The notes under the pieces were generated by a model. The model saw only the letters and a list, made by a program, of their open reading frames with translations. It had not been told where the DNA came from and made no database searches. A program made the translations under genes and the position numbers. A stretch of 64,000 nucleotides of DNA. It comes from an uncultured Clostridia bacterium. Its GTDB lineage: Bacteria; Bacillota; Clostridia; Oscillospirales; Acutalibacteraceae. Location of the stretch: NCBI GenBank assembly GCA_945876745.1, contig CAMCPL010000007.1, forward strand, positions 1 through 64,000, read 5' to 3'. This document shows, piece by piece, positions 1-64,000 of this stretch (the stretch's first letter is position 1; the number at the start of each line of letters is the position of its first letter).

Positions 1-1
1 T

Positions 2-85
2 TGCTATGCAGAATTAGCAGTAAATAATGCACAAAATCTATATGATGACTTATTGAAGTGCACAGGGGACGGTGCCTTGTGTTGA
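2..85 (+). CDS. C-terminal tail of a truncated upstream gene (partial)
   Basis: An open frame enters from the left edge and stops at TGA 83-85; it encodes about 27 residues including VNNAQNLYDDLLK. The last codons are already inside the 15-bp terminal repeat that starts at 59, so the protein ends in CTGDGALC. The neighbouring gene at 278-802 ends in a very similar way (SDGSLC), in the next copy of the repeat. That parallel suggests both genes end where a repeat was inserted. The family cannot be told from so short a tail. Confidence 0.35.
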   Translation, partial: CYAELAVNNAQNLYDDLLKCTGDGALC

Positions 86-254
86 TGAAACAAGGGGTGG
101 TTAACTCCGCCCCTTAACCCCTAATTCGTATGTAACAAGAGACAAGAGTATTGAATACACCCACGTCAATAATATCGCTTCGTATTCATATACCACCACC
201 GGTACAGGCGAAAATGAAAAGATTAATGAAACACAGGGAACCGTCCCCTGTGCA
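59..254. repeat. REP-bounded repeat copy 1, possible Rhs/YD-repeat remnant
   Basis: The element is bounded by perfect 15-bp inverted repeats, TGCACAGGGGACGGT (59-73) and its complement (240-254). Its interior is about 75-80% identical to 785-971. In one plus frame both copies encode a similar peptide (RDKSIEYTH, then ASYSYTTTGTGEN), which resembles the YD/Rhs-repeat style of wall-associated toxins. The outer palindrome resembles REP-like sequences that IS200-type (RAYT) transposases mobilise in Firmicutes. The repeat is seen directly; its origin is inferred. Confidence 0.65.
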
Positions 255-277
255 TGTCTATTATAATGGTGACGATA

Positions 278-802
278 ATGAATAAAAAATATATAAAATG
301 CTTTTTCGTATTATTGCTGTCTATGATTGTATTGGAAATATTAAACGGAATTGTCTATTTATTCACGTATTTTACATTAAACAGCATTATTACAAAAGGA
401 TTTATACCTTATATTACAGAAGAAAGTGTTGATATAATATGCAGAATTACAGTTGCAGTATTTTCGATAATATCATACTTCTTTATCGGTAAAAAAATCC
501 TTGGCAAATATGACGATAACAAATACAAACGAAATGTATTAATCGTATTGGCAGTTACTATTGCACTATCTTACCCGTTGGCAGCATATTTTTGTATACA
601 AATAGGTTTGTTTTATTCTATTCATTGGTCAATGTGTTCACCGGTGACATATATTTTGTTATCACCCATTTTGTTGATTGAAGAAACAATTCCGCTTTTG
701 TATGAAATATTATTTACTTTATTATCGCCAATTTCGGTATTGCTGATTTGGCTGTTTAGCAAAACAAAAGTGAATCAAGAATCAGACGGTTCCTTGTGTT
801 GA
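278..802 (+). CDS. Small multi-spanning membrane protein, unknown family
   Basis: A 174-residue hydrophobic protein with four or so predicted membrane segments, the first at about residues 7-30 after a short basic N-terminus (MNKKYIK). ATG 278 is preferred over ATGs at 254 and 266 because a GGTGAC ribosome site lies just upstream, while the earlier start sits inside the repeat. The C-terminus (SDGSLC) is encoded by the start of the next repeat copy. I do not recognise a family. A small membrane protein between Rhs-like remnants could be an orphan immunity protein, but nothing in the residues proves that. Confidence 0.6.
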   Translation: MNKKYIKCFFVLLLSMIVLEILNGIVYLFTYFTLNSIITKGFIPYITEESVDIICRITVAVFSIISYFFIGKKILGKYDDNKYKRNVLIVLAVTIALSYPLAAYFCIQIGLFYSIHWSMCSPVTYILLSPILLIEETIPLLYEILFTLLSPISVLLIWLFSKTKVNQESDGSLC

Positions 803-971
803 CGAAACAAGCTGTGGTTAACTCCGCCCCTTAACCCCTAATTTGTTTGTTTCAAGAGACAAGAGTATTGGATACACCCACGGCAATAATACCGCTTCGT
901 ATTCATATACCACCACCGGTACAGGCGAAAATAAAAAGATTAATTGAACACAGGAAACCGTCCCCTGTGCA
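785..971. repeat. REP-bounded repeat copy 2
   Basis: Second copy of the unit at 59-254. It shares the block with TGGTTAACTCCGCCCCTTAA and the block encoding RDKSI.YTHxNN.ASYSYTTTGTGEN. The left terminal repeat is degraded, while the right one (957-971) is intact. Bases 947-969 recur in perfect inverted orientation at 1468-1490, so the gene at 994-1467 is bracketed by inverted palindromes. Confidence 0.65.
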
Positions 972-993
972 CATACATGACTGGAGTAAAAAA

Positions 994-1467
994 ATGGGAA
1001 TATTTGAATATAATATAAGAAATCTCTTTGTTTTATTGATATTAATTATAGGAATTGGTTATGTGTCATATAGAATTATTACCCATTTTAGTACACCTAA
1101 TATTTCAAATAAGACTATAAAAACTATAATAATTTGTATTTTTAGTGTAATTTTTATGGCTTCGAGCTTTTTTGTTGTCGAAACAAATACGAAAAATAAT
1201 ACTGCTACTGTTACTGATATAGTTAGAGTGGGTAGTATTGGTGATTTTATTGTAAATTACACATTTTTTGTTATCGATGAGAATAACAATGAAATTGTAT
1301 ATATTACTCCTATCCTTTCGAGCAGAAAATATATAAAAAAATTAGAGGATATTAATCAAGGAGATAGAGTAATAATTCAATACGAAGAGAAGTTTAATTA
1401 TGCAATAGATATTAATAAAACAGGACAAGAACAATTAGGGACCAATCAGAATAACACAGGGGAATAA
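994..1467 (+). CDS. Small membrane protein with extracytoplasmic domain, unknown family
   Basis: A 157-residue protein. The frame is open from 847, but the first part is repeat-derived, and GGAG at 983-986 places the start at ATG 994 (MGIFEYNIRN). Two hydrophobic segments lie near residues 10-28 and 45-62. They are followed by a soluble, beta-rich, polar part (about residues 65-157) that looks extracytoplasmic or peripheral. No family is recognised. It is much more A/T-rich than the core genes, and it sits between inverted REP-like palindromes, which fits recent acquisition. It could be an immunity or accessory protein of a lost toxin gene; this is inference. Confidence 0.55.
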   Translation: MGIFEYNIRNLFVLLILIIGIGYVSYRIITHFSTPNISNKTIKTIIICIFSVIFMASSFFVVETNTKNNTATVTDIVRVGSIGDFIVNYTFFVIDENNNEIVYITPILSSRKYIKKLEDINQGDRVIIQYEEKFNYAIDINKTGQEQLGTNQNNTGE

Positions 1468-1490
1468 CACAGGGGACGGTTTCCTGTGTT
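1468..1490. repeat. REP-like palindrome, inverted copy
   Basis: The 23 bases are the exact reverse complement of 947-969 and can fold on themselves (CACAGG with CCTGTG). The copy lies directly after the stop codon of the gene at 994-1467 and could also act as a transcription terminator stem. Confidence 0.7.
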
Positions 1491-1573
1491 TACTGTAATT
1501 GATTATAGTATGCGTTGTTGTAATGAATTGTAGGGGATGGCGTCTCGACATCCCGTTAGAATATCGCATCTTT

Positions 1574-1938
1574 GGACGATTGATAATCGTCCTACGTAGG
1601 CAATAAAGAGTAATCCGAACCGTGGTTAAAATTGGCTGATTTGCCCTTACTCTGCGTTAAAAATACTCGGAATACGAAAAGTATTCCTGCGTTTTTGTGC
1701 CTTGATTAAGAACAAATCAGTTCAATTTTAACTCTTCGACCGAAAATGCTTGTAGTAAAGATGAATTTTGGGCTTTGAGACGGAAGCCCTACTCGCGTAA
1801 GGCGACGGCGAAAAGTTCAAAAGTCGCTTTAATACAAGTATTTTCGGCAGGTTCGGATTACTCTTTATTGCCTAGTTTTTAATATTTGTGTAGTCGTATC
1901 TTTACACGACGCCCTGTAGGGACGAGCATTGCTCGTCC
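1574..1938. repeat. Compound palindromic intergenic repeat, split by a MITE
   Basis: The left half carries the palindrome GGACGATTGATAATCGTCC (1574-1592) and the right half GGACGAGCATTGCTCGTCC (1920-1938). Intact copies of the same two-palindrome unit, about 90 bp long, occur at 26610-26700 and 31570-31660; a truncated one starts at 31893. Here the unit is interrupted by the element at 1599-1872. Apart from this, 1491-1980 holds no gene that I can support. Confidence 0.75.
1599..1872. mobile_element. Non-coding MITE with 23-bp perfect terminal inverted repeats
   Basis: The termini GGCAATAAAGAG... and ...CTCTTTATTGCC are perfect inverted repeats over 23 bp (1599-1621 and 1850-1872). Both are flanked by TA (1597-1598 and 1873-1874), as expected for target-site duplication by IS630/Tc1/mariner-type transposases. 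The 274-bp interior has no convincing reading frame and contains sub-terminal inverted segments (GAAAATGCTTGTA near 1743 and TACAAGTATTTTC near 1833). The surrounding repeat is interrupted exactly at the TA, so this is a nested insertion. Confidence 0.8.
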
Positions 1939-1978
1939 GTTTTTGTTTTTTATCTTGTTATCTGCTAATGTGACACAA

Positions 1979-2018
1979 AAAATGACTATCCAACAATCTT
2001 GTGCAGGATAGTCATTTT
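1979..2018. terminator. Rho-independent terminator of alr (bidirectional)
   Basis: Perfect 13-bp stem AAAATGACTATCC / GGATAGTCATTTT with T/A tracts on both sides. It lies 8 bp beyond the stop codon of the minus-strand alanine racemase gene. Confidence 0.8.
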
Positions 2019-2025
2019 TATACGC

Positions 2026-3099
2026 TTATTTATATACTCTCTCAATTCTCGGATTTACCATAAGCGGCGAAATGTCAGCCTGTGCGACGTCGCCGATTTT
2101 TACATCGCTTCCTGTTATGTCAACTGTGCAGTGGTCAAGTCCTATACTGCCGACAACAGGGTATTTTTTATCATTTATTGTGACATATATCCTCTCTTTT
2201 TTGAGGAATGATTTTAACGCCGATAAAACTGAACGCAGATTGTGTTCCTCTCGCTGAACGGTTATGCCGAAGCCGTCATAATGACCGAAAGGTATTACTG
2301 CGAGCGTTGTTTCGCACTTTGTTTTGTACGTTGCGCCGTAGCCAATCGAATATCCTGCAGGTACAGTTTTTGTTTCGATAACCTCTGCTTCGAGCATACC
2401 TATTCTGTTAAGTCCGCTGCTTTTTTGCGTAATAATTCTGCCTGTAAAAGCGGAGCCTATTCTGACTGCACCGAGTGAAACGTTATCAAAATTGAACAGA
2501 GCAGGAGAGTTAGCGCAATGGAGTGTACCGACGCTTCCCACCTTGCTTTCAATCTGCTTCATAACGTCCTTGAAAACCTCTAATTGAGCCTTTGTTGGTC
2601 CGTTTTGCTCAAATGCACAGGGGAAATGCGTGTATGCGCCGACAAATTCGAGATTTTCCATATCATAGCATTTGACAGCCTCGTCAATCTCATTGGGCAT
2701 AAAGCCGTATCTTCCCATTCCTGTGTCAATTTTGAGGTTGCATTTTACGGTTTTGCCCATTTCCCTTGCAACATCGTTCATTACCTGCGCCGCATTGAGT
2801 GAGCCGATAACGGCGGTTGCGTCATATTTCGCAATTATCTCGCACTCGCTTTTAACACAGGTGCTTCTCAAAACGATAATTGCCTCGTCCTTGAGGATTT
2901 CTCTCAATATAGGCAGGTCGGAAATTTCCGTAACCGCAAAGGTATTTATTCCGTTTTCAAGTAGAATTTTCGTAAATTCCGCCATACCGAAGCCGTAGCC
3001 GTTGCCCTTAACTACCGCAATAATCGGCACCTTTGCTTTTTCTTTTATTATTTTAATATTTTCTTCTAATTTTGATTTATCAATTACGTATCTGCTCAT
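2026..3099 (-). CDS. alr: Alanine racemase (atypical)
   Basis: Fold-type III PLP racemase of 357 residues that interconverts L- and D-alanine for peptidoglycan. The PLP lysine is K31 in AVVKGNGYGFG; most Alr enzymes have VKANAYGHG, so two alanines are replaced by glycine. The catalytic tyrosine is likely Y254 (SIGYGATY). R213 (VRIG) and the C-terminal Y356 are present, but the usual CMDQ is LDH (321-323). It is shorter than typical Alr. The start codon overlaps the femX stop by one base (TAATG), so the two genes are translationally coupled. Given the altered motifs, a racemase for another amino acid used in the peptide bridge is possible. Confidence 0.85.
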   Translation of the reverse strand: MSRYVIDKSKLEENIKIIKEKAKVPIIAVVKGNGYGFGMAEFTKILLENGINTFAVTEISDLPILREILKDEAIIVLRSTCVKSECEIIAKYDATAVIGSLNAAQVMNDVAREMGKTVKCNLKIDTGMGRYGFMPNEIDEAVKCYDMENLEFVGAYTHFPCAFEQNGPTKAQLEVFKDVMKQIESKVGSVGTLHCANSPALFNFDNVSLGAVRIGSAFTGRIITQKSSGLNRIGMLEAEVIETKTVPAGYSIGYGATYKTKCETTLAVIPFGHYDGFGITVQREEHNLRSVLSALKSFLKKERIYVTINDKKYPVVGSIGLDHCTVDITGSDVKIGDVAQADISPLMVNPRIERVYK

Positions 3100-4136
3100 T
3101 ATCTGATTTTTTCCAAAATTCCTGTTGCTAAATTATAGAGTTTGTAAATCGGCTTGTTGATTACGTAGTCGAATTCGCCGACAAATTCCTTCATATATCC
3201 GCCGAAGCCGTGCTTAAATCTCCAAAGACCGTAGTGCGGATTATCGGGATTTTGACAGTCACCGCTTATTCCGCCGAAGTCGTATACCTTGCAACCGCAT
3301 TCCATACCCCATTGCATCATAGCCCATTGCAAAGCGTAGTTGGGGTAAACATTTCTGTGAGCGTTTGACGAAGCACCGTACTGATACTTCATTACGTTTT
3401 GTCCCCATTTAATTGCAAGCGTGCCTGCGATAGCTTTGCCTTCGTAGTATGCCATATAAAGCCTTGCATCGTCGGTCATACAATCGAGAATTTGCTCAAA
3501 ATACTCCTTAGGTCTAATTGAAAAGCCGTCTCTTTCGCCCGTTTCTTTCATAATCCTAACGAAATCGTCAAGCGCTTCCTTGCCGCAGATTTTTACCTCC
3601 ACGCCTTTTTTAGCGGCTTTTCTTATACGGTTTCTGTAATCCGGCTTAAAGGTGAGCATAAGCTCGTCCTCGCTCATACCGTTGTAATCGAAGCAGTAAA
3701 CAAATCTCGGCTGAACATTCTCAAAATCCATACAACCCGGATTTAATTCAACAAAGCCCTTGCTTACAAGATGATTTTTGAAATCTTGATTTTCAATAAC
3801 TATTTCAGGGTCGATTTTAAGGCAGTATGCCTTGTACTGCTTGCCTATTTCCAAAATTGCATTAAATAATTTATCGAATGTGTCGAAATCGTTTTCATCA
3901 CAAACAAAGCCTCTGCAGGCGTACATTAGCGAAGCCTTAATAACCGGAATACTTCTAATCAAAACACTTGCCGCTCCGATAATTTCACCGCCGTCATTCT
4001 TTAGCATAACAGCCTCCCACTTCCAAGCGGACTTAACCTTAGCCCATTTTGAAGAGTGTTGAAAAAGTCCCTTTGGGTGCTTTTTTATAAATTCCTCGTA
4101 TTGTTCTAAATTGCCCTTGTTTACTCTCTCTATCAT
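3099..4136 (-). CDS. FemAB/FemX-family peptidoglycan bridge aminoacyltransferase
   Basis: A 345-residue protein with the duplicated GNAT-like fold of the Fem family, which uses aminoacyl-tRNA to add residues to the lysine side chain of lipid II. Recognisable stretches are KGLFQHSSKWAKVK near the N-terminus, the FKPDYRNRIRKAAKKG block, and the YQYGAS...PNYALQWAMMQWG motif followed by YDFGGISG. It is the first gene of a two-gene unit with alr, which fits cell-wall amino-acid supply and use. A promoter is visible at 4172-4200. The amino acid transferred cannot be read from the sequence. Confidence 0.85.
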   Translation of the reverse strand: MIERVNKGNLEQYEEFIKKHPKGLFQHSSKWAKVKSAWKWEAVMLKNDGGEIIGAASVLIRSIPVIKASLMYACRGFVCDENDFDTFDKLFNAILEIGKQYKAYCLKIDPEIVIENQDFKNHLVSKGFVELNPGCMDFENVQPRFVYCFDYNGMSEDELMLTFKPDYRNRIRKAAKKGVEVKICGKEALDDFVRIMKETGERDGFSIRPKEYFEQILDCMTDDARLYMAYYEGKAIAGTLAIKWGQNVMKYQYGASSNAHRNVYPNYALQWAMMQWGMECGCKVYDFGGISGDCQNPDNPHYGLWRFKHGFGGYMKEFVGEFDYVINKPIYKLYNLATGILEKIR

Positions 4137-4171
4137 ATTGTCACCTAAATTTATAATTCCTTGTTTTTTTG

Positions 4172-4200
4172 ATTATATCATATAATCTGCTTTGTGTAAA
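4172..4200 (-). promoter_or_regulatory. Sigma-A promoter of femX-alr
   Basis: On the minus strand TTTACA and TATAAT are separated by exactly 17 bases, about 35 bases upstream of the femX start codon. Confidence 0.7.
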
Positions 4201-4206
4201 CACTTG

Positions 4207-6546
4207 TCAAACAAAGGCGATATCTCCTATAAGATATACGCCGCCGGCACATAACCATGCAACAACACATTGTAATATCACAATACAAATTGCCCATTTT
4301 GCACCAAGCTCACGCTTGATTGACGACACAGCCGCAACGCACGGAGTGTACAACAGGCAGAACGTCAAAAAGCTTGCCGCACTTAAAGGCGTCATAATAC
4401 CTTGAATATTTGTTCCTGCGAGAATACTTAATGTTGAAACAACGCTTTCTTTTGCAATAAAGCCGGTTATAAGCGAGGTCGACATTCTCCAGTCGCCGAA
4501 GCCCAGCGGTGCAAATATCGGTGCGATATATCCTGCAATCGTTGCAAGCATACTGTCCTTTGAATCGCTTATAAGCTCTAAGTGGAAATTAAATGTTTTC
4601 AAAAACCAAATAACTATAGTCGCTACGAATATTACCGTAAACGCTCTTGTTAAAAAGTCCTTTGCCTTTTCCCAAAGTAAATGGGCGGTTGTTTTTACGC
4701 TCGGCAGTCTGTAATTAGGAAGCTCCATAACAAACGGTACTGCCTCTCCTTTGAAAACCGTATTTTTTAGCAAAAATGCCGAAATGAGACCTATAAATAT
4801 TCCGCCGAAATAAAGCAAAAGCATAACTAACGCCTTACGCTGTGGGAAAAACTGTTCTGTAAAGAATGAATAAATAGGCAGTTTTGCAGTACAGCTCATA
4901 AACGGTATGAGCATTATTGTCATTTTTCTGTCACGCTCACTCGGTAGTGTTCTGCTCGACATAACGGCGGGAACGCTGCAACCGAAGCCGATTAACATCG
5001 GAACAATGCTTCGTCCGGAAAGACCTATTTTTCGAAGTGCTTTATCCATAACAAACGCTACTCTCGCCATATAACCGGTATCCTCTAATAACGATAAGAA
5101 GAAAAACAGAGTAACGATTATCGGCAAAAAGCTCAAAACGCTGCCGACGCCCTCAAATATTCCGTCAATTATCAGCGAGTGCAAAACCTCGTTAACATTC
5201 CAAGCTGTCAGCCCCTTGTCTACCGTCTGCGTAATAAAATCTATGAGCAGCTGAAGAAGCTCTTGAAGTCTTGCACCGATAACGCTGAACGTAAGCCAAA
5301 AAATCAAGCCCATAATTGCAATAAATGACGGAATTGCCGTGTGTTTTCCGGTTAGTATTTTGTCGATTTTTCGGCTTCTCTTGCTTTCCTTGCTTTCGTG
5401 AGGCTTAACTACACAGGTATCAACGAGCTTTTTGATGAATCTAAAACGCATATCCGCAATGGCGGCGGCTCTGTCGAGACCTCTTTCGTCCTCCATTTGC
5501 CTAATTATTGCTTCAACGAATTGCTTTTCATTTTCATCGAGATTCAATGCCTGTTCTATATGCGAGTCGCCCTCGACTAATTTTGTAGCCGCGAAGCGTA
5601 TCGGTATTCCGGCGCTTTTTGCGTGATCCTTTATCAGGTGCATAATACCGTGAATACATCTGTGAACTGCGCCGCAATTCTCACTTTCGTCGCAAAAGTC
5701 GTTAATTACGGGCTTTTCTTGATATTTCGCGATATGTACGGCGTGGCGTATCAATTCTTCAACGCCCTCGTTTTTTGAAGCAGAAATCGGAACAACAGGT
5801 ATTCCGAGCATTGCTTCGGTTTCGTTTATGAGTATTGAACCGCCGTTGCCCCTAACCTCGTCCATCATATTCAGCGCAAGCACCATTGGAATTTCAAGCT
5901 CCATTAGCTGCATAGTCAAATAGAGATTGCGCTCAATGTTTGTTGCGTCAACAATGTTTATTATACCCGTCGGCTTTTCATCAAGAATAAACTGTCTTGA
6001 TACAATTTCCTCGCTCGTATACGGAGAAAGGGAATAAATACCCGGCAAATCGACAACCTCGGTGTTTGGATGTCCTTTAATAACACCGCTTTTTCTGTCG
6101 ACAGTTACGCCCGGAAAATTTCCTACGTGCTGGTTGGAGCCTGTCAGCTGATTGAAAAGCGTTGTTTTTCCGCAGTTTTGATTTCCTGCAAGCGCAAAGG
6201 TTAAAACTGCGTCGTTTGGAAGGGGATTTTCGCTTTTCTTTGCGTGAAATCTGCCGCCTTCACCTAAACCGGGATGTTCTATTTTTGTTTTTTGAGACTG
6301 CTTTTTTCTCTGTACCTTACCGGATATCGGAGTTACTTCAATATTTTTTGCATCGTCTATTCGAAGCGTAAGCTCGTAATCGTGAATTCGAAATTCAATG
6401 GGGTCTCCCATAGGTGCAAATTTAATTAGAGTAATCTCGGATTTAGGCAAAACTCCCATATCCAAGAAATGCTGTCTTAATTCACCGTCACCGCCGACGT
6501 TTTGTATAATCGCCGATTGACCTTGCTTTAATTCGTTTAGTTTCAT
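4207..6546 (-). CDS. feoB: Fused FeoA-FeoB ferrous iron transporter
   Basis: A 779-residue polytopic membrane protein for Fe2+ uptake. Residues 1-75 form a FeoA SH3-like domain (MKLNELKQGQSAII...). A basic linker follows, then the FeoB G domain: G1 GNQNCGKTTLFNQ, G2 GNFPGVTVD, G3 DLPGIYSL, G4 NMMDE. The membrane half holds two gate-type segments (SFLPIIVTLFFFLSLLEDTGYMARVAF, split here by normal loops; GFGCSVPAVMSSRT). FeoA and FeoB are usually separate genes; the fusion occurs in some Clostridia and Bacteroidetes. A promoter is visible at 6576-6604. I saw no convincing Fur box. It is divergent from the aconitase operon. Confidence 0.95.
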   Translation of the reverse strand: MKLNELKQGQSAIIQNVGGDGELRQHFLDMGVLPKSEITLIKFAPMGDPIEFRIHDYELTLRIDDAKNIEVTPISGKVQRKKQSQKTKIEHPGLGEGGRFHAKKSENPLPNDAVLTFALAGNQNCGKTTLFNQLTGSNQHVGNFPGVTVDRKSGVIKGHPNTEVVDLPGIYSLSPYTSEEIVSRQFILDEKPTGIINIVDATNIERNLYLTMQLMELEIPMVLALNMMDEVRGNGGSILINETEAMLGIPVVPISASKNEGVEELIRHAVHIAKYQEKPVINDFCDESENCGAVHRCIHGIMHLIKDHAKSAGIPIRFAATKLVEGDSHIEQALNLDENEKQFVEAIIRQMEDERGLDRAAAIADMRFRFIKKLVDTCVVKPHESKESKRSRKIDKILTGKHTAIPSFIAIMGLIFWLTFSVIGARLQELLQLLIDFITQTVDKGLTAWNVNEVLHSLIIDGIFEGVGSVLSFLPIIVTLFFFLSLLEDTGYMARVAFVMDKALRKIGLSGRSIVPMLIGFGCSVPAVMSSRTLPSERDRKMTIMLIPFMSCTAKLPIYSFFTEQFFPQRKALVMLLLYFGGIFIGLISAFLLKNTVFKGEAVPFVMELPNYRLPSVKTTAHLLWEKAKDFLTRAFTVIFVATIVIWFLKTFNFHLELISDSKDSMLATIAGYIAPIFAPLGFGDWRMSTSLITGFIAKESVVSTLSILAGTNIQGIMTPLSAASFLTFCLLYTPCVAAVSSIKRELGAKWAICIVILQCVVAWLCAGGVYLIGDIAFV

Positions 6547-6575
6547 AATCCTGTCCTTAACTTAAAATTAAATTT

Positions 6576-6604
6576 ATTATAGCACCATTTTTAATGAGAT
6601 ACAA
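6576..6604 (-). promoter_or_regulatory. Promoter of feoAB
   Basis: Minus-strand TATAAT preceded by TTGTAT at a 17-base spacing, some 30 bases upstream of the FeoAB start codon. The -10 hexamer is perfect and the -35 weak, which fits a gene that needs de-repression or activation. Confidence 0.5.
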
Positions 6605-6676
6605 TAGAAATTATATATAAATACATTATGTTGTATGATTAATCGTAAAAATTTATATTTAATATCTGTGTTTGTA

Positions 6677-6705
6677 TTGACAAATTTCTGTCGATGATTT
6701 ACAAT
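6677..6705 (+). promoter_or_regulatory. Sigma-A promoter of the acn-icd-rex operon
   Basis: TTGACA (6677-6682) and TACAAT (6700-6705) are separated by 17 bases. The predicted transcription start is near 6712, giving a leader of about 50 bases before the aconitase start at 6762. Confidence 0.75.
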
Positions 6706-6722
6706 AACATTGACAAAATAAT

Positions 6723-6736
6723 TAACAAGTTTGTTA
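6723..6736 (+). promoter_or_regulatory. Palindromic candidate operator TAACAA-GT-TTGTTA
   Basis: A perfect 6-bp inverted repeat with a 2-bp centre lies just downstream of the predicted transcription start, a typical repressor position. The Rex regulator is encoded two genes downstream. However, the canonical Rex box is TTGTTAA-N4-TTAACAA, i.e. the half-sites in the opposite order, so the regulator is uncertain. Confidence 0.35.
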
Positions 6737-6761
6737 TTTATACTGTATAGGAGGAATGTAA

Positions 6762-8699
6762 ATGGGACTTACATTAGCACAAAAACTAATAAAATCGCAT
6801 CTTGTTGAGGGCGAAATGAAGGTTGGAAGCGAAATCGGACTTCGCATTGACCAAACTCTCACACAGGATGCAACGGGTACTATGGCGTATCTTGAATTTG
6901 AGGCTATGGGAGTTGACAGAGTAAAGACAGAGCGTTCTGTTGCTTATATCGACCATAACACGCTTCAAACAGGATTTGAAAATGCGGACGACCATAGATT
7001 TATCCAAACTGTAACAAAAAAGCACGGAATTTATTTTTCAAGACCCGGTAACGGTATTTGTCATCAGGTACATCTTGAGCGCTTCGGTATTCCTGGAAAA
7101 ACTCTTATCGGCTCAGACAGTCATACTCCGACAGGCGGCGGTATCGGAATGCTTGCAATGGGAGCCGGCGGACTTGATGTTGCAGTTGCAATGGGCGGCG
7201 GTACATATTACATCCCTATGCCGAAAATGACTCGTATCAATCTTACAGGCTACTTAAAGCCGTGGGTTTCCGCAAAGGACGTTATTTTAGAGGTTCTTCG
7301 CATTATGAGCGTTAAGGGCGGCGTAGGTAAAATTATTGAATACGGGGGAGAGGGTGTGAAAACCTTATCTGTTCCCGAACGTGCTACTATTACGAATATG
7401 GGCGCAGAGCTCGGTGCAACCACATCTATTTTCCCGTCCGACGAAATTACTCTTGCATTTCTTAAGGCGCAGGGAAGAGAAAAGGATTGGGTTGAGCTTT
7501 CTGCCGATGCAGATGCAGAATATGACGAGGTTATCGACATTGACCTTTGCTCGCTTGTTCCCATGGCGGCTTGTCCCCATATGCCCGATAATGTTAAAAC
7601 AACCGATGAAATCGGAAAAATCAAGGTTGACCAGGTCGCAATCGGCTCGTGCACAAATTCCTCCTTTGTTGATATGATGAAGGTCGCTTCAATTCTTAAA
7701 GGCAAGACAGTTGACCCAAGTGTTTCGCTTTGTATTGCTCCCGGCTCAAAGCAAGTTCTTAATATGCTTGCGCTCAACGGCGCATTGTCCGATATGATAA
7801 ATGCCGGAGCAAGAATACTTGAAAGTGCATGCGGACCTTGTATCGGTATGGGACAAAGCCCGAATAGCAACGGCGTATCTCTTCGTACATTTAACCGTAA
7901 CTTTGAGGGTCGTTCAGGCACAAAGGACGGCAAGATTTATCTTGTTTCTCCGGAGGTTGCGGCGGCTTCGGCGCTTACTGGCTATTTAACCGATCCGAGA
8001 GAGCTCGGCGAAGCGCCGTCAATCACGATGCCCGAAAAATTTGTTGTTAACGACAATATGATTGTTGCTCCTGCTTCACCTGAAGAAGCTCATAGCGTAG
8101 AGGTTTTGAGAGGCCCGAATATCAAGCCTTTCCCGAAAACCGAGCCGCTTGCCGAGGATATTAAGGCAAAGGCTGTTTTGAAGGTCGGCGACAATATTAC
8201 TACCGACCATATTATGCCTGCCGGTGCAAAAATTTTGCCGTATCGTTCAAACATTCCGTATCTTTCACAGTATTGCTTTGCAGTATGTGACGAGAGCTTC
8301 CCGCAGAGAATTAAGGCAGAAGGTAAGGGCTTTATTATAGGCGGTGCAAACTACGGACAGGGCTCGTCGCGTGAGCACGCCGCGCTCGTTCCTCTTTATC
8401 TGGGAGTTAAGGCGGTAATTACAAAGAGCTTTGCACGTATTCACGTTGCAAACCTTGTAAATGCCGGTATTCTTCCATTCACCTTTGAAAATGAAGCAGA
8501 TTATGATAAAATTGACCAAATGGACGAGCTTGAGCTTTCTTCAATCAGAGATTGTATAGAAAATCACAAAACGGTAGTTCTTAAGAATATTACAAAGGGT
8601 GAGGAGTATAAGCTGAATTCCTCCCATTTGTCCGACAGACAAAGAGCAATGCTTCTTTGCGGCGGTCTGCTTGATTATACAAGAGAAATGAATAAATAA
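6762..8699 (+). CDS. acn: Aconitate hydratase
   Basis: A 645-residue aconitase that converts citrate to isocitrate through a [4Fe-4S] cluster. The cluster cysteines are in IGSCTNSSF (one) and ACGPCIGMGQ (two). The swivel domain near the C-terminus has the GSSREHAALVPLYLGV motif. Its size is that of the short bacterial/mitochondrial type rather than the ~900-residue AcnA or AcnB. The start is fixed by AGGAGGAATGTAAATG. It lies 24 bp upstream of isocitrate dehydrogenase, so the operon makes the oxidative arm from citrate to 2-oxoglutarate, as used for glutamate synthesis in anaerobes. No citrate synthase gene is in the window. Confidence 0.95.
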   Translation: MGLTLAQKLIKSHLVEGEMKVGSEIGLRIDQTLTQDATGTMAYLEFEAMGVDRVKTERSVAYIDHNTLQTGFENADDHRFIQTVTKKHGIYFSRPGNGICHQVHLERFGIPGKTLIGSDSHTPTGGGIGMLAMGAGGLDVAVAMGGGTYYIPMPKMTRINLTGYLKPWVSAKDVILEVLRIMSVKGGVGKIIEYGGEGVKTLSVPERATITNMGAELGATTSIFPSDEITLAFLKAQGREKDWVELSADADAEYDEVIDIDLCSLVPMAACPHMPDNVKTTDEIGKIKVDQVAIGSCTNSSFVDMMKVASILKGKTVDPSVSLCIAPGSKQVLNMLALNGALSDMINAGARILESACGPCIGMGQSPNSNGVSLRTFNRNFEGRSGTKDGKIYLVSPEVAAASALTGYLTDPRELGEAPSITMPEKFVVNDNMIVAPASPEEAHSVEVLRGPNIKPFPKTEPLAEDIKAKAVLKVGDNITTDHIMPAGAKILPYRSNIPYLSQYCFAVCDESFPQRIKAEGKGFIIGGANYGQGSSREHAALVPLYLGVKAVITKSFARIHVANLVNAGILPFTFENEADYDKIDQMDELELSSIRDCIENHKTVVLKNITKGEEYKLNSSHLSDRQRAMLLCGGLLDYTREMNK

Positions 8700-8723
8700 T
8701 TTTACCACACGGAGATATATAAT

Positions 8724-9902
8724 ATGAATATTGAAGAAACAAAGGCGCTTGACGCTGCCTGTGAGCAGTTTCGTGCATTAATGGAAAAACAGCTCGAAAG
8801 AGCAAAAAAGATTAAAGAGGACAAGGACTTTACAGACTATCAGTCGCTTGATAAAATCGTTATAGGTATTTGCGGCGGTGACGGTATCGGTCCGATTATC
8901 ACAAAGGAGTCCCAAAGAGTAATTGAATTTTTACTTAAGGACGAGGTGGAAAAGGGCAAGATTGAATTTAAGATTATCGACGGTCTTACTATTGAAAATC
9001 GTGCCGCACATAACAAGGCGATTCCCGATGATGTACTTGAAGAATTAAAGGCTTGTCACGTTATTCTTAAAGGTCCTACAACTACTCCTCGCCAGGGTGA
9101 CCCGTGGCCGAATGTTGAAAGCGCAAACGTTGCTATGAGAAAAGAGCTTGACCTGTTTGCAAATATGCGCCCTGTAAAGGTACCCGAAGAGGGAATTGAT
9201 TGGACATTCTTCCGTGAAAACACAGAGGGAGGCTATGCAGTAGGCTCCTACGGTGTAAATATTACCGACGATTTGGCTGTTGATTTTACAGTTGCAACTC
9301 AGGAGGGCTGCGACAGAATTGCGCGCCTTGCTTATGACTATGCAAAACGTAATAATAAGGGCAAAGTTTCGATTATCACAAAGGCAAATATCATCAAGAC
9401 TACTGACGGTAAATTCCTCAATACTGCAAAGAAAATCGGCGAGCAGTATCCCGATATCGTAACCGATGACTGGTATGTTGATATTACAACTGCGAAGCTT
9501 ATTGACCCTGCAAGAAGAACCGACTTCAAGGTTTTCGTACTTCCAAACCTTTACGGTGATATTATTACCGACGAGGCTGCCGAGTTCCAAGGCGGCGTAG
9601 GTACGGCAGGAAGCGCTAATATCGGCAAGAAATATGCAATGTTTGAGGCTATTCACGGCTCTGCACCACGTATGATTACCGAGGGCAGAGGACAGTATGC
9701 AGACCCTTGCTCAATGCTTCGTGCAACCGTTATGCTTCTTTCCCATATCGGCTATCAGGAGCAGGCAAACGCTCTTGAAAAAGCGCTTGACAAATGTATG
9801 TTTGAGGAAAAGAAGCTCGTTATTACAGGTCGTGACACAGGCTGTACCTGTGATGAATTCGGCGATTATGTAATGCAGACAATAACCGATATGACAAAAT
9901 AA
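8724..9902 (+). CDS. icd: Isocitrate dehydrogenase (NAD(P)+)
   Basis: A 392-residue beta-decarboxylating dehydrogenase. The substrate loop VESANVAMRKELDLFANMRPVK splits into the S-x-N-x-x-x-R pattern of isocitrate dehydrogenases rather than the E-x-x-L-L pattern of isopropylmalate dehydrogenases. FFRENTEGGYAVG and YGDIITDEAAEFQGG are family signatures. The cofactor loop reads HGSAPRM; the usual NADP (KY) or NAD (DI) pair is absent, so I leave the cofactor open. An extra ~35 N-terminal residues precede the core. It sits between acn and rex in a plus-strand operon. Confidence 0.9.
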   Translation: MNIEETKALDAACEQFRALMEKQLERAKKIKEDKDFTDYQSLDKIVIGICGGDGIGPIITKESQRVIEFLLKDEVEKGKIEFKIIDGLTIENRAAHNKAIPDDVLEELKACHVILKGPTTTPRQGDPWPNVESANVAMRKELDLFANMRPVKVPEEGIDWTFFRENTEGGYAVGSYGVNITDDLAVDFTVATQEGCDRIARLAYDYAKRNNKGKVSIITKANIIKTTDGKFLNTAKKIGEQYPDIVTDDWYVDITTAKLIDPARRTDFKVFVLPNLYGDIITDEAAEFQGGVGTAGSANIGKKYAMFEAIHGSAPRMITEGRGQYADPCSMLRATVMLLSHIGYQEQANALEKALDKCMFEEKKLVITGRDTGCTCDEFGDYVMQTITDMTK

Positions 9903-9926
9903 TTTCTTTCGTAAAGGGTGTAGCTT

Positions 9927-10565
9927 ATGGCACAGGAAATTTCAATCTCCGTAATTAAAAGATTGCCGAGATATTACAGATTTTTAGAAAACTTAAAGGA
10001 CAACGGAATTGTTCGTATCAGCTCAAAGGAGCTTGCCGAAAGAATGGGTCTTACTGCTTCGCAGATTCGTCACGATTTTAATTGCTTTGGCGGCTTCGGT
10101 CAGCAGGGCTACGGCTATAACGTATCGGAGCTTTATCAAAAAATCGGTGAAATACTATGCGTTGACGCAGGAGTAAAAACGATTTTGATAGGTGCAGGTA
10201 ACTTGGGAAAAGCTGTTGCTTCAAAGATTTTTACACGTCAATCGGGTTTTAAGCTTGTGGGCGTTTTTGATAAAAATGAGGCTGTTTCCGGCAAACTTAT
10301 TCAGGGTATTCCTGTTCGTCACATCAACTATCTTGAAAACTTTTGTATCGACAATCAACCTCGCTGTGCCGTTATCTGCATTCCGTCAAATGATATGAAG
10401 GAATTGACGGACGTGCTTTGCAGACAGGGGATAAAGAGCTTTTGGAATTTCTCTAACTACGATATTGCTATGGCTCATCCTGAAGTTTTGGTTGAGAACG
10501 TTCATCTTACCGACAGCCTTATGACGTTGAGCTACCTTACAAACGCAAAGGCTGATAAGGAATAA
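9927..10565 (+). CDS. rex: Redox-sensing transcriptional repressor Rex
   Basis: A 212-residue protein with an N-terminal winged helix (residues 1-75; ISVIKRLPRYYRFLENL, ASQIRHDFNCFGGFGQQGYGY) and a Rossmann domain with the NAD(H) motif GAGNLG. Rex binds operators at low NADH/NAD+ and falls off at high NADH. It is the third gene of the acn-icd operon, 24 bp after icd, so a redox sensor is produced together with NAD(P)H-generating enzymes. That arrangement suggests feedback on the operon (see the palindrome at 6723). Confidence 0.95.
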   Translation: MAQEISISVIKRLPRYYRFLENLKDNGIVRISSKELAERMGLTASQIRHDFNCFGGFGQQGYGYNVSELYQKIGEILCVDAGVKTILIGAGNLGKAVASKIFTRQSGFKLVGVFDKNEAVSGKLIQGIPVRHINYLENFCIDNQPRCAVICIPSNDMKELTDVLCRQGIKSFWNFSNYDIAMAHPEVLVENVHLTDSLMTLSYLTNAKADKE

Positions 10566-10577
10566 GGGTGATTTGCT

Positions 10578-11258
10578 TTGATTAAAATCAGTAACAAACA
10601 AATAATAGATGTTGTCAGATTTTCAGACGATAAGGCAGTTTTGGTTGAGAAAGTACCAAAGATTAATTCCGAAAGCTACGGAGTGAATTATTTTTTACTC
10701 AATTTTAACGACGGCAAAAAAGAAATTGTAACAAAGGACGCATATCTTCTTAAAAAGTTCGGCTCAAAGCGAAAAGAAATCAGCGAAAAGCTCGGAAATT
10801 TCGTAGTACCGAGTTCAATGGTTTTATCGGACAAACGCGTAATGGTTATTTATCCGACAGGTGATACAGGACTTTTTGATGAAAACGGCGAGCTTATTCG
10901 AAACGGATTATTGACCTACAATGATTCACCTGTTTGCTGTATTGCCGAGGACGGAGAATACTTTTGGTCGGTTTGCGAAAAGGAAAATTCAGTTATTCGC
11001 TTTTATGCAGATAACGCAAAAACAGATATTCGTATCGGCGGCAGGGAACAGGCAACCTTTGACAGACCGCATTTTGTTTCAGCCGACGAAAATTATGTTT
11101 ATGTATGCTGCAATCATATGAATGTGCGAAAAATCGACAAAAAGACTCTTTCGGTATCCGATGTTAATCGTATGTACAACGGTCTGACAGGCTATTTCAA
11201 ATTCGGAAAATTTGCAATTATCACCACTCTTGATGGTGCTTATTGCGACAAAGATTAA
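10578..11258 (+). CDS. Hypothetical protein, beta-propeller-like
   Basis: A 226-residue protein starting at TTG 10578, with AAGGGTGA upstream and only 12 bp from the rex stop. The sequence is beta-rich with repeated strand-turn units (VVPSSMVLSDKRVMVIYPTG, PVCCIAEDGEYFWSVCE, FVSADENYVYVCC), each about 40 residues, as in small beta-propellers. There is no signal peptide. I do not recognise a family. It closes the operon before the terminator at 11263. Confidence 0.7.
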   Translation: MIKISNKQIIDVVRFSDDKAVLVEKVPKINSESYGVNYFLLNFNDGKKEIVTKDAYLLKKFGSKRKEISEKLGNFVVPSSMVLSDKRVMVIYPTGDTGLFDENGELIRNGLLTYNDSPVCCIAEDGEYFWSVCEKENSVIRFYADNAKTDIRIGGREQATFDRPHFVSADENYVYVCCNHMNVRKIDKKTLSVSDVNRMYNGLTGYFKFGKFAIITTLDGAYCDKD

Positions 11259-11262
11259 TTAA

Positions 11263-11295
11263 AACGCTTCGGCTGATGTGAATAGCCGAAGCGTT
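11263..11295. terminator. Bidirectional terminator between the rex operon and the kinase gene
   Basis: Perfect 12-bp stem AACGCTTCGGCT / AGCCGAAGCGTT with a 9-base loop, preceded by A-rich and followed by T-rich sequence. It serves both convergent transcription units. Confidence 0.85.
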
Positions 11296-11299
11296 ACTT

Positions 11300-12580
11300 T
11301 TATATTACTATTTTCGAAATGTAGGTTTTATCCTGTGAATAAGATGTAATCGAGCCGCCGAGCTCAAACATCAGTCTTTCACAGCACTTTAATCCAATTT
11401 TTGTGCTTGTCGATTCTTCAAATGATTCTTTTACGTAGTTTTTGAATTCGATGATAATCCTGTCTTCAAAAACGTTTATGTTTATATAAATCGGTTTTTG
11501 AGAGTCAGCGTATTTGCTTATGTTAGAAAAAATGTTGTCGAACACTCTTTTGAGCACTGTTGCGTCGGTTGAAAGATTATACCCGTTAAGTGCAGTTATG
11601 TTATCATTTACAATGAATTCATATCCTTTTTGCCTTAGTATAATCAGGTTTTCTCCGATTAATTGCTGAAGAAGCAAGCTTGCATCAAAGCTTTCTTTTT
11701 CAACCTTAATCTTTCCGCTTTCGTAAATTAATGAATACTCAAACAGACGGTTACTCATCTCTTTTAATTGCTTTGCTTTTTCGAGAGAATAAGAGGCGTA
11801 TTGCTTTAATTCCTCCTTACTGCAATTCTCATTTACCATCATTTCGTTGTAGCCGATTATTGAAGTAAGGGGCGTTCTTATATCGTGTGACATATTTGTG
11901 ATTAATTCACGGTTTGCGGCTTCAGTTCTTTTTTGCTTTTCGTAATGCTCGATTATATCACATCTCATATCTTCAATACTTGTATATAAATCATCAATTT
12001 CATCACGGTGCTTTTTCCTTTTTGAGATTGAATGATTGATATCGCACGAAACGAGAGTAGCCTGTCTTGAAATATTAGTAATTCTGTTTACAAGTGAGGA
12101 AAGGTAAATTAGAATTATTGCAAGCGCTATAACAATTGAAATAACAAATGACGACAAATATATGACAGTCATTATTTTGTCCTCGCTGTATTCAATTATA
12201 GCAACCTCGTAAATTCCATCGGAAAACTGTATTTCCGTAGAATAATAACGGTAGCTGTTCATTATGTCTAAGAAGGTGTATTCATACATATTCGTATCGT
12301 CAATCAGTCTTTGTGTATTGTCGTCAAAAACAACACAGTATACGTTAGACTTTTTCTTACACCATTCCTGTATCTTATCCTTATCTAGAGAGCTGATAGC
12401 GTTTTCTTCTACAAAGGCTTGAAACTCATATTCTATGTTGTTTTGAGAGTCATAGTACTTGCTTACTATATATTCTCCTGTTGAAAAAAACAGGAAATAC
12501 GATATTACGCCGATAATCAGTGCACTGAATATTACGATAACAGTTTTGATTTTTATCGAACTCCGCCTTGTTTTAGACAT
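11300..12580 (-). CDS. Sensor histidine kinase
   Basis: A 426-residue membrane kinase. Segments: TM1 at about 12-32, an extracellular sensor of ~100 residues, TM2 at about 135-160, a linker/coiled coil, then HisKA with the phospho-acceptor in NMSHDIRTPLTSIIGY. The N box is recognisable (FDNIFSNISKYA), but the DxGxG motif of the ATPase domain is missing: the region reads EFKNYVKESFEESTSTKIGL. The kinase may therefore bind ATP poorly or belong to a divergent subfamily. It overlaps the response-regulator gene by 8 bp. The signal and targets are unknown. Confidence 0.88.
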   Translation of the reverse strand: MSKTRRSSIKIKTVIVIFSALIIGVISYFLFFSTGEYIVSKYYDSQNNIEYEFQAFVEENAISSLDKDKIQEWCKKKSNVYCVVFDDNTQRLIDDTNMYEYTFLDIMNSYRYYSTEIQFSDGIYEVAIIEYSEDKIMTVIYLSSFVISIVIALAIILIYLSSLVNRITNISRQATLVSCDINHSISKRKKHRDEIDDLYTSIEDMRCDIIEHYEKQKRTEAANRELITNMSHDIRTPLTSIIGYNEMMVNENCSKEELKQYASYSLEKAKQLKEMSNRLFEYSLIYESGKIKVEKESFDASLLLQQLIGENLIILRQKGYEFIVNDNITALNGYNLSTDATVLKRVFDNIFSNISKYADSQKPIYININVFEDRIIIEFKNYVKESFEESTSTKIGLKCCERLMFELGGSITSYSQDKTYISKIVI

Positions 12581-13238
12581 ATTTGTAACCCTTTCCCCAA
12601 ATTGTGATTATGTGCTTTGGGTTAGCGTAATCCTCTTCGATTTTCTTTCGCAGTCCGAGCATAAAAACCATAACAGTATTGTTGCTGTTAGGTAAGTATT
12701 TTTCTTCCCATACAGCCTCATAAATGTCTTTAATACTCATAACGTTTCCTTTGTTTTTGTATAAAAATTCCAAAAGTCTAAGCTCTGTATCGGTTAAAAG
12801 GATTTTGTTTCCCTGTATAACGACAGATTTTTCCGAGTGCAGAAATTTGATTTCTTCTTTATATTCGGTTTTTGTTCTTTTTAGCACTGCCTTTACTCTT
12901 AACACAAGCTCGACGCTTGAAAAAGGCTTGCACAAATAATCATCGGCGCCGCTGTCGTATGCTTCTATTTTGTCCTCGTCACTTGAACGAGCTGTAATAA
13001 ATATTATCGGTGTGTCGCATATATCTTTGATTTTCTTTGCCGCATTTGTTCCAAGCATTTCCGGCATCATTATGTCGAGAATGATTAAATCGTATTTACC
13101 GCCTGCGGCAATTTCGTTGACAACGCTCTCGCCGTCAAATAAGCAGCTAACTTCAAAGCCCTCTTTTTCAAGTATCAGCTTTATCAGCGTACATATTGAC
13201 CTGTCATCATCGGCAACCAATATTTTTGTTTTGTTCAT
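12573..13238 (-). CDS. OmpR-family response regulator
   Basis: A 221-residue regulator. The REC domain (1-115) has the acidic pair DDD near residue 10, the phospho-acceptor Asp in LIILDIMMPE and the invariant Lys in YLCKPFSS. The winged-helix DNA-binding domain (125-221) ends in IITIWGKGYKYV, typical of OmpR/PhoB. It is the first gene of a two-gene unit with the kinase at 11300, and its start is preceded by GGAGGGGC. No neighbouring gene identifies the regulon. Confidence 0.93.
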   Translation of the reverse strand: MNKTKILVADDDRSICTLIKLILEKEGFEVSCLFDGESVVNEIAAGGKYDLIILDIMMPEMLGTNAAKKIKDICDTPIIFITARSSDEDKIEAYDSGADDYLCKPFSSVELVLRVKAVLKRTKTEYKEEIKFLHSEKSVVIQGNKILLTDTELRLLEFLYKNKGNVMSIKDIYEAVWEEKYLPNSNNTVMVFMLGLRKKIEEDYANPKHIITIWGKGYKYV

Positions 13239-13429
13239 AGCCCCTCCGAATATTTATAAGTCGTTTATATCCGTTCTACAAAAATATTAATCTAATTTGT
13301 AACCTCTGTCAATCCCTGCTGTATTAACAATTCTTAAAATCAGTTGATTTATTTTTTCTCTGGAAAAGTCAATGATAATTTATATAAGAGAGAATAACAA
13401 AAGATTATAGAGAAGAGTACAAAAAGAAA

Positions 13430-13480
13430 AAGCCGCTTATGCGACTTTTCTTTTTGGTGCTCAAGAAGGGACTTTCGTCA
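13430..13480. repeat. Decayed duplicate of the tRNA-Leu 3' end and its terminator
   Basis: TTTTGGTGC-TC-AAGAAGGGACTT (about 13452-13475) copies TTTTGGTGC-GG-AAGAAGGGACTT at the 3' end of tRNA-Leu (13651-13673), two bases aside. A hairpin (AAAAGCCGC.. / GCGACTTTT) precedes it, as the terminator does in the real gene. The copy lacks the rest of the tRNA. The rest of 13239-13616 shows no gene. It could be an attachment-site remnant or a decayed tandem tRNA. Confidence 0.5.
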
Positions 13481-13616
13481 AAGCAATCTTCGTGATTGAA
13501 TCAAATGCAAGCATTTGATAATAATCATTTCGATTGCTTTTCCTCTCAAAAACTGCCGTACAGTAGTGCGTCAGTTTTTGTAAAATAGGTTGGAGGGTTC
13601 AAGTCCAATTCACATT

Positions 13617-13653
13617 AAAAGAAGCAGTCACCCAAAAGGGTAACCGCTTCTTT
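13617..13653 (-). terminator. Terminator of tRNA-Leu
   Basis: Hairpin AAAGAAGCAGTCACCC / GGGTAACCGCTTCTTT with an AAAA loop and one or two mismatches, placed directly 3' of the tRNA on the minus strand and followed there by T residues. Confidence 0.7.
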
Positions 13654-13739
13654 TGGTGCGGAAGAAGGGACTTGAACCCTCATGAAATTGCTTTCACTAG
13701 AACCTGAATCTAGCGCGTCTGCCATTCCGCCACTTCCGC
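13654..13739 (-). tRNA. tRNA-Leu (anticodon CAG)
   Basis: Minus-strand class II tRNA. The acceptor stem is GCGGAAG / CTTCCGC with discriminator A and an encoded CCA. The anticodon stem CTAGA / TCTAG carries the loop TTCAGGT (anticodon CAG, reading CUG). The variable arm is long (TGAAAGCAATTTCA) and the T arm contains GGGTTCAAGTCCC. The promoter at 13759-13787 overlaps the 3' end of the upstream pqqD-like gene. Confidence 0.95.
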
Positions 13740-13758
13740 TGATTTGCAAAGTGACAAT

Positions 13759-13787
13759 ATTATACTACAATTAAAACTATTCGTCAA
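13759..13787 (-). promoter_or_regulatory. Promoter of tRNA-Leu
   Basis: Minus-strand TTGACG and TATAAT with a 17-base spacing, starting about 20 bases upstream of the mature tRNA 5' end. The -35 hexamer lies inside the last codons of the gene at 13777-14043. Confidence 0.75.
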
Positions 13788-14043
13788 GTAGTTCGTTTTG
13801 TTTTAATTCAAAAATGAAATTCTCGACTGCCTGCCTTGCAGTAGCTTCGTCAATGGAATATTGCTCAATAACTTTTTGTGTTACCTTGTCAACAGTTGTG
13901 TCCTTTTCAAGGCATTTCCAAATATACTGCGCAGTTTCATTTAGTGTAATCATTCCGTTAAACTGCTTCGACCTTTCGCCGACTGCTACGGCAAGTATTT
14001 TGTCACCGATTTTTCTTGTTACAAATCCTTCTTTAATTTTCAT
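13777..14043 (-). CDS. PqqD-family peptide-recognition protein (orphan)
   Basis: An 88-residue protein. MKIKEGFVTRKIGDKILAV, NGMITLNETAQYIWKCLEK and a C-terminal helical part (ATARQAVENFIFELKQNELLDE, quoted in part) match the PqqD/RRE winged-helix fold, which in RiPP pathways holds the leader peptide for a modifying enzyme. No radical SAM maturase, precursor peptide or protease is adjacent. It lies 11 bp downstream of a Gfo/Idh oxidoreductase and is probably co-transcribed with it. Such solitary PqqD-like proteins also occur in Firmicutes polysaccharide and sactipeptide loci; its role here is unknown. Confidence 0.75.
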   Translation of the reverse strand: MKIKEGFVTRKIGDKILAVAVGERSKQFNGMITLNETAQYIWKCLEKDTTVDKVTQKVIEQYSIDEATARQAVENFIFELKQNELLDE

Positions 14044-14054
14044 ATCTTCTCCGT

Positions 14055-15365
14055 TTATAGTATAACATTTTGAGGCTCGCCGCCGTTTTCTCTGCTCTCG
14101 TCAGCGAGATAAACGCTTAAATGACCTGCAACGCTGTCAAAAATAGATGTGCAGGCAAGACTTGGTTTTTCGCCTCGGATAAACTTAACAAAATCTTCTG
14201 CAAGTCTTTCGTCGCCGCCGCCGTGACCGCCGTAAGCTCCTACCATATCACCGCCGACCTTTAAGTCAACCTCTTCAACATCACATTCCTCGTTGTGTGC
14301 GTCGGGTGATGGATTGATTTTCAATACAGTATATTTGCTTTCTTCAAAATTACCGAAAATCTCGCCCTTTGTACCGATAATATGTATATTTCTTCTCGGC
14401 TCTGCGGAGCCTCCTACCATATTGTGCGTTCCTGTTGCGCCGCTTTCAAATTCGACTAATACAGATTGATGGTCAACTACATCATTGTCGCACTTATAAA
14501 TACATCTTGCATAAGGATTATTAGATTTCATAAGTGCAATTTTGTCCTCGATAGTCGGGTTTTCAATATCCTCCAAAGCGTCCCATACATAAAACGCCCA
14601 TCTGTCGGGGTGATCTATATATAATCTCTTTGTAGAATAAACGCACGTGTCAACAAGCGGACAATCCTTCATACATATTGTTCCTGCATTTTTAGGTGCA
14701 TTTTCTGCCTTGAATTGGTATTTTCCGCCGAATGAGCTGATTTTTGAAGGCTTTGTTTTCGACATCATCCACATCATAATGTCCATATCGTGGCAGCATT
14801 TTGCAAGAAGCATTGAAGTATGGCATTTTGCGCTGTTTGCCCATTTACCTCTGACATAGGAGGTTGAAAGATGATGATACGAAACGTGCTCGGTAGTTTG
14901 GATATTAATAATATCGCCGATTTCGCCGTTTTCGATTCGTTCCTTTATCGAATAATAAAACGGAGTATATCTTAAAACATGGCAAATCATAACTTTAGAG
15001 TTGTTCTTTTTTGCACATTCAACGATTTGGCGCATTTCGTCCTCGTTAGGCGCAAAAGGCTTTTCCAAAAGCATATCATAGCCGGCGTTGAGAAGCGGTA
15101 TTGCGGTTTCCAAATGCTGCTCGTCCATAGTGCCGTTAATTACGGTGTCGGCAATCTTTCCTTTTTTTGCGAGCTCCTGCGCACTTTCAAAGCACATATC
15201 CTCGCCGAAGCCGAAGTATTCCATAGCCTTTTTTCTTCTGACAGGATTAGGGTCGGCAACGCCTACAATTTTCAGTATTTCGGGGTTTGTTTTTGCAAGC
15301 TCACTGTATACAAATGCTCTGTGACCTGCACCGACAATTATGGCTGTAATAGGTTTTTGTTCCAT
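14055..15365 (-). CDS. Gfo/Idh/MocA-family oxidoreductase
   Basis: A 436-residue NAD(P)-dependent sugar or cyclitol oxidoreductase. The N-terminal Rossmann fold has IIVGAGHRAFVYSEL and the family motif EKPFAPNEDEM. HVLRYTPFYYSIKERI leads into the C-terminal alpha/beta domain. A cysteine cluster in the middle (C-x3-C-P-x4-C around residues 230-240, then YARCIYKC) is typical of one Firmicutes subfamily and may bind a metal; its function is not established. The substrate cannot be predicted. The AGGTGT ribosome site supports the ATG at 15365. Confidence 0.85.
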   Translation of the reverse strand: MEQKPITAIIVGAGHRAFVYSELAKTNPEILKIVGVADPNPVRRKKAMEYFGFGEDMCFESAQELAKKGKIADTVINGTMDEQHLETAIPLLNAGYDMLLEKPFAPNEDEMRQIVECAKKNNSKVMICHVLRYTPFYYSIKERIENGEIGDIINIQTTEHVSYHHLSTSYVRGKWANSAKCHTSMLLAKCCHDMDIMMWMMSKTKPSKISSFGGKYQFKAENAPKNAGTICMKDCPLVDTCVYSTKRLYIDHPDRWAFYVWDALEDIENPTIEDKIALMKSNNPYARCIYKCDNDVVDHQSVLVEFESGATGTHNMVGGSAEPRRNIHIIGTKGEIFGNFEESKYTVLKINPSPDAHNEECDVEEVDLKVGGDMVGAYGGHGGGDERLAEDFVKFIRGEKPSLACTSIFDSVAGHLSVYLADESRENGGEPQNVIL

Positions 15366-15435
15366 TTCGCAACACCTCTTTTATATCCGTCTACATTATA
15401 TCATAATATTACTTCATTTCAAGATTTTTTTATGT

Positions 15436-15463
15436 TTGACTTATATTTTTTTTGTTGTATAAT
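15436..15463 (+). promoter_or_regulatory. Promoter of the ABC exporter operon
   Basis: TTGACT (15436-15441) and TATAAT (15458-15463) are 16 bases apart, about 30 bases upstream of the first exporter gene. Confidence 0.65.
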
Positions 15464-15493
15464 ATTTCTAATATTTGTTATTATAGGTGACTT

Positions 15494-17215
15494 ATGAAAA
15501 AGCTTTTACCTTTTTTGAAAAACTATAAATTACAGTCGTTTTTGGCGCCGCTTTTTAAGATGCTCGAAGCGATTTTTGAGCTTATTGTTCCGCTTGTTGT
15601 TGCGTCAATAATTAATGACGGTATTAGACAGGGCAATATGAAATATGTTTTGTCTCGTTGTGCAATTCTCGTTTTGCTTGCAGTAGTAGGAATGGTTGCG
15701 GCAATTACTGCGCAGTATTTTGCGGCAAGAGCTGCAACAGGCTTTGCAACCGAGCTTCGTCACAGTCTGTTTGATAAAATCCAGTCGTTTTCCTTTAACG
15801 AGATTGATAAAATCGGAACTTCGACTTTAATTACCAGACTGACAAGCGACGTTAATCAGGCACAAAATACCGTTAATATGGTGCTTCGTTTATTTCTGCG
15901 TTCACCGTTTATTGTTGTCGGAGCGTTCGTTATGGCGCTTGGTATAGACATAAAAGCCGGCTTGCTGTTCTTGGCAGTAATTGCGGTTTTGAGTATTGTT
16001 GTCGGTGTGATTATGAAATGTACTGTTCCGATGTACAAAAATGTTCAAAATACACTTGATGATGTAACCTTGATGACGAGAGAAAGCCTTTCGGGTGCAA
16101 GAGTTATCCGTGCTTTTTGTGAGGAAGAAAAAAATTATGCAGAGTTTAAGACAAAAAATGATCTGCTTGCACATTTTCAACGAAGCGTCGGCAGAATTTC
16201 CGCACTTACAAATCCGCTTACCTTTGTTATCATAAATCTCGGAATTATTCTGCTCGTATATTCCGGTGCATTAAGCGTTAATACCGGAATACTTAATCAG
16301 GGCGAGGTAGTTGCGCTTTATAACTATATGAGCCAAATTTTAGTTGAGCTTTTGAAATTTGCAAGTCTTATTGTAACAATTACTAAAGGCTTTGCTTCCG
16401 GTGCAAGAATTTCGAGTGTGCTTGAGGTGGAAAATACACTTGAGCATATTGAAGACGATACTATTTATGACAGCCATGCCGTTGCCTTTGATAAAGTCAG
16501 CTTGACGTACAAAGGCGCGGGGGAAGAGAGCCTTAGCAATATCTCATTTTCAGCCGACAAGGGAGAAATTGTCGGAATTATCGGCTCGACAGGCAGCGGA
16601 AAATCGAGCCTCGTAAGCCTTATCTCGCACTATTATGACTCAACAAAGGGCAGAGTTACTTTGTTTGGCAGAGATGTAAAATCACTATCCGAAAATGAAA
16701 TAAATTCAAAAATCGGCTTCGTTATGCAAAAAGCTGTTCTTTTTTCGGGAACAGTAAGGGACAATATGAAATGGGGCAAAAGAAATGCAACCGATGATGA
16801 AATAGACAATGCATTGAGGCTTGCACAGGTTTACGATAATATTTACGACAAGGACGGTCTTGATACCTATATTGAACATGGCGGAGTTAATCTTTCGGGC
16901 GGTCAAAAGCAAAGGTTGAGCGTTGCCCGTGCATTGGTGTCAAAGCCGGAGATTATCGTTCTTGACGACAGCTCGTCTGCGCTCGATTTCGCAACCGAAA
17001 AAGCAATGCGACAGGCAATATTGTCGCTTGATTATAAGCCAACCTTGTTTATTGTTTCACAGAGAGCATCGAGCGTGCTTTCGGCAGATAAAATTCTTGT
17101 TCTTGACGACGGCGAGCTCGTTGGTATGGGTACGAACGACGAGCTTTTGAAAACCTGTGAGGTTTATCGTGAAATCTACTCATCACAGTTTGCACAGGAG
17201 GAAGCGTATGAATAA
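15494..17215 (+). CDS. ABC exporter half-transporter A (degenerate ATP site)
   Basis: A 573-residue type IV ABC exporter: six membrane helices (1-320), then a nucleotide-binding domain with Walker A GSTGSGKSS, signature LSGGQKQR and Walker B IIVLDDSSSALD. The catalytic glutamate after Walker B is replaced by Asp, as in the degenerate site of heterodimeric exporters such as BmrC/BmrD, LmrC/LmrD and TM287/288. It overlaps the partner gene by 8 bp. Substrates of this class are drugs, lipids or peptides; nothing here narrows it down. Confidence 0.9.
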   Translation: MKKLLPFLKNYKLQSFLAPLFKMLEAIFELIVPLVVASIINDGIRQGNMKYVLSRCAILVLLAVVGMVAAITAQYFAARAATGFATELRHSLFDKIQSFSFNEIDKIGTSTLITRLTSDVNQAQNTVNMVLRLFLRSPFIVVGAFVMALGIDIKAGLLFLAVIAVLSIVVGVIMKCTVPMYKNVQNTLDDVTLMTRESLSGARVIRAFCEEEKNYAEFKTKNDLLAHFQRSVGRISALTNPLTFVIINLGIILLVYSGALSVNTGILNQGEVVALYNYMSQILVELLKFASLIVTITKGFASGARISSVLEVENTLEHIEDDTIYDSHAVAFDKVSLTYKGAGEESLSNISFSADKGEIVGIIGSTGSGKSSLVSLISHYYDSTKGRVTLFGRDVKSLSENEINSKIGFVMQKAVLFSGTVRDNMKWGKRNATDDEIDNALRLAQVYDNIYDKDGLDTYIEHGGVNLSGGQKQRLSVARALVSKPEIIVLDDSSSALDFATEKAMRQAILSLDYKPTLFIVSQRASSVLSADKILVLDDGELVGMGTNDELLKTCEVYREIYSSQFAQEEAYE

Positions 17216-18965
17216 TAAAGAAATTATCAAGCGAATTTTCTCTTATGTAAAACGGTATAATGCTTTGATGATATTTTCGCTTTTGCTCTCAGTTGTCAGC
17301 GTTGCCGGTGCACTGTATATACCTGTACTCGTCGGTAGGGCAATAGACTTAATTGTTGACAGCGGCGCCGTTTACTTTGATAATATTTTTCCGATACTGA
17401 TAAAAATTGCGGTCATTGTTGCAGTAACTGCCGTATGTCAATGGATAATGAATGTACTGAATAATAAGATTACCTTCGGCGTTGTTCGTGATATGCGTGA
17501 TAAGGCTTTTTCAAAGCTCGAAAGACTGCCTGTATCGTATATTGACAGTCATCCCGGCGGTGATATTGTATCAAGAGTAATTGCAGACGCCGACCAGTTT
17601 GCCGACGGTCTTTTAATGGGATTTACCCAATTTTTCAGCGGCATAATTACAATTATCGGAACGCTCGCATTTATGCTTTCAATCAATTTGTGGATAACGC
17701 TTGTTGTAGTTCTTATCACGCCTCTTTCGTTTTTTATTGCTTCGTTTGTAGCAAAGAAAACTCATACGATGTTCAGGCTTCAGTCCGAAACAAGAGGAAA
17801 GCAAACGGCGTTTATAGACGAAATGATCGGTAACGCTAAAACAGTAAAAGCGTATTCCCACGCTGATGAAAATATAAAGCAGTTTGATGAAATTAATGAG
17901 CATTTACGAGGCTATTCGCTTCGTGCCGTTTTCTTTTCGTCAATAACAAATCCTGCAACAAGATTTGTAAATGCCGTTGTTTACGCAGGTGTTGCGCTTT
18001 TCGGTGCTATGCTTGCCGTAAAAACAAATCAAGCAGAAATTTCTGTCGGCGTTCTCGCTTCTTTTTTGGCTTATGCAAATCAGTATACAAAGCCGTTTAA
18101 CGAAATATCGGGAGTTATTACCGAGCTTCAAAATGCATTCACCTGCGCAGGCAGACTGTTTGAGCTTTTGGAGGAAGAAGAAATACCTGCTGACAGCGAA
18201 AGTTCAAAAGAATTGAAAAATGTCGACGGAAAATTAGAACTTGTTGACGTTAGCTTTTCGTATGACAAAAATAAAACGCTTATTAAGGATTTTAACCTTT
18301 GCGTAAAGCCCGGTCAGCGTATTGCTATTGTCGGTCCGACAGGCTGCGGAAAAACAACGCTTATAAATCTTCTTATGAGGTTTTACGATATTGATAGCGG
18401 AAAAATCATTCTTGATGGTTTTGATTATAGGGACATCAAGCGTAAAGCTCTTCGTGAAAACTTCGGTATGGTGCTTCAAGATACTTGGCTGAAATCGGGA
18501 ACCGTAAGGGATAACATAAAAATGGGTATGCCTAACGCAACCGATGAACAGGTAATTGAGGCGGCGAAAAAAGCACATTCCCATTCATTTATAAAACGAC
18601 TGCCTAACGGTTATGACACGGTTATCGGTGAGGACGGCGGCTCGCTTTCACAGGGGCAAAAGCAGCTTTTGTGTATCACACGTCTTATGCTTTGTAAACC
18701 GCCGATGCTCATTCTTGACGAAGCAACCTCCTCAATTGATACGAGAACGGAGATAAAAATTCAAAAGGCTTTTGAATCGCTTATGCAGGGCAGAACAACA
18801 TTTATTGTTGCTCACCGACTTGCAACGATAAAAAATGCCGACGTTATTCTTGTTATGAAAAACGGAAATATAGTTGAACAGGGAAGTCACAACGAGCTCC
18901 TTGTCAAAAAAGGCTTTTATTACACACTTTATAATTCACAGTTTCCGTCAGCAAAATATAATTAA
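17208..18965 (+). CDS. ABC exporter half-transporter B (catalytic site)
   Basis: A 585-residue partner of the preceding half-transporter. ATG 17208 is preceded by AGGAGG inside the previous gene; a frame continuing upstream is only overlap. The nucleotide-binding domain has Walker A GPTGCGKTT, signature LSQGQKQLL (one substitution from LSGGQ) and canonical Walker B LILDEATSSID, so this subunit supplies the catalytic glutamate. Six membrane helices precede it. The tightly overlapping pair indicates an obligate heterodimer. Confidence 0.9.
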   Translation: MNNKEIIKRIFSYVKRYNALMIFSLLLSVVSVAGALYIPVLVGRAIDLIVDSGAVYFDNIFPILIKIAVIVAVTAVCQWIMNVLNNKITFGVVRDMRDKAFSKLERLPVSYIDSHPGGDIVSRVIADADQFADGLLMGFTQFFSGIITIIGTLAFMLSINLWITLVVVLITPLSFFIASFVAKKTHTMFRLQSETRGKQTAFIDEMIGNAKTVKAYSHADENIKQFDEINEHLRGYSLRAVFFSSITNPATRFVNAVVYAGVALFGAMLAVKTNQAEISVGVLASFLAYANQYTKPFNEISGVITELQNAFTCAGRLFELLEEEEIPADSESSKELKNVDGKLELVDVSFSYDKNKTLIKDFNLCVKPGQRIAIVGPTGCGKTTLINLLMRFYDIDSGKIILDGFDYRDIKRKALRENFGMVLQDTWLKSGTVRDNIKMGMPNATDEQVIEAAKKAHSHSFIKRLPNGYDTVIGEDGGSLSQGQKQLLCITRLMLCKPPMLILDEATSSIDTRTEIKIQKAFESLMQGRTTFIVAHRLATIKNADVILVMKNGNIVEQGSHNELLVKKGFYYTLYNSQFPSAKYN

Positions 18966-18969
18966 AGAA

Positions 18970-18996
18970 ACAGGACAGCCATTCTTGACTGTCCCG
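18970..18996. terminator. Probable terminator between the ABC operon and nadE
   Basis: Hairpin GGACAG(CC) ... (GA)CTGTCC between two convergent genes. The T tract is weak on both strands, so efficiency is uncertain. Confidence 0.45.
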
Positions 18997-19002
18997 TTAA
19001 TA

Positions 19003-20898
19003 CTACATAAATGAACGCATATCTGCGTCGCTGGGCATACGCCAGTCGCCTCTCGGCGAGAGTGATACCGACCCAACCTTCGGACCGTCGGGAATACAGC
19101 TTCGCTTGAACTGACTGATGAAAAATCGTTTAAGGAAAACCTTTAGCCATTTATCGACAGTCTTTCTGTCGTAGGTGTTTGCAAATGCTTTTTCCGCAAG
19201 TGCCGAAAGTTTTTCCTTACCGAAGCCGAAGCGTACAAAATTGTAAAGGAAAAAGTCGTGGAGCTCATAAGGACCGATATTGTCCTCGGTTTTCTGTGCA
19301 ATTTGTCCGTTGCTGTCGGGAGGTAACAATTCCGGAGATACGGGAGTGTCGAGTATATCGTACAGTATCTCGGCTGTTGCTTCGTCGCTTATTGAAGCAA
19401 CATAATCAACAAGATATCTGACAAGTGTTTTCGGTACTGAACTGTTAACTGCGTACATACTCATATGGTCACCGTTATATGTGCACCAACCCATTGCAAG
19501 CTCGGACAAGTCTCCCGTTCCAACTAAAAGACAATTGTGCTTGTTAGCAATATCAAAAAGAATTTGCGTACGTTCTCTTGCCTGTGTATTTTCGTACGTT
19601 ATATCCTTTATGCTTTCGTCGTGACCTATGTCGCTGAAATGCTGAAGACAGGCGTCTTTTATGCTGATTTCCTTAATGGTTACACCGAGGGATTTCATAA
19701 GCATAATTGCGTTGTTATACGTCCTGTCGGTAGTGCCGAAGCCGGGCATTGTTATTCCCAAAATGTTTTCAACCGGCTTGTTGAGAAGCTTCATAGCTTC
19801 AACGCTGACGAGAAGTGCAAGCGTACTGTCAAGACCGCCGCTTATACCGATAACGCATCCTTGTGACGATACGTGTTCAAGTCTTTTTGCAAGTCCACTT
19901 GACTGAATTGCAAAAATTTCCTCGCATCTTTCTTTGATTTCGTCTTTGTTTGACGGAATAAACGGATACGCGTCTACGTATCTGTATTTCAAATCATTGT
20001 CTTCATTGAAAACATTAATTTCGGAAAATCCGATTTCACTTGAGATATTATTAAAAGATGTATCCTTTTGCCTGATTGTATTTAGCTTTTCAATGTCAAC
20101 ATCTGCAATGATAATTTCATTTTCACGGCTGAATCTCTTGCCGCTGGCGAGCATTGTACCGTTTTCGCAAATAAGCGTAGCACCGCTGAAAACAAGGTCG
20201 GTTGTGCTTTCCGTAACACCTGCGCTTGAGTAAATGTATGAACATATACAGCGTGCAGACTGGTTTGAAACAAGGTCATATCTGTATTTTGCCTTTGATA
20301 CATATTCGTCGCTTGCCGACGGATTAACAATTATATTAGCACCGTGCAGACAAAGCTCGCTGCTTGGCGGATTGCTCACCCATAAGTCTTCACAAATTTC
20401 AATACCGAGAACTGCGCCGCTTCCTAAATCGAATATCTGATTTCCGATTTTCGTATCATATCCTGCAAGGTTAATCGGTTGACAGCTTTCAAACTGCTTT
20501 CCGGATGCGAACCATCTTTTTTCGTAAAATTCGCTGTAATTCGGGATATTTATCTTTGGTACAACACCCTTTATATCGCCGTTAAAGATAACAACTGCAC
20601 AGTTGTAAAGACTGTTGTAAAATCTAACAGGCATACCGACTATTACAACGATGTTTTCATCTCTTGTGTATCTTACGATATCCTGCAAAGCAAGCTCTGC
20701 CTGACGATATAAATCCTCGCTGAAAAACAAATCCGCACAGGTGTAGCCTGTTATTGAAAGCTCCGGAGTAACCAACAATCTGACGTGCTTTTTTAATGCG
20801 GCGTCAATTACGTTTTTGATTTCGTTTTTGTTATATGAGGGATTTGCGACCTTTAATTTCAGGCTTGCGCTTGCCACTCTGAACATTCCGTAATTCAT
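19003..20898 (-). CDS. nadE: Glutamine-hydrolysing NAD+ synthetase
   Basis: A 631-residue two-domain enzyme for the last step of NAD synthesis. The N-terminal nitrilase-type amidase (1-270) has the catalytic Glu in TPELSITGY, Lys in VPKINIPNY and Cys in EICEDLW. The C-terminal synthetase domain has the PP-loop ISGGLDSTLALL and GTGDLSELAMGWCTYNGDHM (a family signature). The length matches the glutaminase-linked class. It lies 13 bp from an upstream aldose-epimerase-like gene, likely one transcription unit. Confidence 0.95.
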   Translation of the reverse strand: MNYGMFRVASASLKLKVANPSYNKNEIKNVIDAALKKHVRLLVTPELSITGYTCADLFFSEDLYRQAELALQDIVRYTRDENIVVIVGMPVRFYNSLYNCAVVIFNGDIKGVVPKINIPNYSEFYEKRWFASGKQFESCQPINLAGYDTKIGNQIFDLGSGAVLGIEICEDLWVSNPPSSELCLHGANIIVNPSASDEYVSKAKYRYDLVSNQSARCICSYIYSSAGVTESTTDLVFSGATLICENGTMLASGKRFSRENEIIIADVDIEKLNTIRQKDTSFNNISSEIGFSEINVFNEDNDLKYRYVDAYPFIPSNKDEIKERCEEIFAIQSSGLAKRLEHVSSQGCVIGISGGLDSTLALLVSVEAMKLLNKPVENILGITMPGFGTTDRTYNNAIMLMKSLGVTIKEISIKDACLQHFSDIGHDESIKDITYENTQARERTQILFDIANKHNCLLVGTGDLSELAMGWCTYNGDHMSMYAVNSSVPKTLVRYLVDYVASISDEATAEILYDILDTPVSPELLPPDSNGQIAQKTEDNIGPYELHDFFLYNFVRFGFGKEKLSALAEKAFANTYDRKTVDKWLKVFLKRFFISQFKRSCIPDGPKVGSVSLSPRGDWRMPSDADMRSFM

Positions 20899-20911
20899 TT
20901 GTGCTCCTTTA

Positions 20912-21787
20912 TTAAATCATTGTGATTTTGAACTTGAACTCTGCCTTGCAGTTTGGCTCAAGAATTGTCATTCCTCGTTTTTTCTCAATTTCATTTGTCT
21001 CATCCGAGCAGTTGGATATTCCGCTCCACGGCTCAAGCGCAACGAAGTCGGCATTGTTGCAGGCAGACCAAATGAGTAGGTTTTCCATATCCTGATATTC
21101 TATTTTTATGCCCTTGCCGTTTTTGCCGATAAGCGTTGCACATTTCGACGGTATTGAGTCAAAAATCATTGCGTCGTTTTCTTCAAAAAGCTCGTGCTTC
21201 ATATCTATACTGTTCTTTGAGCTCATAACCTTAAAACGCTCGCTTATATCAACAAGACCTGTTTCGTGATTCGGACGGAGCGCCTGTTGAGTAATCTCTC
21301 TGTCGAAGATAACCTTGTAATCTTCGAACGACTCATCCTTGTCAAGCGGACAGTTGAATGCAGGATGACCTCCGATAACAAACGGCATTTTTTCATTTCC
21401 CGTGTTGATTATCGTGTATTCGGTTGTAACAGTCGAACCTGTCAGTGTGTATTTTATTTCAAGAATGTAATCAAAAGGGAACTGCTCCCTTGTCTTTTCA
21501 TTTGATTTTTGAATGAAGGTTATTGAATTGTCAAACTGCTCTTTGACTTCAAACGGATTAATTCTTGCAATGCCGTGACGTTTCATAAAGCATTTTTTAC
21601 CGAACGCATAACCCTCGTCATTCGGTAATACTCCGTTGATAGGGAAGCATACAGGAGCCTGACCTGACCAATGCTCGCTGTCACCCTGCCATAAATATTC
21701 TGTGCCGTTTTTGATAAGCGAAGTCAGCATTGCGCCTTCCTGCAAAACATAAACCTGTGCTTCGTTACTTGTTAGCTTATATTTCAT
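20912..21787 (-). CDS. Aldose 1-epimerase-like protein (LacX type)
   Basis: A 291-residue galactose-mutarotase-fold protein. The ATG at 21787 follows GGGTGAG; an ATG 30 bases upstream has no ribosome site. WSGQAPVCFPINGVLP, FVIGGHPAFNCPL and the C-terminal ALEPWSGISNCSDE are typical of the LacX/YihR branch, whose members may act on hexose or hexose-phosphate anomers. The catalytic histidine is probably the one in GGHPAF. No sugar operon is next to it. Confidence 0.8.
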   Translation of the reverse strand: MKYKLTSNEAQVYVLQEGAMLTSLIKNGTEYLWQGDSEHWSGQAPVCFPINGVLPNDEGYAFGKKCFMKRHGIARINPFEVKEQFDNSITFIQKSNEKTREQFPFDYILEIKYTLTGSTVTTEYTIINTGNEKMPFVIGGHPAFNCPLDKDESFEDYKVIFDREITQQALRPNHETGLVDISERFKVMSSKNSIDMKHELFEENDAMIFDSIPSKCATLIGKNGKGIKIEYQDMENLLIWSACNNADFVALEPWSGISNCSDETNEIEKKRGMTILEPNCKAEFKFKITMI

Positions 21788-21852
21788 ATACTCACCCAAA
21801 TATAAAAATTTAATCATATTAATTATATCTCAAAATAAATTCTTTTGCAATA

Positions 21853-21881
21853 TTGAAAATATAATCATTATGGTATACAAT
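21853..21881 (+). promoter_or_regulatory. Promoter of the gene at 21920
   Basis: TTGAAA (21853-21858) and TACAAT (21876-21881) with a 17-base spacing, 38 bases before the start codon. Confidence 0.55.
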
Positions 21882-21919
21882 ATACAAAATGAAATTTGTG
21901 AAAGGAAACGGAGAAAAAT

Positions 21920-22495
21920 ATGGATTTGTATTCTTTTATACACGAAACTATTTTTGAAGAAAAGGACAAATATGTTCGTCTGTTTGAACTTATATGGGGC
22001 GAGCTTGAACAAGACGGCTTTGTTATTACCGATGAAGCAGGTCACGAGATTGACTGCGTTTATAAGGCTGTGGCTATTCAAAACTTAATAGGCGAATTTG
22101 AATATCGACTTTATGATGAGGTGAATGAAACAGATTATGAGGACGTTGTTGACTACCTTTCTAAAATAGGAATAGGCGTTGATGAAATTGTCGAATATTG
22201 CAGAAATGATGAAAATATAGACACCTTCGAGGACGATGATGAAATAATCATAAAAAACGGCTTTGATTATATGACCGAAATCGTTGCCGACAAGCTGCTT
22301 GATTGCTTTTCGAGTGATGATTTGTTCGATTACTTCTTTACTGCGACCTACGATTTTGTTCAGGATTTCACATTTGATTTTGAGGATGTTGACGAGTTTA
22401 TGGCTTTTGTTGATTCAAACAGCGAAAAGCTCGACGAATATAAGGAGGAATATCCTTCTGTGCTTTCGTGGATAGAAAGCGGTATGATAGTATAA
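21920..22495 (+). CDS. Acidic hypothetical protein
   Basis: A 191-residue, strongly acidic soluble protein (many DE runs such as FEDDDEIIIK, DYEDVVDYL) with no signal peptide or membrane helix. The predicted structure is mostly alpha-helical. I do not recognise a family. It has its own promoter and a strong terminator, so it is a single-gene unit between the epimerase and the DUF3343/desulfurase pair. The ribosome site GGAAACGGAG is loosely placed. Confidence 0.7.
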   Translation: MDLYSFIHETIFEEKDKYVRLFELIWGELEQDGFVITDEAGHEIDCVYKAVAIQNLIGEFEYRLYDEVNETDYEDVVDYLSKIGIGVDEIVEYCRNDENIDTFEDDDEIIIKNGFDYMTEIVADKLLDCFSSDDLFDYFFTATYDFVQDFTFDFEDVDEFMAFVDSNSEKLDEYKEEYPSVLSWIESGMIV

Positions 22496-22499
22496 TTGT

Positions 22500-22531
22500 A
22501 AACAGGCTGTGAGAATGCAGCCTGTTTTTTT
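22500..22531 (+). terminator. Rho-independent terminator
   Basis: Perfect 9-bp stem AACAGGCTG / CAGCCTGTT followed by seven T residues. Confidence 0.9.
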
Positions 22532-22604
22532 ATCAAATGTACGTAACCTTGCATATTATGACTATATAAAAGGGTGAAGCACCACTCGAAAAAGAGGTGA
22601 TAAT

Positions 22605-22820
22605 GTGTATTACGATATAAAGGTCGGCTCTGTAACAAATGCCCAGAGAGGTCATAGAATACTAAAGCAAAATGCCGTAAAGTCAAGCGTTATAAGAATT
22701 TTTAAGCCGTCGGGTGTTGAGGGCTGCGGTTATGCACTTCGTGTTATGTCCCAGGATAAAAGCCGCGCAACAGAGCTATTAAGAAAAAATGGCGTTCGCA
22801 TTATCGGTGATGACAAATGA
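22605..22820 (+). CDS. DUF3343 putative Se/S-carrier-like protein
   Basis: A 71-residue protein with the DUF3343 pattern: an N-terminal strand (DIKVGSVTNAQRG), SSVIRIFKPSGVEGCGYALRV with the single conserved Cys, and a C-terminal ELLRKNGVRI. Members are annotated as putative sulfur or selenium carriers because they sit beside cysteine desulfurases, as here: its stop overlaps the desulfurase start (ATGA). The partnership is strong; the chemistry is inferred. Confidence 0.8.
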   Translation: MYYDIKVGSVTNAQRGHRILKQNAVKSSVIRIFKPSGVEGCGYALRVMSQDKSRATELLRKNGVRIIGDDK

Positions 22821-23947
22821 TTTATTTTGATAATGCCGCAACAAGCTATCCGAAGCCGCCTAATGTTATCAGCCAAGCGCAAAGATCGATGAAATTATAT
22901 TCGTTTAATTCCGGCAGAAGCGGTTATTTGCAAAGCGTGAGAGCAGGTGAGCTCATTTATTCCGTGCGTGAGAAAATTGCCGATATGTTTTCGTTTTCAC
23001 CCGATAGGGTTGTGTTTACAAAAAACTGTACAGAAGCGCTTAATATCGCCATATCGGGAAGCGTAAAAAGGGGAGAGCATATAATCATTTCGTCACTTGA
23101 GCACAACAGTGTTGCAAGAGTTGTCGAGGGCTTGAAGAAAAAAGGAATTGCCGATTATTCAATTGCCGACTACTCGTATGATGACGAACAAACGGTTAAA
23201 AATTTTGAAAATCTAATAAGAGACAATACAAGTCTTGTTGTCTGTATGCATTCGTCCAATGCCTTTGGGGTAACCTTTCCTGTTGCAAAAATAGGTAAAA
23301 TGTGCAAAAGGCATAATATCCGCTTTGTTGTTGACGGTGCACAGGGCGTCGGCTCGGTTGATATTAATGCAAAAAGAGATAATATTGATATTCTCTGCGC
23401 TCCCGGTCATAAATGTCTTATGGGAAATATGGGCACGGGCTTTCTTGCTTTCGGCGATAATATTGAAATTGATGAATTTATGCTCGGCGGCACGGGAAGC
23501 AGCTCGCTTTCTCTCAGCCAACCTGACTTTTATCCCGATAAGCTCGAAGCGGGAACGCTTAATAATAGCGGAATTTTATCACTCGGTGCCGGAATTGACT
23601 ATATAAATTCAGTAGGTATTGAGAATATTTATAACCACGAAATGAAGCTGTGCCGCTATCTGTATAACGGCTTGAAAGAAAACAAAAAAGTAGTTCTTTA
23701 CACTCCGGAGCCTGAAAATTATCGAAGTATGCCGATAATTTCTTTTAACTATTCCGATTATCCGTCCGAAAAGACTGCTTATATTCTCTCTAAATACACT
23801 GTGTGTACAAGAGCAGGCTTTCATTGCTCACCGCTTGCACATAAGCATTTTAATACCGTAGATAACGGTACCGTTCGCATAAGCCTCGGTGCATTTAATA
23901 CTGCGAGAGAATGCAGCTCATTCCTAAATATTATAAAAAAGTTATAA
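22817..23947 (+). CDS. Cysteine desulfurase (class V aminotransferase)
   Basis: A 376-residue PLP enzyme that removes sulfur (or selenium) from cysteine. The PLP lysine is in CAPGHKCLMGNMG, preceded by the VDGAQGVGSVD aspartate motif. The active-site cysteine loop is TRAGFHCSPLAHK, as in SufS/CsdA-type enzymes. C-terminal DNGTVRISLGAFNT is conserved. No sufBCD or iscU genes follow, so it probably works with the DUF3343 protein rather than in the main Fe-S assembly operon. Confidence 0.9.
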   Translation: MIYFDNAATSYPKPPNVISQAQRSMKLYSFNSGRSGYLQSVRAGELIYSVREKIADMFSFSPDRVVFTKNCTEALNIAISGSVKRGEHIIISSLEHNSVARVVEGLKKKGIADYSIADYSYDDEQTVKNFENLIRDNTSLVVCMHSSNAFGVTFPVAKIGKMCKRHNIRFVVDGAQGVGSVDINAKRDNIDILCAPGHKCLMGNMGTGFLAFGDNIEIDEFMLGGTGSSSLSLSQPDFYPDKLEAGTLNNSGILSLGAGIDYINSVGIENIYNHEMKLCRYLYNGLKENKKVVLYTPEPENYRSMPIISFNYSDYPSEKTAYILSKYTVCTRAGFHCSPLAHKHFNTVDNGTVRISLGAFNTARECSSFLNIIKKL

Positions 23948-24013
23948 AGACTCTTTATTTATTCAAAGTTTTGTGTTAATATATATTTGAATAAATTTTT
24001 AGGAATGAAAAAT

Positions 24014-24946
24014 ATGCCGATTTTTGATTTAGCGATTGAATTTAAGTTTAGATATTTGCGAAATTTGGGAAATACAATTGTAGATTTCTTCTCGCAGGTT
24101 AAGGGATTGTTTGCAACCTTTGGCGTTGTTGATGCGGTTGATATTATTTTTGTTGCCGTTATAGTGTTTTTTATCGTAAGGGTAATTCGTGAAACGAGAG
24201 CAATGCAGCTCATAAAGGGTCTTTTGTTTTTGCTGTTCTTTTATATCGTTGTAAACTTCTTCGGCCTCGGTGCAACGAGCTATATAATGCGCACAATTTT
24301 CAGCAATATTCTTATTATTCTTGTAATTCTGTTCGGACCCGAAATACGAAATATTCTTGAACAAATGGGAATAGGAAACTATCGTAAGGTGTTTATGAAT
24401 ATCTTTAATTCGGGTGTAGCCGTTGATATAGCCGATATGAAAAAGACTATCGACGCTGTTTGTAAGGCATGCGCCGAAATGTCCGACGATAATATCGGTG
24501 CGCTTATCGTGTTTGAAAATGATACACTTTTGGGCGATATTGTAAAAAGCGGAACGATAATCGACGGTAAATGTACAAAGGAGCTTTTGGGAAATATCTT
24601 TTATCCTAAGTCTCCGCTTCACGACGGCGCTATGGTTATACGTAAAGACAGCATTTATGCCGCAGGCTGTATTTTGCCGCTGACTAATAATAACGATTTG
24701 TCCTCAAAGTTAGGAACGCGTCACCGTGCGGCTCTCGGCATAACCGAGCAGAGTGACGCACTTGCGATTGTTGTAAGCGAGGAAACCGGTGCTATCAGCT
24801 ACGCCTTATGCGGTACGCTGTATCAGGACGTTTCAACAGGCGACCTTCGTGATGTTCTTACTCAACAATACATTCCGACAGGCGGCTCGTCCGACGAAAA
24901 GATTATATCAAAAATTGCAAGGAGGTTTAAGAATAATGATAAATAA
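24014..24946 (+). CDS. cdaA: Diadenylate cyclase CdaA
   Basis: A 310-residue membrane cyclase that makes c-di-AMP from two ATP. Three N-terminal helices (about residues 35-110) precede the DAC domain with SPLHDGAMVI and GTRHRAALGITE, the catalytic DGA and RHR motifs. The start at 24014 (MPIFDLAIEF) is favoured by AGGA at 24000-24003; in-frame codons at 23987 and 24005 are less well placed. It overlaps cdaR by 11 bp, the conserved cdaA-cdaR order; the usual third gene glmM is missing. Confidence 0.95.
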   Translation: MPIFDLAIEFKFRYLRNLGNTIVDFFSQVKGLFATFGVVDAVDIIFVAVIVFFIVRVIRETRAMQLIKGLLFLLFFYIVVNFFGLGATSYIMRTIFSNILIILVILFGPEIRNILEQMGIGNYRKVFMNIFNSGVAVDIADMKKTIDAVCKACAEMSDDNIGALIVFENDTLLGDIVKSGTIIDGKCTKELLGNIFYPKSPLHDGAMVIRKDSIYAAGCILPLTNNNDLSSKLGTRHRAALGITEQSDALAIVVSEETGAISYALCGTLYQDVSTGDLRDVLTQQYIPTGGSSDEKIISKIARRFKNNDK

Positions 24947-26234
24947 GAATGAAACTTCTTCCTCTGAAGCAAAGAAAGCTAAAAAGACATTCTCTTTTTC
25001 CAACCTTGTATATAATGATAAATATTTAATAATACTTTCTGTTGTTGTTGCAGTTCTCGTCTGGATATTCGCTTCCTTGAGCGTCGGTACTGACGAAACT
25101 AAAACCATTAAAGTAGATGTGCCTATCAAGCTCGGTGACTCTGTTTCCGAACAGCTCGGTATGCAGTATTATTCCTTGCAGGATACCGTTGAGCTTACTG
25201 TTTCCGTTACCGGTGCAAAATATGTTGTAGGTCAGGTGACGGAAAACGATTTGGATATTTCCTTTGATACCTCGGCTGTAAATAGGGTAGGAGATCATAC
25301 AATTCCTATTATTGTAAATAATAAATCGAAGTCGCTTGATTTTACCGTTGACTCCGTTTATCCAAAAACAATTGACGGATATTTTGACGTTAACAGTGAA
25401 AAGACCTTTGACGTTGTTCTCAATTATGATTCAACTAATGTTGCCCAGGGCTACGCTTTCGGCAATCCCGTTTTGAATGAGGATAAGGTTGTTGTTTCCG
25501 GTCCGAAAACATATATAGAAAAAATTACCGAAGTTTATTGCGATATTGACTTCGGCGACAAAGCAGATTTGACCGAAACCTTTACACAGGATTGCGAAAT
25601 TCGTTTTGACGGTGACAGTATCGTGAATAATTTCTTGACCGTCACATCACGAACAGATAAAGAAAAGCCTATAAAGAATATAAACGTTACCTTGCCTGTG
25701 CTTAAAAAGGTCGTTTTACCTGTAACCTCGTCGTTTGAGGATAAGCCGCAGGGCTTGCCTGACGGAATTGTCAGCGTTTCGTATTCCGTTAATAATGTCG
25801 GTGCCGGCGTACTGCCGTCTGCCGATATCGCTTCGGCTAATATCGGAAAAATTTATTTCAATAGCCTGACAGTCGGTACACAGTCCTTTGACTTTTCAAC
25901 CGACGCGCTAAACGGTATAACCGTCCTCGACGGAACAAAAACCATTACCGCAACTGTCACCGTAAGCTCGCATTATACCGAACAAACTGTTAATATCTCA
26001 AGAGATAAGGTTGTTATTGAGGGCGCTCCTGAGGGCTCTGATTTGAGCGTAAGCTATCTTGACGATGCAACCGTAACCGTTCTTGCACCGAAAGGTACAA
26101 CGCTGACAGCCGAAGATTTGATTGTAAAATGTGACGTTTCAAAAACCGCCGCAGATAATAAATACCCGCTTAATATAACTGTTACAAATAACGAATGTTG
26201 GGTATACGGCAAATATACTGCTGTAGTAAAATAA
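24936..26234 (+). CDS. cdaR: CdaR, YbbR-domain regulator of CdaA
   Basis: A 432-residue protein. After AGGAGG the ATG at 24936 (MINKNETSSS) opens the frame. A single membrane helix (about residues 28-50, YLIILSVVVAVLVWIFAS) is followed by three to four extracytoplasmic YbbR beta domains. In B. subtilis and Listeria CdaR binds CdaA in the membrane and modulates c-di-AMP synthesis. Overlap with cdaA indicates translational coupling. Confidence 0.92.
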   Translation: MINKNETSSSEAKKAKKTFSFSNLVYNDKYLIILSVVVAVLVWIFASLSVGTDETKTIKVDVPIKLGDSVSEQLGMQYYSLQDTVELTVSVTGAKYVVGQVTENDLDISFDTSAVNRVGDHTIPIIVNNKSKSLDFTVDSVYPKTIDGYFDVNSEKTFDVVLNYDSTNVAQGYAFGNPVLNEDKVVVSGPKTYIEKITEVYCDIDFGDKADLTETFTQDCEIRFDGDSIVNNFLTVTSRTDKEKPIKNINVTLPVLKKVVLPVTSSFEDKPQGLPDGIVSVSYSVNNVGAGVLPSADIASANIGKIYFNSLTVGTQSFDFSTDALNGITVLDGTKTITATVTVSSHYTEQTVNISRDKVVIEGAPEGSDLSVSYLDDATVTVLAPKGTTLTAEDLIVKCDVSKTAADNKYPLNITVTNNECWVYGKYTAVVK

Positions 26235-26260
26235 TATAGCTTATATATTGTCTTGAACAT

Positions 26261-26295
26261 TAGGCTCCCCTTTATGACATTAAAAGGGGAGCCTA
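26261..26295 (+). terminator. Terminator of cdaAR, also part of a dispersed repeat
   Basis: Perfect 13-bp stem TAGGCTCCCCTTT / AAAGGGGAGCCTA. The same GGCTCCCCTTTTAATG / CATTAAGGGGAG type of palindrome recurs at about 26782-26815 and 31764-31792, so the terminator is supplied by a repeat family. Confidence 0.65.
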
Positions 26296-26398
26296 TGTTG
26301 GTTAAAACAGCGTTCCGTCTTAAAATATTAGGCTCCCATTGATTTGAGTATCAAGGGGAGCTGTCACGCAACTGCGTGACTGAGGGGATAAAAGACAG

Positions 26399-26494
26399 TG
26401 GAGTTTTGCACAAAGTGCAAAGTGAAGTTGCACAAAGCGCAGTGAAGTATTGCAACGAGTTGCAAAGTGAAGTTTGCCTTCGGCAAGATGAGGT
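26399..26494. repeat. Array of GTGAAGT linkers alternating with different small hairpins
   Basis: GTGGAGT/GTGAAGT occurs at 26399, 26422, 26442 and 26467, then GATGAGGT at 26487. Between them lie four unrelated palindromes: TTTGCACAAAGTGCAAA, TGCACAAAGCGCA, TTGCAACGAGTTGCAA and TTGCCTTCGGCAA. The linker is conserved while the stems change but keep pairing. A shorter version is at 31276-31335. Confidence 0.75.
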
Positions 26495-26553
26495 TTGAGT
26501 GATTGTTATAGAATCCCTCCGACTTTTTGAACAGAGCGTTCTTTCAACAAACT

Positions 26554-26742
26554 AAGGCTCCTTTGTTAAAGGGAGCTGTCACGCCACTGCGTGACTGAGG
26601 GATTCATTCGGACGATTGATAATCGTCCCTACGGTAGTTTTAGCATTTACGAAGTCGTTTCATTTGTTGGACATCTCGTAGGGACGAGCATTGCTCGTCC
26701 GATTTGGTTAATGATGAATTGAATCTCTCCACCGCAAGCGGT
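26554..26742 (+). repeat. 189-bp direct repeat, left copy
   Basis: The segment from AAGGCTCCTTTG to ACCGCAAGCGGT matches 31514-31702 without any length change (constant offset of 4960 bp) and with only scattered substitutions. It includes a GGGAGCTGTCACG..TGACTGAGGG unit and the two-palindrome unit. Confidence 0.85.
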
Positions 26743-26901
26743 TTTGTCCTTTTATCCCCTCAGTCGCAAATGCGCCAGCTCCCCTTAATAACATTAAAAG
26801 GGGAGCCTTTATTGGTTAAAACAGTGTTCCGTCTTGAACATCAAGCCTCCATTGTTAAAGGGAGGTGGCACGGCTTTGCCGTGACGGAGGGATTCAATAT
26901 T

Positions 26902-26976
26902 GGAACACCGAGGACGGTGTTCCCTACGAATCGTTGAAATAACACACCGTAGGGAACGCTGTCCTCGGCGTTCCTC
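26902..26976 (-). repeat. 75-bp inverted repeat, left copy
   Basis: GGAACACCGAGGACGGTGTTCC ... GGAACGCTGTCCTCGGCGTTCC (each half a palindrome, abbreviated) is the reverse complement of 31345-31418 with few differences. The pair brackets the whole module from 27107 to 31262. Confidence 0.8.
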
Positions 26977-27106
26977 AAAATATAATCCCCATATCACTTC
27001 TTTTATCTTTTCTCACTTCTCTTTTCACTCGGCGAAGCCGAACATCACGTACAATGTGCATTTTTTATACAAATGTTAAAATTTGTTAAATTTTTTTGAA
27101 TTTTTA

Positions 27107-27136
27107 TTGACTAATATTGTTATTATGTACTATAAT
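27107..27136 (+). promoter_or_regulatory. Promoter of the 1247-residue surface protein
   Basis: TTGACT (27107-27112) and TATAAT (27131-27136) with 18-base spacing. The leader to the ATG is about 155 bases; I found no known riboswitch in it. Confidence 0.7.
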
Positions 27137-27300
27137 GGCAATGTATATAAATGGGTATTTGCGCCTATTCGGCTATATTTTGTAGTCGAAAACCGTATTG
27201 GTAAAGATTAAACACAATATCCAGTGGTCAGATACGGCGAACGGTAGCATAATCCCGTTGTACAATTATATGGAAATAATTTATTCAAGGGGGAAATTCA

Positions 27301-30300
27301 ATGAAAAAATTATTCAAAAAATCAATTTCTTGCATTGTTGCTGTTTTAATGGTGTTATCCTCAATGCCTTTTACAGCATTAACAGCAAATGCAGCTCTTG
27401 TAAAACAAGATATTGCCGTATGGGATGCAGCTAATGTTACTACCGCTACTCCGGGTACCGGTACAAAGTTTACTCATACCGACTCAAGCACTAATGTATC
27501 CATCAATGGTGTGCACTGGGGCTCTGCAAGCAAGGCTGACGGCAATGGCTATGTAACATTTAATAATGCAACTCTTTCTTCCGAAGCAGGCTTCGCTTCC
27601 CTTAACATCAAGGGTGATGTTTGGACATTTTCATCAAAGTTTGCTACAACAGGTTCAGGACTGGATGATCAAAATACACAGCAAACAACAAACGATAATT
27701 CAACAATCTTCGGTATCGGTACTGCAACTACTCGTAACTATTCTCCTTCAGGTGCAGTAAAAACATCGGGTATGGCTGCCGACCTCGTAAATATTACAAA
27801 GAACGGTAATATTTATCTTGCAGGCTCTTCCACATCCTCAGGTACTGTTGCAAACGTTCTTTCTTCAAGTGCCGATGATGCGAAAATTCTTACTGTAGCA
27901 TATGACAATGGTAACCTTACCATTTCGCTCGACGGAACAACTGCTTATACAGGAACTGTTGATACTGCATTGTTCTCACAGGGCGTTTCAAACTTCTTTA
28001 TCGGTACATCTGCACAGGTATACGCAGGCGGTAAAGCTCCGTACTATGGACTTACAAACGACGGTTATTACACATATGGTACACACCTTTATTCATTAAG
28101 CGCTTCTGTTTCATATGATCCGACTAATGTACCACCGAGTGCTAATGCTACCACTGTAAAGACTGCATTAGATAATGATACATATAAGACAACATACAGT
28201 GACTACACAAATTCAAGCCTTACAAACACAACCGGCTATATGCAGGGTATTATTAAAGCTACTTCATGGCAAAATGTTGATACACAATTTACTTTTGAGG
28301 CTAGTAATACTGATACAATCAGAATGCATACTCTTGAAAATGCCGTTGGCGTCTATACAGGTGCAGGAAGTGTAGTATTCCCAATAGTTTTAGAGCATGT
28401 TAAGACTGCGAACGGCACTAATATTGAAAGAAATATTGGTTTTGACCATGTATCCCTTAATAATGGCGGTAATTTCGCATTTGGTAATTCTACTTGGAAG
28501 AGATGTAACAGTTATACTGATTGGGGCGATAACTCAGATAATACACACGACTTCTCTTCATTGTCTAACGGAAATGTTGCTCGTGACGAAAGCTCCGGAA
28601 ACGGTAGATTTGGTGTAAATGAACAAAAGCTTTGGAAAAATAATATCACCTATTCCGGTACAATTAGCGATTCAACATACTACGATGAGCTTTCATCTGC
28701 AACACTTAATTTACAGGCTGACTACACAATCCACTGGAGAAATAATAGGTGGGATAGCTGGAAATGGTCTAATGCTTCTAACTTCAATACTAATATAAAT
28801 ACAAATTCATCAATGTATGTTATAAACTTTGCTCCGTTGAAAAACATTATGACATCAAATGAATTTGAAAGCAATTTCTATAATATCTATAACAACCGTG
28901 CGAAGTACAATGAAACAGAAAGAGAAAACTACTTCAGTGTTATGGCTGACATCGTGAATTTCGATCTTTCAACAAAAACTATGACAACTGAAAATGAAGT
29001 TTCTGCTGTTGCTAGGGAAATTAAGGGTTTGGTTGATAGATATAATCAGTATAAGTCACCTACATCACTTGGCAACACTGTTACATTCGTTAATGCAAGC
29101 GGTTCTACCATAGAATCAAGATTTGTTCAAAACGGTAATGCAATCGGTGCTTTCCCGGAGAATACAGGTGTTGTTAGAGGTGATTTTGATAATCACTACA
29201 CTTATACATGGGACACAACATTAACTCCTGAATCAACTGTTGATTCAGATATTACAATTAGAGAAAAAGAGAACGGTGCTCACTGTTCGGGCGGTACTGC
29301 TACCTGTGTAAACAGGGCAATATGCTCTGTATGCGGAAATCAATATGGTTCCGTAAATGCAAATAATCACATAAATACAAGAACAGTTGATGCAAAGGCT
29401 TCAACCTGTACCGAAGCAGGTTGGGAAGCATATACCTATTGCGATGATTGTAACAAAGTAGTAGGCGAAAAGGTTGACCTTCCGCTTGCAAGACACGATT
29501 ATGAAGTGACAAAGAAAGACGATACGTATCATACTTATAATTGTAAGAATTGTACCGACTCATACGATGAAGCTCACGATTGGGGTGAGTATGTTGTAAC
29601 AACTCCTGCTACATGTACAGGAAATGCAGTAGAAACTGCAACATGTACGGTAGCCGGTTGCGGTGCTACAACTTCAAGAGAAGTTGCAGATACTGCACTC
29701 GATCATGATTATCAGTATGCAGAGCTTGACGCAGACAACCATACTGTTACTTGCTCAAGATGTGATTATTCAGCTCAAGCACCACATAGATTTGACGAGA
29801 ACAACACTTGTACAGACTGTGGATATGTAAAAGTAACTATCGACACAACTGCTTATGACAACGCAGTTGCAGAGTACGAAGAAATCATCGGTGCAGGCGA
29901 CTATGCAGAAAAGTATACCGAAGCGTCAAGAACAGCTTATCAAGAAGCAGTTGAAGCAGCAAAGAGAGACAGCTTTGCTACAAAGGAAGAGGTTGACGCA
30001 GCAGTTGCCGCAATTCTTTCGGCAAAGACAAAGCTTGTTTATGCAAAGGCTGATGTAAATGTTTATATTGCTCGTGAGGGCGTAGAGCCTGTATTAGTTG
30101 AAACAATATCCAAGAATTACGGTGAAACCGCTGATATTAACGTTGCTGATAAACTTTCAGCAGGCGAGCAAATTTTAAAGTGGGTTATCGAAACTCAAGA
30201 TACAAAGGTAAACACAAAACTTGCCACAACAGATACAACAGTATCTATGGTTGTAACAGAACCTGCTGACGTATATGTTCATATTGCAACTGAAAAATCA

Positions 30301-31044
30301 ACCGAAGCAGTACAGTACAGCAAGGTATCGTTCATCAGTAAGAACGGCGCTGTATCGTTTGTAAAGTATGTACCAGCAGGCACAACGCTTTATACAAATA
30401 CAGTTGACGGTGTTGAAATTCCGTTCTATGAATTTAAGAATTGGGATAAAGCCAGCGTAACGGCAGACGGCAACGACATTGAGGTTAAGGCTGTTTACGA
30501 GTTCATCGGAACAGTAGACGACAAGTGCAACGTACACTACGAAGGTTTTGAAAACGGCGTAAAGGAATATACATACGACAGTTTTGTATATCTCTTCGGC
30601 GCAGAGGATAAGACGCTTGCTCTTTCAACCGATGGAACAGTAGAAAATATTATCACATATCTCAATGAGAACGCATTCTATGCACCTCATACGAAAGATA
30701 TTTATGTAATCGTGGTTGACTCACAGCAGCCTTCAATCGGTATTACCGGTTCATACGCAAGCTCAACAGATACTAAGAAGACTGCTGCATTCAACTGTAA
30801 GTTCTTCTTACCTGCGGGTTGCACAGTAGTTGAGTACGGCTTGACTGCAACATCATCAACAGGAAAGAGCATAAAGATAAAGGCTGAAGCAGCTTCCGCA
30901 AGAGGCGAGTATTGCGTTAAGGTATCGATGGATAAGACATCAACAGTAACTTCTGTTGAAGGCGTTGCATACCTGACATACATGGACGCAGACAACAATC
31001 TTCAAACAATTCATTCAACATCTGTAACACAGAATCTTCTTTAA
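27301..31044 (+). CDS. Large secreted modular surface protein
   Basis: A 1247-residue protein. The signal peptide MKKLFKKSISCIVAVLMVLS... ends near TANA (about residue 31). Residues 35-270 look like a concanavalin-type lectin/LamG-like beta domain (Asn/Thr/Ser-rich). Residues 300-640 are a second beta-rich region without recognised family. Residues 660-845 carry four or so CxxC units (CVNRAICSVCG, TYCDDC, YNCKNC, CSRCDY, CTDCGY), a zinc-ribbon-like repeat frequent in Ruminococcaceae surface proteins. A FIVAR-type three-helix module (846-915) and InlB-like beta segments (to ~1090) follow. No LPXTG, dockerin or S-layer anchor is visible, so attachment is unexplained. It shares a transcript with a 54-residue peptide gene. 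Confidence 0.85.
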   Translation: MKKLFKKSISCIVAVLMVLSSMPFTALTANAALVKQDIAVWDAANVTTATPGTGTKFTHTDSSTNVSINGVHWGSASKADGNGYVTFNNATLSSEAGFASLNIKGDVWTFSSKFATTGSGLDDQNTQQTTNDNSTIFGIGTATTRNYSPSGAVKTSGMAADLVNITKNGNIYLAGSSTSSGTVANVLSSSADDAKILTVAYDNGNLTISLDGTTAYTGTVDTALFSQGVSNFFIGTSAQVYAGGKAPYYGLTNDGYYTYGTHLYSLSASVSYDPTNVPPSANATTVKTALDNDTYKTTYSDYTNSSLTNTTGYMQGIIKATSWQNVDTQFTFEASNTDTIRMHTLENAVGVYTGAGSVVFPIVLEHVKTANGTNIERNIGFDHVSLNNGGNFAFGNSTWKRCNSYTDWGDNSDNTHDFSSLSNGNVARDESSGNGRFGVNEQKLWKNNITYSGTISDSTYYDELSSATLNLQADYTIHWRNNRWDSWKWSNASNFNTNINTNSSMYVINFAPLKNIMTSNEFESNFYNIYNNRAKYNETERENYFSVMADIVNFDLSTKTMTTENEVSAVAREIKGLVDRYNQYKSPTSLGNTVTFVNASGSTIESRFVQNGNAIGAFPENTGVVRGDFDNHYTYTWDTTLTPESTVDSDITIREKENGAHCSGGTATCVNRAICSVCGNQYGSVNANNHINTRTVDAKASTCTEAGWEAYTYCDDCNKVVGEKVDLPLARHDYEVTKKDDTYHTYNCKNCTDSYDEAHDWGEYVVTTPATCTGNAVETATCTVAGCGATTSREVADTALDHDYQYAELDADNHTVTCSRCDYSAQAPHRFDENNTCTDCGYVKVTIDTTAYDNAVAEYEEIIGAGDYAEKYTEASRTAYQEAVEAAKRDSFATKEEVDAAVAAILSAKTKLVYAKADVNVYIAREGVEPVLVETISKNYGETADINVADKLSAGEQILKWVIETQDTKVNTKLATTDTTVSMVVTEPADVYVHIATEKSTEAVQYSKVSFISKNGAVSFVKYVPAGTTLYTNTVDGVEIPFYEFKNWDKASVTADGNDIEVKAVYEFIGTVDDKCNVHYEGFENGVKEYTYDSFVYLFGAEDKTLALSTDGTVENIITYLNENAFYAPHTKDIYVIVVDSQQPSIGITGSYASSTDTKKTAAFNCKFFLPAGCTVVEYGLTATSSTGKSIKIKAEAASARGEYCVKVSMDKTSTVTSVEGVAYLTYMDADNNLQTIHSTSVTQNLL

Positions 31045-31064
31045 TCGAATGGGAGGACAAATAA

Positions 31065-31229
31065 ATGACAAAATTTGAAGCACCTGAGATTAAGGTGGTA
31101 ATGTTTAGAACGCAGGATATTGCAACAGCAGGATCATCGGGCGGTTACGAGGAATTCAAAACCGAGATAAATACCGGTTGGTCATACAATACAGTACAGG
31201 GCGGCGCAGACGGCGACTTCCCATTGTAA
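31065..31229 (+). CDS. Small 54-residue peptide, possible precursor or surface-associated peptide
   Basis: A clear GGGAGG ribosome site and ATG at 31065, 20 bp after the surface-protein stop, open a frame for a 54-residue acidic, Gly-rich peptide. It begins MTKFEAPEIKVVMFRTQDIA and continues TAGSSGGYEEFKTEINTGW to ...GGADGDFPL. The pattern 'K-[YF]-E-x-P-x-[IM]-x-[VI]-x-x-F-x-x-x-D-[IV]-x-T-[AS]-G' followed by a Gly/Asp/Ser-rich tail resembles short uncharacterised peptides encoded in many gut Clostridia. There is no signal peptide and no cysteine. A terminator follows at once. It could be a RiPP-like precursor, but no maturase is adjacent. Confidence 0.75.
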   Translation: MTKFEAPEIKVVMFRTQDIATAGSSGGYEEFKTEINTGWSYNTVQGGADGDFPL

Positions 31230-31239
31230 ACAAAAAATT

Positions 31240-31262
31240 GCTCTCGGCATTTTGCCGAGAGC
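31240..31262 (+). terminator. Terminator of the surface-protein/peptide operon
   Basis: Perfect 10-bp stem GCTCTCGGCA / TGCCGAGAGC with a TTT loop and a T5 tract, 11 bases after the peptide stop codon. Confidence 0.9.
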
Positions 31263-31344
31263 CTTTTTGTTTACAGTGAAGTTTTTCACAAGGTGCAAAG
31301 TGAAGTTTGCCTACGTCAAGATGAGGTTTGGGTGATTGTATTTT

Positions 31345-31418
31345 GAGGAACGCCGAGGACAGCGTTCCCTACGGTGTGTTATTTCAAAGTTCGTAGGGAA
31401 CACCGTCCTCGGTGTTGC
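31345..31418 (+). repeat. 75-bp inverted repeat, right copy
   Basis: Reverse complement of 26902-26976 with few differences; each half is itself a palindrome (GAACGCCGAGGACAGCGTTC and GGAACACCGTCCTCGGTGTT). Confidence 0.8.
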
Positions 31419-31513
31419 GATATTGAATCCCTCCGTCTTTTTGCAAGCAAAAAGCCACCTCCCTTTGACAAGGGAGGCATATTTTTCAAGACGAAACGCT
31501 GTTTTAACCAATA

Positions 31514-31702
31514 AAGGCTCCTTTGTTAAAGGGAGCTGTCACGCCACTGCGTGACTGAGGGATTCATTCGGACGATTGATAATCGTCCCTACGGTAGTTT
31601 TAACATTTACGAAGTCTTTTCGTTTGTGCGATATCTCGTAGGGACGAGCATTGCTCGTCCGATTTTGATAATAATGAATTGAATCTCTCCACCGCAAGCG
31701 GT
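31514..31702 (+). repeat. 189-bp direct repeat, right copy
   Basis: Matches 26554-26742 in the same orientation at a constant offset of 4960 bp. Confidence 0.85.
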
Positions 31703-32019
31703 CCCCCTCTCTTTGACAAGAGAGGCTTTGTTGGTTAAAACAGCGGTCCGTCGTGAAATATTAGGCTCCCCTTTTAATGTCATTAAGGGGAGCTGGCACG
31801 AAGTGACTGAGGGGATAAAAGCTCGTTTCGCTCGCAGAGAAAAGGTAAGTGAGAAGAGATAAAAGAAGTGGTTTTTTGATTATATTTTTTCGGACGATTG
31901 ATAATCGTCCCTACGGTAGTCTTAATATTTACGAAGTCGTTTCGTTTGTGCCACATCCCGTTCGTTTATCGCCTTTTAGTTTTTTAATATTACAAATATA
32001 CAAATGTGTAATAAGCATA

Positions 32020-32049
32020 TTGCTTTTTAATTAATCAAAATGTTATAAT
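32020..32049 (+). promoter_or_regulatory. Promoter of the 2249-residue surface protein
   Basis: TTGCTT (32020-32025) and TATAAT (32044-32049) with 18-base spacing, about 60 bases before the start codon. Confidence 0.6.
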
Positions 32050-32109
32050 TATGTTGGTTTAATACTACTTTATATTGTAATGTTGCAATATTCCCTCGGA
32101 GGTCTGATT

Positions 32110-35100
32110 ATGAAAAAGAAAAAGAAATTTATATCTTTATTGCTATCAGTGCTTATAGCCTTGACATCAAGCTGTTTTTCGTTTTTTGCATATGCGGTAA
32201 CCGATTTCAGCAATGATTACACTTTGCAAATTTATTATTACGATGCGAATAATGAATTTGTTGAAGTAACCGAACAGGTTCAGGTAATGGAGCAGTATGA
32301 TGTACAGTTATACGCCTGTCTTGTTTATTCCGACGGCACGGTTTGGGATATGACGACTTCCGGTATGCCAATTGGTCTTGAGGGATATACTGTTGATTGG
32401 ACGTCCGATGCGAGATATCTTGCATTTTGCGAAAATAACGACGGTAATGTTCACGGTTACGACGCAACAAAGGGCGAAGCAATCCGTAATTGGATAAAAA
32501 ACGAGGTCGGCACTATTCCTGTTGTCGGCGAGTCGCTTGCAAACGCAATACTTAATATGCTTGAAAACGGCGCTTATGATATTGACGATTTGGACACAGA
32601 GGATGTAACGAAGATTTTGTCGGGCTTGCTTGCAACAATGGGTCTTTCCGAATACGAGGAGCAGCTCACCGCCTCATTAAAGGCATATCTCGACAAATAC
32701 GACGTCGGCATCACTGCAACACTAAAGGACAGTGAGGGTAACGCTGTTGCCGCCGATACGGTGAGAGTTCTTGTCTTAAAGAGTGATGCGCTTTTGTCGG
32801 ACGTTATTCCCAACGCGGCTTTTATAAAGAATTACGACGATATTCCGCGCAAGGTTGCAGTAGGCTACGAAATGGATTTAGAAGGAATTATTACTCCTGT
32901 TCGTACTCATTATACCTGTACCTGGACTGTAACGGGCGAGCTCGGAATTTTAGCAAGCGAGCTTGCGACTGTTGACGAAAACGGTCATTTTACTGCACTC
33001 AAGGAGGGAACCGTCCAGGTTAAGGTTTCGCCCGACGTAGAGGGTATGACGCAAAAGCTGACCGACGCATTCAATGCGCTTGCCGCCGCAGGTGAGCTTG
33101 CCGACAACGAATCTATCGCCAAGGCTATTCTTCTCATTCTCGGAATTAAGTCGGATTCCGACGATTATTCAACTCTTTTGGCGATTATCAATGCCGTACT
33201 TGAAAGTGGTGTTGATGTAAACGGTGTTATTGAGTTTAGCCAGGAGAATCTTACACCGCTTGTTAACTTTATTTTGTATGTGATTTATCAGGACTCTGTT
33301 ACTATCGAAATTGTATCTCCCGGTGCAATACCGATTGAATCCTTTGAGGTTGCCGGTACTACGGATATTACTGAGGGCGAGACCTCTGAATTTTCTATTG
33401 TAAACGTTATGCCAAAGGGTGCTGTTGCACACGATTATAAGGTAAGTATTGAAAATGAGGAATACGCCGTACAAACCGAGAAAAACGGTCTTACCGTTTT
33501 AGGTATCGACGGTTCGACATGGAACAACAACTACGTTACTCCGAACAAGACAAATCTTGTTGTAAATATGGAGGGCTTGACTGTAAAAACACAGCTTTCG
33601 ATTTACGGCAAGAGTAATAAAAAGGTTGTTTACATAAAAATCGGGTGTGATGAATATTTACCGATTGACGAGCTTGTCAACGTTAACGCAGCAACGTACC
33701 CGAAGCGACTATCTGCAAGCCTTTCCTACGGCTGGCTTAACGATGACGGCACATATAATCTTGCTACTGCGGATCAGCCTGCATATACTCCGGACGGTTA
33801 CAGCTATGTTACTGCCGACGGCGTTTTATATGCAACAGGGTGTACGGTAAATCAGCTTGTTGTTGTCGAAGCAAACGGCGCAGTCGCTACGAAGCAGATT
33901 ATGTCGGGTATTCAAACGACCGGCGTTGAGTTTACAAAAAAGCATTTCTGGCTCAAGGTCAACAGCGGTGCAGTATCAACCGGTATCAGAGGAAGCGTTT
34001 GCGAAATGTATGCAAATATTTTGCCTGCTGACGCTTCGTTTAACGAGCTTACCTTTACAAGCGATGATACCGAAAGTGTCATTTTGTCCGCTATTCCGCT
34101 TACCACCTCTCAATACACGAGCGCCGCACTTACAAAGGAACGAAGAGCAAAATACGCAAGTGCGACCGTTACGTGCGATGAAAACGGTATGGCTACCGTG
34201 TATGCGTATGCAATCGGAAATACATCTTGTTTTGCAAATGTTAAGGTAACTACTCAAACAGGCGGCTTTGAAGCGTGGGCAACAGTCGCTTTTGCCAATA
34301 TTTCCGTCGTTGACGTAACAATTACTTCGGCAGAAGACGAGCTTTATCTTCAAGAGGACGGAACGTATCTTATAACGGCAGGTGATACTGTTAATTTCAA
34401 TGCGCTTGTTTATTTAAGTCAAACAGGCTCATGGAAGGATCAAGGTTTTGAGGATGTTGAGTGGAGTGTTTCCGACGAAAGGTACGGCACAATAACGGAT
34501 GCCGGTATATTCAAGGGAATAGAGGTTGGATATGTTGACGTAACTGCAACCTCCGTATTCGGCGAGATTTCCGATACGGTTACTGTCAGAGTTTTACCGA
34601 ATTACACCGAGCTTAAAAAAGCAATTGCAGAATGTGATTACGAAAATCTTGACCCATACGATTGGTCTGTTGCAAGCTGGAATGTGTTTGATGCCTTGTA
34701 TCAAGAGGCAGTAACAAAAATCGCAGGAAATCTGTTTAATTCACAACAAGAGGTAGACGACCTTACTGTCGAGCTTCGTAATGCGTTTAACGGTCTTGTT
34801 AGATATATGCCGCTTGAAGCGCTTGAAATATACTGTGCCGACGATGCTGACGGTAACGGTTTTGCAACGATTTCCGTTTCTGCTTTGTCGAACTACACTA
34901 ATTATTCAACTACGATTGTTCCGACTGTATATCCGTTTGAAGCAGAGGATTATGAGGTTGTATTTACTTCAAGTGACACTTCAAAAATTGTTGTTGACTC
35001 TCACGGTGTTGTAAAGCCTGTTTCCTCATCAGACGCGGGCTGGGGCAAAATAACGGTAAGCGTAACTGACCCCAAGAATTACAACGTTTTTACTAAAGAA

Positions 35101-38100
35101 TTATATGTTGCTTTTGCAAAACATCAGGTTACAAGTGTTTCTGTTTCACCGACAACGCTGAATTTTGTCGGCGTTGGAGAATTTGCTGAAACCCCAAGTG
35201 CAATAATTACTCCAAAATATAACACTTCATCTTCGGTAACCTCTGCTTCTATTAAGCACGGATTCTTTGTTTCAAGTGATGAAAGCGTTGCAACAGTTGA
35301 TTCAAACGGTACCGTTTTACCTGTAAACAAGGGAAGCTGTGTCATAACCTTCTATTCGTATGACGGCGGTTATACTGCTCAAACGAGCGTCAGCGTTACA
35401 ACAAACAAGAAAGTGCTTGAAGCCGCAATTAACACGGCTGAAAGTCTTGTTGAAGAATTTTATACTGAAGATACTTATGCCGTTGTTATGGAGTCGCTTG
35501 TAACCGCTAAACAGATATTTGAAAACGAGGACTCAACGCAGGATGAAATCAATGCCGCCGCACAGTCGCTCAATGACGCACTCGGTAAGCTTGAGAAAAA
35601 TCCGTATGCCAATGTATATCTTTCGGCAGGTGAGGGCGGTAAGGTAGTTTACGATAACGTGGAATATACAGGCGATAATAATCAAGTTCGTGTTCTTATT
35701 GAAAACGGCTTGAGCGTTAGTGCCGTTGCTGATGACGGATATCACTTCGTAAAGTGGGTTGACAATAACGGAAATACTTTGTCAACTAATGCAACAGAAA
35801 TTTTCACGATTGATTATTCTGCTCATTTTAAGGCGGTATTTGAAAAGGTTAATTCCGTTACAGGCGTAAAAGTTTTTGTTAATGGACAGGATACCGAGTT
35901 TTATACAAAGGACGTAGCAACTTTGTCAACGTATACGAGCCAGTCTGTAAAGATTTCGTATTCTGTAACACCTGCTGACGCAAATTTCTATACCGCTGAA
36001 TATTCGCTTTCAAACGGTGATTTGAAAATCAGTTCCGACACAGTTTCACCGTCTTCAAATAATGCTTGCTACGCTTTATTGACTGTTACTGTAACAAATA
36101 CAATAACCGGTGCACAGTTTACCGACAGCGTTTATATAGCTTTTGCGAAGCACCCGATTGGATCTGTTTCGGCAAATGTAAGCTCACTTGTTTTTAATGG
36201 CGAAAATTCAGATGCACAAACCGTTTCAATAACATATAATTCGTCTGACAGCTCGTCTGCATCTCTTAAAAAAGGTATGTTTGTTTCTCACGATGCGTCG
36301 ATTGCGCAGGTTGATTCAAACGGTGTTGTAACGCCTGCTTCAATAGGCAACACGACTGTTGAGTTTATCAGCTTCGACGGCGGTCATAGGGCGTTTGTTG
36401 AGGTAAAGGTATATGCCGATAAATCTGTTTTATCAACACTGATTAATCAAGCAAACAGCGTGGTTGAAAAGAATTTCACACCCGAAAGCTATGCTTCAAT
36501 GCAGGAAGCATTAAGCTATGCGAATGAAATATATTCGTTAGAATACGCTTCTCAGCAGGATGTTGATATTGCCGCAGAAAATTTAGAGGTTGCACTTAAT
36601 TCTCTTGTAAAGATGGATATGGTTGACCTTTCGATTAATATCGAGGGCAATGGTTACATTTACTACGGTGAAGATGTTATTTCTCAAAATACGGTATTGT
36701 CTGTTAAAAACGGTGAAGCAATTGAGCTTTCGGCTCAACCTGATGATGATAATCAATTTGAGGGCTGGTATAATCAAGACGGTAGTTTGATTACTGTTAA
36801 TCCCGATTATACAGTATCTGTTGACGGATTTGTTTCTCTTACTGCAAAATTTACTCCTATTGTTTATGTTCAAAGTGTAGAGATAACCGTAAACGGAGAA
36901 AGTGTAGAGCGTAAGCATTTGAATGTCGGTACTGTTGCGAATTATTCAAAGCAGTCAGCCGAAATAGGTTATATTGTAAATCCGTCTAATCCGACAGGCT
37001 ATTTTGTAAGATATTATCTTGGCACGGATTGCTACAACTTAACTCTTGATTCAACCACCATTCACCCGACGGAAAACGAAATTGCATACGGTACCGTTTA
37101 TGTAAGTATAACAGATTTGAATTCGGGTAAGGTGTTTACTGACAGCGTTTCGCTCGCGTTTTCAAAATATCACGTTACAGGTGTTAAGGCTTCGACTAAC
37201 GAACTGATATTTAACGGCGAAAATTCAGCGGGTCAGAATGTTGACATTGAATACAGTTCATCTTCTGTGATTTACAATGCGTCTGTAAGAAGGGGATATG
37301 TTGTTGTTGAAAACAACGATATTGCAAGCGCTTCGACTGTAATCGGCGATAACGGAAGCTATGTAATCGTTATTCCTAAAGCAATCGGTTCAACTTATGC
37401 TACGTTTTATTCATATGACGGTGATTATTCCTGTACGTTTAGTATCAAGGTTTATGCGGATAAATCGGCTCTTTTGCAGGCTCTCGATGTTGCAAATTCA
37501 CTTAACGGTGAGGATTATACCGAAGAGACTTTCTCCTCCTTGCCGCCTGTGATTGATTACGTAACTCAAATTTACAGTACCGAATATGCTACTCAAGATG
37601 ACGTCGATTTGGCAACATCCTCTCTAAATGAGGTTATGTCTACTCTTGTATTACGAGATCTTGTTAGTGTTAACGCTGTAAGCGGTGATAACGGAAATGT
37701 AAGTATAAACGGCGAAGACGTATCTAATGTAAAGATTATGAGAGGGGAAGCCGTTACTCTTAAGGCTGTTGCAGATAAAGATTATATGTTTGACGGTTGG
37801 TATGAAAACGGAGAAAAGATAAGCTCGGAGTCTGTATATACTTTCAATGCTGAAAAGGCTGTGTCGCTTATTGCGAAGTTCGTTGAGATTCCTTATATTA
37901 CAAGGGTAGCTATCACCTATGACGGCGTTGAAACCGATTTTGCACAGGTAAGTGTTTCAAGTCTCGGAAAGTATACTAATTACAGCGCTTCCTTCGGAGT
38001 TAATGTATATCCCGAAAATGCAGATTACACTATAATAGGATACAGTATTGAGGATGTTAATAACAATTTGAGTATTTCTTCTAATACCGTTAAGCCGTCT

Positions 38101-38859
38101 TCAAACAATCCTGCTTACGGTAAAGTAGTTGTAAGTATTCAGGATAACTATTCAGGAAAGATTTATAAAGACGTAATTTACCCGTCATTTGCAAAGGTTC
38201 AAGTACAATCCGTCAGCGTAAGTCCGACTTCGTTGAGCTTTGATACTCCGTCGTCGCCGAGTGCAAATATCTCTGCTTCGTACAAGGGCTCAACGTTGAT
38301 TTCTACACCTAATATCAAATCCGGATTTTTTGTAAGCACTAACGAAAATGTTGCAAGTGTAAACAACGTCGGAACGGTTACGCCAAAGGGCAAGGGAAGC
38401 TGTGAAATTATTTTCTATGCGTATGACGGTGGCGCTCAGGCTTCGACAAGCGTTACCGTTAAAGCTCTTGATACAGTATGCGGCAGAATTGTTGCAATGA
38501 TTTCACCGGATGCTGATTACGGAGAAATAGGTGTCGAAAATGCAGTTGTTACAATAGGTAACGATTCTGCAACTACTGACAGTAACGGTTGCTTTACGAT
38601 TAGTATTTCGGATAATTCGGTTAATACTGCTGTGATAACTTATTCTCACGGTATAACAAGAAATATTGATATTACAAACGCAGGAGCCGATATCGGAACT
38701 ATTGCAATTGTTGCCTGTGACGGCGTTAAGGATGGAAAGATTAACGCCAAGGATTATGCATATTTTATGAAGAATAATGCGAGCGACGATATGCTTCAAA
38801 TCGTAAATAATTTCTATGGATTCAACGTTTACACAACTGATTTTTATGATAATTTTTAA
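32110..38859 (+). CDS. Giant repetitive surface protein (Ig-like/FIVAR/InlB repeats, dockerin-like end)
   Basis: A 2249-residue secreted protein starting at ATG 32110 after CGGAGG. A signal peptide (MKKKKKFISLLLSVLIAL..., cleavage near AYA, ~29) is followed by Big_2-type Ig-like domains to ~835 and a first FIVAR-like helical module (~836-895). Four cassettes of about 340 residues follow (897-1247, 1247-1585, 1585-1927, 1927-2122). Each has a pair of Ig-like domains sharing YVAFAKHQVTSVSVSPTTL-like and GFFVSSDESVATVDSNGTV-like stretches; the first three add a FIVAR module and an InlB-like FxGWY/FVKWV repeat. The end (2122-2249) is a beta-sandwich of the carboxypeptidase-regulatory type plus one EF-hand-like DGVKDGKINAKDYAYF. 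No LPXTG is present. Likely a carbohydrate- or matrix-binding adhesin. Confidence 0.88.
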   Translation: MKKKKKFISLLLSVLIALTSSCFSFFAYAVTDFSNDYTLQIYYYDANNEFVEVTEQVQVMEQYDVQLYACLVYSDGTVWDMTTSGMPIGLEGYTVDWTSDARYLAFCENNDGNVHGYDATKGEAIRNWIKNEVGTIPVVGESLANAILNMLENGAYDIDDLDTEDVTKILSGLLATMGLSEYEEQLTASLKAYLDKYDVGITATLKDSEGNAVAADTVRVLVLKSDALLSDVIPNAAFIKNYDDIPRKVAVGYEMDLEGIITPVRTHYTCTWTVTGELGILASELATVDENGHFTALKEGTVQVKVSPDVEGMTQKLTDAFNALAAAGELADNESIAKAILLILGIKSDSDDYSTLLAIINAVLESGVDVNGVIEFSQENLTPLVNFILYVIYQDSVTIEIVSPGAIPIESFEVAGTTDITEGETSEFSIVNVMPKGAVAHDYKVSIENEEYAVQTEKNGLTVLGIDGSTWNNNYVTPNKTNLVVNMEGLTVKTQLSIYGKSNKKVVYIKIGCDEYLPIDELVNVNAATYPKRLSASLSYGWLNDDGTYNLATADQPAYTPDGYSYVTADGVLYATGCTVNQLVVVEANGAVATKQIMSGIQTTGVEFTKKHFWLKVNSGAVSTGIRGSVCEMYANILPADASFNELTFTSDDTESVILSAIPLTTSQYTSAALTKERRAKYASATVTCDENGMATVYAYAIGNTSCFANVKVTTQTGGFEAWATVAFANISVVDVTITSAEDELYLQEDGTYLITAGDTVNFNALVYLSQTGSWKDQGFEDVEWSVSDERYGTITDAGIFKGIEVGYVDVTATSVFGEISDTVTVRVLPNYTELKKAIAECDYENLDPYDWSVASWNVFDALYQEAVTKIAGNLFNSQQEVDDLTVELRNAFNGLVRYMPLEALEIYCADDADGNGFATISVSALSNYTNYSTTIVPTVYPFEAEDYEVVFTSSDTSKIVVDSHGVVKPVSSSDAGWGKITVSVTDPKNYNVFTKELYVAFAKHQVTSVSVSPTTLNFVGVGEFAETPSAIITPKYNTSSSVTSASIKHGFFVSSDESVATVDSNGTVLPVNKGSCVITFYSYDGGYTAQTSVSVTTNKKVLEAAINTAESLVEEFYTEDTYAVVMESLVTAKQIFENEDSTQDEINAAAQSLNDALGKLEKNPYANVYLSAGEGGKVVYDNVEYTGDNNQVRVLIENGLSVSAVADDGYHFVKWVDNNGNTLSTNATEIFTIDYSAHFKAVFEKVNSVTGVKVFVNGQDTEFYTKDVATLSTYTSQSVKISYSVTPADANFYTAEYSLSNGDLKISSDTVSPSSNNACYALLTVTVTNTITGAQFTDSVYIAFAKHPIGSVSANVSSLVFNGENSDAQTVSITYNSSDSSSASLKKGMFVSHDASIAQVDSNGVVTPASIGNTTVEFISFDGGHRAFVEVKVYADKSVLSTLINQANSVVEKNFTPESYASMQEALSYANEIYSLEYASQQDVDIAAENLEVALNSLVKMDMVDLSINIEGNGYIYYGEDVISQNTVLSVKNGEAIELSAQPDDDNQFEGWYNQDGSLITVNPDYTVSVDGFVSLTAKFTPIVYVQSVEITVNGESVERKHLNVGTVANYSKQSAEIGYIVNPSNPTGYFVRYYLGTDCYNLTLDSTTIHPTENEIAYGTVYVSITDLNSGKVFTDSVSLAFSKYHVTGVKASTNELIFNGENSAGQNVDIEYSSSSVIYNASVRRGYVVVENNDIASASTVIGDNGSYVIVIPKAIGSTYATFYSYDGDYSCTFSIKVYADKSALLQALDVANSLNGEDYTEETFSSLPPVIDYVTQIYSTEYATQDDVDLATSSLNEVMSTLVLRDLVSVNAVSGDNGNVSINGEDVSNVKIMRGEAVTLKAVADKDYMFDGWYENGEKISSESVYTFNAEKAVSLIAKFVEIPYITRVAITYDGVETDFAQVSVSSLGKYTNYSASFGVNVYPENADYTIIGYSIEDVNNNLSISSNTVKPSSNNPAYGKVVVSIQDNYSGKIYKDVIYPSFAKVQVQSVSVSPTSLSFDTPSSPSANISASYKGSTLISTPNIKSGFFVSTNENVASVNNVGTVTPKGKGSCEIIFYAYDGGAQASTSVTVKALDTVCGRIVAMISPDADYGEIGVENAVVTIGNDSATTDSNGCFTISISDNSVNTAVITYSHGITRNIDITNAGADIGTIAIVACDGVKDGKINAKDYAYFMKNNASDDMLQIVNNFYGFNVYTTDFYDNF

Positions 38860-38879
38860 TGATATGATTTGATATGACA

Positions 38880-38910
38880 AACGAGGCTGATACTTTTAAT
38901 CAGCCTCGTT
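38880..38910. terminator. Bidirectional terminator between the surface protein and mazF
   Basis: Perfect 12-bp stem AACGAGGCTGAT / ATCAGCCTCGTT with a 7-base loop, between convergent genes and followed by A/T-rich sequence. Confidence 0.8.
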
Positions 38911-38917
38911 AATTAAT

Positions 38918-39259
38918 TTATAATCCCATGGAAATGGAGATTGCATTATTAATTTTAGTCATATCGCTGCTCGGTAAGGTGCCCATTTTCTCCTTTAGTC
39001 TTCGTTTGTCTATCGTTCGCACCTGTTCGAGAAGTACAACGCTATCCTTTGCAAGTCCGCAGTCTCCTGCGTTTACTTCTATATGAGTAGGTAAATTTGT
39101 TTTGCCCTGCTGACTTGTGATAGCCGCAGCAATAACCGTTGGAGAATATTTATTTCCTATGTCGTTTTGTACGATTAATACAGGACGAACGCCGCCCTGC
39201 TCGCTCCCTATTACGGGGCTTAAATCGGCATAGTAAATATCACCGCGTTTAATTGTCAT
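38918..39259 (-). CDS. mazF: MazF/NdoA-family endoribonuclease toxin (no antitoxin gene seen)
   Basis: A 113-residue PemK/MazF protein. [35 protein letters not shown] and the downstream VIAAAITSQ and [17 protein letters not shown] blocks match the NdoA (EndoA) branch, which cuts mRNA at UACAU-type sites in Bacillus. The catalytic Arg (GGVRPVLI) and Thr/Ser (AAITS) are present. ATG 39259 is spaced well from AAAGGGTG; a GTG nine bases upstream is inside that site. No MazE-like gene is adjacent: 39260-39400 upstream has none. Confidence 0.9.
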
Positions 39260-39403
39260 TTCTTTCACCCTTTGTAAAATTGTTTCATATATATTTTTAC
39301 CTCTTTTTTCTTGTTTTAATCATCTGTTATATAATATTCAAAAATGTAATTTTTGTCGAAAAAAAGTTGTATAAAATTTGTCATAATTGCAAAAAATATC
39401 ATT

Positions 39404-40615
39404 ATGACTGCTAATAATGAAAATAGGATTATTCCAAACTTAAATTACCCGATAGGATTTTTTTCAATTTTAATATTTATTATTTTCTTTCTGTCACTTT
39501 TTGATGTTCAAAAAGGGGATAGTCTTGTTGTTTTGTCAATAATATGGAGCGTGCTGTCAAGCGGTTTTATCGGAGCAAATGTATTTTGCAATTCAAAAAA
39601 GACAATAAGCTTAACGTGCGGTATTTTATGTTTGAATGGATTTTATTATTTTATGTGCGGCGAGGCTTTCAGTCTGTTTTTATCTGTTGTTGCTGCTGTA
39701 TTACTTTCTAAATTTTGCAGGGATTACAGCTTTGAAAATGTTTTTTATATTTCTGTCGGAGTTTGCGTAACACTTGGAGTAATTTTCGGATTGCTTTATG
39801 ACCCGTGCTTAAATATAACAAGATTTTTAGCCAATGCATCTCAAGGAAATTCCTTTGTTTTTGCAATAATTAATGACGCTTATTCATTGCTTTTCGGTAA
39901 TGCATTTTCAGACTTGTTTTATATAAAAGATTATGCAGGCGCATTGATGATTGATAATAAGCTATACAGTGGAGTAATTGAAATTTTCAAAGCAGATAAA
40001 GATAATCCCGCTTCCGGTACGGCTTTATATATGACAGGCAGGTATTTTGCAAATATTTTTTTGAGCATTGGACTGTTTACAGCGCTTTTTTCAAGGGTGC
40101 GTGATAAATATTTATTTTCTTTTATTTCGGCGTTTGTGCTTTGCTTAATGGTAGGTAACAATCTTGCTTTTTGCTTATTCCTGATTTTTTACAATCCATT
40201 TATATATCTTGCGTATCTTATGTGTTTAGGGATAGACAGCTTTGTTTGTTCACTAATAGATATTAGGGTAGGTTTTGAAACAAGCGCTTCGTTGTTTGAA
40301 ATGATTAAATATATTGATAAACCTATATATTTCTTATTAATAGGTGCACTATCAAGCATTCTTATGTATTTTGCTGCTGTGCTTGTTTTGTCGAAATATG
40401 ATTTAGAAAATCACAGAATTTTGCCGAAAAGCGTTCGTCAGCTTACAAAGTATCTCGGTGGTGAGGAAAATATAAGCGGATATGAAAACGGCATTGTTTA
40501 TGTAAAAAATCCTAATCTTATTGATGTTCTGATGCTTGATTGCTTAATAAAAGAAAATGCCGTAACCCTCAATACAGAGGATTACGACTTAATTAAAAAG
40601 TATTATGACTCATAA
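39404..40615 (+). CDS. Degenerate PTS glucose-family EIICB-like membrane protein
   Basis: A 403-residue protein with about ten membrane segments. The stretch NPFIYLAYLMCLGIDSFVCS...DIRVGFETSASLFEMI aligns in order with the glucose-type EIIC segment APLLYVIHALLTG...GIHAGFSFSAGAIDYVL, and TALYMTGRYFANIFLSIGL matches the EIIC segment before it. The C-terminal ~55 residues (LTKYLGGEENISGYENGIVYVKNPNLID) resemble EIIB. Yet the GITEP sugar-binding motif and the phosphorylated EIIB cysteine (usual DACxTRLR) are both absent. It may be a sensor-like or inactive paralogue. The start is uncertain: ATG 39404 lacks a good ribosome site, TTG 39353 is the alternative. Confidence 0.6.
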   Translation: MTANNENRIIPNLNYPIGFFSILIFIIFFLSLFDVQKGDSLVVLSIIWSVLSSGFIGANVFCNSKKTISLTCGILCLNGFYYFMCGEAFSLFLSVVAAVLLSKFCRDYSFENVFYISVGVCVTLGVIFGLLYDPCLNITRFLANASQGNSFVFAIINDAYSLLFGNAFSDLFYIKDYAGALMIDNKLYSGVIEIFKADKDNPASGTALYMTGRYFANIFLSIGLFTALFSRVRDKYLFSFISAFVLCLMVGNNLAFCLFLIFYNPFIYLAYLMCLGIDSFVCSLIDIRVGFETSASLFEMIKYIDKPIYFLLIGALSSILMYFAAVLVLSKYDLENHRILPKSVRQLTKYLGGEENISGYENGIVYVKNPNLIDVLMLDCLIKENAVTLNTEDYDLIKKYYDS

Positions 40616-41038
40616 AAATTTTTTCATTGCAATGTGAGGAATATCCTCTTCAGGATATATATCACCGTAAGCCTTGTAGCCGAGCGCTTCGTAAAATTTT
40701 TGTGCCTGTGTTTGGGCGGATATAAAAACCGATTTTGCGCCGTGCATTTTCATTTCTTTTTCGGCTTGCTCCAAAACAGCTCTACCGTAGCCTTTTTTAC
40801 GGTGCTCCTTTAATACTGCTATTCTTCCTGCGTGCCACATATCTCCGTCTTCTTGATAAAAACGGCAAGTTGCAACAGGCTTTGAATTTTCATATGCCAC
40901 GATATGAAAAACCTGTATGTTGTCGTCAAGATTATCAATTTCGTGGTTCTTCTTTACGCCTTGTTCGTCACAAAACACGCAAAACCTAATGTATTTTGAA
41001 TCATCGCACGCCTTGTTAAAGGTCTTAAATTCAAGCAT
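40610..41038 (-). CDS. GNAT-family N-acetyltransferase
   Basis: A 142-residue GNAT with the acetyl-CoA motif A (RIAVLKEHRKKGYGRAVLE, pattern RxxGxGxxL) and the motif B FYEALGYKAYGD. FCDEQGV in the first part resembles the ElaA/YjcF type. The substrate is unknown. Its start overlaps the murC stop by 8 bp, so it is translationally coupled to murC; its stop overlaps the convergent membrane-protein gene. Confidence 0.88.
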   Translation of the reverse strand: MLEFKTFNKACDDSKYIRFCVFCDEQGVKKNHEIDNLDDNIQVFHIVAYENSKPVATCRFYQEDGDMWHAGRIAVLKEHRKKGYGRAVLEQAEKEMKMHGAKSVFISAQTQAQKFYEALGYKAYGDIYPEEDIPHIAMKKFL

Positions 41039-42428
41039 TGAGTTGTTTCTCTCTTTCTTTCATTTTGGAGCACATCATTCTTGCAACCTTGTAAACGTCA
41101 CCGCAGCCGAGTGTAATGACCAAATCGCCGTCTTGAACGTTGTTGCAAACATATTCGCATATTTCATCAAAGGTGTCAAGCTGAACAGAGTTTGGCACCT
41201 TTTTACTCAAGTCAGTTGCTTTTATGCCTATTGTATTTACCTCGCGGCTTCCCATAATTTCACTTATTACGCACCTGTCGGCAATCTGTAAAACCTCGGC
41301 AAAATCGTCCAAAAGCAGACTTGTTCTTGTAAACGTAAACGGCTGATGAACTGCCCAAACTCTCTTGTAACCCATCTTTTTTGCCGCTTCAAGCGTTACC
41401 TTTATTTCGGCAGGGTGATGCGCATAATCGTCTGCAAATGTAACGCCGCAGTATGTTCCGAGCTTTTCAAAGCGTCTTGAAGCACCTCCGAAATCCTTTA
41501 AGCCCTGTAATATGCTTTCAATATCAGCACCGCTTTCAAAAGAAGCTACAAATGCACATAGTGAGTTTAGAATATTATGTTCACCGGGAACACTCAGCAC
41601 AGTGTGACAAACAAATTCTCCGTTATGAAAAATATCATATTCGCTGTGGAATCCGCCGGGCACGTCAATATTTTTCGCAACCCATTCGTTATTATCATTT
41701 CTGCCTATTGATATGAGCTTTTTACCCGATATGCCTTTAAGAGTATCAACTGTGTTTTCGTCATCACCGTTATATATTATTGTATTAACGGTTTTGTCTG
41801 CAAATTCTCTAAACGACTTTTTTATGTTGTCCAAATTACCGAAGAAGTCCAAGTGGTCTTCGTCAATATTAAGAATAACGGCAATATCGGGATTCATATG
41901 CAAAAAGGTGTTGTTAAACTCACAGCTTTCGCAAACAAAATTTTGACTGTGACCGTATCTTCCGTATGCGTTAATAAGCGGCAGCTTACCGCCGATTACT
42001 GCTGACGGGTCAAGTCCTGCCTGCATTAGAATTTGAGTAATCATCGACGAGGTTGTAGTCTTTCCGTGAGTTCCGCAAACGCCGATACAGTTTGTAAAAA
42101 GACGGCTCAGCGCACCCAAAATCTCCGCTCTTTCAAAGCATGGGAAATTTGCTTTTGCATATTCCAACTCTTCATTGCCTTTTAAGATTGCGTTTGTATA
42201 AATAACAAGCTGTGTGTCGTCGCTGATGTTAGAAGCCTTTTGACCGAGGAAAACCGTTGCTCCTTCTTTTTCTATTCGGCGAAAGGTTTCAGTGTCGTTG
42301 TTGTCGGAGCCTGTAATCGTGTATCCGAGTGACAAGAGAATTTCGGCAATGGGGCACATTCCTGCACCGCCGATTCCGATGAAGTGAATTTTTTTGCTTT
42401 CTTTTAGCAGCGTATCTATATTTTTCAA
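41031..42428 (-). CDS. murC: UDP-N-acetylmuramate--L-alanine ligase
   Basis: A 465-residue Mur ligase that adds L-Ala to UDP-MurNAc. It has the N-terminal IHFIGIGGAGMCPIAEILL, the ATP P-loop GTHGKTTTSSMI, FEFNNTFLHMNPDIAVILNIDEDHLDFF-type block and the C-terminal FADDYAHHPAEIKVTLEAA. TTG 42428 has AGAGGT at a good distance; ATGs at 42446 and 42458 lie too close to a TATAAT at the probable promoter and would be leaderless. It heads a two-gene unit with the acetyltransferase. Confidence 0.93.
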   Translation of the reverse strand: MKNIDTLLKESKKIHFIGIGGAGMCPIAEILLSLGYTITGSDNNDTETFRRIEKEGATVFLGQKASNISDDTQLVIYTNAILKGNEELEYAKANFPCFERAEILGALSRLFTNCIGVCGTHGKTTTSSMITQILMQAGLDPSAVIGGKLPLINAYGRYGHSQNFVCESCEFNNTFLHMNPDIAVILNIDEDHLDFFGNLDNIKKSFREFADKTVNTIIYNGDDENTVDTLKGISGKKLISIGRNDNNEWVAKNIDVPGGFHSEYDIFHNGEFVCHTVLSVPGEHNILNSLCAFVASFESGADIESILQGLKDFGGASRRFEKLGTYCGVTFADDYAHHPAEIKVTLEAAKKMGYKRVWAVHQPFTFTRTSLLLDDFAEVLQIADRCVISEIMGSREVNTIGIKATDLSKKVPNSVQLDTFDEICEYVCNNVQDGDLVITLGCGDVYKVARMMCSKMKEREKQLNA

Positions 42429-42535
42429 GGTTTCTACCTCTTTCATTAATAAAATCATTTATATTATACTACGATTAACTTCAAAAATAAACACCCTTTT
42501 TGTTTTATTTCATAAAATGTAAAGGGTGAATTTTT

Positions 42536-43258
42536 ATGACTTATTTTTATACGGTTGAAGATAATGATAAACGTTTGCATTACGCAAAGGCATACCTTGA
42601 AAAAAACGGATACATTTGTGCAAAAACGCCCGAAAAAGCCGATTTTATTTTGATGGGAATTAATCCAAAGGATTTTTTGAACTATTCTTCAAAGCCTGTT
42701 TTTGCAGGAAACGTTTGCGCAAATAATGTTTATGACTATACAAAGCTTGAGGATTTTGCGCTTGAAAACGCATATTTAACAGCCGAGGGTGCACTCGCAC
42801 TTGCAGTTAATGAAAGCAACGGCTCGCTTGTCAATTCAAATATTCTTATTTTAGGCTACGGAAGAATTGCAAAAGCACTGTGCTCTTTTCTATTGCCGTT
42901 TTCAAAAAGAATTACCGTTTGCGCAAGAAATGAAACACAGCTTCTTTCGGCAAGTCTTCAGGGCTTTAATACGATTTCATTTGAAGATTTGAAGTTGAAA
43001 AATGAATACGATTTTGTTTTTAATACCGTAGCGCACCCTGTAATAAATGAATATGAGCTTCGAGCCTTAAAAGAGGATTGCCTATTGATTGACCTTGCTT
43101 CGTTTCCGGGAGGAGTTGACAAAATGTTTGCCCGTGCACTCGGCGTAAACTTGATTGAAGCGAGGGGATTGCCTGCACGATTTTCACCGAAAACTGCCGG
43201 TGAGGTTGTAGGCAAGGCTGTAATTAGTATGATTAAAGGAGGATTAGTCGGAAAATGA
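42536..43258 (+). CDS. dpaA: Dipicolinate synthase subunit A-like protein
   Basis: A 240-residue Rossmann-fold dehydrogenase. NILILGYGRIAKALCSFLL, LIDLASFPGGVD and the C-terminal GLPARFSPKTAGEVVGKAV are typical of DpaA (SpoVFA), which with DpaB makes dipicolinic acid from dihydrodipicolinate in the mother cell. It is shorter than the ~295-residue B. subtilis protein because the N-terminal domain is abbreviated. The stop overlaps the dpaB start (ATGA). Confidence 0.88.
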   Translation: MTYFYTVEDNDKRLHYAKAYLEKNGYICAKTPEKADFILMGINPKDFLNYSSKPVFAGNVCANNVYDYTKLEDFALENAYLTAEGALALAVNESNGSLVNSNILILGYGRIAKALCSFLLPFSKRITVCARNETQLLSASLQGFNTISFEDLKLKNEYDFVFNTVAHPVINEYELRALKEDCLLIDLASFPGGVDKMFARALGVNLIEARGLPARFSPKTAGEVVGKAVISMIKGGLVGK

Positions 43259-43815
43259 AAATAGGTTATTGCCTGACAGGGTCGTTTTGCACCTTTGATA
43301 AAAGTATTATCGCTTTGAAAAATCTTGTTGAAGTCGGATATGAAGTTACTCCAATAATGTCATATAACGCATATTCTATTGATACACGTTTCGGAAAAGC
43401 GAGTGACATTAATAATAGAATTAAACAGATTTGTAATAATGAAATAATACACACTATTGAAAAAGCAGAGCCGATTGGTCCTAAAAAAATGTTTGATATA
43501 TTAATCGTTGCACCCTGTACCTCGAATACTCTTGCAAAGCTTGCCAACGGTATAAACGACACCCCTGTAACAATGGCGGTAAAATCTCATTTGAGAAATG
43601 AAAGAGCGGTTGTTATCGGAGTTTCAACAAATGACGCACTTTCATCAAGCGCAAAGAATATCGGACTTTTGCTGAATATGAGAAATTACTATTTTGTACC
43701 GATGAAAATGGACTCACCGAGCAAGAAGCCGAAAAGTATAGTATGTGATTTTAGTCTTATTGAGAAAACGATAAAGAGTGCTTCAAACGGTATTCAACCA
43801 AAATTATTATTATAA
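43255..43815 (+). CDS. dpaB: Dipicolinate synthase subunit B
   Basis: A 186-residue flavoprotein-fold protein. GYCLTGSFCTFDKSI, PIMSYNAYSIDTRFG, VAPCTSNTLAKLANGINDTPVTMAVKSHLRN (only the first part is diagnostic) and GVSTNDALSSSAKNIG match SpoVFB/DpaB. Coupled to dpaA. The pair implies an organism able to form, or descended from makers of, heat-resistant spores. No SigK or SigG promoter could be identified with confidence upstream. Confidence 0.9.
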   Translation: MKIGYCLTGSFCTFDKSIIALKNLVEVGYEVTPIMSYNAYSIDTRFGKASDINNRIKQICNNEIIHTIEKAEPIGPKKMFDILIVAPCTSNTLAKLANGINDTPVTMAVKSHLRNERAVVIGVSTNDALSSSAKNIGLLLNMRNYYFVPMKMDSPSKKPKSIVCDFSLIEKTIKSASNGIQPKLLL

Positions 43816-43841
43816 AATTAAAATTAAATTGTATATATTTA

Positions 43842-43870
43842 TTGACATTCGTTAACAAAAATTATATATT
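43842..43870 (+). promoter_or_regulatory. Promoter of potABCD
   Basis: TTGACA (43842-43847) and TATATT (43865-43870) with 17-base spacing. A leader of about 95 bases follows. Confidence 0.7.
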
Positions 43871-43910
43871 TATCTTAATGCAGTCAAAACAATATTACTG
43901 TAAATCGTGA

Positions 43911-43955
43911 GGGGGTTAGTTTTGGCATTTGCCGTCTTCTTACTAACGCCTGCAA
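43911..43955 (+). promoter_or_regulatory. Structured potA leader (unassigned hairpin)
   Basis: GGGTTAGT (about 43913-43920) can pair with ACTAACGCC (43943-43951), and GGCATTTGCC (43924-43933) forms an inner hairpin. I do not recognise a riboswitch class. It lies between the promoter and the potA ribosome site, so it could be a small regulatory structure or chance pairing. Confidence 0.25.
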
Positions 43956-43973
43956 TAAAGAGGAAGTGCATAA

Positions 43974-45113
43974 TTGAAGAAGATTATTGACTTGAAGGAT
44001 GTTACGGTTAGCTACGGCGATAATACCGTATTGGAAAATTTGAATTTGTATATAAACGAAAAAGAGTTTATAACGTTGTTAGGACCGTCGGGCTGCGGAA
44101 AGACTACAACTTTGCGCGCCATTGCAGGTTTTGTAAAACCGGATAGCGGAGACATTATTTTTGAGGGTAAGCGAATTAATGATTTACCTCCTCATAAACG
44201 CAAGGTCAATACTATCTTCCAGCGTTATGCTCTTTTTTCTCATCTCAATGTATATGAGAATATTGCTTTCGGACCCCAGCTTCAAAAAAAGAGTAAAAGC
44301 GAAGTGAGAAAAATTGTCGCAGATATGCTTAGTCTTGTAAATCTCAAAGGCTTTGAAAAGCGACCAATCAATTCACTTTCCGGCGGTCAACAGCAGAGAG
44401 TTGCAATTGCAAGAGCACTTGCAAATAATCCTCACGTTTTGCTTTTAGACGAGCCGCTGGGAGCGCTTGATTTGAAACTTAGAAAGGATATGCAGCGAGA
44501 GCTGAAAAATATTCAGCAAGAACTTGGTATTACCTTTGTATATGTTACTCACGATCAGGAAGAAGCTCTTTCAATGAGCGATACCGTTGTCGTAATGGAC
44601 AAGGGTAAAATCCAGCAAATAGGAACTCCTGAGGATATTTATAACGAGCCTGTAAATGCGTTTGTTGCCGACTTTATAGGCGAGTCTAATATAGTTGATG
44701 CTATAATGCTTGACGACTATACCGTTACCTTCGGCGGAGTAAAATTCAAGTGTCTTGATAAGGGCTTCGACAAAAATGAATTTGTTGAAGCAGTTGTCAG
44801 ACCCGAGGATATTCAAATTGTAAAACCCGGTGCAAGCGCATCGCTGACCGGTAAGGTAACAAGCGTAACCTTTAAGGGTGTTCATTTTGAAATTCTTGTT
44901 GACGTAGGGGGCTTTATTTGGATGATACAGACAACCCGTGACGACGTTAAGGTTGACGACGTTATAGGTATGTATATAGAGCCTGACGCTATTCATATTA
45001 TGAAAAGAAGCGAGTATTCGGGTGAATTTGGCGACTATTCCTCATTTTCCGATGAAATGGACCATATTTCTGATGCGTCTTATAATTGGGAGGAAGAAGA
45101 GAATGACGAATAA
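43974..45113 (+). CDS. potA: Spermidine/putrescine ABC transporter ATPase
   Basis: A 379-residue ATPase starting at TTG 43974 after AGAGGAAG. Walker A is GPSGCGKTT, signature [16 protein letters not shown], Walker [12 protein letters not shown], followed by the switch His in [12 protein letters not shown]-terminal TOBE-type domain (from ~240) carries [12 protein letters not shown]-like strands. First gene of potABCD, with an 11-bp overlap to potB. Confidence 0.94.
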
Positions 45114-45963
45114 TATTGCTCGCAAACTTCTTGATAAGCCCTATTTTGTGTGGTCGGTGATGTTTATTATTGTACCGCTTGTAATGGTGGCTTACTACGC
45201 CTTTACCGATAAAACCGGAGCGTTTACATTTAATAACATAGTTGAGATAAAAAACTATATTCCGACTTTGCTTTTGTCCGTTCTTTACGGAATATGTGCA
45301 ACGCTGATATGCCTTTTAATAGGATATCCCTTTGCTTTTGCTTTGAGTAAGCATTCGTCGAATATACAGCGCACAATGGTACTTCTCATAATGCTTCCTA
45401 TGTGGATGAATTTCCTAATTAGGACATACAGTCTTATGACCATTATGGGTGATAGCGGCGTTATCAATCATTTGCTTGAATCGCTACACCTGTTGAAAAT
45501 GGTTGAAACAGACGAGGGCTTAGTTGCGCAACCGCTTCATATGCTTAATACGGGCTTTGCCGTTATTGTCGGTATGGTATATAACTTTTTACCGTATATG
45601 ATTTTGCCGATTTATTCTGTGCTTTCAAAGCTCGATTATTCCTTAGTCGAGGCGGCTCATGATTTGGGCTCAAACAAGGCGACAACATTCAGACGTGTAA
45701 TTTTGCCGCTTTCACTTCCGGGCTTGCTTTCAGGTATAACAATGGTTTTTGTACCGTGTGTGTCAACATTTTATATTACTCAAAAGCTCGGCGGCGGTCA
45801 GATTGTTCTTATCGGTGACGTTATCGAAAGTCAGTTCCAGTCCGCAAACAATTATAATTTGGGTGCGGCATTGAGCTTCGTTCTTATGATTTTGATTTTC
45901 ATTTGCCTCGGCGTTATGAATTATTTTGACGACGGAACTCAGGACGGAGGTGTTGTTATATGA
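45103..45963 (+). CDS. potB: Spermidine/putrescine ABC transporter permease PotB
   Basis: A 286-residue permease with six membrane helices. ATG 45103 follows GGGAGGAAG inside the end of potA. The EAA-loop is [27 protein letters not shown] (its EAA...G...P core is seen), which docks on Pot[20 protein letters not shown] is characteristic of PotB. Its stop overlaps the potC start (ATGA). Confidence 0.92.
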
Positions 45964-46775
45964 GCAATAAGATATCTCCGATATCACGCATATATATGGC
46001 GCTGATATTCCTGTTTTTGTATGCACCTATTGCCGTAATGATTGTCTTTTCCTTTAATTCGGGAAGCTCAACATATATTATGGAAGGCTTTTCACTCCAT
46101 TGGTGGGAGGAAATGTTTAAGGACGCCGCGGCGATGCAGTCACTTAAAAATACTGTTGTTCTTGCGCTGGCAACGGCTGCTTGCTCAACAGTTTTGGGCA
46201 TTATGGCAAGCGTCGGATTGTTCCTTTCAAAAAATAAGATTTACCGTCGCAGTATGATGAGTGTAACAAATATTCCGATGATGAATCCCGAAATAGTAAC
46301 CGGTATTTCAATGATGCTTTTATTTGTATTTGCCGGAGCACTCGTTCATAAATCTGAGGTTTTAGGCTTTTCTACCTTGCTAATTGCACACATAACGTTT
46401 TGTTTGCCGTATGTGATACTTAATGTTATTCCCAAGCTGCGACAGTTTGATATGAATGTATATGAAGCAGCTGTTGACTTGGGCTGTAAGCCGTTTAAGG
46501 CTTTTATGAAGGTTGTTATGCCGGATATTATGAGCGGTATTATTACAGGCTGCGTAATGTCATTTACGCTTTCTCTTGACGATTTCATAATATCGTATTT
46601 TACAAACGGTCCGTCGTTCCAGACCTTGCCGATTTATATATTTTCTTTAACAAAAAAGAGAGTTAAGCCGGATATGTTTGCGCTTTCCGCATTGATGTTT
46701 CTTGCTATACTTGCGCTTCTTGTAATTATGAATGTTGCGCAGGCAAGAGCAGAGAGGAGGGAAGCGAAAAAATGA
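45960..46775 (+). CDS. potC: Spermidine/putrescine ABC transporter permease PotC
   Basis: A 271-residue permease with six helices. The EAA-loop is YEAAVDLGCKPFKAFMKVVMP, and SLDDFIISYFTNGPSFQTLP is the typical PotC end segment. It is coupled by ATGA overlap to both potB and potD. Confidence 0.93.
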   Translation: MSNKISPISRIYMALIFLFLYAPIAVMIVFSFNSGSSTYIMEGFSLHWWEEMFKDAAAMQSLKNTVVLALATAACSTVLGIMASVGLFLSKNKIYRRSMMSVTNIPMMNPEIVTGISMMLLFVFAGALVHKSEVLGFSTLLIAHITFCLPYVILNVIPKLRQFDMNVYEAAVDLGCKPFKAFMKVVMPDIMSGIITGCVMSFTLSLDDFIISYFTNGPSFQTLPIYIFSLTKKRVKPDMFALSALMFLAILALLVIMNVAQARAERREAKK

Positions 46776-48049
46776 TAAAGTTTAGAAGATTTATTTGTGC
46801 ATTTTTGTGCTTTTCACTTATTTTTTCAACTGTCGGTATCGCTGCATTTGCAAGCGATGGGGAAGAGGACGAGTATTTTTCTGACGAACAGCTCGAATAC
46901 TATGCCTCTTTAGGCTTGCAGGGAACAACACTCAATGTTTATAACTGGGGTGAGTATATTTCTGACGGCTCGGAAGGTTCAATGGATGTAATATCCGAAT
47001 TTGAACGTCTAACAGGTATTAAGGTAAATTATACTAATTTTGAGTCGAACGAAAATATGTACTCAAAATTGTCAGGCGGTGGAGTTTCGTATGATGTTAT
47101 CGTTCCGTCGGATTATATGGTAGAACGCCTTATAGAGGAGGATATGCTCCTTGAGCTTGATTACGATAATATACCGAATATGCAGTATATCCGTGAAGAT
47201 TGTCTTAATCTTCCGTTTGACCCGGAACAGAAATATTCCGTTTGCTTTAATACAGGCTATACAATTTTGATATATAATAAAACTCTTGTTAAAGAGGAGC
47301 CTGACAGCTGGAGTGTTTTGTGGGATGAGCAATATAAGGATAAGGTTTTGATGTTTAATAACAGCCGTGACTCCTTTGCAATAGCACAGCTTGTTCTCGG
47401 TCAAAGCCTTAACACAACCGCGGAACAGGATTGGGTTGACGCCGCCGAGCTTTTGGCAAAGCAAAAGGATGCAGTTAATCCCGTTTATGTAATGGACGAG
47501 GTGTTTAATCTTATGGAGTCAGGCGAATATGCTTTTGCAACCTATTATGCGGGCGACTATGTTTTGATGAACGAAAACAATGAGGACCTCGGCTTTGTTT
47601 ATCCAAAAGAGGGCGTTAACGCTTTTTACGACGCATTTTGTATTCCTAAATGTGCACAGAATAAAGCAGGCGCAGAAGCATTTATAAACTTTATGCTCGA
47701 ACCCGAGGTTGCATTTGAAAACGAGGAATACATCTATTATGCTTCGGCTAATGCGACAGTAATGGAAAACGAGGAGTCCTCTCTCTTTGAAAACGAAGCA
47801 GTTTATCCTGAAGAAGAGCCTAAAAACGAAGTTTTCTTTAATTTGCCGCAGAATATTCTTGAGCTTCAAAATAATCTTTGGTCAAAGGTAAAAAGCGGTA
47901 ATCTTAGCGTAAACAATAAGCTAAACGAAAAGAAAATTTATATTGCTTCGGGCTGTGTAGCCGGTGTGAGCGTTGTTTTGCTTGCGTTTGCGTATATCAA
48001 TAAACGCAGAAAGAAAAAAGAACAGGATTTAAGTGATTTGTATGAGTAA
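46772..48049 (+). CDS. potD: Polyamine-binding protein PotD with C-terminal membrane anchor
   Basis: A 425-residue substrate-binding protein. A Sec signal (residues 1-28, cut near AFA-SDG) lacks the lipobox cysteine usual in Firmicutes PotD. The binding domain shows LNVYNWGEYISDGS, YDVIVPSDYMVERLI and PEVAFENEEYIYYASAN. The acidic spacer and the C-terminal segment (IASGCVAGVSVVLLAFAYI, about 388-408) followed by KRRKKK make a stop-transfer anchor. So it is held in the membrane by its C-terminus instead of a lipid. Confidence 0.92.
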   Translation: MIKFRRFICAFLCFSLIFSTVGIAAFASDGEEDEYFSDEQLEYYASLGLQGTTLNVYNWGEYISDGSEGSMDVISEFERLTGIKVNYTNFESNENMYSKLSGGGVSYDVIVPSDYMVERLIEEDMLLELDYDNIPNMQYIREDCLNLPFDPEQKYSVCFNTGYTILIYNKTLVKEEPDSWSVLWDEQYKDKVLMFNNSRDSFAIAQLVLGQSLNTTAEQDWVDAAELLAKQKDAVNPVYVMDEVFNLMESGEYAFATYYAGDYVLMNENNEDLGFVYPKEGVNAFYDAFCIPKCAQNKAGAEAFINFMLEPEVAFENEEYIYYASANATVMENEESSLFENEAVYPEEEPKNEVFFNLPQNILELQNNLWSKVKSGNLSVNNKLNEKKIYIASGCVAGVSVVLLAFAYINKRRKKKEQDLSDLYE

Positions 48050-48695
48050 AATTAAATGTGCCGTATTTGATTTAGACGGCACGCTTGTGAACACTATTGA
48101 TGATTTGGCAGGTGCTTGCGAAACCTTGCTAAAGAAGTATAATTTTGGAAAAAGCTGGAGTATTGAAGATTATACAAGATTTGTCGGAAACGGCGCAAAA
48201 AAACTTGTAAAACGAGCTTTTGACGATACTCTTGATGAAGAAACTCTTAACGCACGATATGAAGAATTTAAGCCTTTGTACGACAGTATGAAGCTGAATA
48301 ATGCATATGCCTACGACGGAATTTGCGAACAGCTTAATATACTCAAGCAAAAGGGAATAAAGCTCTGCGTTGTAACAAACAAGCCGAATGTTGCGGCGAG
48401 GGGAATGGTTGAGCATATATTCGGAAAAGACCTTTTCGACTATATTATCGGGTGCGTTGACGGCGTTCCGGTCAAGCCCGACCCCACTACAACACTTCAA
48501 GCAATTAAAAGTGTTGGCTGCAAGCCGTCTGAAACGATTTTCTTCGGCGACAGCGAGGTTGATATGAGAACTGCAAAAAATGCCGACATAGAGGCTGTCG
48601 GTTGCTCTTGGGGCTATCGTAGCTTTGAAACTCTTTTTGCCGAGCATCCGAGCATTATCATTGATGAACCAAGCTACATATCAAAATTATTTTAG
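48042..48695 (+). CDS. HAD-family phosphatase (phosphoglycolate phosphatase-like)
   Basis: A 217-residue subclass IA HAD hydrolase. Motif I is FDLDGTLVNT, motif II VVTNKP, and motifs III/IV are KPDPTT and FFGDSEVDMRTAKNA. The pattern is that of Gph/PpaX-like enzymes; the physiological substrate may be phosphoglycolate or pyrophosphate. It overlaps the end of potD by 8 bp, so it is probably read with the pot operon, perhaps without functional link. Confidence 0.88.
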   Translation: MSKIKCAVFDLDGTLVNTIDDLAGACETLLKKYNFGKSWSIEDYTRFVGNGAKKLVKRAFDDTLDEETLNARYEEFKPLYDSMKLNNAYAYDGICEQLNILKQKGIKLCVVTNKPNVAARGMVEHIFGKDLFDYIIGCVDGVPVKPDPTTTLQAIKSVGCKPSETIFFGDSEVDMRTAKNADIEAVGCSWGYRSFETLFAEHPSIIIDEPSYISKLF

Positions 48696-48701
48696 AATTA
48701 A

Positions 48702-48732
48702 AAATGGGTAGTTCATATTGAACTGCCCATTT
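48702..48732. terminator. Bidirectional terminator
   Basis: Stem AAATGGGTAGTTC / GAACTGCCCATTT (one wobble) between convergent genes, with T and A tracts on either side. Confidence 0.85.
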
Positions 48733-49237
48733 ATTTTTTTATTTTGTTTATTCTCTCGATAACGAGCTTTGCCGCAAAGCCCATTAAAAGACCGGTTACC
48801 AATCCGGAAATCAGTATTACCGGAATATAATATGCAATTTGTATTGTTGACGTAAGGATAACCGCCATAATAAGCTGTCCGATATTATGGAATATACCGC
48901 CAAGCATACTAACGCCGATAATAGAAAGACTTGTTTTTTTAGTTGCCCACATTATCATAAGGCTTAAAGCACATCCGCAAAGACTGTATGCGATTGTCAT
49001 TGGATTGCCGAAAAGTAAGCCTGCAAGCAGTACGCGTATAATTGCAATAACGATTGCTTGTTTTATTGAGTTTGTATAAAGCGCAAACAGTATTACGATG
49101 TTTGCAAGACCGAGCTTTACGCCGGGTATCGGTATTAATGCATTTACGGGAATGAAGCTTTCAAGATAGCTGAATATGAACGCAAGTGCAATCATAATTC
49201 CGTAAAACGCAATATCCTTTGCTTTTGATTTTTTCAT
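48731..49237 (-). CDS. Gx transporter / heptaprenyl diphosphate synthase component I-like
   Basis: A 168-residue hydrophobic protein with five or six helices. SYLESFIPVNALIPIPGVKLGLANI, GLLFGNPMTIAYSLCG and GGIFHNIGQL are the family signatures (ECF-like 'Gx transporter'). Such proteins sit next to NusG_II, FMN-binding and ApbE genes in many Clostridia and in the Listeria electron-transfer locus, where a role in quinone or flavin supply is debated. ATG 49237 gives the typical N-terminus; earlier in-frame codons overlap the upstream gene. Confidence 0.82.
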   Translation of the reverse strand: MKKSKAKDIAFYGIMIALAFIFSYLESFIPVNALIPIPGVKLGLANIVILFALYTNSIKQAIVIAIIRVLLAGLLFGNPMTIAYSLCGCALSLMIMWATKKTSLSIIGVSMLGGIFHNIGQLIMAVILTSTIQIAYYIPVILISGLVTGLLMGFAAKLVIERINKIKK

Positions 49238-49244
49238 AACTATA

Positions 49245-49613
49245 TTATGCAACTGCGTCGATTTCGTCATCGGTAGGGGAGTCACCGATAATCGTAATAA
49301 CTAATTTATGCGGCAAACATATAATTGACTCGCCCTTGCGATATATTGCTTTGTGTTTTACGCATATACCGTCGGGACAGTTTGCGTTTGTTACAGTTGC
49401 TTTTCCGTTTTCAATTTTTAATGTGTTTGTTTCGTCGTTGAAGGTGTATTCCTTTTGAATATCTTCGTCTAATTTGAGCGTTTCGATAATATTTCCGTTT
49501 GATTCAACCTGAACATATTTTCCGCTTTCGCCGCCGAATACATAAAGACAAACTAACAGTATGCCGACAATGACACCAACGGCACCTATAACAATCAAAT
49601 CTGATTTTTTCAT
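49245..49613 (-). CDS. NusG domain II-containing membrane-anchored protein
   Basis: A 122-residue protein with one N-terminal helix (about 7-27, VIGAVGVIVGILLVCLYVF) and an exported NusG_II beta domain. CPDGICVKHKAI and ICLPHKLVITI are the family hallmarks. NusG_II proteins regularly accompany Gx transporters and FMN-binding proteins. The two cysteines in the CPDGIC motif and the one in ICLPH could form a disulfide or bind metal. Confidence 0.85.
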   Translation of the reverse strand: MKKSDLIVIGAVGVIVGILLVCLYVFGGESGKYVQVESNGNIIETLKLDEDIQKEYTFNDETNTLKIENGKATVTNANCPDGICVKHKAIYRKGESIICLPHKLVITIIGDSPTDDEIDAVA

Positions 49614-49614
49614 A

Positions 49615-50181
49615 TTATTCAGCTAAAAATTCCTGTAAATATTTACTTGAATTGTTTACGCCGTTGATTACCGCTTCGGAGGAAATTGTGCTCTTTGATA
49701 AAATATCAATCTTTGAGCCTTTTTCAATTGAGTTTGAAGAAGCAACCGGGAGCTTTCTGCCGCTGAATTGATTTTTGAATTCATCCGTCTGGATTCTAAC
49801 GCCGAGATATTCTGTTTCCTCCTGCTTGATAATATCAATGCCGCAAACATATTTACCGTCCTTTGTAATAGTAGTTGCAAGCTCAATCGGAACCTCTGCG
49901 TTATAACCGATATTACTTGTTTTAATTACATAGGCAACAAAATTACCCTGTGTGTCAAATGCTTTTTCAACACCTGTAACATTATACTCGTTGTCTTTAA
50001 CGGCAATCGGTGTTGTCATATTGATTGTAAAGCCTGTATCAACCGGGGTATTGTTCTTTTTGTCGATAGCGTTTGTAATTCCGATTGTTCCCAAAACGAC
50101 TCCAACGCTGACAATAATCATAATTACAAATGAGATAATCCATTTTTTTGAATTTGGATTGTAATGTGCCTGCTTTTTCAT
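49615..50181 (-). CDS. Membrane-anchored FMN-binding protein
   Basis: A 188-residue protein: a helix at about 13-35, then an exported FMN_bind domain. The flavinylation-type motif is DILSKSTISSEAVINGV (D-x-x-S-x-S-T), a relaxed form of the Dxx[ST]GAT motif in which ApbE attaches FMN to Thr. It is 10 bp downstream of apbE and next to the NusG_II gene, so it is probably a substrate of that ApbE and an electron carrier on the outer face of the membrane. Confidence 0.82.
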   Translation of the reverse strand: MKKQAHYNPNSKKWIISFVIMIIVSVGVVLGTIGITNAIDKKNNTPVDTGFTINMTTPIAVKDNEYNVTGVEKAFDTQGNFVAYVIKTSNIGYNAEVPIELATTITKDGKYVCGIDIIKQEETEYLGVRIQTDEFKNQFSGRKLPVASSNSIEKGSKIDILSKSTISSEAVINGVNNSSKYLQEFLAE

Positions 50182-50191
50182 AACTTTTCTC

Positions 50192-51244
50192 CTAATCTTT
50201 GCTTATGAATTTTTCAAAACCCGATGAATAGGTTTTGTTATATTGTTTATCAACCCACAGAGCCTCAACTCCGTCAAGAGCTTCAACATATTCCTTGCCC
50301 TCGTCAATGCTCATATTGAAAAGGGTAGTGGACAAAGCGTCACCTAAGCCCGAATCTTCACATAATACCGAAACACTCGCCATATATTCACTCGGCATAA
50401 GAGTATCGGGATTGATGATGTGACAGTATTTTTTATCTCCTACGTAAAAATACCGTTGATAATCTCCGCTTGTTACAACGCTCAAATCGGTTATACTTAC
50501 GGTTTCGCTGTAATCCTCTGCATTTTCCATAGGACTTTCTATTCCTATTTTCCAAAGGGTAGTGCCGTCATTGTTTTTGTAGCCGTATGTTGTAACGTTA
50601 CCGCCTATACTTATTGCGGCGCTTACCCATAAATTTTCTTTTGCGAATTGAGTTACTCTTGCAACGGCAAATCCTTTTGCAATTGCTCCTACATCAAGGT
50701 GCATATTTTTGTCGTTAAAGTATACGGTGGAATTTTCTTCATCTATTATTAAATCATCAATATTCGTATGCTCGTTTGCTTTTTTCAGCTCGTCAATATC
50801 CGGCAGCTTTGCCTGTTCGGGATAATCCTTTGCAAGCTCTCTTTCGTTGTGCCATAGTTCAAGCACGGTGCCGAAGCATATATTTGTTTTGCCTTTACTT
50901 TGAGAGTAAACTGTTTTGCCGAATTGTAATAAATCAATTATTTCTTCGCTAACCTTGACAGGCTCATTAGACGCAAGCCTGTTTACAGTACAGAGATTTG
51001 TTATATTCTCGTATTCGCTGTAAATATCGTAAAGATGGTCGTATTTTTCGAGCTCTTTGTAAAACCTTTCGTACTTTTCGTCAAAAGCCTCTTGACTGAC
51101 ATCGTATGCGATGATAGTCGAAGCGGTGTCAAACAAATCTAAGAAACTCGCAGTATATTTTTCGTATTCTGTTTTTTGAGTTGAACAAGCGCTAAACGAA
51201 AACGTAATCGTCAGCGCAAGCAATGCGCATATTATTTTTTTCAT
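50192..51244 (-). CDS. apbE: FAD:protein FMN transferase ApbE
   Basis: A 350-residue lipoprotein (lipobox SFSAC at about 20) that moves FMN from FAD to Thr residues of exported proteins. LFDTASTIIAYD, HLDVGAIAKGFAVARV and the AISIGGNVTTYG block are the family motifs, and DSGLGDALSTTLFNMS binds metal/FAD. RnfD, RnfG and the FMN-binding protein beside it are plausible substrates. No convincing ribosome site precedes the ATG; a TATAAT lies only eight bases upstream, so the transcript may be nearly leaderless. Confidence 0.93.
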   Translation of the reverse strand: MKKIICALLALTITFSFSACSTQKTEYEKYTASFLDLFDTASTIIAYDVSQEAFDEKYERFYKELEKYDHLYDIYSEYENITNLCTVNRLASNEPVKVSEEIIDLLQFGKTVYSQSKGKTNICFGTVLELWHNERELAKDYPEQAKLPDIDELKKANEHTNIDDLIIDEENSTVYFNDKNMHLDVGAIAKGFAVARVTQFAKENLWVSAAISIGGNVTTYGYKNNDGTTLWKIGIESPMENAEDYSETVSITDLSVVTSGDYQRYFYVGDKKYCHIINPDTLMPSEYMASVSVLCEDSGLGDALSTTLFNMSIDEGKEYVEALDGVEALWVDKQYNKTYSSGFEKFISKD

Positions 51245-51322
51245 ATTAAAATTATAACAGATATCAATATTATAATCAATATAAAATAATTCGAATTTTA
51301 TTTATAAATAAAGGAAAATTAA

Positions 51323-51342
51323 AGGGAGCCTTGCGGCTCCCT
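51323..51342 (-). terminator. Terminator of the lipoprotein gene
   Basis: Perfect 8-bp stem AGGGAGCC / GGCTCCCT with a 4-base loop, followed on the minus strand by a T-rich stretch, just after the stop codon at 51361. Confidence 0.85.
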
Positions 51343-51360
51343 AAGTATTCTAATTATTAA

Positions 51361-52347
51361 TTAGAGTGTTGCAGCGTTTGCTACGTTGTTAGCAATAGAG
51401 CTGATTGTGATTGTACAGCCTGCTGCGAGGTCAGCGTCGGACGGCTTCATATCGTCGCCGATGCAAGCCTTAACTTCTGCGGCAGTCTTGCCGATAGCCC
51501 ATGACTCAAAGTGAGCAGCCTGCTCATACCATTCCTTGCCGATTGGAGAAGCACCCTTCATATTGTACTCTTCCTTGAGCTCCTTCTTTGACTTGTATTC
51601 GCCCTTAGCAACGGTGAATTCGCCGTTTTCGATTGAGCACTTAGCCTGAGAAGCGTCGATAATGCAAGATGTGATTTTGCCCTGAGCATCGAGTGTTACA
51701 GCTGCATAGTCTGTATCATACTCAAGATTTGTTTCGTTTGACTGATAAGACTTTGATGTTGCAAGAGAAAGCTTAAGGGTATCTGTTGCCTTTGCGCCGC
51801 AATCAGTTGCCTGTGCGATAGCCTTTGCAACTACTGATGTAAAGCCGTTTGCATAAATTGTGCAACCTGCCTTGAGGTCAGCGTCGGTAGCGTAGCCTGT
51901 TTCATCAACGCCTGCCTTGATTTCGTCAGCTGTCTTGCCCTTTGCCCAAGCCTCGAAAGCTGCAACCTGCTCGAACCATTCCTTCTGGATTGGGGAAGCA
52001 TTCTTCATACCGTAGTCGCCCTGCTTTGCAAGCTTTGTTCTGAGGTCTTCTACATTACCTGCATCCTTTGTGAGATCCGGCTTTGTTTGAGCCTCGTCGA
52101 TTTTAACGTCGATTACCTTACCATCAGCGTCAACAAGAACTGCTGCTGCAACTGAATCGATTTCAAGTGCAGTTGCCGACTTATTGTATTCGTCTTCCTT
52201 GATTTGGCTGATTACAGCGAAGCCTGTCTTTGCAGTTGCTGCTTCATCTTTCTTCTCGTCAGCGGCACCTGAGTTACTGCAAGCTGCAAATCCTACAGCA
52301 AGAACGCCTGCAAGTCCCAATGCGAGAATCTTCTTCATTTTAGTCAT
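51361..52347 (-). CDS. Duplicated FMN_bind-like lipoprotein
   Basis: A 328-residue lipoprotein (lipobox GFAAC at about 22) with two homologous halves (about 40-185 and 190-328). Each half has a strand AVLVDADGKVIDVKID / AVTLDAQGKITSCIID and the block MKNASPIQKEWFEQ / MKGASPIGKEWYEQ ending in FEAWAKGKTADE-like sequence. The strands resemble FMN_bind domains, but no Dxx[ST]GAT motif is present, so a covalent flavin is not expected. It has its own strong promoter, which suggests high expression. It lies between rnfB and apbE, so an extracytosolic electron-transfer or flavin-binding role is likely but unproven. Confidence 0.7.
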   Translation of the reverse strand: MTKMKKILALGLAGVLAVGFAACSNSGAADEKKDEAATAKTGFAVISQIKEDEYNKSATALEIDSVAAAVLVDADGKVIDVKIDEAQTKPDLTKDAGNVEDLRTKLAKQGDYGMKNASPIQKEWFEQVAAFEAWAKGKTADEIKAGVDETGYATDADLKAGCTIYANGFTSVVAKAIAQATDCGAKATDTLKLSLATSKSYQSNETNLEYDTDYAAVTLDAQGKITSCIIDASQAKCSIENGEFTVAKGEYKSKKELKEEYNMKGASPIGKEWYEQAAHFESWAIGKTAAEVKACIGDDMKPSDADLAAGCTITISSIANNVANAATL

Positions 52348-52390
52348 AATTTCCTCTCCTTTACTTTTATTAAAAATATGACTTTACACT

Positions 52391-52419
52391 ATATTAAAAT
52401 AAAATTTATCGTTTGTCAA
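52391..52419 (-). promoter_or_regulatory. Strong promoter of the duplicated lipoprotein
   Basis: Minus-strand TTGACA and TAATAT with 17-base spacing, between rnfB and the lipoprotein gene. Confidence 0.7.
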
Positions 52420-52438
52420 TATGATTGGCAAAAATGTA

Positions 52439-53236
52439 TCAATATTCTTTGATGATTTTTCTCGGACATTTAGCAGCGCATATTCCGCAATGCGTACATT
52501 TGTCGTAATCAATCTTAGCAATATTGTCTATAACGTGAATTGCATCGTTCGGACAGTTCTTTTCACAAATCTTACAGGAAATGCATCCTGCCGTACAAGC
52601 GTCTCTGACATCTTTACCGAAAACGTGCGACGAGCATTGAACTCTGTATTTCGAGCTTGCGGGAACAAGTTCAATTAAGTTATGAGGACAGGTTTTTATA
52701 CATCTTCCGCAGGCAATGCAAAGCTCTTCGTCAACAACTGCTTTTTTGTCGATAATTCTTATTGCTCTTTGCGGACATACTCTTGCACATGAACCAAAGC
52801 CCAGGCAACCGTATTTGCACGAATACGGGCTTGATCCCGGAAGCAGGTCGGCGGCAATACAGGATTCTATTCCTATGTAGTTATAGTCTACGGTACGCTT
52901 TTCGCCGTTACCGTCACATTTTACATATGCAACCTTTCTTTCGGTTTCCTGAACCTCCTGACCCATAATTTCGGCAATTTTCTGTGCAACGTCGTTTCCG
53001 CCTACGGGACATCCGTTAACAGGAGCTTCACCGTTAGCAATAGCAGCAGCCATTGCGTCACAGCCGGCATAACCGCAACCGCCGCAATTACTGCCCGGTA
53101 AAACTTCTCTTACAGCGGTTTCTTTTTCGTTTACTTCAACATGGAAGACCTTTTCGGCAATTCCCAAGACAATACCTATTATAATTCCTATAACGGCAAT
53201 TACGCCAACAGCGATAAGTATAGCTTTAATATCCAT
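52439..53236 (-). CDS. rnfB: Rnf complex subunit RnfB
   Basis: A 265-residue membrane-bound ferredoxin-type subunit that passes electrons from ferredoxin into Rnf. One N-terminal helix (6-28) is followed by the [4Fe-4S] domain CGGCGYAGCDAMAAAI...CPVGG and by several CxxCxxCxxxCP clusters (CLGFGSCARVCP, CIACGRCIKTCP, CISCKICEKNCP, CTHCGICAAKCP), giving four cubane-type sites. Last gene of rnfCDGEAB, 12 bp after rnfA. Confidence 0.96.
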   Translation of the reverse strand: MDIKAILIAVGVIAVIGIIIGIVLGIAEKVFHVEVNEKETAVREVLPGSNCGGCGYAGCDAMAAAIANGEAPVNGCPVGGNDVAQKIAEIMGQEVQETERKVAYVKCDGNGEKRTVDYNYIGIESCIAADLLPGSSPYSCKYGCLGFGSCARVCPQRAIRIIDKKAVVDEELCIACGRCIKTCPHNLIELVPASSKYRVQCSSHVFGKDVRDACTAGCISCKICEKNCPNDAIHVIDNIAKIDYDKCTHCGICAAKCPRKIIKEY

Positions 53237-53248
53237 AACTATTCCTCC

Positions 53249-53827
53249 TTATGCAAATGCGTTAAAGCCGTAAAAAGCAATCGACATCAGGCAAGCGGTC
53301 ATAAGTACCGCCGGCGTACCCTTAAAGCAACCTAAATAATCGTTGTTTTCTGTCTTTTCTCTAACTCCTGCCATAATTACTATTGCAATAGTAAATCCGA
53401 CAGCAGTACCGAAGCCTGTTACAACACTTGTCAAAATGTCGTTATCTTGCTGAACGTTTGTAAGCGCAGTACCTAAAACAGCGCAGTTTGTAGTAATAAG
53501 CGGAAGATAAATTCCGAGACTCTTATATAAAGAGGGGACTGCTTTTTTCAAAAATACTTCAACAAGCTGTACTAAAAATGCAATAACAACAATAAATATT
53601 ATCGTTTTAAGATATTCAAGATTGAGCTTTTGAATAACTAATTTGTACAAAATAGACGACACGAGTGATGAAAGAGTAATTACAAACACTACTGCGCCGC
53701 CCATTCCTGCTGCGGTTTTAGTAGACTTTGATACGCCTAAAAATGGGCAAATACCTAAAAATTGGCTGAGTACAACATTGTTTATAAGCGCTGTTGTAAT
53801 AAGTACTAAAAATAATTTACTTGCCAT
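53249..53827 (-). CDS. rnfA: Rnf complex subunit RnfA
   Basis: A 192-residue integral membrane protein with six helices. NNVVLSQFLGICPFLGVS and ITTNCAVLGTAL carry the two cysteines that bind the intramembrane [2Fe-2S] cluster shared with RnfE. Its start overlaps the rnfE stop by one base. Confidence 0.95.
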   Translation of the reverse strand: MASKLFLVLITTALINNVVLSQFLGICPFLGVSKSTKTAAGMGGAVVFVITLSSLVSSILYKLVIQKLNLEYLKTIIFIVVIAFLVQLVEVFLKKAVPSLYKSLGIYLPLITTNCAVLGTALTNVQQDNDILTSVVTGFGTAVGFTIAIVIMAGVREKTENNDYLGCFKGTPAVLMTACLMSIAFYGFNAFA

Positions 53828-54489
53828 TATTTACCCTCCTTTTCTGCGTTAGCACAATTTGCACAGTCGCCTGAGCACTTCGTTTTGGCTTCCTTTTTCT
53901 TACCCTTTGTAACCTTGTTCATAACAGCGCAAAGTATAGAAAGAACGAAGAATGCGCCCGGTGCAAGAATGAATATTGAAATAGGTTCATAGCTTTCGGG
54001 AAGAACTCTTAATCCGAATACACAGCCGCTTCCGAGTAATTCTCTGACGATACCGATTGCAGTAAGTCCTACGGTAAAGCCCAAACCTACGCCGATACCG
54101 TCAAATATAGAAAGAAGAGCATTGTTTTTTGATGCATATGATTCTGCTCTGCCCAAGATAATGCAGTTTACAACAATAAGAGGAATGAAAATACCAAGAC
54201 TGTTGTAAAGAGGAGTAACGTACGCGTGCATAAGCATTTCAACTATTGTAACAAAAGATGCAATGATTATGATGTAAACAGGAACTCTTACACCGTTCGG
54301 AATAACCTTGCGAAGCAACGAAATAAGCAGGTTTGACATAATCAATACCGCCATAGTCGCAACGCCCATACCTAAACCGTTTAGTGCGCTTGATGTAACC
54401 GCGAGTGTCGGACACATACCGAGCATCAGCACAAAGGTAGGATTTTCTTTTATGATACCGTTGTATAATCTTTCTAATAAAGCTTTCAT
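53827..54489 (-). CDS. rnfE: Rnf complex subunit RnfE with Cys-rich tail
   Basis: A 220-residue membrane protein. ENPTFVLMLGMCPTLAVTSSA and VVNCIILGRAE hold the cluster cysteines paired with RnfA. The start is ATG 54489 (MKALLERLYNG); the frame upstream belongs to the end of rnfG. The C-terminus extends past the last helix with a basic stretch and CSGDCANCANAEKEGK, a CxxxCxxC motif not present in the usual RnfE, which could bind a metal or cluster on the cytoplasmic side. Confidence 0.93.
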   Translation of the reverse strand: MKALLERLYNGIIKENPTFVLMLGMCPTLAVTSSALNGLGMGVATMAVLIMSNLLISLLRKVIPNGVRVPVYIIIIASFVTIVEMLMHAYVTPLYNSLGIFIPLIVVNCIILGRAESYASKNNALLSIFDGIGVGLGFTVGLTAIGIVRELLGSGCVFGLRVLPESYEPISIFILAPGAFFVLSILCAVMNKVTKGKKKEAKTKCSGDCANCANAEKEGK

Positions 54490-54493
54490 AAAA

Positions 54494-55726
54494 TTACTCC
54501 TTTCCTTGCTGATTTTGGTTTTGGTTTTGTTGACCGCCCTGTGCGGGTGCGGTTGCGCCTGATGTAGCGTCTGCACTGCTTGAAGCAAGCGTTTGTTTGT
54601 CAAGCTGTGAAGCGTCGCCGAAATTAGTTTGATAGAATACTATTCCTGCGTTGACAGCTCTTGCAATCGCACTCGAAGTAATTGTTGCGCCTGCGATTGC
54701 GTCAATTTCGTTTTCGGCAGTACCTCCAACCTTTTGTGTCAGTACGCTCGCGCTTTTACCTGCGAATTGAGAGGTGAATGCATCTTCCTCCATTTTTGCA
54801 CCGTAGCCCGGACTTTCCATTGAGCTGACAACTGCAAAGCCTGTCAGCTTTCCGTCCTTGATACCGATTGCAATTTGGAATGGAGAGGTTTTTGCAAAGC
54901 CTGTTGCGGTTGTTGAAATAACGTATCCTTCGCCGCCGTTAACAGCCTTGATTTCCTCAATAGTGCAATCTGTGAGTGAATATTCTTCAAGAAGAGCACT
55001 TGAATTAGCGATTAAATCTTTTGCATTTTCAACATCGGAAAATTCTTCGCCACCCGGATACGCTTTTTTATAGAACTCGGTTAAATCTGCTTTTGCAATT
55101 TCCTGTGCGCCTCCGCCGAAGTTTTCCTGATAGAAAAGTATTGCGGCATTTACAGCCTGCGTTACCGCATTAGTTGTAATTGTAGCGCCGCTGATTGCGT
55201 CAATTTCTGTTTCCGAAGAAGCGCCGCTCTTTGTAAATGTAAGCAGGGAAGCGGATTTACCCTTGAATTGTTCTGTAAATTCCGGCTCGGAGCATTTTGA
55301 GCCGAGACCTGCGGTTTCGCTGTTGCTGATTGATGAGAAGCCGGTGAGCTTTCCATCCTTGATACCGATAGCGATTTGAATTTCACCGCCGTAGCCTGCG
55401 TTTGATGAAGCGGCAACAATGTAGCCCTCCGTTTTGCCGGAGGCATCATTAGCTGCCAAAACATCAATTATTTTGCAACCGCCAAGACCCTTTTCATTAA
55501 GTAATGCATCGGAGTCGGTAATCATTTGCTCGGCATTTTCTATTTCCGAAAAGCTGTCGCAATCCGAATATACCACCTTGTAAACCTGCGCCTTTTGATT
55601 TACCTCAGCCTGCGCGATAGGCTCTGCGGTTATCTGGTTTACTATCGCAAGAAGCGCAACCGCAATAACCGAAATGACGGTTAATATAATGGTATTTATT
55701 ATAGTATTTGATTTTTTATCAGCCAT
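54494..55726 (-). CDS. rnfG: Rnf complex subunit RnfG with two FMN-binding domains
   Basis: A 410-residue protein, about twice the usual ~200. One N-terminal helix (10-30) is followed by two tandem FMN_bind domains with shared IAIGIKDGKLTGF stretches (residues 118-130 and 286-298). The flavinylation motifs are DAISGAT (Thr182) and DAIAGAT (Thr348). The Gln/Asn-rich tail holds a third match, DATSGAT (386-392, followed by Ala). ApbE, encoded nearby, would attach FMN. A second flavin adds a possible extra relay. Confidence 0.92.
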   Translation of the reverse strand: MADKKSNTIINTIILTVISVIAVALLAIVNQITAEPIAQAEVNQKAQVYKVVYSDCDSFSEIENAEQMITDSDALLNEKGLGGCKIIDVLAANDASGKTEGYIVAASSNAGYGGEIQIAIGIKDGKLTGFSSISNSETAGLGSKCSEPEFTEQFKGKSASLLTFTKSGASSETEIDAISGATITTNAVTQAVNAAILFYQENFGGGAQEIAKADLTEFYKKAYPGGEEFSDVENAKDLIANSSALLEEYSLTDCTIEEIKAVNGGEGYVISTTATGFAKTSPFQIAIGIKDGKLTGFAVVSSMESPGYGAKMEEDAFTSQFAGKSASVLTQKVGGTAENEIDAIAGATITSSAIARAVNAGIVFYQTNFGDASQLDKQTLASSSADATSGATAPAQGGQQNQNQNQQGKE

Positions 55727-56762
55727 TGCTTTCTCCTCCTTTTCTTGAATGTGAGCCGAAAGGCTTCGGAAGAGTAATCTTTTCTATAATAGGTACGAAA
55801 AGATTGCCGATAATTATCGCATAGGAAACTCCCTCTGCCGATGAACCGACAACTCTGAATAAAGCAGTCAGTAAGCCTAAAGCAATTCCGTAAAGAATCT
55901 GTCCCTTTGAATTTATAGGGCTTGTCGCATAGTCTGTCGCCATAAAGAAAGCACCTACGAGTAATCCGCCTGCCATAACCTGCGAAAGAAGATACTGTAC
56001 ACTTAATGCGTCACCCTTAATAAGTCTTATAATTGAAATGAAAAATACTGTTGAAAGAATGTAGGACGCTGGGATTCTTATTGAAATAACCTTTTTGATA
56101 AGTAAATATGCGGCGCCGATAAGTATTGCAATAACACTTACTTCACCGATAGTTCCGGCGTGCATTCCAAAGAATAATGATACTAAATCAAGCTCTGCAC
56201 CGCTTTCAAGAGATGCAAGAGGAGTTGCGCCCGATACTGCGTCAAGCGATGAAGTGTTCTGTCCTGCAAGAAGAGTAAAGCATTGCTTTATTTTTCCGCC
56301 CTTGAACAGTTCGCTCAAATTTGCATTATATACACCGTACGTCGCAAAGTCGCTCATTTTTGATGCAAACGAAATGAGCAAAAAGCATCTTGCGGCTAAT
56401 GCCGGGTTCATAAAGTTTTGTCCCAAACCGCCGAAAAGGAGCTTAACAACTACTATTGCAAATCCGCTTCCGAGCACCGGAATATACCACGGTACACTTG
56501 CAGGTAGGTTTATTGCGAGAATCAAGCCTGTAACTAATGCCGAATTGTCGAAAATCGTAACAGTTCTCTTTGTTATCAGCTCGAATAACAGTTCGAATAA
56601 TACGCTTGAAGCAACGCATAGCAATGTTACAAGAACAGCCGGTAAGCCGAATCTGTAAAAGCCGAATGCCAGAATAGGCAATGTTGCAATTGCGACGTCA
56701 CGCATTATTGATTTAGTTGAATTTTCTGCTCTCAAATGAGGAGCAATAGATACATTATACAT
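55719..56762 (-). CDS. rnfD: Rnf complex subunit RnfD
   Basis: A 347-residue membrane protein with eight to ten helices. The covalent-FMN motif is DAVSGAT (Thr180). NPALAARCFLL and MATDYATSPINSKGQ are conserved in RnfD/NqrB. It overlaps rnfC and rnfG by 8 bp each, showing tight coupling within the operon. Confidence 0.95.
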   Translation of the reverse strand: MYNVSIAPHLRAENSTKSIMRDVAIATLPILAFGFYRFGLPAVLVTLLCVASSVLFELLFELITKRTVTIFDNSALVTGLILAINLPASVPWYIPVLGSGFAIVVVKLLFGGLGQNFMNPALAARCFLLISFASKMSDFATYGVYNANLSELFKGGKIKQCFTLLAGQNTSSLDAVSGATPLASLESGAELDLVSLFFGMHAGTIGEVSVIAILIGAAYLLIKKVISIRIPASYILSTVFFISIIRLIKGDALSVQYLLSQVMAGGLLVGAFFMATDYATSPINSKGQILYGIALGLLTALFRVVGSSAEGVSYAIIIGNLFVPIIEKITLPKPFGSHSRKGGESNG

Positions 56763-58107
56763 TTGTCACTCCTCCTTTTGCTGCTTTTTCGTCAATAGCT
56801 TGCTTAACAGTAGCCTTGCCGATTGTGATTAAGTGAGTAAGCGGAATTTTTGCAGGGCATATGTACGAGCAACAACCGCATTTAACACATTCCATTCCGC
56901 CCAAAGCCTCGAACTTTTCAAAATCGGAATTAGTAACGGATTTTGAAAGCATTTGAGGAACAAGATTGGCTGGACAAACGCTTACGCATTTTCCGCATCT
57001 TATACAATTTGACTCCTTGATAGAAGCAACATCATCAACCGTAAAGGCAAGAATTGAGGATGATGTCTTTTCAACCGGAATGTCAAGTGTGTTAAGCGCT
57101 GTACCCGTCATAGGACCGCCGCTGATGATTTTGCACGTGTCTTCCTTAAGACCGCCGCAAGCTGTTAATACACTGTTATGACTCATACCGAGCGGTACCT
57201 TAAAGTTGTTGCATTGATTAACGCCGTCACCGGAGATAGTCATATATCTGTGAATAAGCGGAATATTCTCGAATAGTGCATTATATATCGCATAACAGGT
57301 TGAAGTATTAAGAACGAGGCATTTTGCATCCGCAGGAAGCATTTTTGAGTTAATCTTTCTTCCTGTTACAGCATAAATGAGACTTCTTTCACCGCCTTGA
57401 GGATATTTTGTTTTAAGAGGGCAAATATCCATTTTGTCATTATCTGAAATAAAGCCCTTGATTACCTTGATGCTGTCCGCTTTGTTGTCCTCAATACCGA
57501 AGATAACACTTGCATTTGGGAATAGCTTTAATATCATTCTCAAAGCCTTAACAATTTGCTCGCCCTTTTCAAGCATTACTCTGTAATCAACAGTCAAATA
57601 CGGCTCACATTCACAGCCGTTAACAATGATTGTGTCGATTTCTTTTGCATTTTTAGGAGACAGCTTTACGTGGGTAGGAAAGCCTGCTCCGCCTAATCCG
57701 ACAATACCTGCGTTTTTGATTTTTTCAATAATTTCTTCGTTTGTAAGCGACGACGGGTCTGTTTTTACACCCAAGCCCTCAATTTCTTCATTCTCAAAAT
57801 CGTTTTGAATTACGATTGACGGCTTTTTGTCACCGCTTAAGGTGAGTCTGTTTTCGATAGCCTTAACAGTACCCGATACACTTGAATGAACATTGGAGCT
57901 GATAAATCCGTCAGCTTCGGCAATAATCTGACCCTTCAGCACTCGCTGACCGACTTCAACTGTCGGCTTAGCCGGCTTGCCGATATGCTGGGAAAGGGGG
58001 AAGACCATAATTTCGTCAGCCTTGATTGTTGTAATGGGATAGTTTTTTGAAAGCTCTTTGCCTTCATAAAGACGTAATCCCTTTTTCAACGCCTTCTTTT
58101 TCTTCAT
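56755..58107 (-). CDS. rnfC: Rnf complex subunit RnfC (NADH-side)
   Basis: A 450-residue peripheral subunit that exchanges electrons with NADH. ATG 58107 follows AGAGAGAGG; an in-frame stretch upstream has no ribosome site. The NADH/FMN glycine motif is VGLGGAGFPTHVKL, and two ferredoxin-like clusters are CIRCGKCVSVCP and CVKCGCCSYICP. First gene of the order C-D-G-E-A-B, as in acetogenic and butyrogenic Clostridia, where Rnf couples ferredoxin:NAD+ exchange to Na+ or H+ pumping. Confidence 0.96.
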   Translation of the reverse strand: MKKKKALKKGLRLYEGKELSKNYPITTIKADEIMVFPLSQHIGKPAKPTVEVGQRVLKGQIIAEADGFISSNVHSSVSGTVKAIENRLTLSGDKKPSIVIQNDFENEEIEGLGVKTDPSSLTNEEIIEKIKNAGIVGLGGAGFPTHVKLSPKNAKEIDTIIVNGCECEPYLTVDYRVMLEKGEQIVKALRMILKLFPNASVIFGIEDNKADSIKVIKGFISDNDKMDICPLKTKYPQGGERSLIYAVTGRKINSKMLPADAKCLVLNTSTCYAIYNALFENIPLIHRYMTISGDGVNQCNNFKVPLGMSHNSVLTACGGLKEDTCKIISGGPMTGTALNTLDIPVEKTSSSILAFTVDDVASIKESNCIRCGKCVSVCPANLVPQMLSKSVTNSDFEKFEALGGMECVKCGCCSYICPAKIPLTHLITIGKATVKQAIDEKAAKGGVTNV

Positions 58108-58282
58108 TAAGTTACAACCTCTCTCTCGGTATATAATGTATAAGTTTAATTTAACATATTTCGGCTTCAATTTCAACAACTAAATATTTACCAAATGCAA
58201 TTTGCTAATATTTTTTTACATATCTTGAATTATTCAGTCGTGTATGATAGAATTTTGATAGTAATATCTTGTGGAGGAATTT

Positions 58283-59983
58283 ATGTTTAGTTTATATGCA
58301 GAATGCGTCGTTGACGGCAAAAACAGGGGATATGTTTCTTTTGATAACGAATGCTTTAAGCTGACTCTTGACAATACAGACGGATTTGTAAAAGGAGCCT
58401 TGATAGCAAAAAAGAATTTTATATTTTCGAAAATAATGCTTAAGAATTTTTTGAGATTTGAAAATGATGATTTGTTTTTTGCAAACGGTTATCAGGCTTG
58501 GACTACATCAAGAGAATTTTCAAAATTTGATAAGCTCAACGGTCTGATTGCACCGGCTATGATAAATCCGCAATTAAAGCATTTTGCAGGTCTTTCCGGT
58601 GACTATCATTTTGAAAACTACGGTGAGGTAGGTCATTTTCATTCCTACACTTATTGTTATTTCAGGAAAAAGGATAGCAGAAATATAACGCTGTATGGTT
58701 CAAAAAGCGAAAGAAAAGGCTTTACAATTTTTGATGTTGATATGACAGGCGGCGTGTTCTGCATAAAAAAGGATGTTGAGGGTCTGTCGTTGAAAGCCGG
58801 CGAAGAATACGATCTTTTTGATATTGCTGTAATCAGCGGTTATTTTGATGAGGTTATGGATAAATATTTCTATGATTTTGTAGGCTGTAAAACGCCTAAA
58901 ATCAAGCATTTGTCAGGTTACACGTCTTGGTATAATTATTTTCAAAACATTAATGAGGACATCATTCTTCGCGATCTTGAAGGTCTTGACCGTGTTAAGG
59001 ATAATGTCAGCATTTTTCAGGTTGACGACGGATATCAGCAGGCTGTCGGTGATTGGCTGTTGACCGATAAATCAAAGTTTCCTCACGGTATGAAATTCAT
59101 TGCCGATAAAATTCACAAAAAGGGCTATAAGGCAGGCATTTGGCTTGCTCCGTTTAATGCTCAGGTTGATTCCGAAATAGCCAAAAATCATCCCGATTGG
59201 CTAATTAAGCATAATAAAAACGGCAAAAAAATGCTCGGTTGTCAAGGCTGGGGAGGTGCTTATACCCTCGATATTTATAATCCTGAAGCAAGGCAATACA
59301 TTAAGCATGTTTTTGATGTAGTGCTTAATGAGTGGGGCTATGATATGGTTAAACTCGATTTCCTTTACAGTCAGTGCATTGAGCCGAGAAATAACAAAAC
59401 AAGAGGCGAGATTATGTGCGACGGCGTTGACCTTCTTCGTGAAGCGTGCGGCGATAAATGGATACTTGGCTGCGGCGTACCTCTCGGTGCCTGTATGGGA
59501 ATTTTTGATGCTTGCAGAATAAGCTGTGATGCAAATAAGGATTGGAAGTTTGACGTTAAGAATACAAGTATAAACTCACTTTTGAATTTGCTTAAAATAA
59601 ACGCTGAAATTCCGTCTTCACAAAACGCAATTATCAACACTGTTTTCCGTTCTCATCTTGACGGCAGAGCGTTTTGTAATGATCCCGATGTATTCTTTTT
59701 GCGTGATATTAACATCGGCTATAACGAAAATCAAAAGTTGCTTCACGGTAAGATTAATTCCGTTTGCGGAAATGTACTTTTTGTGTCAGATAACGCAGGG
59801 GATTTTGACGAAAGAAAAATTGCTTACTTAAACGAATTTTTCACTCAAAAGGATTATAAAATCAATCTTGCACAGTATGTTGCAAAGGATGAAATCAAGC
59901 TCGATTTTACAGAAAACGGCATAGAAAAATCGCTCGTATTTAATCTGTCAACCGGCGAAAGCAATGTAAGAGCTTGCATTTAA
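58283..59983 (+). CDS. GH36-like alpha-galactosidase
   Basis: A 566-residue cytoplasmic glycoside hydrolase. GGAGGAATTT sets the start at ATG 58283. YTSWYNYFQNINEDI, FQVDDGYQQAVGDWL and KAGIWLAPFNAQ belong to the (beta/alpha)8 barrel. The nucleophile is likely Asp in VKLDFLYSQ and the acid/base Asp in CRISCDANKDW; LGCGVPLGACMGIFDACRI is the GH36 pattern between them. There is no signal peptide, so it acts on imported galactosides (raffinose type). No transporter is adjacent. It is shorter than GH36 tetramers (~730). Confidence 0.85.
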   Translation: MFSLYAECVVDGKNRGYVSFDNECFKLTLDNTDGFVKGALIAKKNFIFSKIMLKNFLRFENDDLFFANGYQAWTTSREFSKFDKLNGLIAPAMINPQLKHFAGLSGDYHFENYGEVGHFHSYTYCYFRKKDSRNITLYGSKSERKGFTIFDVDMTGGVFCIKKDVEGLSLKAGEEYDLFDIAVISGYFDEVMDKYFYDFVGCKTPKIKHLSGYTSWYNYFQNINEDIILRDLEGLDRVKDNVSIFQVDDGYQQAVGDWLLTDKSKFPHGMKFIADKIHKKGYKAGIWLAPFNAQVDSEIAKNHPDWLIKHNKNGKKMLGCQGWGGAYTLDIYNPEARQYIKHVFDVVLNEWGYDMVKLDFLYSQCIEPRNNKTRGEIMCDGVDLLREACGDKWILGCGVPLGACMGIFDACRISCDANKDWKFDVKNTSINSLLNLLKINAEIPSSQNAIINTVFRSHLDGRAFCNDPDVFFLRDINIGYNENQKLLHGKINSVCGNVLFVSDNAGDFDERKIAYLNEFFTQKDYKINLAQYVAKDEIKLDFTENGIEKSLVFNLSTGESNVRACI

Positions 59984-59999
59984 ATATAAAGAATAATTC

Positions 60000-60034
60000 A
60001 ATACCGTATTCGGCTTTTAGTTGAATACGGTATT
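60000..60034 (+). terminator. Rho-independent terminator of the alpha-galactosidase gene
   Basis: Perfect 12-bp stem AATACCGTATTC / GAATACGGTATT with an 11-base loop, followed by a short T-rich run. Confidence 0.8.
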
Positions 60035-60081
60035 ATTGCTGTTATATGAAAAATGCCGAAAATTAATGTATATAGTAAATC

Positions 60082-60111
60082 TTGACAATTACACACAATA
60101 TATTGTATAAT
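60082..60111 (+). promoter_or_regulatory. Sigma-A promoter of parEC
   Basis: TTGACA (60082-60087) and TATAAT (60106-60111), both perfect, with 18-base spacing. The start codon lies 38 bases downstream. Confidence 0.8.
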
Positions 60112-60148
60112 TAATTATCTATGTAAACTTCGTTTTGGAGGGATTGCT

Positions 60149-62131
60149 TTGGCAAAGAAAAAGGAATACGGCAATGACAGTATCAAATCCTTAAAGGGCG
60201 CCGACAGAGTAAGAAAAAGACCTGCGGTTATTTTCGGCTCCGACGGTATCGAGGGCTGTCAACATTCGATATTTGAAATTATGTCCAACTCGATTGATGA
60301 AGCGAGAGAGGGCTACGGAAACAGAATTATCATAACAAGATATCTTGACGGTTCTGTAGAGGTGCAGGATTTCGGGCGCGGTATACCTGTTGATTATAAT
60401 AAAAATGAGGATAAGTACAACTGGGAGCTTCTGTTCTGTGAGCTTTATGCAGGCGGTAAGTACGACAACGGCACTGACAACTATGAGTTTTCACTCGGTC
60501 TTAACGGTCTCGGACTTTGTGCAACACAGTATGCTTCCGAATATATGGACGCCGAGATAAAGGCAGGCGGATACAAGTATAATCTTCATTTTGAACATGG
60601 AGAGAATGTAGGAGGACTTAAAAAGGAGCCTTACGGAAAGCGCGGAGACACAGGTACAAAAATCAGGTGGAAGCCCGATTTACAAGTATTTACGGATATA
60701 AACGTGCCTGTTGAGTTTTATGTTCAAACCCTCAAAAAGCAAGCCGTTGTTAACGACGGTATAAAATTTGTTTTCAAAAATCAAATTACGTCGTCTCAGT
60801 TTGAAACAACGGAATACTGCTATGAAAACGGAATTAAGGACTATGTCAGCGAAATTGCAGGAGATAAAGGCTTTACAACACCGCAATACTGGGAATGTGA
60901 GCGTGTAGGTCGTGACCGTGAGGACTTAGATGACTACAAGCTGAAAATTAAGTGTGCACTTTGTTTTTCACTTCATAACCAGCTTAAAGAATATTATCAT
61001 AATTCGTCGTTTTTGGAGCACGGCGGTGCTCCGGAAAAGGCTTTCAGGAGTGCGTTTGTAAGCCAAATTAACGCATATCTCAAACAGACAAACAAATATA
61101 ATAAAACCGATTCTCAAATTACTGTACAGGATGTCGAGGAATGTGTAATCTTTGTTGTTTCCTCGTTTTCTACTCAAACGTCGTATGAAAACCAAACGAA
61201 GAAGGCTATAACAAATAAATTCATTCAAGACGCAATGACTGATTTTTTCAGAAAGCAGCTTGAGGTTTATTTTATCGAAAACAAAATAGACGCAGATAAA
61301 ATTGCCGATCAGGTACTTATCAATATGCGCTCAAGAGTGAAAGCCGAAACTACGAGAAAAACACTCAAAACGACTCTGCAAACAAAGGTTGATATGACAA
61401 ACCGTATCCAAAAGTTTGTAGATTGCAGGTCTAAAGACGTAAATGAACGTGAAATATTTATCGTTGAGGGTGACTCTGCACTCGGTGCCTGCAAGCAGGC
61501 AAGAGACGCAAATTTCCAAGCCCTGATGCCTGTACGAGGAAAGATACTAAATTGCTTAAAATCCGATTATGATAAGATTTTCAAGAGCGATATTATCACG
61601 GATTTGATTAAGGTTTTAGGTTGCGGAGTTGAGGTTAAGAGCAAGGCGGCGAAGGACGTTTCAATGTTTGATATGGACTCTCTTCGTTGGAATAAGATTA
61701 TGATTTGTACTGATGCCGACGTTGACGGCTTCCAAATCCGCGCGCTTATTCTCACTATGATTTACAGACTTATGCCCAAGCTCATTGAAGCAGGAAAGGT
61801 TTATATTGCCGAATCTCCCTTGTATGAGGTTACCTGTAAGGACCAAACCTATTTTGCCTACGATGAAATCGAAATGGACGAAATAAAAAAAGAGCTCGGC
61901 GACAAAAAATATACAATTCAGCGTTCAAAGGGTCTCGGTGAAAACGAAGCGGATATGATGTCGCTTACTACTATGAATCCTGCAACCCGCAGATTGATTC
62001 GAGTTACTCCCGATGATGCGAGAGAAACGAGCGAAATGTTTGACTTGCTTTTGGGAGATAATCTTGAGGGCAGAAAAGAATATATTGCAGATTACGGTCA
62101 TCTTTATTTGGATGCGGCTGATGTCAGCTAA
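60149..62131 (+). CDS. parE: Type IIA topoisomerase ATPase subunit (ParE/GyrB-like)
   Basis: A 660-residue subunit starting at TTG 60149 after TGGAGGG. The GHKL ATPase has EIMSNSIDEAREG, DFGRGIPVD and LNGLGLCATQYASE; the Toprim domain has IVEGDSALG and DADVDGFQIRALILTM. The C-terminus shows SKGLGENEADMM. It pairs with the breakage subunit 13 bp downstream. Whether it is topo IV or a divergent second gyrase cannot be told from this window; the shorter B subunit without GyrB-type insert favours ParE. Confidence 0.87.
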   Translation: MAKKKEYGNDSIKSLKGADRVRKRPAVIFGSDGIEGCQHSIFEIMSNSIDEAREGYGNRIIITRYLDGSVEVQDFGRGIPVDYNKNEDKYNWELLFCELYAGGKYDNGTDNYEFSLGLNGLGLCATQYASEYMDAEIKAGGYKYNLHFEHGENVGGLKKEPYGKRGDTGTKIRWKPDLQVFTDINVPVEFYVQTLKKQAVVNDGIKFVFKNQITSSQFETTEYCYENGIKDYVSEIAGDKGFTTPQYWECERVGRDREDLDDYKLKIKCALCFSLHNQLKEYYHNSSFLEHGGAPEKAFRSAFVSQINAYLKQTNKYNKTDSQITVQDVEECVIFVVSSFSTQTSYENQTKKAITNKFIQDAMTDFFRKQLEVYFIENKIDADKIADQVLINMRSRVKAETTRKTLKTTLQTKVDMTNRIQKFVDCRSKDVNEREIFIVEGDSALGACKQARDANFQALMPVRGKILNCLKSDYDKIFKSDIITDLIKVLGCGVEVKSKAAKDVSMFDMDSLRWNKIMICTDADVDGFQIRALILTMIYRLMPKLIEAGKVYIAESPLYEVTCKDQTYFAYDEIEMDEIKKELGDKKYTIQRSKGLGENEADMMSLTTMNPATRRLIRVTPDDARETSEMFDLLLGDNLEGRKEYIADYGHLYLDAADVS

Positions 62132-62144
62132 GGAGGTGTGAACA

Positions 62145-64000
62145 ATGGCAAGAAAAAAGAAAATAGAAAACGAAATACAAAACCCGCTTGCTGACAATGT
62201 TCACATTCAGGGTGCAGGAACCGTAAAGGACGAGGGCATCACTCAAACACTGAAATCAAACTATATGCCGTATGCCATGAGCGTAATTCTGTCACGTGCA
62301 ATTCCAGAAATAGACGGCTTTAAGCCCTCTCACAGAAAGCTGCTATATACAATGTATAATATGGGCTTGTTACAGGGCGGCACAGTGAAAAGTGCAAATA
62401 TCGTGGGACGTACAATGCAGTTAAATCCCCACGGCGATGCTTCTATTTATGAGACTATGATTAGGCTCGCAAGAGGTAACGAAAGCCTGCTTTATCCGTT
62501 TGTCGAGTCAAAGGGCAATTTCGGTAAAGCGTACAGCAAAAATATGATGTATGCCGCATCACGTTATACTGAAGCAAAGTTAGCACCTATTTCAAAGGAA
62601 CTTTTTGAGGATATCAATAAAGATACGGTTGATTTTGTTGACAACTACGACAACACTATGAAAGAACCGACATTGTTACCTGTAACATTTCCGTCAATAC
62701 TCTGTAACGTTACGACAGGTATCGCGGTAGGTATGGCTTCATCAATCGTATCGTTCAATTTGGGCGAAATCTGTGATACTACCGTTGCACTTATTAAGAA
62801 CCCCGACCATGATATTGCCGAAACTCTGCCTGCTCCCGATTTTGTAGGAGGCGGCTACGTTGTTTATGATAAGGACGAGCTGGATAGAATATATAAAACA
62901 GGACGAGGCTCGGTTAAGGTTAGGGCAAAGTATACCTATGATAAGGCGTATAACTGTATAGATGTTACGGAAATTCCGCCTACAACTACCTGTGAAGCTA
63001 TTATCGACAAAATTGTTGAGCTTGTAAAAACTAATAAAATAAAGGAGCTTTCCGACCTTCGCGACGAAACAGACCTGAAAGGTCTTCGTATTACTCTTGA
63101 TTTGAAGCGCGGTGTCGACCCTGACGCTCTTATGACTAAGCTCTACAAAATGACCCCTCTTGAGGATTCCTTTGCCTGCAATTTTAATGTTCTTATTAAA
63201 GGATATCCCAGAGTATTGGGTGTAAGAGATATACTGCTTGAATGGATTGATTTCAGGCTCGAATGTATCAGACGAAGAACTCAGTTTACTCTCGGCAAAA
63301 AGCAGGAAAAGCTTCACCTGTTACAAGGTCTTGAAAAAATATTGCTCGACATTGACAAGGCAATTAAGATTATTCGCAACACAGAAGCCGAAAGCGACGT
63401 TGTTCCAAACTTGATGATAGGCTTCGGAATTGATAAGGTACAGGCCGAATATGTTGCAGAGATTAAGCTACGCCATCTTAACCGTGAATATATCCTCAAG
63501 CGCACGAAGGATATCGAGGATTTAATTAAGGATATTGAAGAACTGCAAGGTATACTTGACAGTAAGAATAAGCAAAAGAAAATAATCATAAAAGAACTTA
63601 ACGAGGTTAAGGATAAGTATTCGGGTGAAAGAAAATCTCCTATTCTTTATGAGGTTGATGAATTTGATACAGCGGTTGAAGCTGAAATTCCCGACTATCC
63701 CGTTACATTGTTTATTACAAAAGAGGGCTATCTTAACAAAATCCGCACCGCAAATCTCCGTATGTCCGGTGAACAAAAGGTCAAGGAGGGCGACGAGGTT
63801 GATAAAACCTTTGAGTGCTCTAACAAGGATGAGCTTCTTGTATTTACCGACAAGGGACAGGTGTACAAGGCAAAGGTTGATGATTTTCCAGACGGAAAGG
63901 CTTCACAGCTTGGTGCTTATGTTCCTGTTAAGCTCGAAATGGAGCCTGATGAAAAAGTAGTATACATCTGTGTTATTCACGAATACGTTGGTTATATGTT
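62145..64000 (+). CDS. parC: Type IIA topoisomerase breakage subunit (ParC/GyrA-like), partial
   Basis: The gene starts at ATG 62145 (MARKKKIENEIQNPLADN) after AAGGAGGTG and runs through the right edge without a stop; about 618 codons are visible. The DNA-gate motifs are present: MPYAMSVILSRAIPEIDGFKP, GRTMQLNPHGDASIYE and the catalytic Tyr in AASRYTEAKLAP. A coiled coil (about 390-460) follows, and the beta-pinwheel begins near ITKEGYLNKIR. It forms one operon with parE. Confidence 0.9.
   Translation, partial: MARKKKIENEIQNPLADNVHIQGAGTVKDEGITQTLKSNYMPYAMSVILSRAIPEIDGFKPSHRKLLYTMYNMGLLQGGTVKSANIVGRTMQLNPHGDASIYETMIRLARGNESLLYPFVESKGNFGKAYSKNMMYAASRYTEAKLAPISKELFEDINKDTVDFVDNYDNTMKEPTLLPVTFPSILCNVTTGIAVGMASSIVSFNLGEICDTTVALIKNPDHDIAETLPAPDFVGGGYVVYDKDELDRIYKTGRGSVKVRAKYTYDKAYNCIDVTEIPPTTTCEAIIDKIVELVKTNKIKELSDLRDETDLKGLRITLDLKRGVDPDALMTKLYKMTPLEDSFACNFNVLIKGYPRVLGVRDILLEWIDFRLECIRRRTQFTLGKKQEKLHLLQGLEKILLDIDKAIKIIRNTEAESDVVPNLMIGFGIDKVQAEYVAEIKLRHLNREYILKRTKDIEDLIKDIEELQGILDSKNKQKKIIIKELNEVKDKYSGERKSPILYEVDEFDTAVEAEIPDYPVTLFITKEGYLNKIRTANLRMSGEQKVKEGDEVDKTFECSNKDELLVFTDKGQVYKAKVDDFPDGKASQLGAYVPVKLEMEPDEKVVYICVIHEYVGYM

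Follow-up and report, generated by a model that had tools for sequence, protein, structure and literature searches.

The window, a stretch of 64,000 nucleotides from an uncultured Clostridia bacterium, contains at positions 31065-31229 of the + strand a small ORF whose translation is MTKFEAPEIKVVMFRTQDIATAGSSGGYEEFKTEINTGWSYNTVQGGADGDFPL, a peptide of 54 amino acids and, as an earlier note on this DNA had remarked, without a single cysteine. It follows, after a gap of 20 nucleotides, the stop of a giant ORF (27301-31044) whose start, MKKLFKKSISCIVAVLMVLSSMPFTALTANA, is judged by eye to be a Sec-type signal peptide. The features of interest are the following.

13777..14043, strand -: 88-aa protein of the PqqD family (a discrete RRE), candidate leader-binding protein; PF05402, E 2e-16
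27107..27136, strand +: promoter-like site 5' of the giant gene, 11 of 12 consensus matches; consensus match only
27301..31044, strand +: secreted partner protein of 1247 aa; ORF, no Pfam family at E <= 1e-3
31051..31056, strand +: ribosome-binding site GGGAGG, 8 nt 5' of the ATG; sequence
31065..31229, strand +: precursor-like peptide of 54 aa; ORF, translation, homologues and family profile
31065..31127, strand +: predicted leader, residues 1-21 (FEAPEIKVVMF..DIAT); near-invariance in 15 aligned homologues, logo of 195 anchored relatives
31134..31139, strand +: Ser24-Ser25, predicted phosphorylation region; alignment and logo
31155..31181, strand +: variable tail segment, residues 31-39; alignment of close homologues
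31240..31262, scored on both strands: terminator-like hairpin of 10 pairs with a T run; consensus scan

The exact end of the predicted leader, like the putative cut site, is placed solely by analogy with the linear polyphosphorylated peptides (LPP) discussed in the last section.

The peptide gene and its surroundings

That the 54 codons form a real gene, with a ribosome site and a terminator of its own, is confirmed. The ORF goes beyond chance, since it has homologues and since the family motif, found once in the window, is found in none of 100 codon-shuffled windows. The two signals that the earlier note had attributed to the gene are both in place, the second being terminator-like by the scan. 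There are 13 full-length homologues, 76-91% identical to the window peptide, and a partial fourteenth. Residues 1-29 and the final 15 residues are common to the close homologues, and residues 31-39 differ among them both in length and in sequence; after T21, the window peptide reads A22 G23 S24 S25.

The earlier note also claimed that the peptide gene is co-transcribed with the giant gene, and we can call this likely only: a consensus scan of positions 26200-32200 finds no promoter-like or terminator-like site on the + strand in the gap between the two, and one promoter-like site precedes the giant gene, but such sites, 16 in the scanned region against 16.8 in shuffles, are not enriched.

The gap 3' of the peptide gene looks as if it were built from repeats. 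The palindrome GGACGAGCATTGCTCGTCC has identical copies at positions 1920-1938, 26682-26700 and 31642-31660 of the window, and none in 100 shuffles; a second repeat lies at 26846, 31458 and 31706. Farther along, positions 32080-38859 encode a secreted protein of 2259 amino acids with Big_2, Flg_new_2 and FIVAR domains, behind which the profile search finds no peptide; its C-terminal end, DGKINAKDYAYF, we take to be dockerin-like. On the other side, at 23987-26234, lie a CdaA-type diadenylate cyclase and then a YbbR protein, which are a usual gene pair.

The peptide family and its secreted partners

Neither the window peptide nor the relatives that were scanned have a family name in Pfam or NCBIfam, and a literature search on the peptide family gave no match. 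The close homologues were turned into a profile and compared with 80 genomes of the genus: the front half of the peptide recurs there with different tails. Widening the alignment (A2, A3) brings the count to 715 proteins at E <= 1 among 927 candidates; among the best 120 listed, the few with a name at the source are called 'hypothetical protein'. The similar short peptides that the earlier note mentioned are indeed numerous; the check that it proposed, a profile built from homologues together with a table of neighbours, turned up both a conserved family and a recurrent neighbourhood. Judged by sequence, the window peptide belongs to a large family that has no name and whose members combine a conserved front with a short acidic tail.

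The front follows the pattern YxxPE..V..F..EDVITTSG, with alternating hydrophobic residues after YxxP. In percentages, the logo reads Y88/F12 xxP E77 [LIMF] E52 [VI]93 xx F75 xx E68 D92 [VI]91 I80 T86 [TA]84 S92 G58, on 195 of 201 distinct peptides anchored on Pro, the six without the motif being dropped; as the anchor is [YFW]xxP or a near variant, the values for Y/F and P are partly so by construction. The window peptide has FEAP at this place. Sixteen residues after the proline (P+16), 92% of 194 relatives have a serine, and the window peptide has a glycine, followed by serines at P+17 and P+18. What follows is a short tail with much Gly, Asp, Glu, Asn, Thr and Pro; the tails are negatively charged in 96% of cases and vary strongly between relatives. 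A version of about 136 amino acids, with a similar front and a long tail ending in YYENYWQ or YYDQYWQ, occurs in loci L029 (match 1501-1557) and L055 (near 1483).

Within the genus, 69 of the 80 genomes have a peptide match (A3, E <= 0.01), with up to 18 matches per genome; at the level of the family, 65 of 300 genomes and 35 of 135 genera have one (A3, E <= 1e-3). A scan of named genomes gave 178 relatives, and the best 80 of these include records of Ruminococcus flavefaciens, Roseburia, Agathobacter and Lachnospiraceae.

Most often, a gene of this peptide family is preceded by that of a secreted protein, the signal peptide being called by a simple hydropathy rule. For 44 of the 90 distinct peptides of the fetched loci, a same-strand ORF bearing a signal peptide ends at most 250 bp upstream, and one of these ORFs (L029, 389 aa, six hydrophobic segments) resembles a chance neighbour; for the others, the upstream ORF leaves the locus in 23 cases and is of another kind in 9, there is none in 10, and 4 peptides are at an edge. 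When only loci longer than 5 kb are considered, 42 of the 57 peptides that could be scored (14 run-offs being taken off 71) lie behind a protein that has a signal peptide and no fewer than 350 amino acids, against 31 of 726 other genes of the same loci, an odds ratio of 63: the link with a secreted protein, which the earlier note had proposed for the window, holds family-wide. Tandem peptides share a partner, and counting each distinct upstream place once yields 35 of 49, or 25 of 36 with the loci fetched for a PqqD gene left out. The rule is passed by 39 of the 95 peptides of a separate named set, the rest being 12 run-offs, 27 with another ORF, 13 with none and 4 at an edge; some of the 27 also begin like signal peptides, and were missed by the rule or by its length limit. 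In both sets, a median of about 20 nt separates the peptide gene from the upstream ORF.

The window's own genome has at least eight peptides, seven found by profile and an eighth at L140:17690. Six, including that of the window, sit behind a signal-peptide protein, with a spacing of 12-20 nt in five cases and 86 nt in one; the copy on contig C12 is preceded by sequence given as N, and no such protein precedes the copy at C3:212794. None of the six partners has a Pfam family at E <= 1e-3. A toxin-immunity pair was considered and rejected: the conserved part of the peptide is its front, and no toxin domain is seen in these six partners.

Does the tail of a peptide follow the C-terminus of its partner? 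The partial correlation is 0.04-0.06, with p 0.12-0.16 (55 pairs; 41 after thinning): the tails do not co-vary with the partner ends. The earlier note had also suggested a tethered signal or a chaperone for the surface protein, and no finding here demonstrates either function. This absence, together with the high variability of the tails, would suit an LPP-like peptide with a job of its own, in signalling or as a toxin, and with no tie to the secreted protein beyond a common promoter. We hold that possible though rather doubtful, given that the pairing recurs in many genera, with partners of different C-terminal types, and above the level of control genes.

Tail copying between peptide and partner was rejected as a general rule (permutation p 0.06), with one striking case: in locus L145 (7996-9402, strand -), the secreted protein ends in EGWSDWWTPEY, and KGWSDWWTPEF closes the first of the peptides that follow, a shared tail GWSDWWTPE[FY]. 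Small lipoprotein-like ORFs with a low-complexity body are found near the peptide at L065:7495-7929, on the opposite strand from it, L068:8011-8421 and L139:8333-8728; two of them end in DTPFIPVD and TTPIVPIG, with a slight likeness to the peptide tails STPYIPIP and GVPINF.

Enzyme genes near the relatives and in the window's own genome

Locus L068 was the first to show genes for a P-loop protein and a PqqD protein behind a secreted protein and a peptide. Fifteen loci were read gene by gene: L068, L085 and L088, which are peptide hits, and L116, L117 and L141-L150. All 15 have a PqqD-type RRE gene close to the peptide, the last twelve having been fetched for this closeness (the PqqD genes of L085, L116, L142 and L143 are placed by coordinates from PqqD genome searches, and the peptides of L116, L146, L147 and L149 come from the upstream-ORF survey of fetched loci). 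The gene of the P-loop protein, an HprK-fold kinase, is present in 13 loci (all but L116 and L150), that of an S24/S26 protein, a SipW-like peptidase, in 11, that of an MsbA-like ABC exporter in 8, and NTP_transf_5, by Pfam, in 2 (L144 and L150). The usual order is secreted protein, peptide or peptides, P-loop protein of 240 amino acids, ABC exporter, PqqD, and S24/S26 protein of 150 amino acids; in L150, the peptide gene is divergent from the enzyme genes. Loci L068 and L117 also have, about 4-5 kb before the peptide, an ORF of 394-395 amino acids whose start resembles NTP_transf_5 proteins.

Pfam assigns the P-loop protein to no family above cut-off. A model of the kinase of the window's own genome (pLDDT 92.7) has its best fold matches in HPr kinase/phosphorylase (HprK/P) and PEPCK; the kinase profile compared with PDB sequences gives nothing significant (best E 0.13; PEPCK 0.41, HPr kinase 0.64), and a plasmid search with the kinase gives three matches, all partial and with less than 80% query coverage. 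The S24/S26 proteins match signal peptidase I models of the archaeal/SipW type below cut-off, and their fold weakly matches SipA and LexA-type folds (best E 1.6e-3). An alignment of nine of them has invariant S25, H64 and D79 in the numbering of the protein from the window's own genome; in their pattern these correspond to S29, H68 and D93 of the LPP peptidase LppS, a match that does not come from aligning the two.

In a sample chosen by the peptide alone, 80 loci from named genomes with 95 peptides, 23 peptides have at least one RRE, kinase or peptidase gene no more than 5 kb away on their own strand, and 15 have all three; the other 72 have no machinery gene within 5 kb, some loci being cut short. 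This figure, as well as the strong pairing with secreted proteins, is what one would see if the peptide stayed unmodified in the cytoplasm, as a chaperone or regulator of the preceding secreted protein, with the RRE and the kinase serving other substrates. Such a role would leave the RiPP-type clustering and the co-occurrence with the RRE unexplained, and the conserved part of the peptide is leader-like (YxxP, alternating hydrophobics) with a short, acidic and variable tail; we consider it quite unlikely.

The co-occurrence is seen at several levels. With thresholds of E <= 1e-6 for PqqD and E <= 1e-3 for the peptide, PqqD is present in 63 of the 65 peptide-bearing genomes of the family against 96 of the 235 others (300 genomes, Fisher p 2e-18), the two exceptions being G286 and G334, 87% and 86% complete; counted by genus, it is present in 35 of 35 peptide-bearing genera against 50 of 100 others (p 5e-9). 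This presence is not specific, because PqqD also serves other RiPP systems. Among the 80 genomes of the window's genus, 70 have the RRE, 63 the HprK-like kinase, 65 the SipW-like peptidase and 69 the peptide; the ten that lack PqqD also lack peptide, kinase and peptidase, and the peptide is present in 69 of the 70 with PqqD. The one left, G053, is positive for RRE, kinase and peptidase and yields no peptide match at E <= 0.01. Seven further genomes have PqqD and peptide without a kinase match, three of them more than 90% complete (G025, G035 and G038), and five have the peptide without a peptidase match, two of them more than 90% complete (G020 and G038). On a LepA tree of 75 genomes, the absences form one clade of seven and two or three single cases; as they amount to 3-4 events, the genus alone is no independent phylogenetic test.

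The five gene types (RRE, kinase, peptidase, exporter and NTP_transf_5) all occur in the genome that the window comes from, spread over separate loci. There are three PqqD genes: one on contig C2, one on contig C6 adjoining the gene of an NTP_transf_5 protein, and that of the window at 13777-14043, which at 17 kb is the candidate gene nearest to the window peptide. A single gene encodes an HprK-like kinase (contig C10, E 1.3e-83), and a single one a SipW-like peptidase (contig C6, E 9.9e-37), directly followed by an ABC exporter with 42-48% identity to the cluster exporters. The two ABC exporters of the window (15494-18965), with only 22-28% identity, were rejected as LPP exporters. At 13777-18965, the PqqD gene lies behind a Gfo/Idh oxidoreductase gene and is divergent from these two exporters, a block that recurs in L121 and L128.

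Known systems and candidate explanations

The closest likeness that we found is with LPP (genes LppA, K, B, S, D and N), a RiPP family described by Popov et al. (Nat Commun 2026, PMC13381572). According to its main text, the genes encode an RRE, an HprK-like kinase, an NTP transferase, a SipW-like peptidase and an MsbA-like exporter; precursors of 35-200 amino acids are conserved at the front and vary at the C-terminus; the kinase adds up to four phosphates to core Ser3; the peptidase LppS, which requires Ser/His/Asp, cleaves after Thr-1 with the assistance of the RRE; and the clusters, found in 80 of 9173 complete Bacilli genomes, lie beside capsule genes with one to three precursors each, the role of the peptides being given as unknown (PMC13381572).

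Our family has the same five types of enzyme and transport genes, down to the Ser/His/Asp of the peptidase, and a precursor with a variable tail and a conserved serine just past the leader region; its leader mostly carries YxxP in relatives anchored on that very motif, and FEAP in the window peptide. It differs in the second half of the leader (YxxPxVLxHQxIxFETxxS in LPP, YxxPE[LIMF]E[VI]xxFx[VI]EDVITTSG here), in its hosts (records labelled Ruminococcus, Oscillospiraceae and Lachnospiraceae, against Bacilli), and in having many precursors per genome, often remote from the enzymes and usually behind a secreted-protein gene. Because of the different second half, and because no enzyme cluster lies beside the gene, we call the window peptide LPP-like rather than LPP. 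The main text of PMC13381572 mentions neither Clostridia, Ruminococc or Lachnospir, which supplementary lists may do, nor surface protein, secreted protein, adhesin, orphan or in trans. Set against that text, the undescribed system announced by the earlier note is undescribed in part: the type of machinery has been known since 2026, and the pairing with secreted proteins is new.

Other systems are more distant. SynChlorMet ScmC and ScmD (NCBIfam TIGR04249 and TIGR04248) are weakly matched by the kinase-like and PqqD-like proteins, with scores far under the curated cut-offs, and a double-glycine leader was rejected, as its hydrophobic spacing does not fit by eye. Paeninodin-like lasso peptides, as far as PMC7533575 is used here, share the RRE, the HPr-kinase-like and nucleotidyltransferase accessory genes and a [Y/W]xxPxL leader. 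The best NCBIfam matches of the PqqD proteins, that of the window included, are likewise lasso PqqD models, though under their cut-offs. That the window peptide is, or once was, the precursor of a lasso peptide is nevertheless very improbable: the loci have a SipW-like peptidase, inspection of the ORFs listed around the clusters brought up neither a macrolactam cyclase nor a B2 protease, and the tails have no constant ring spacing by eye.

The RiPP-type precursor, one of the suggestions of the earlier note, is thus well supported by relatives that lie near an RRE gene, and mostly near kinase, peptidase and exporter genes, and by the same gene types in the own genome. Going one step further, we think it probable that the window peptide is the precursor of an LPP-like system acting in trans. 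The conserved front would be a leader, bound by a small PqqD-type RRE protein; the predicted HprK-like kinase would phosphorylate a serine, Ser24 or Ser25, and the predicted SipW-like peptidase would remove the leader by a cut near residues 20-21, both places being set by analogy with LPP; and the predicted ABC exporter would release the tail outside. The scattered enzymes of the own genome would act on the window peptide from a distance, and the mature peptide, made together with its partner protein, may work with it outside the cell. Several observations count against this reading: in the subfamily of the window, the RRE-binding motif begins with F instead of Y, and a glycine stands where 92% have a serine; no enzyme gene lies beside the window peptide, as one does for its relatives at the 15 loci; 72 of the 95 peptides of the named sample have no machinery gene within 5 kb; some genomes of the genus have the peptide without a kinase or peptidase match; PqqD is not specific; and the fold match of the peptidase is weak. 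Our confidence is also slightly lowered because 12 of those loci were picked for their RRE.

If a trans-acting system is the right reading, a class of modified peptides that was described only recently would become tied to secreted proteins. A bolder conjecture, which we regard as unlikely, is that each of the Clostridia of gut and rumen has one central but scattered RiPP machine for an entire set of short peptides, every one of them produced along with a giant secreted protein of its own; the exported phospho- or phosphoglyco-peptide would be the dedicated surface adaptor that attaches its giant partner to the envelope; if true, this would be a new way to assemble surface proteins, and a first biological role for LPP-type peptides. 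A genus in which the peptide is common, and in which it comes with the machinery and with a recurrent secreted partner, makes the function of LPP-type peptides directly testable.
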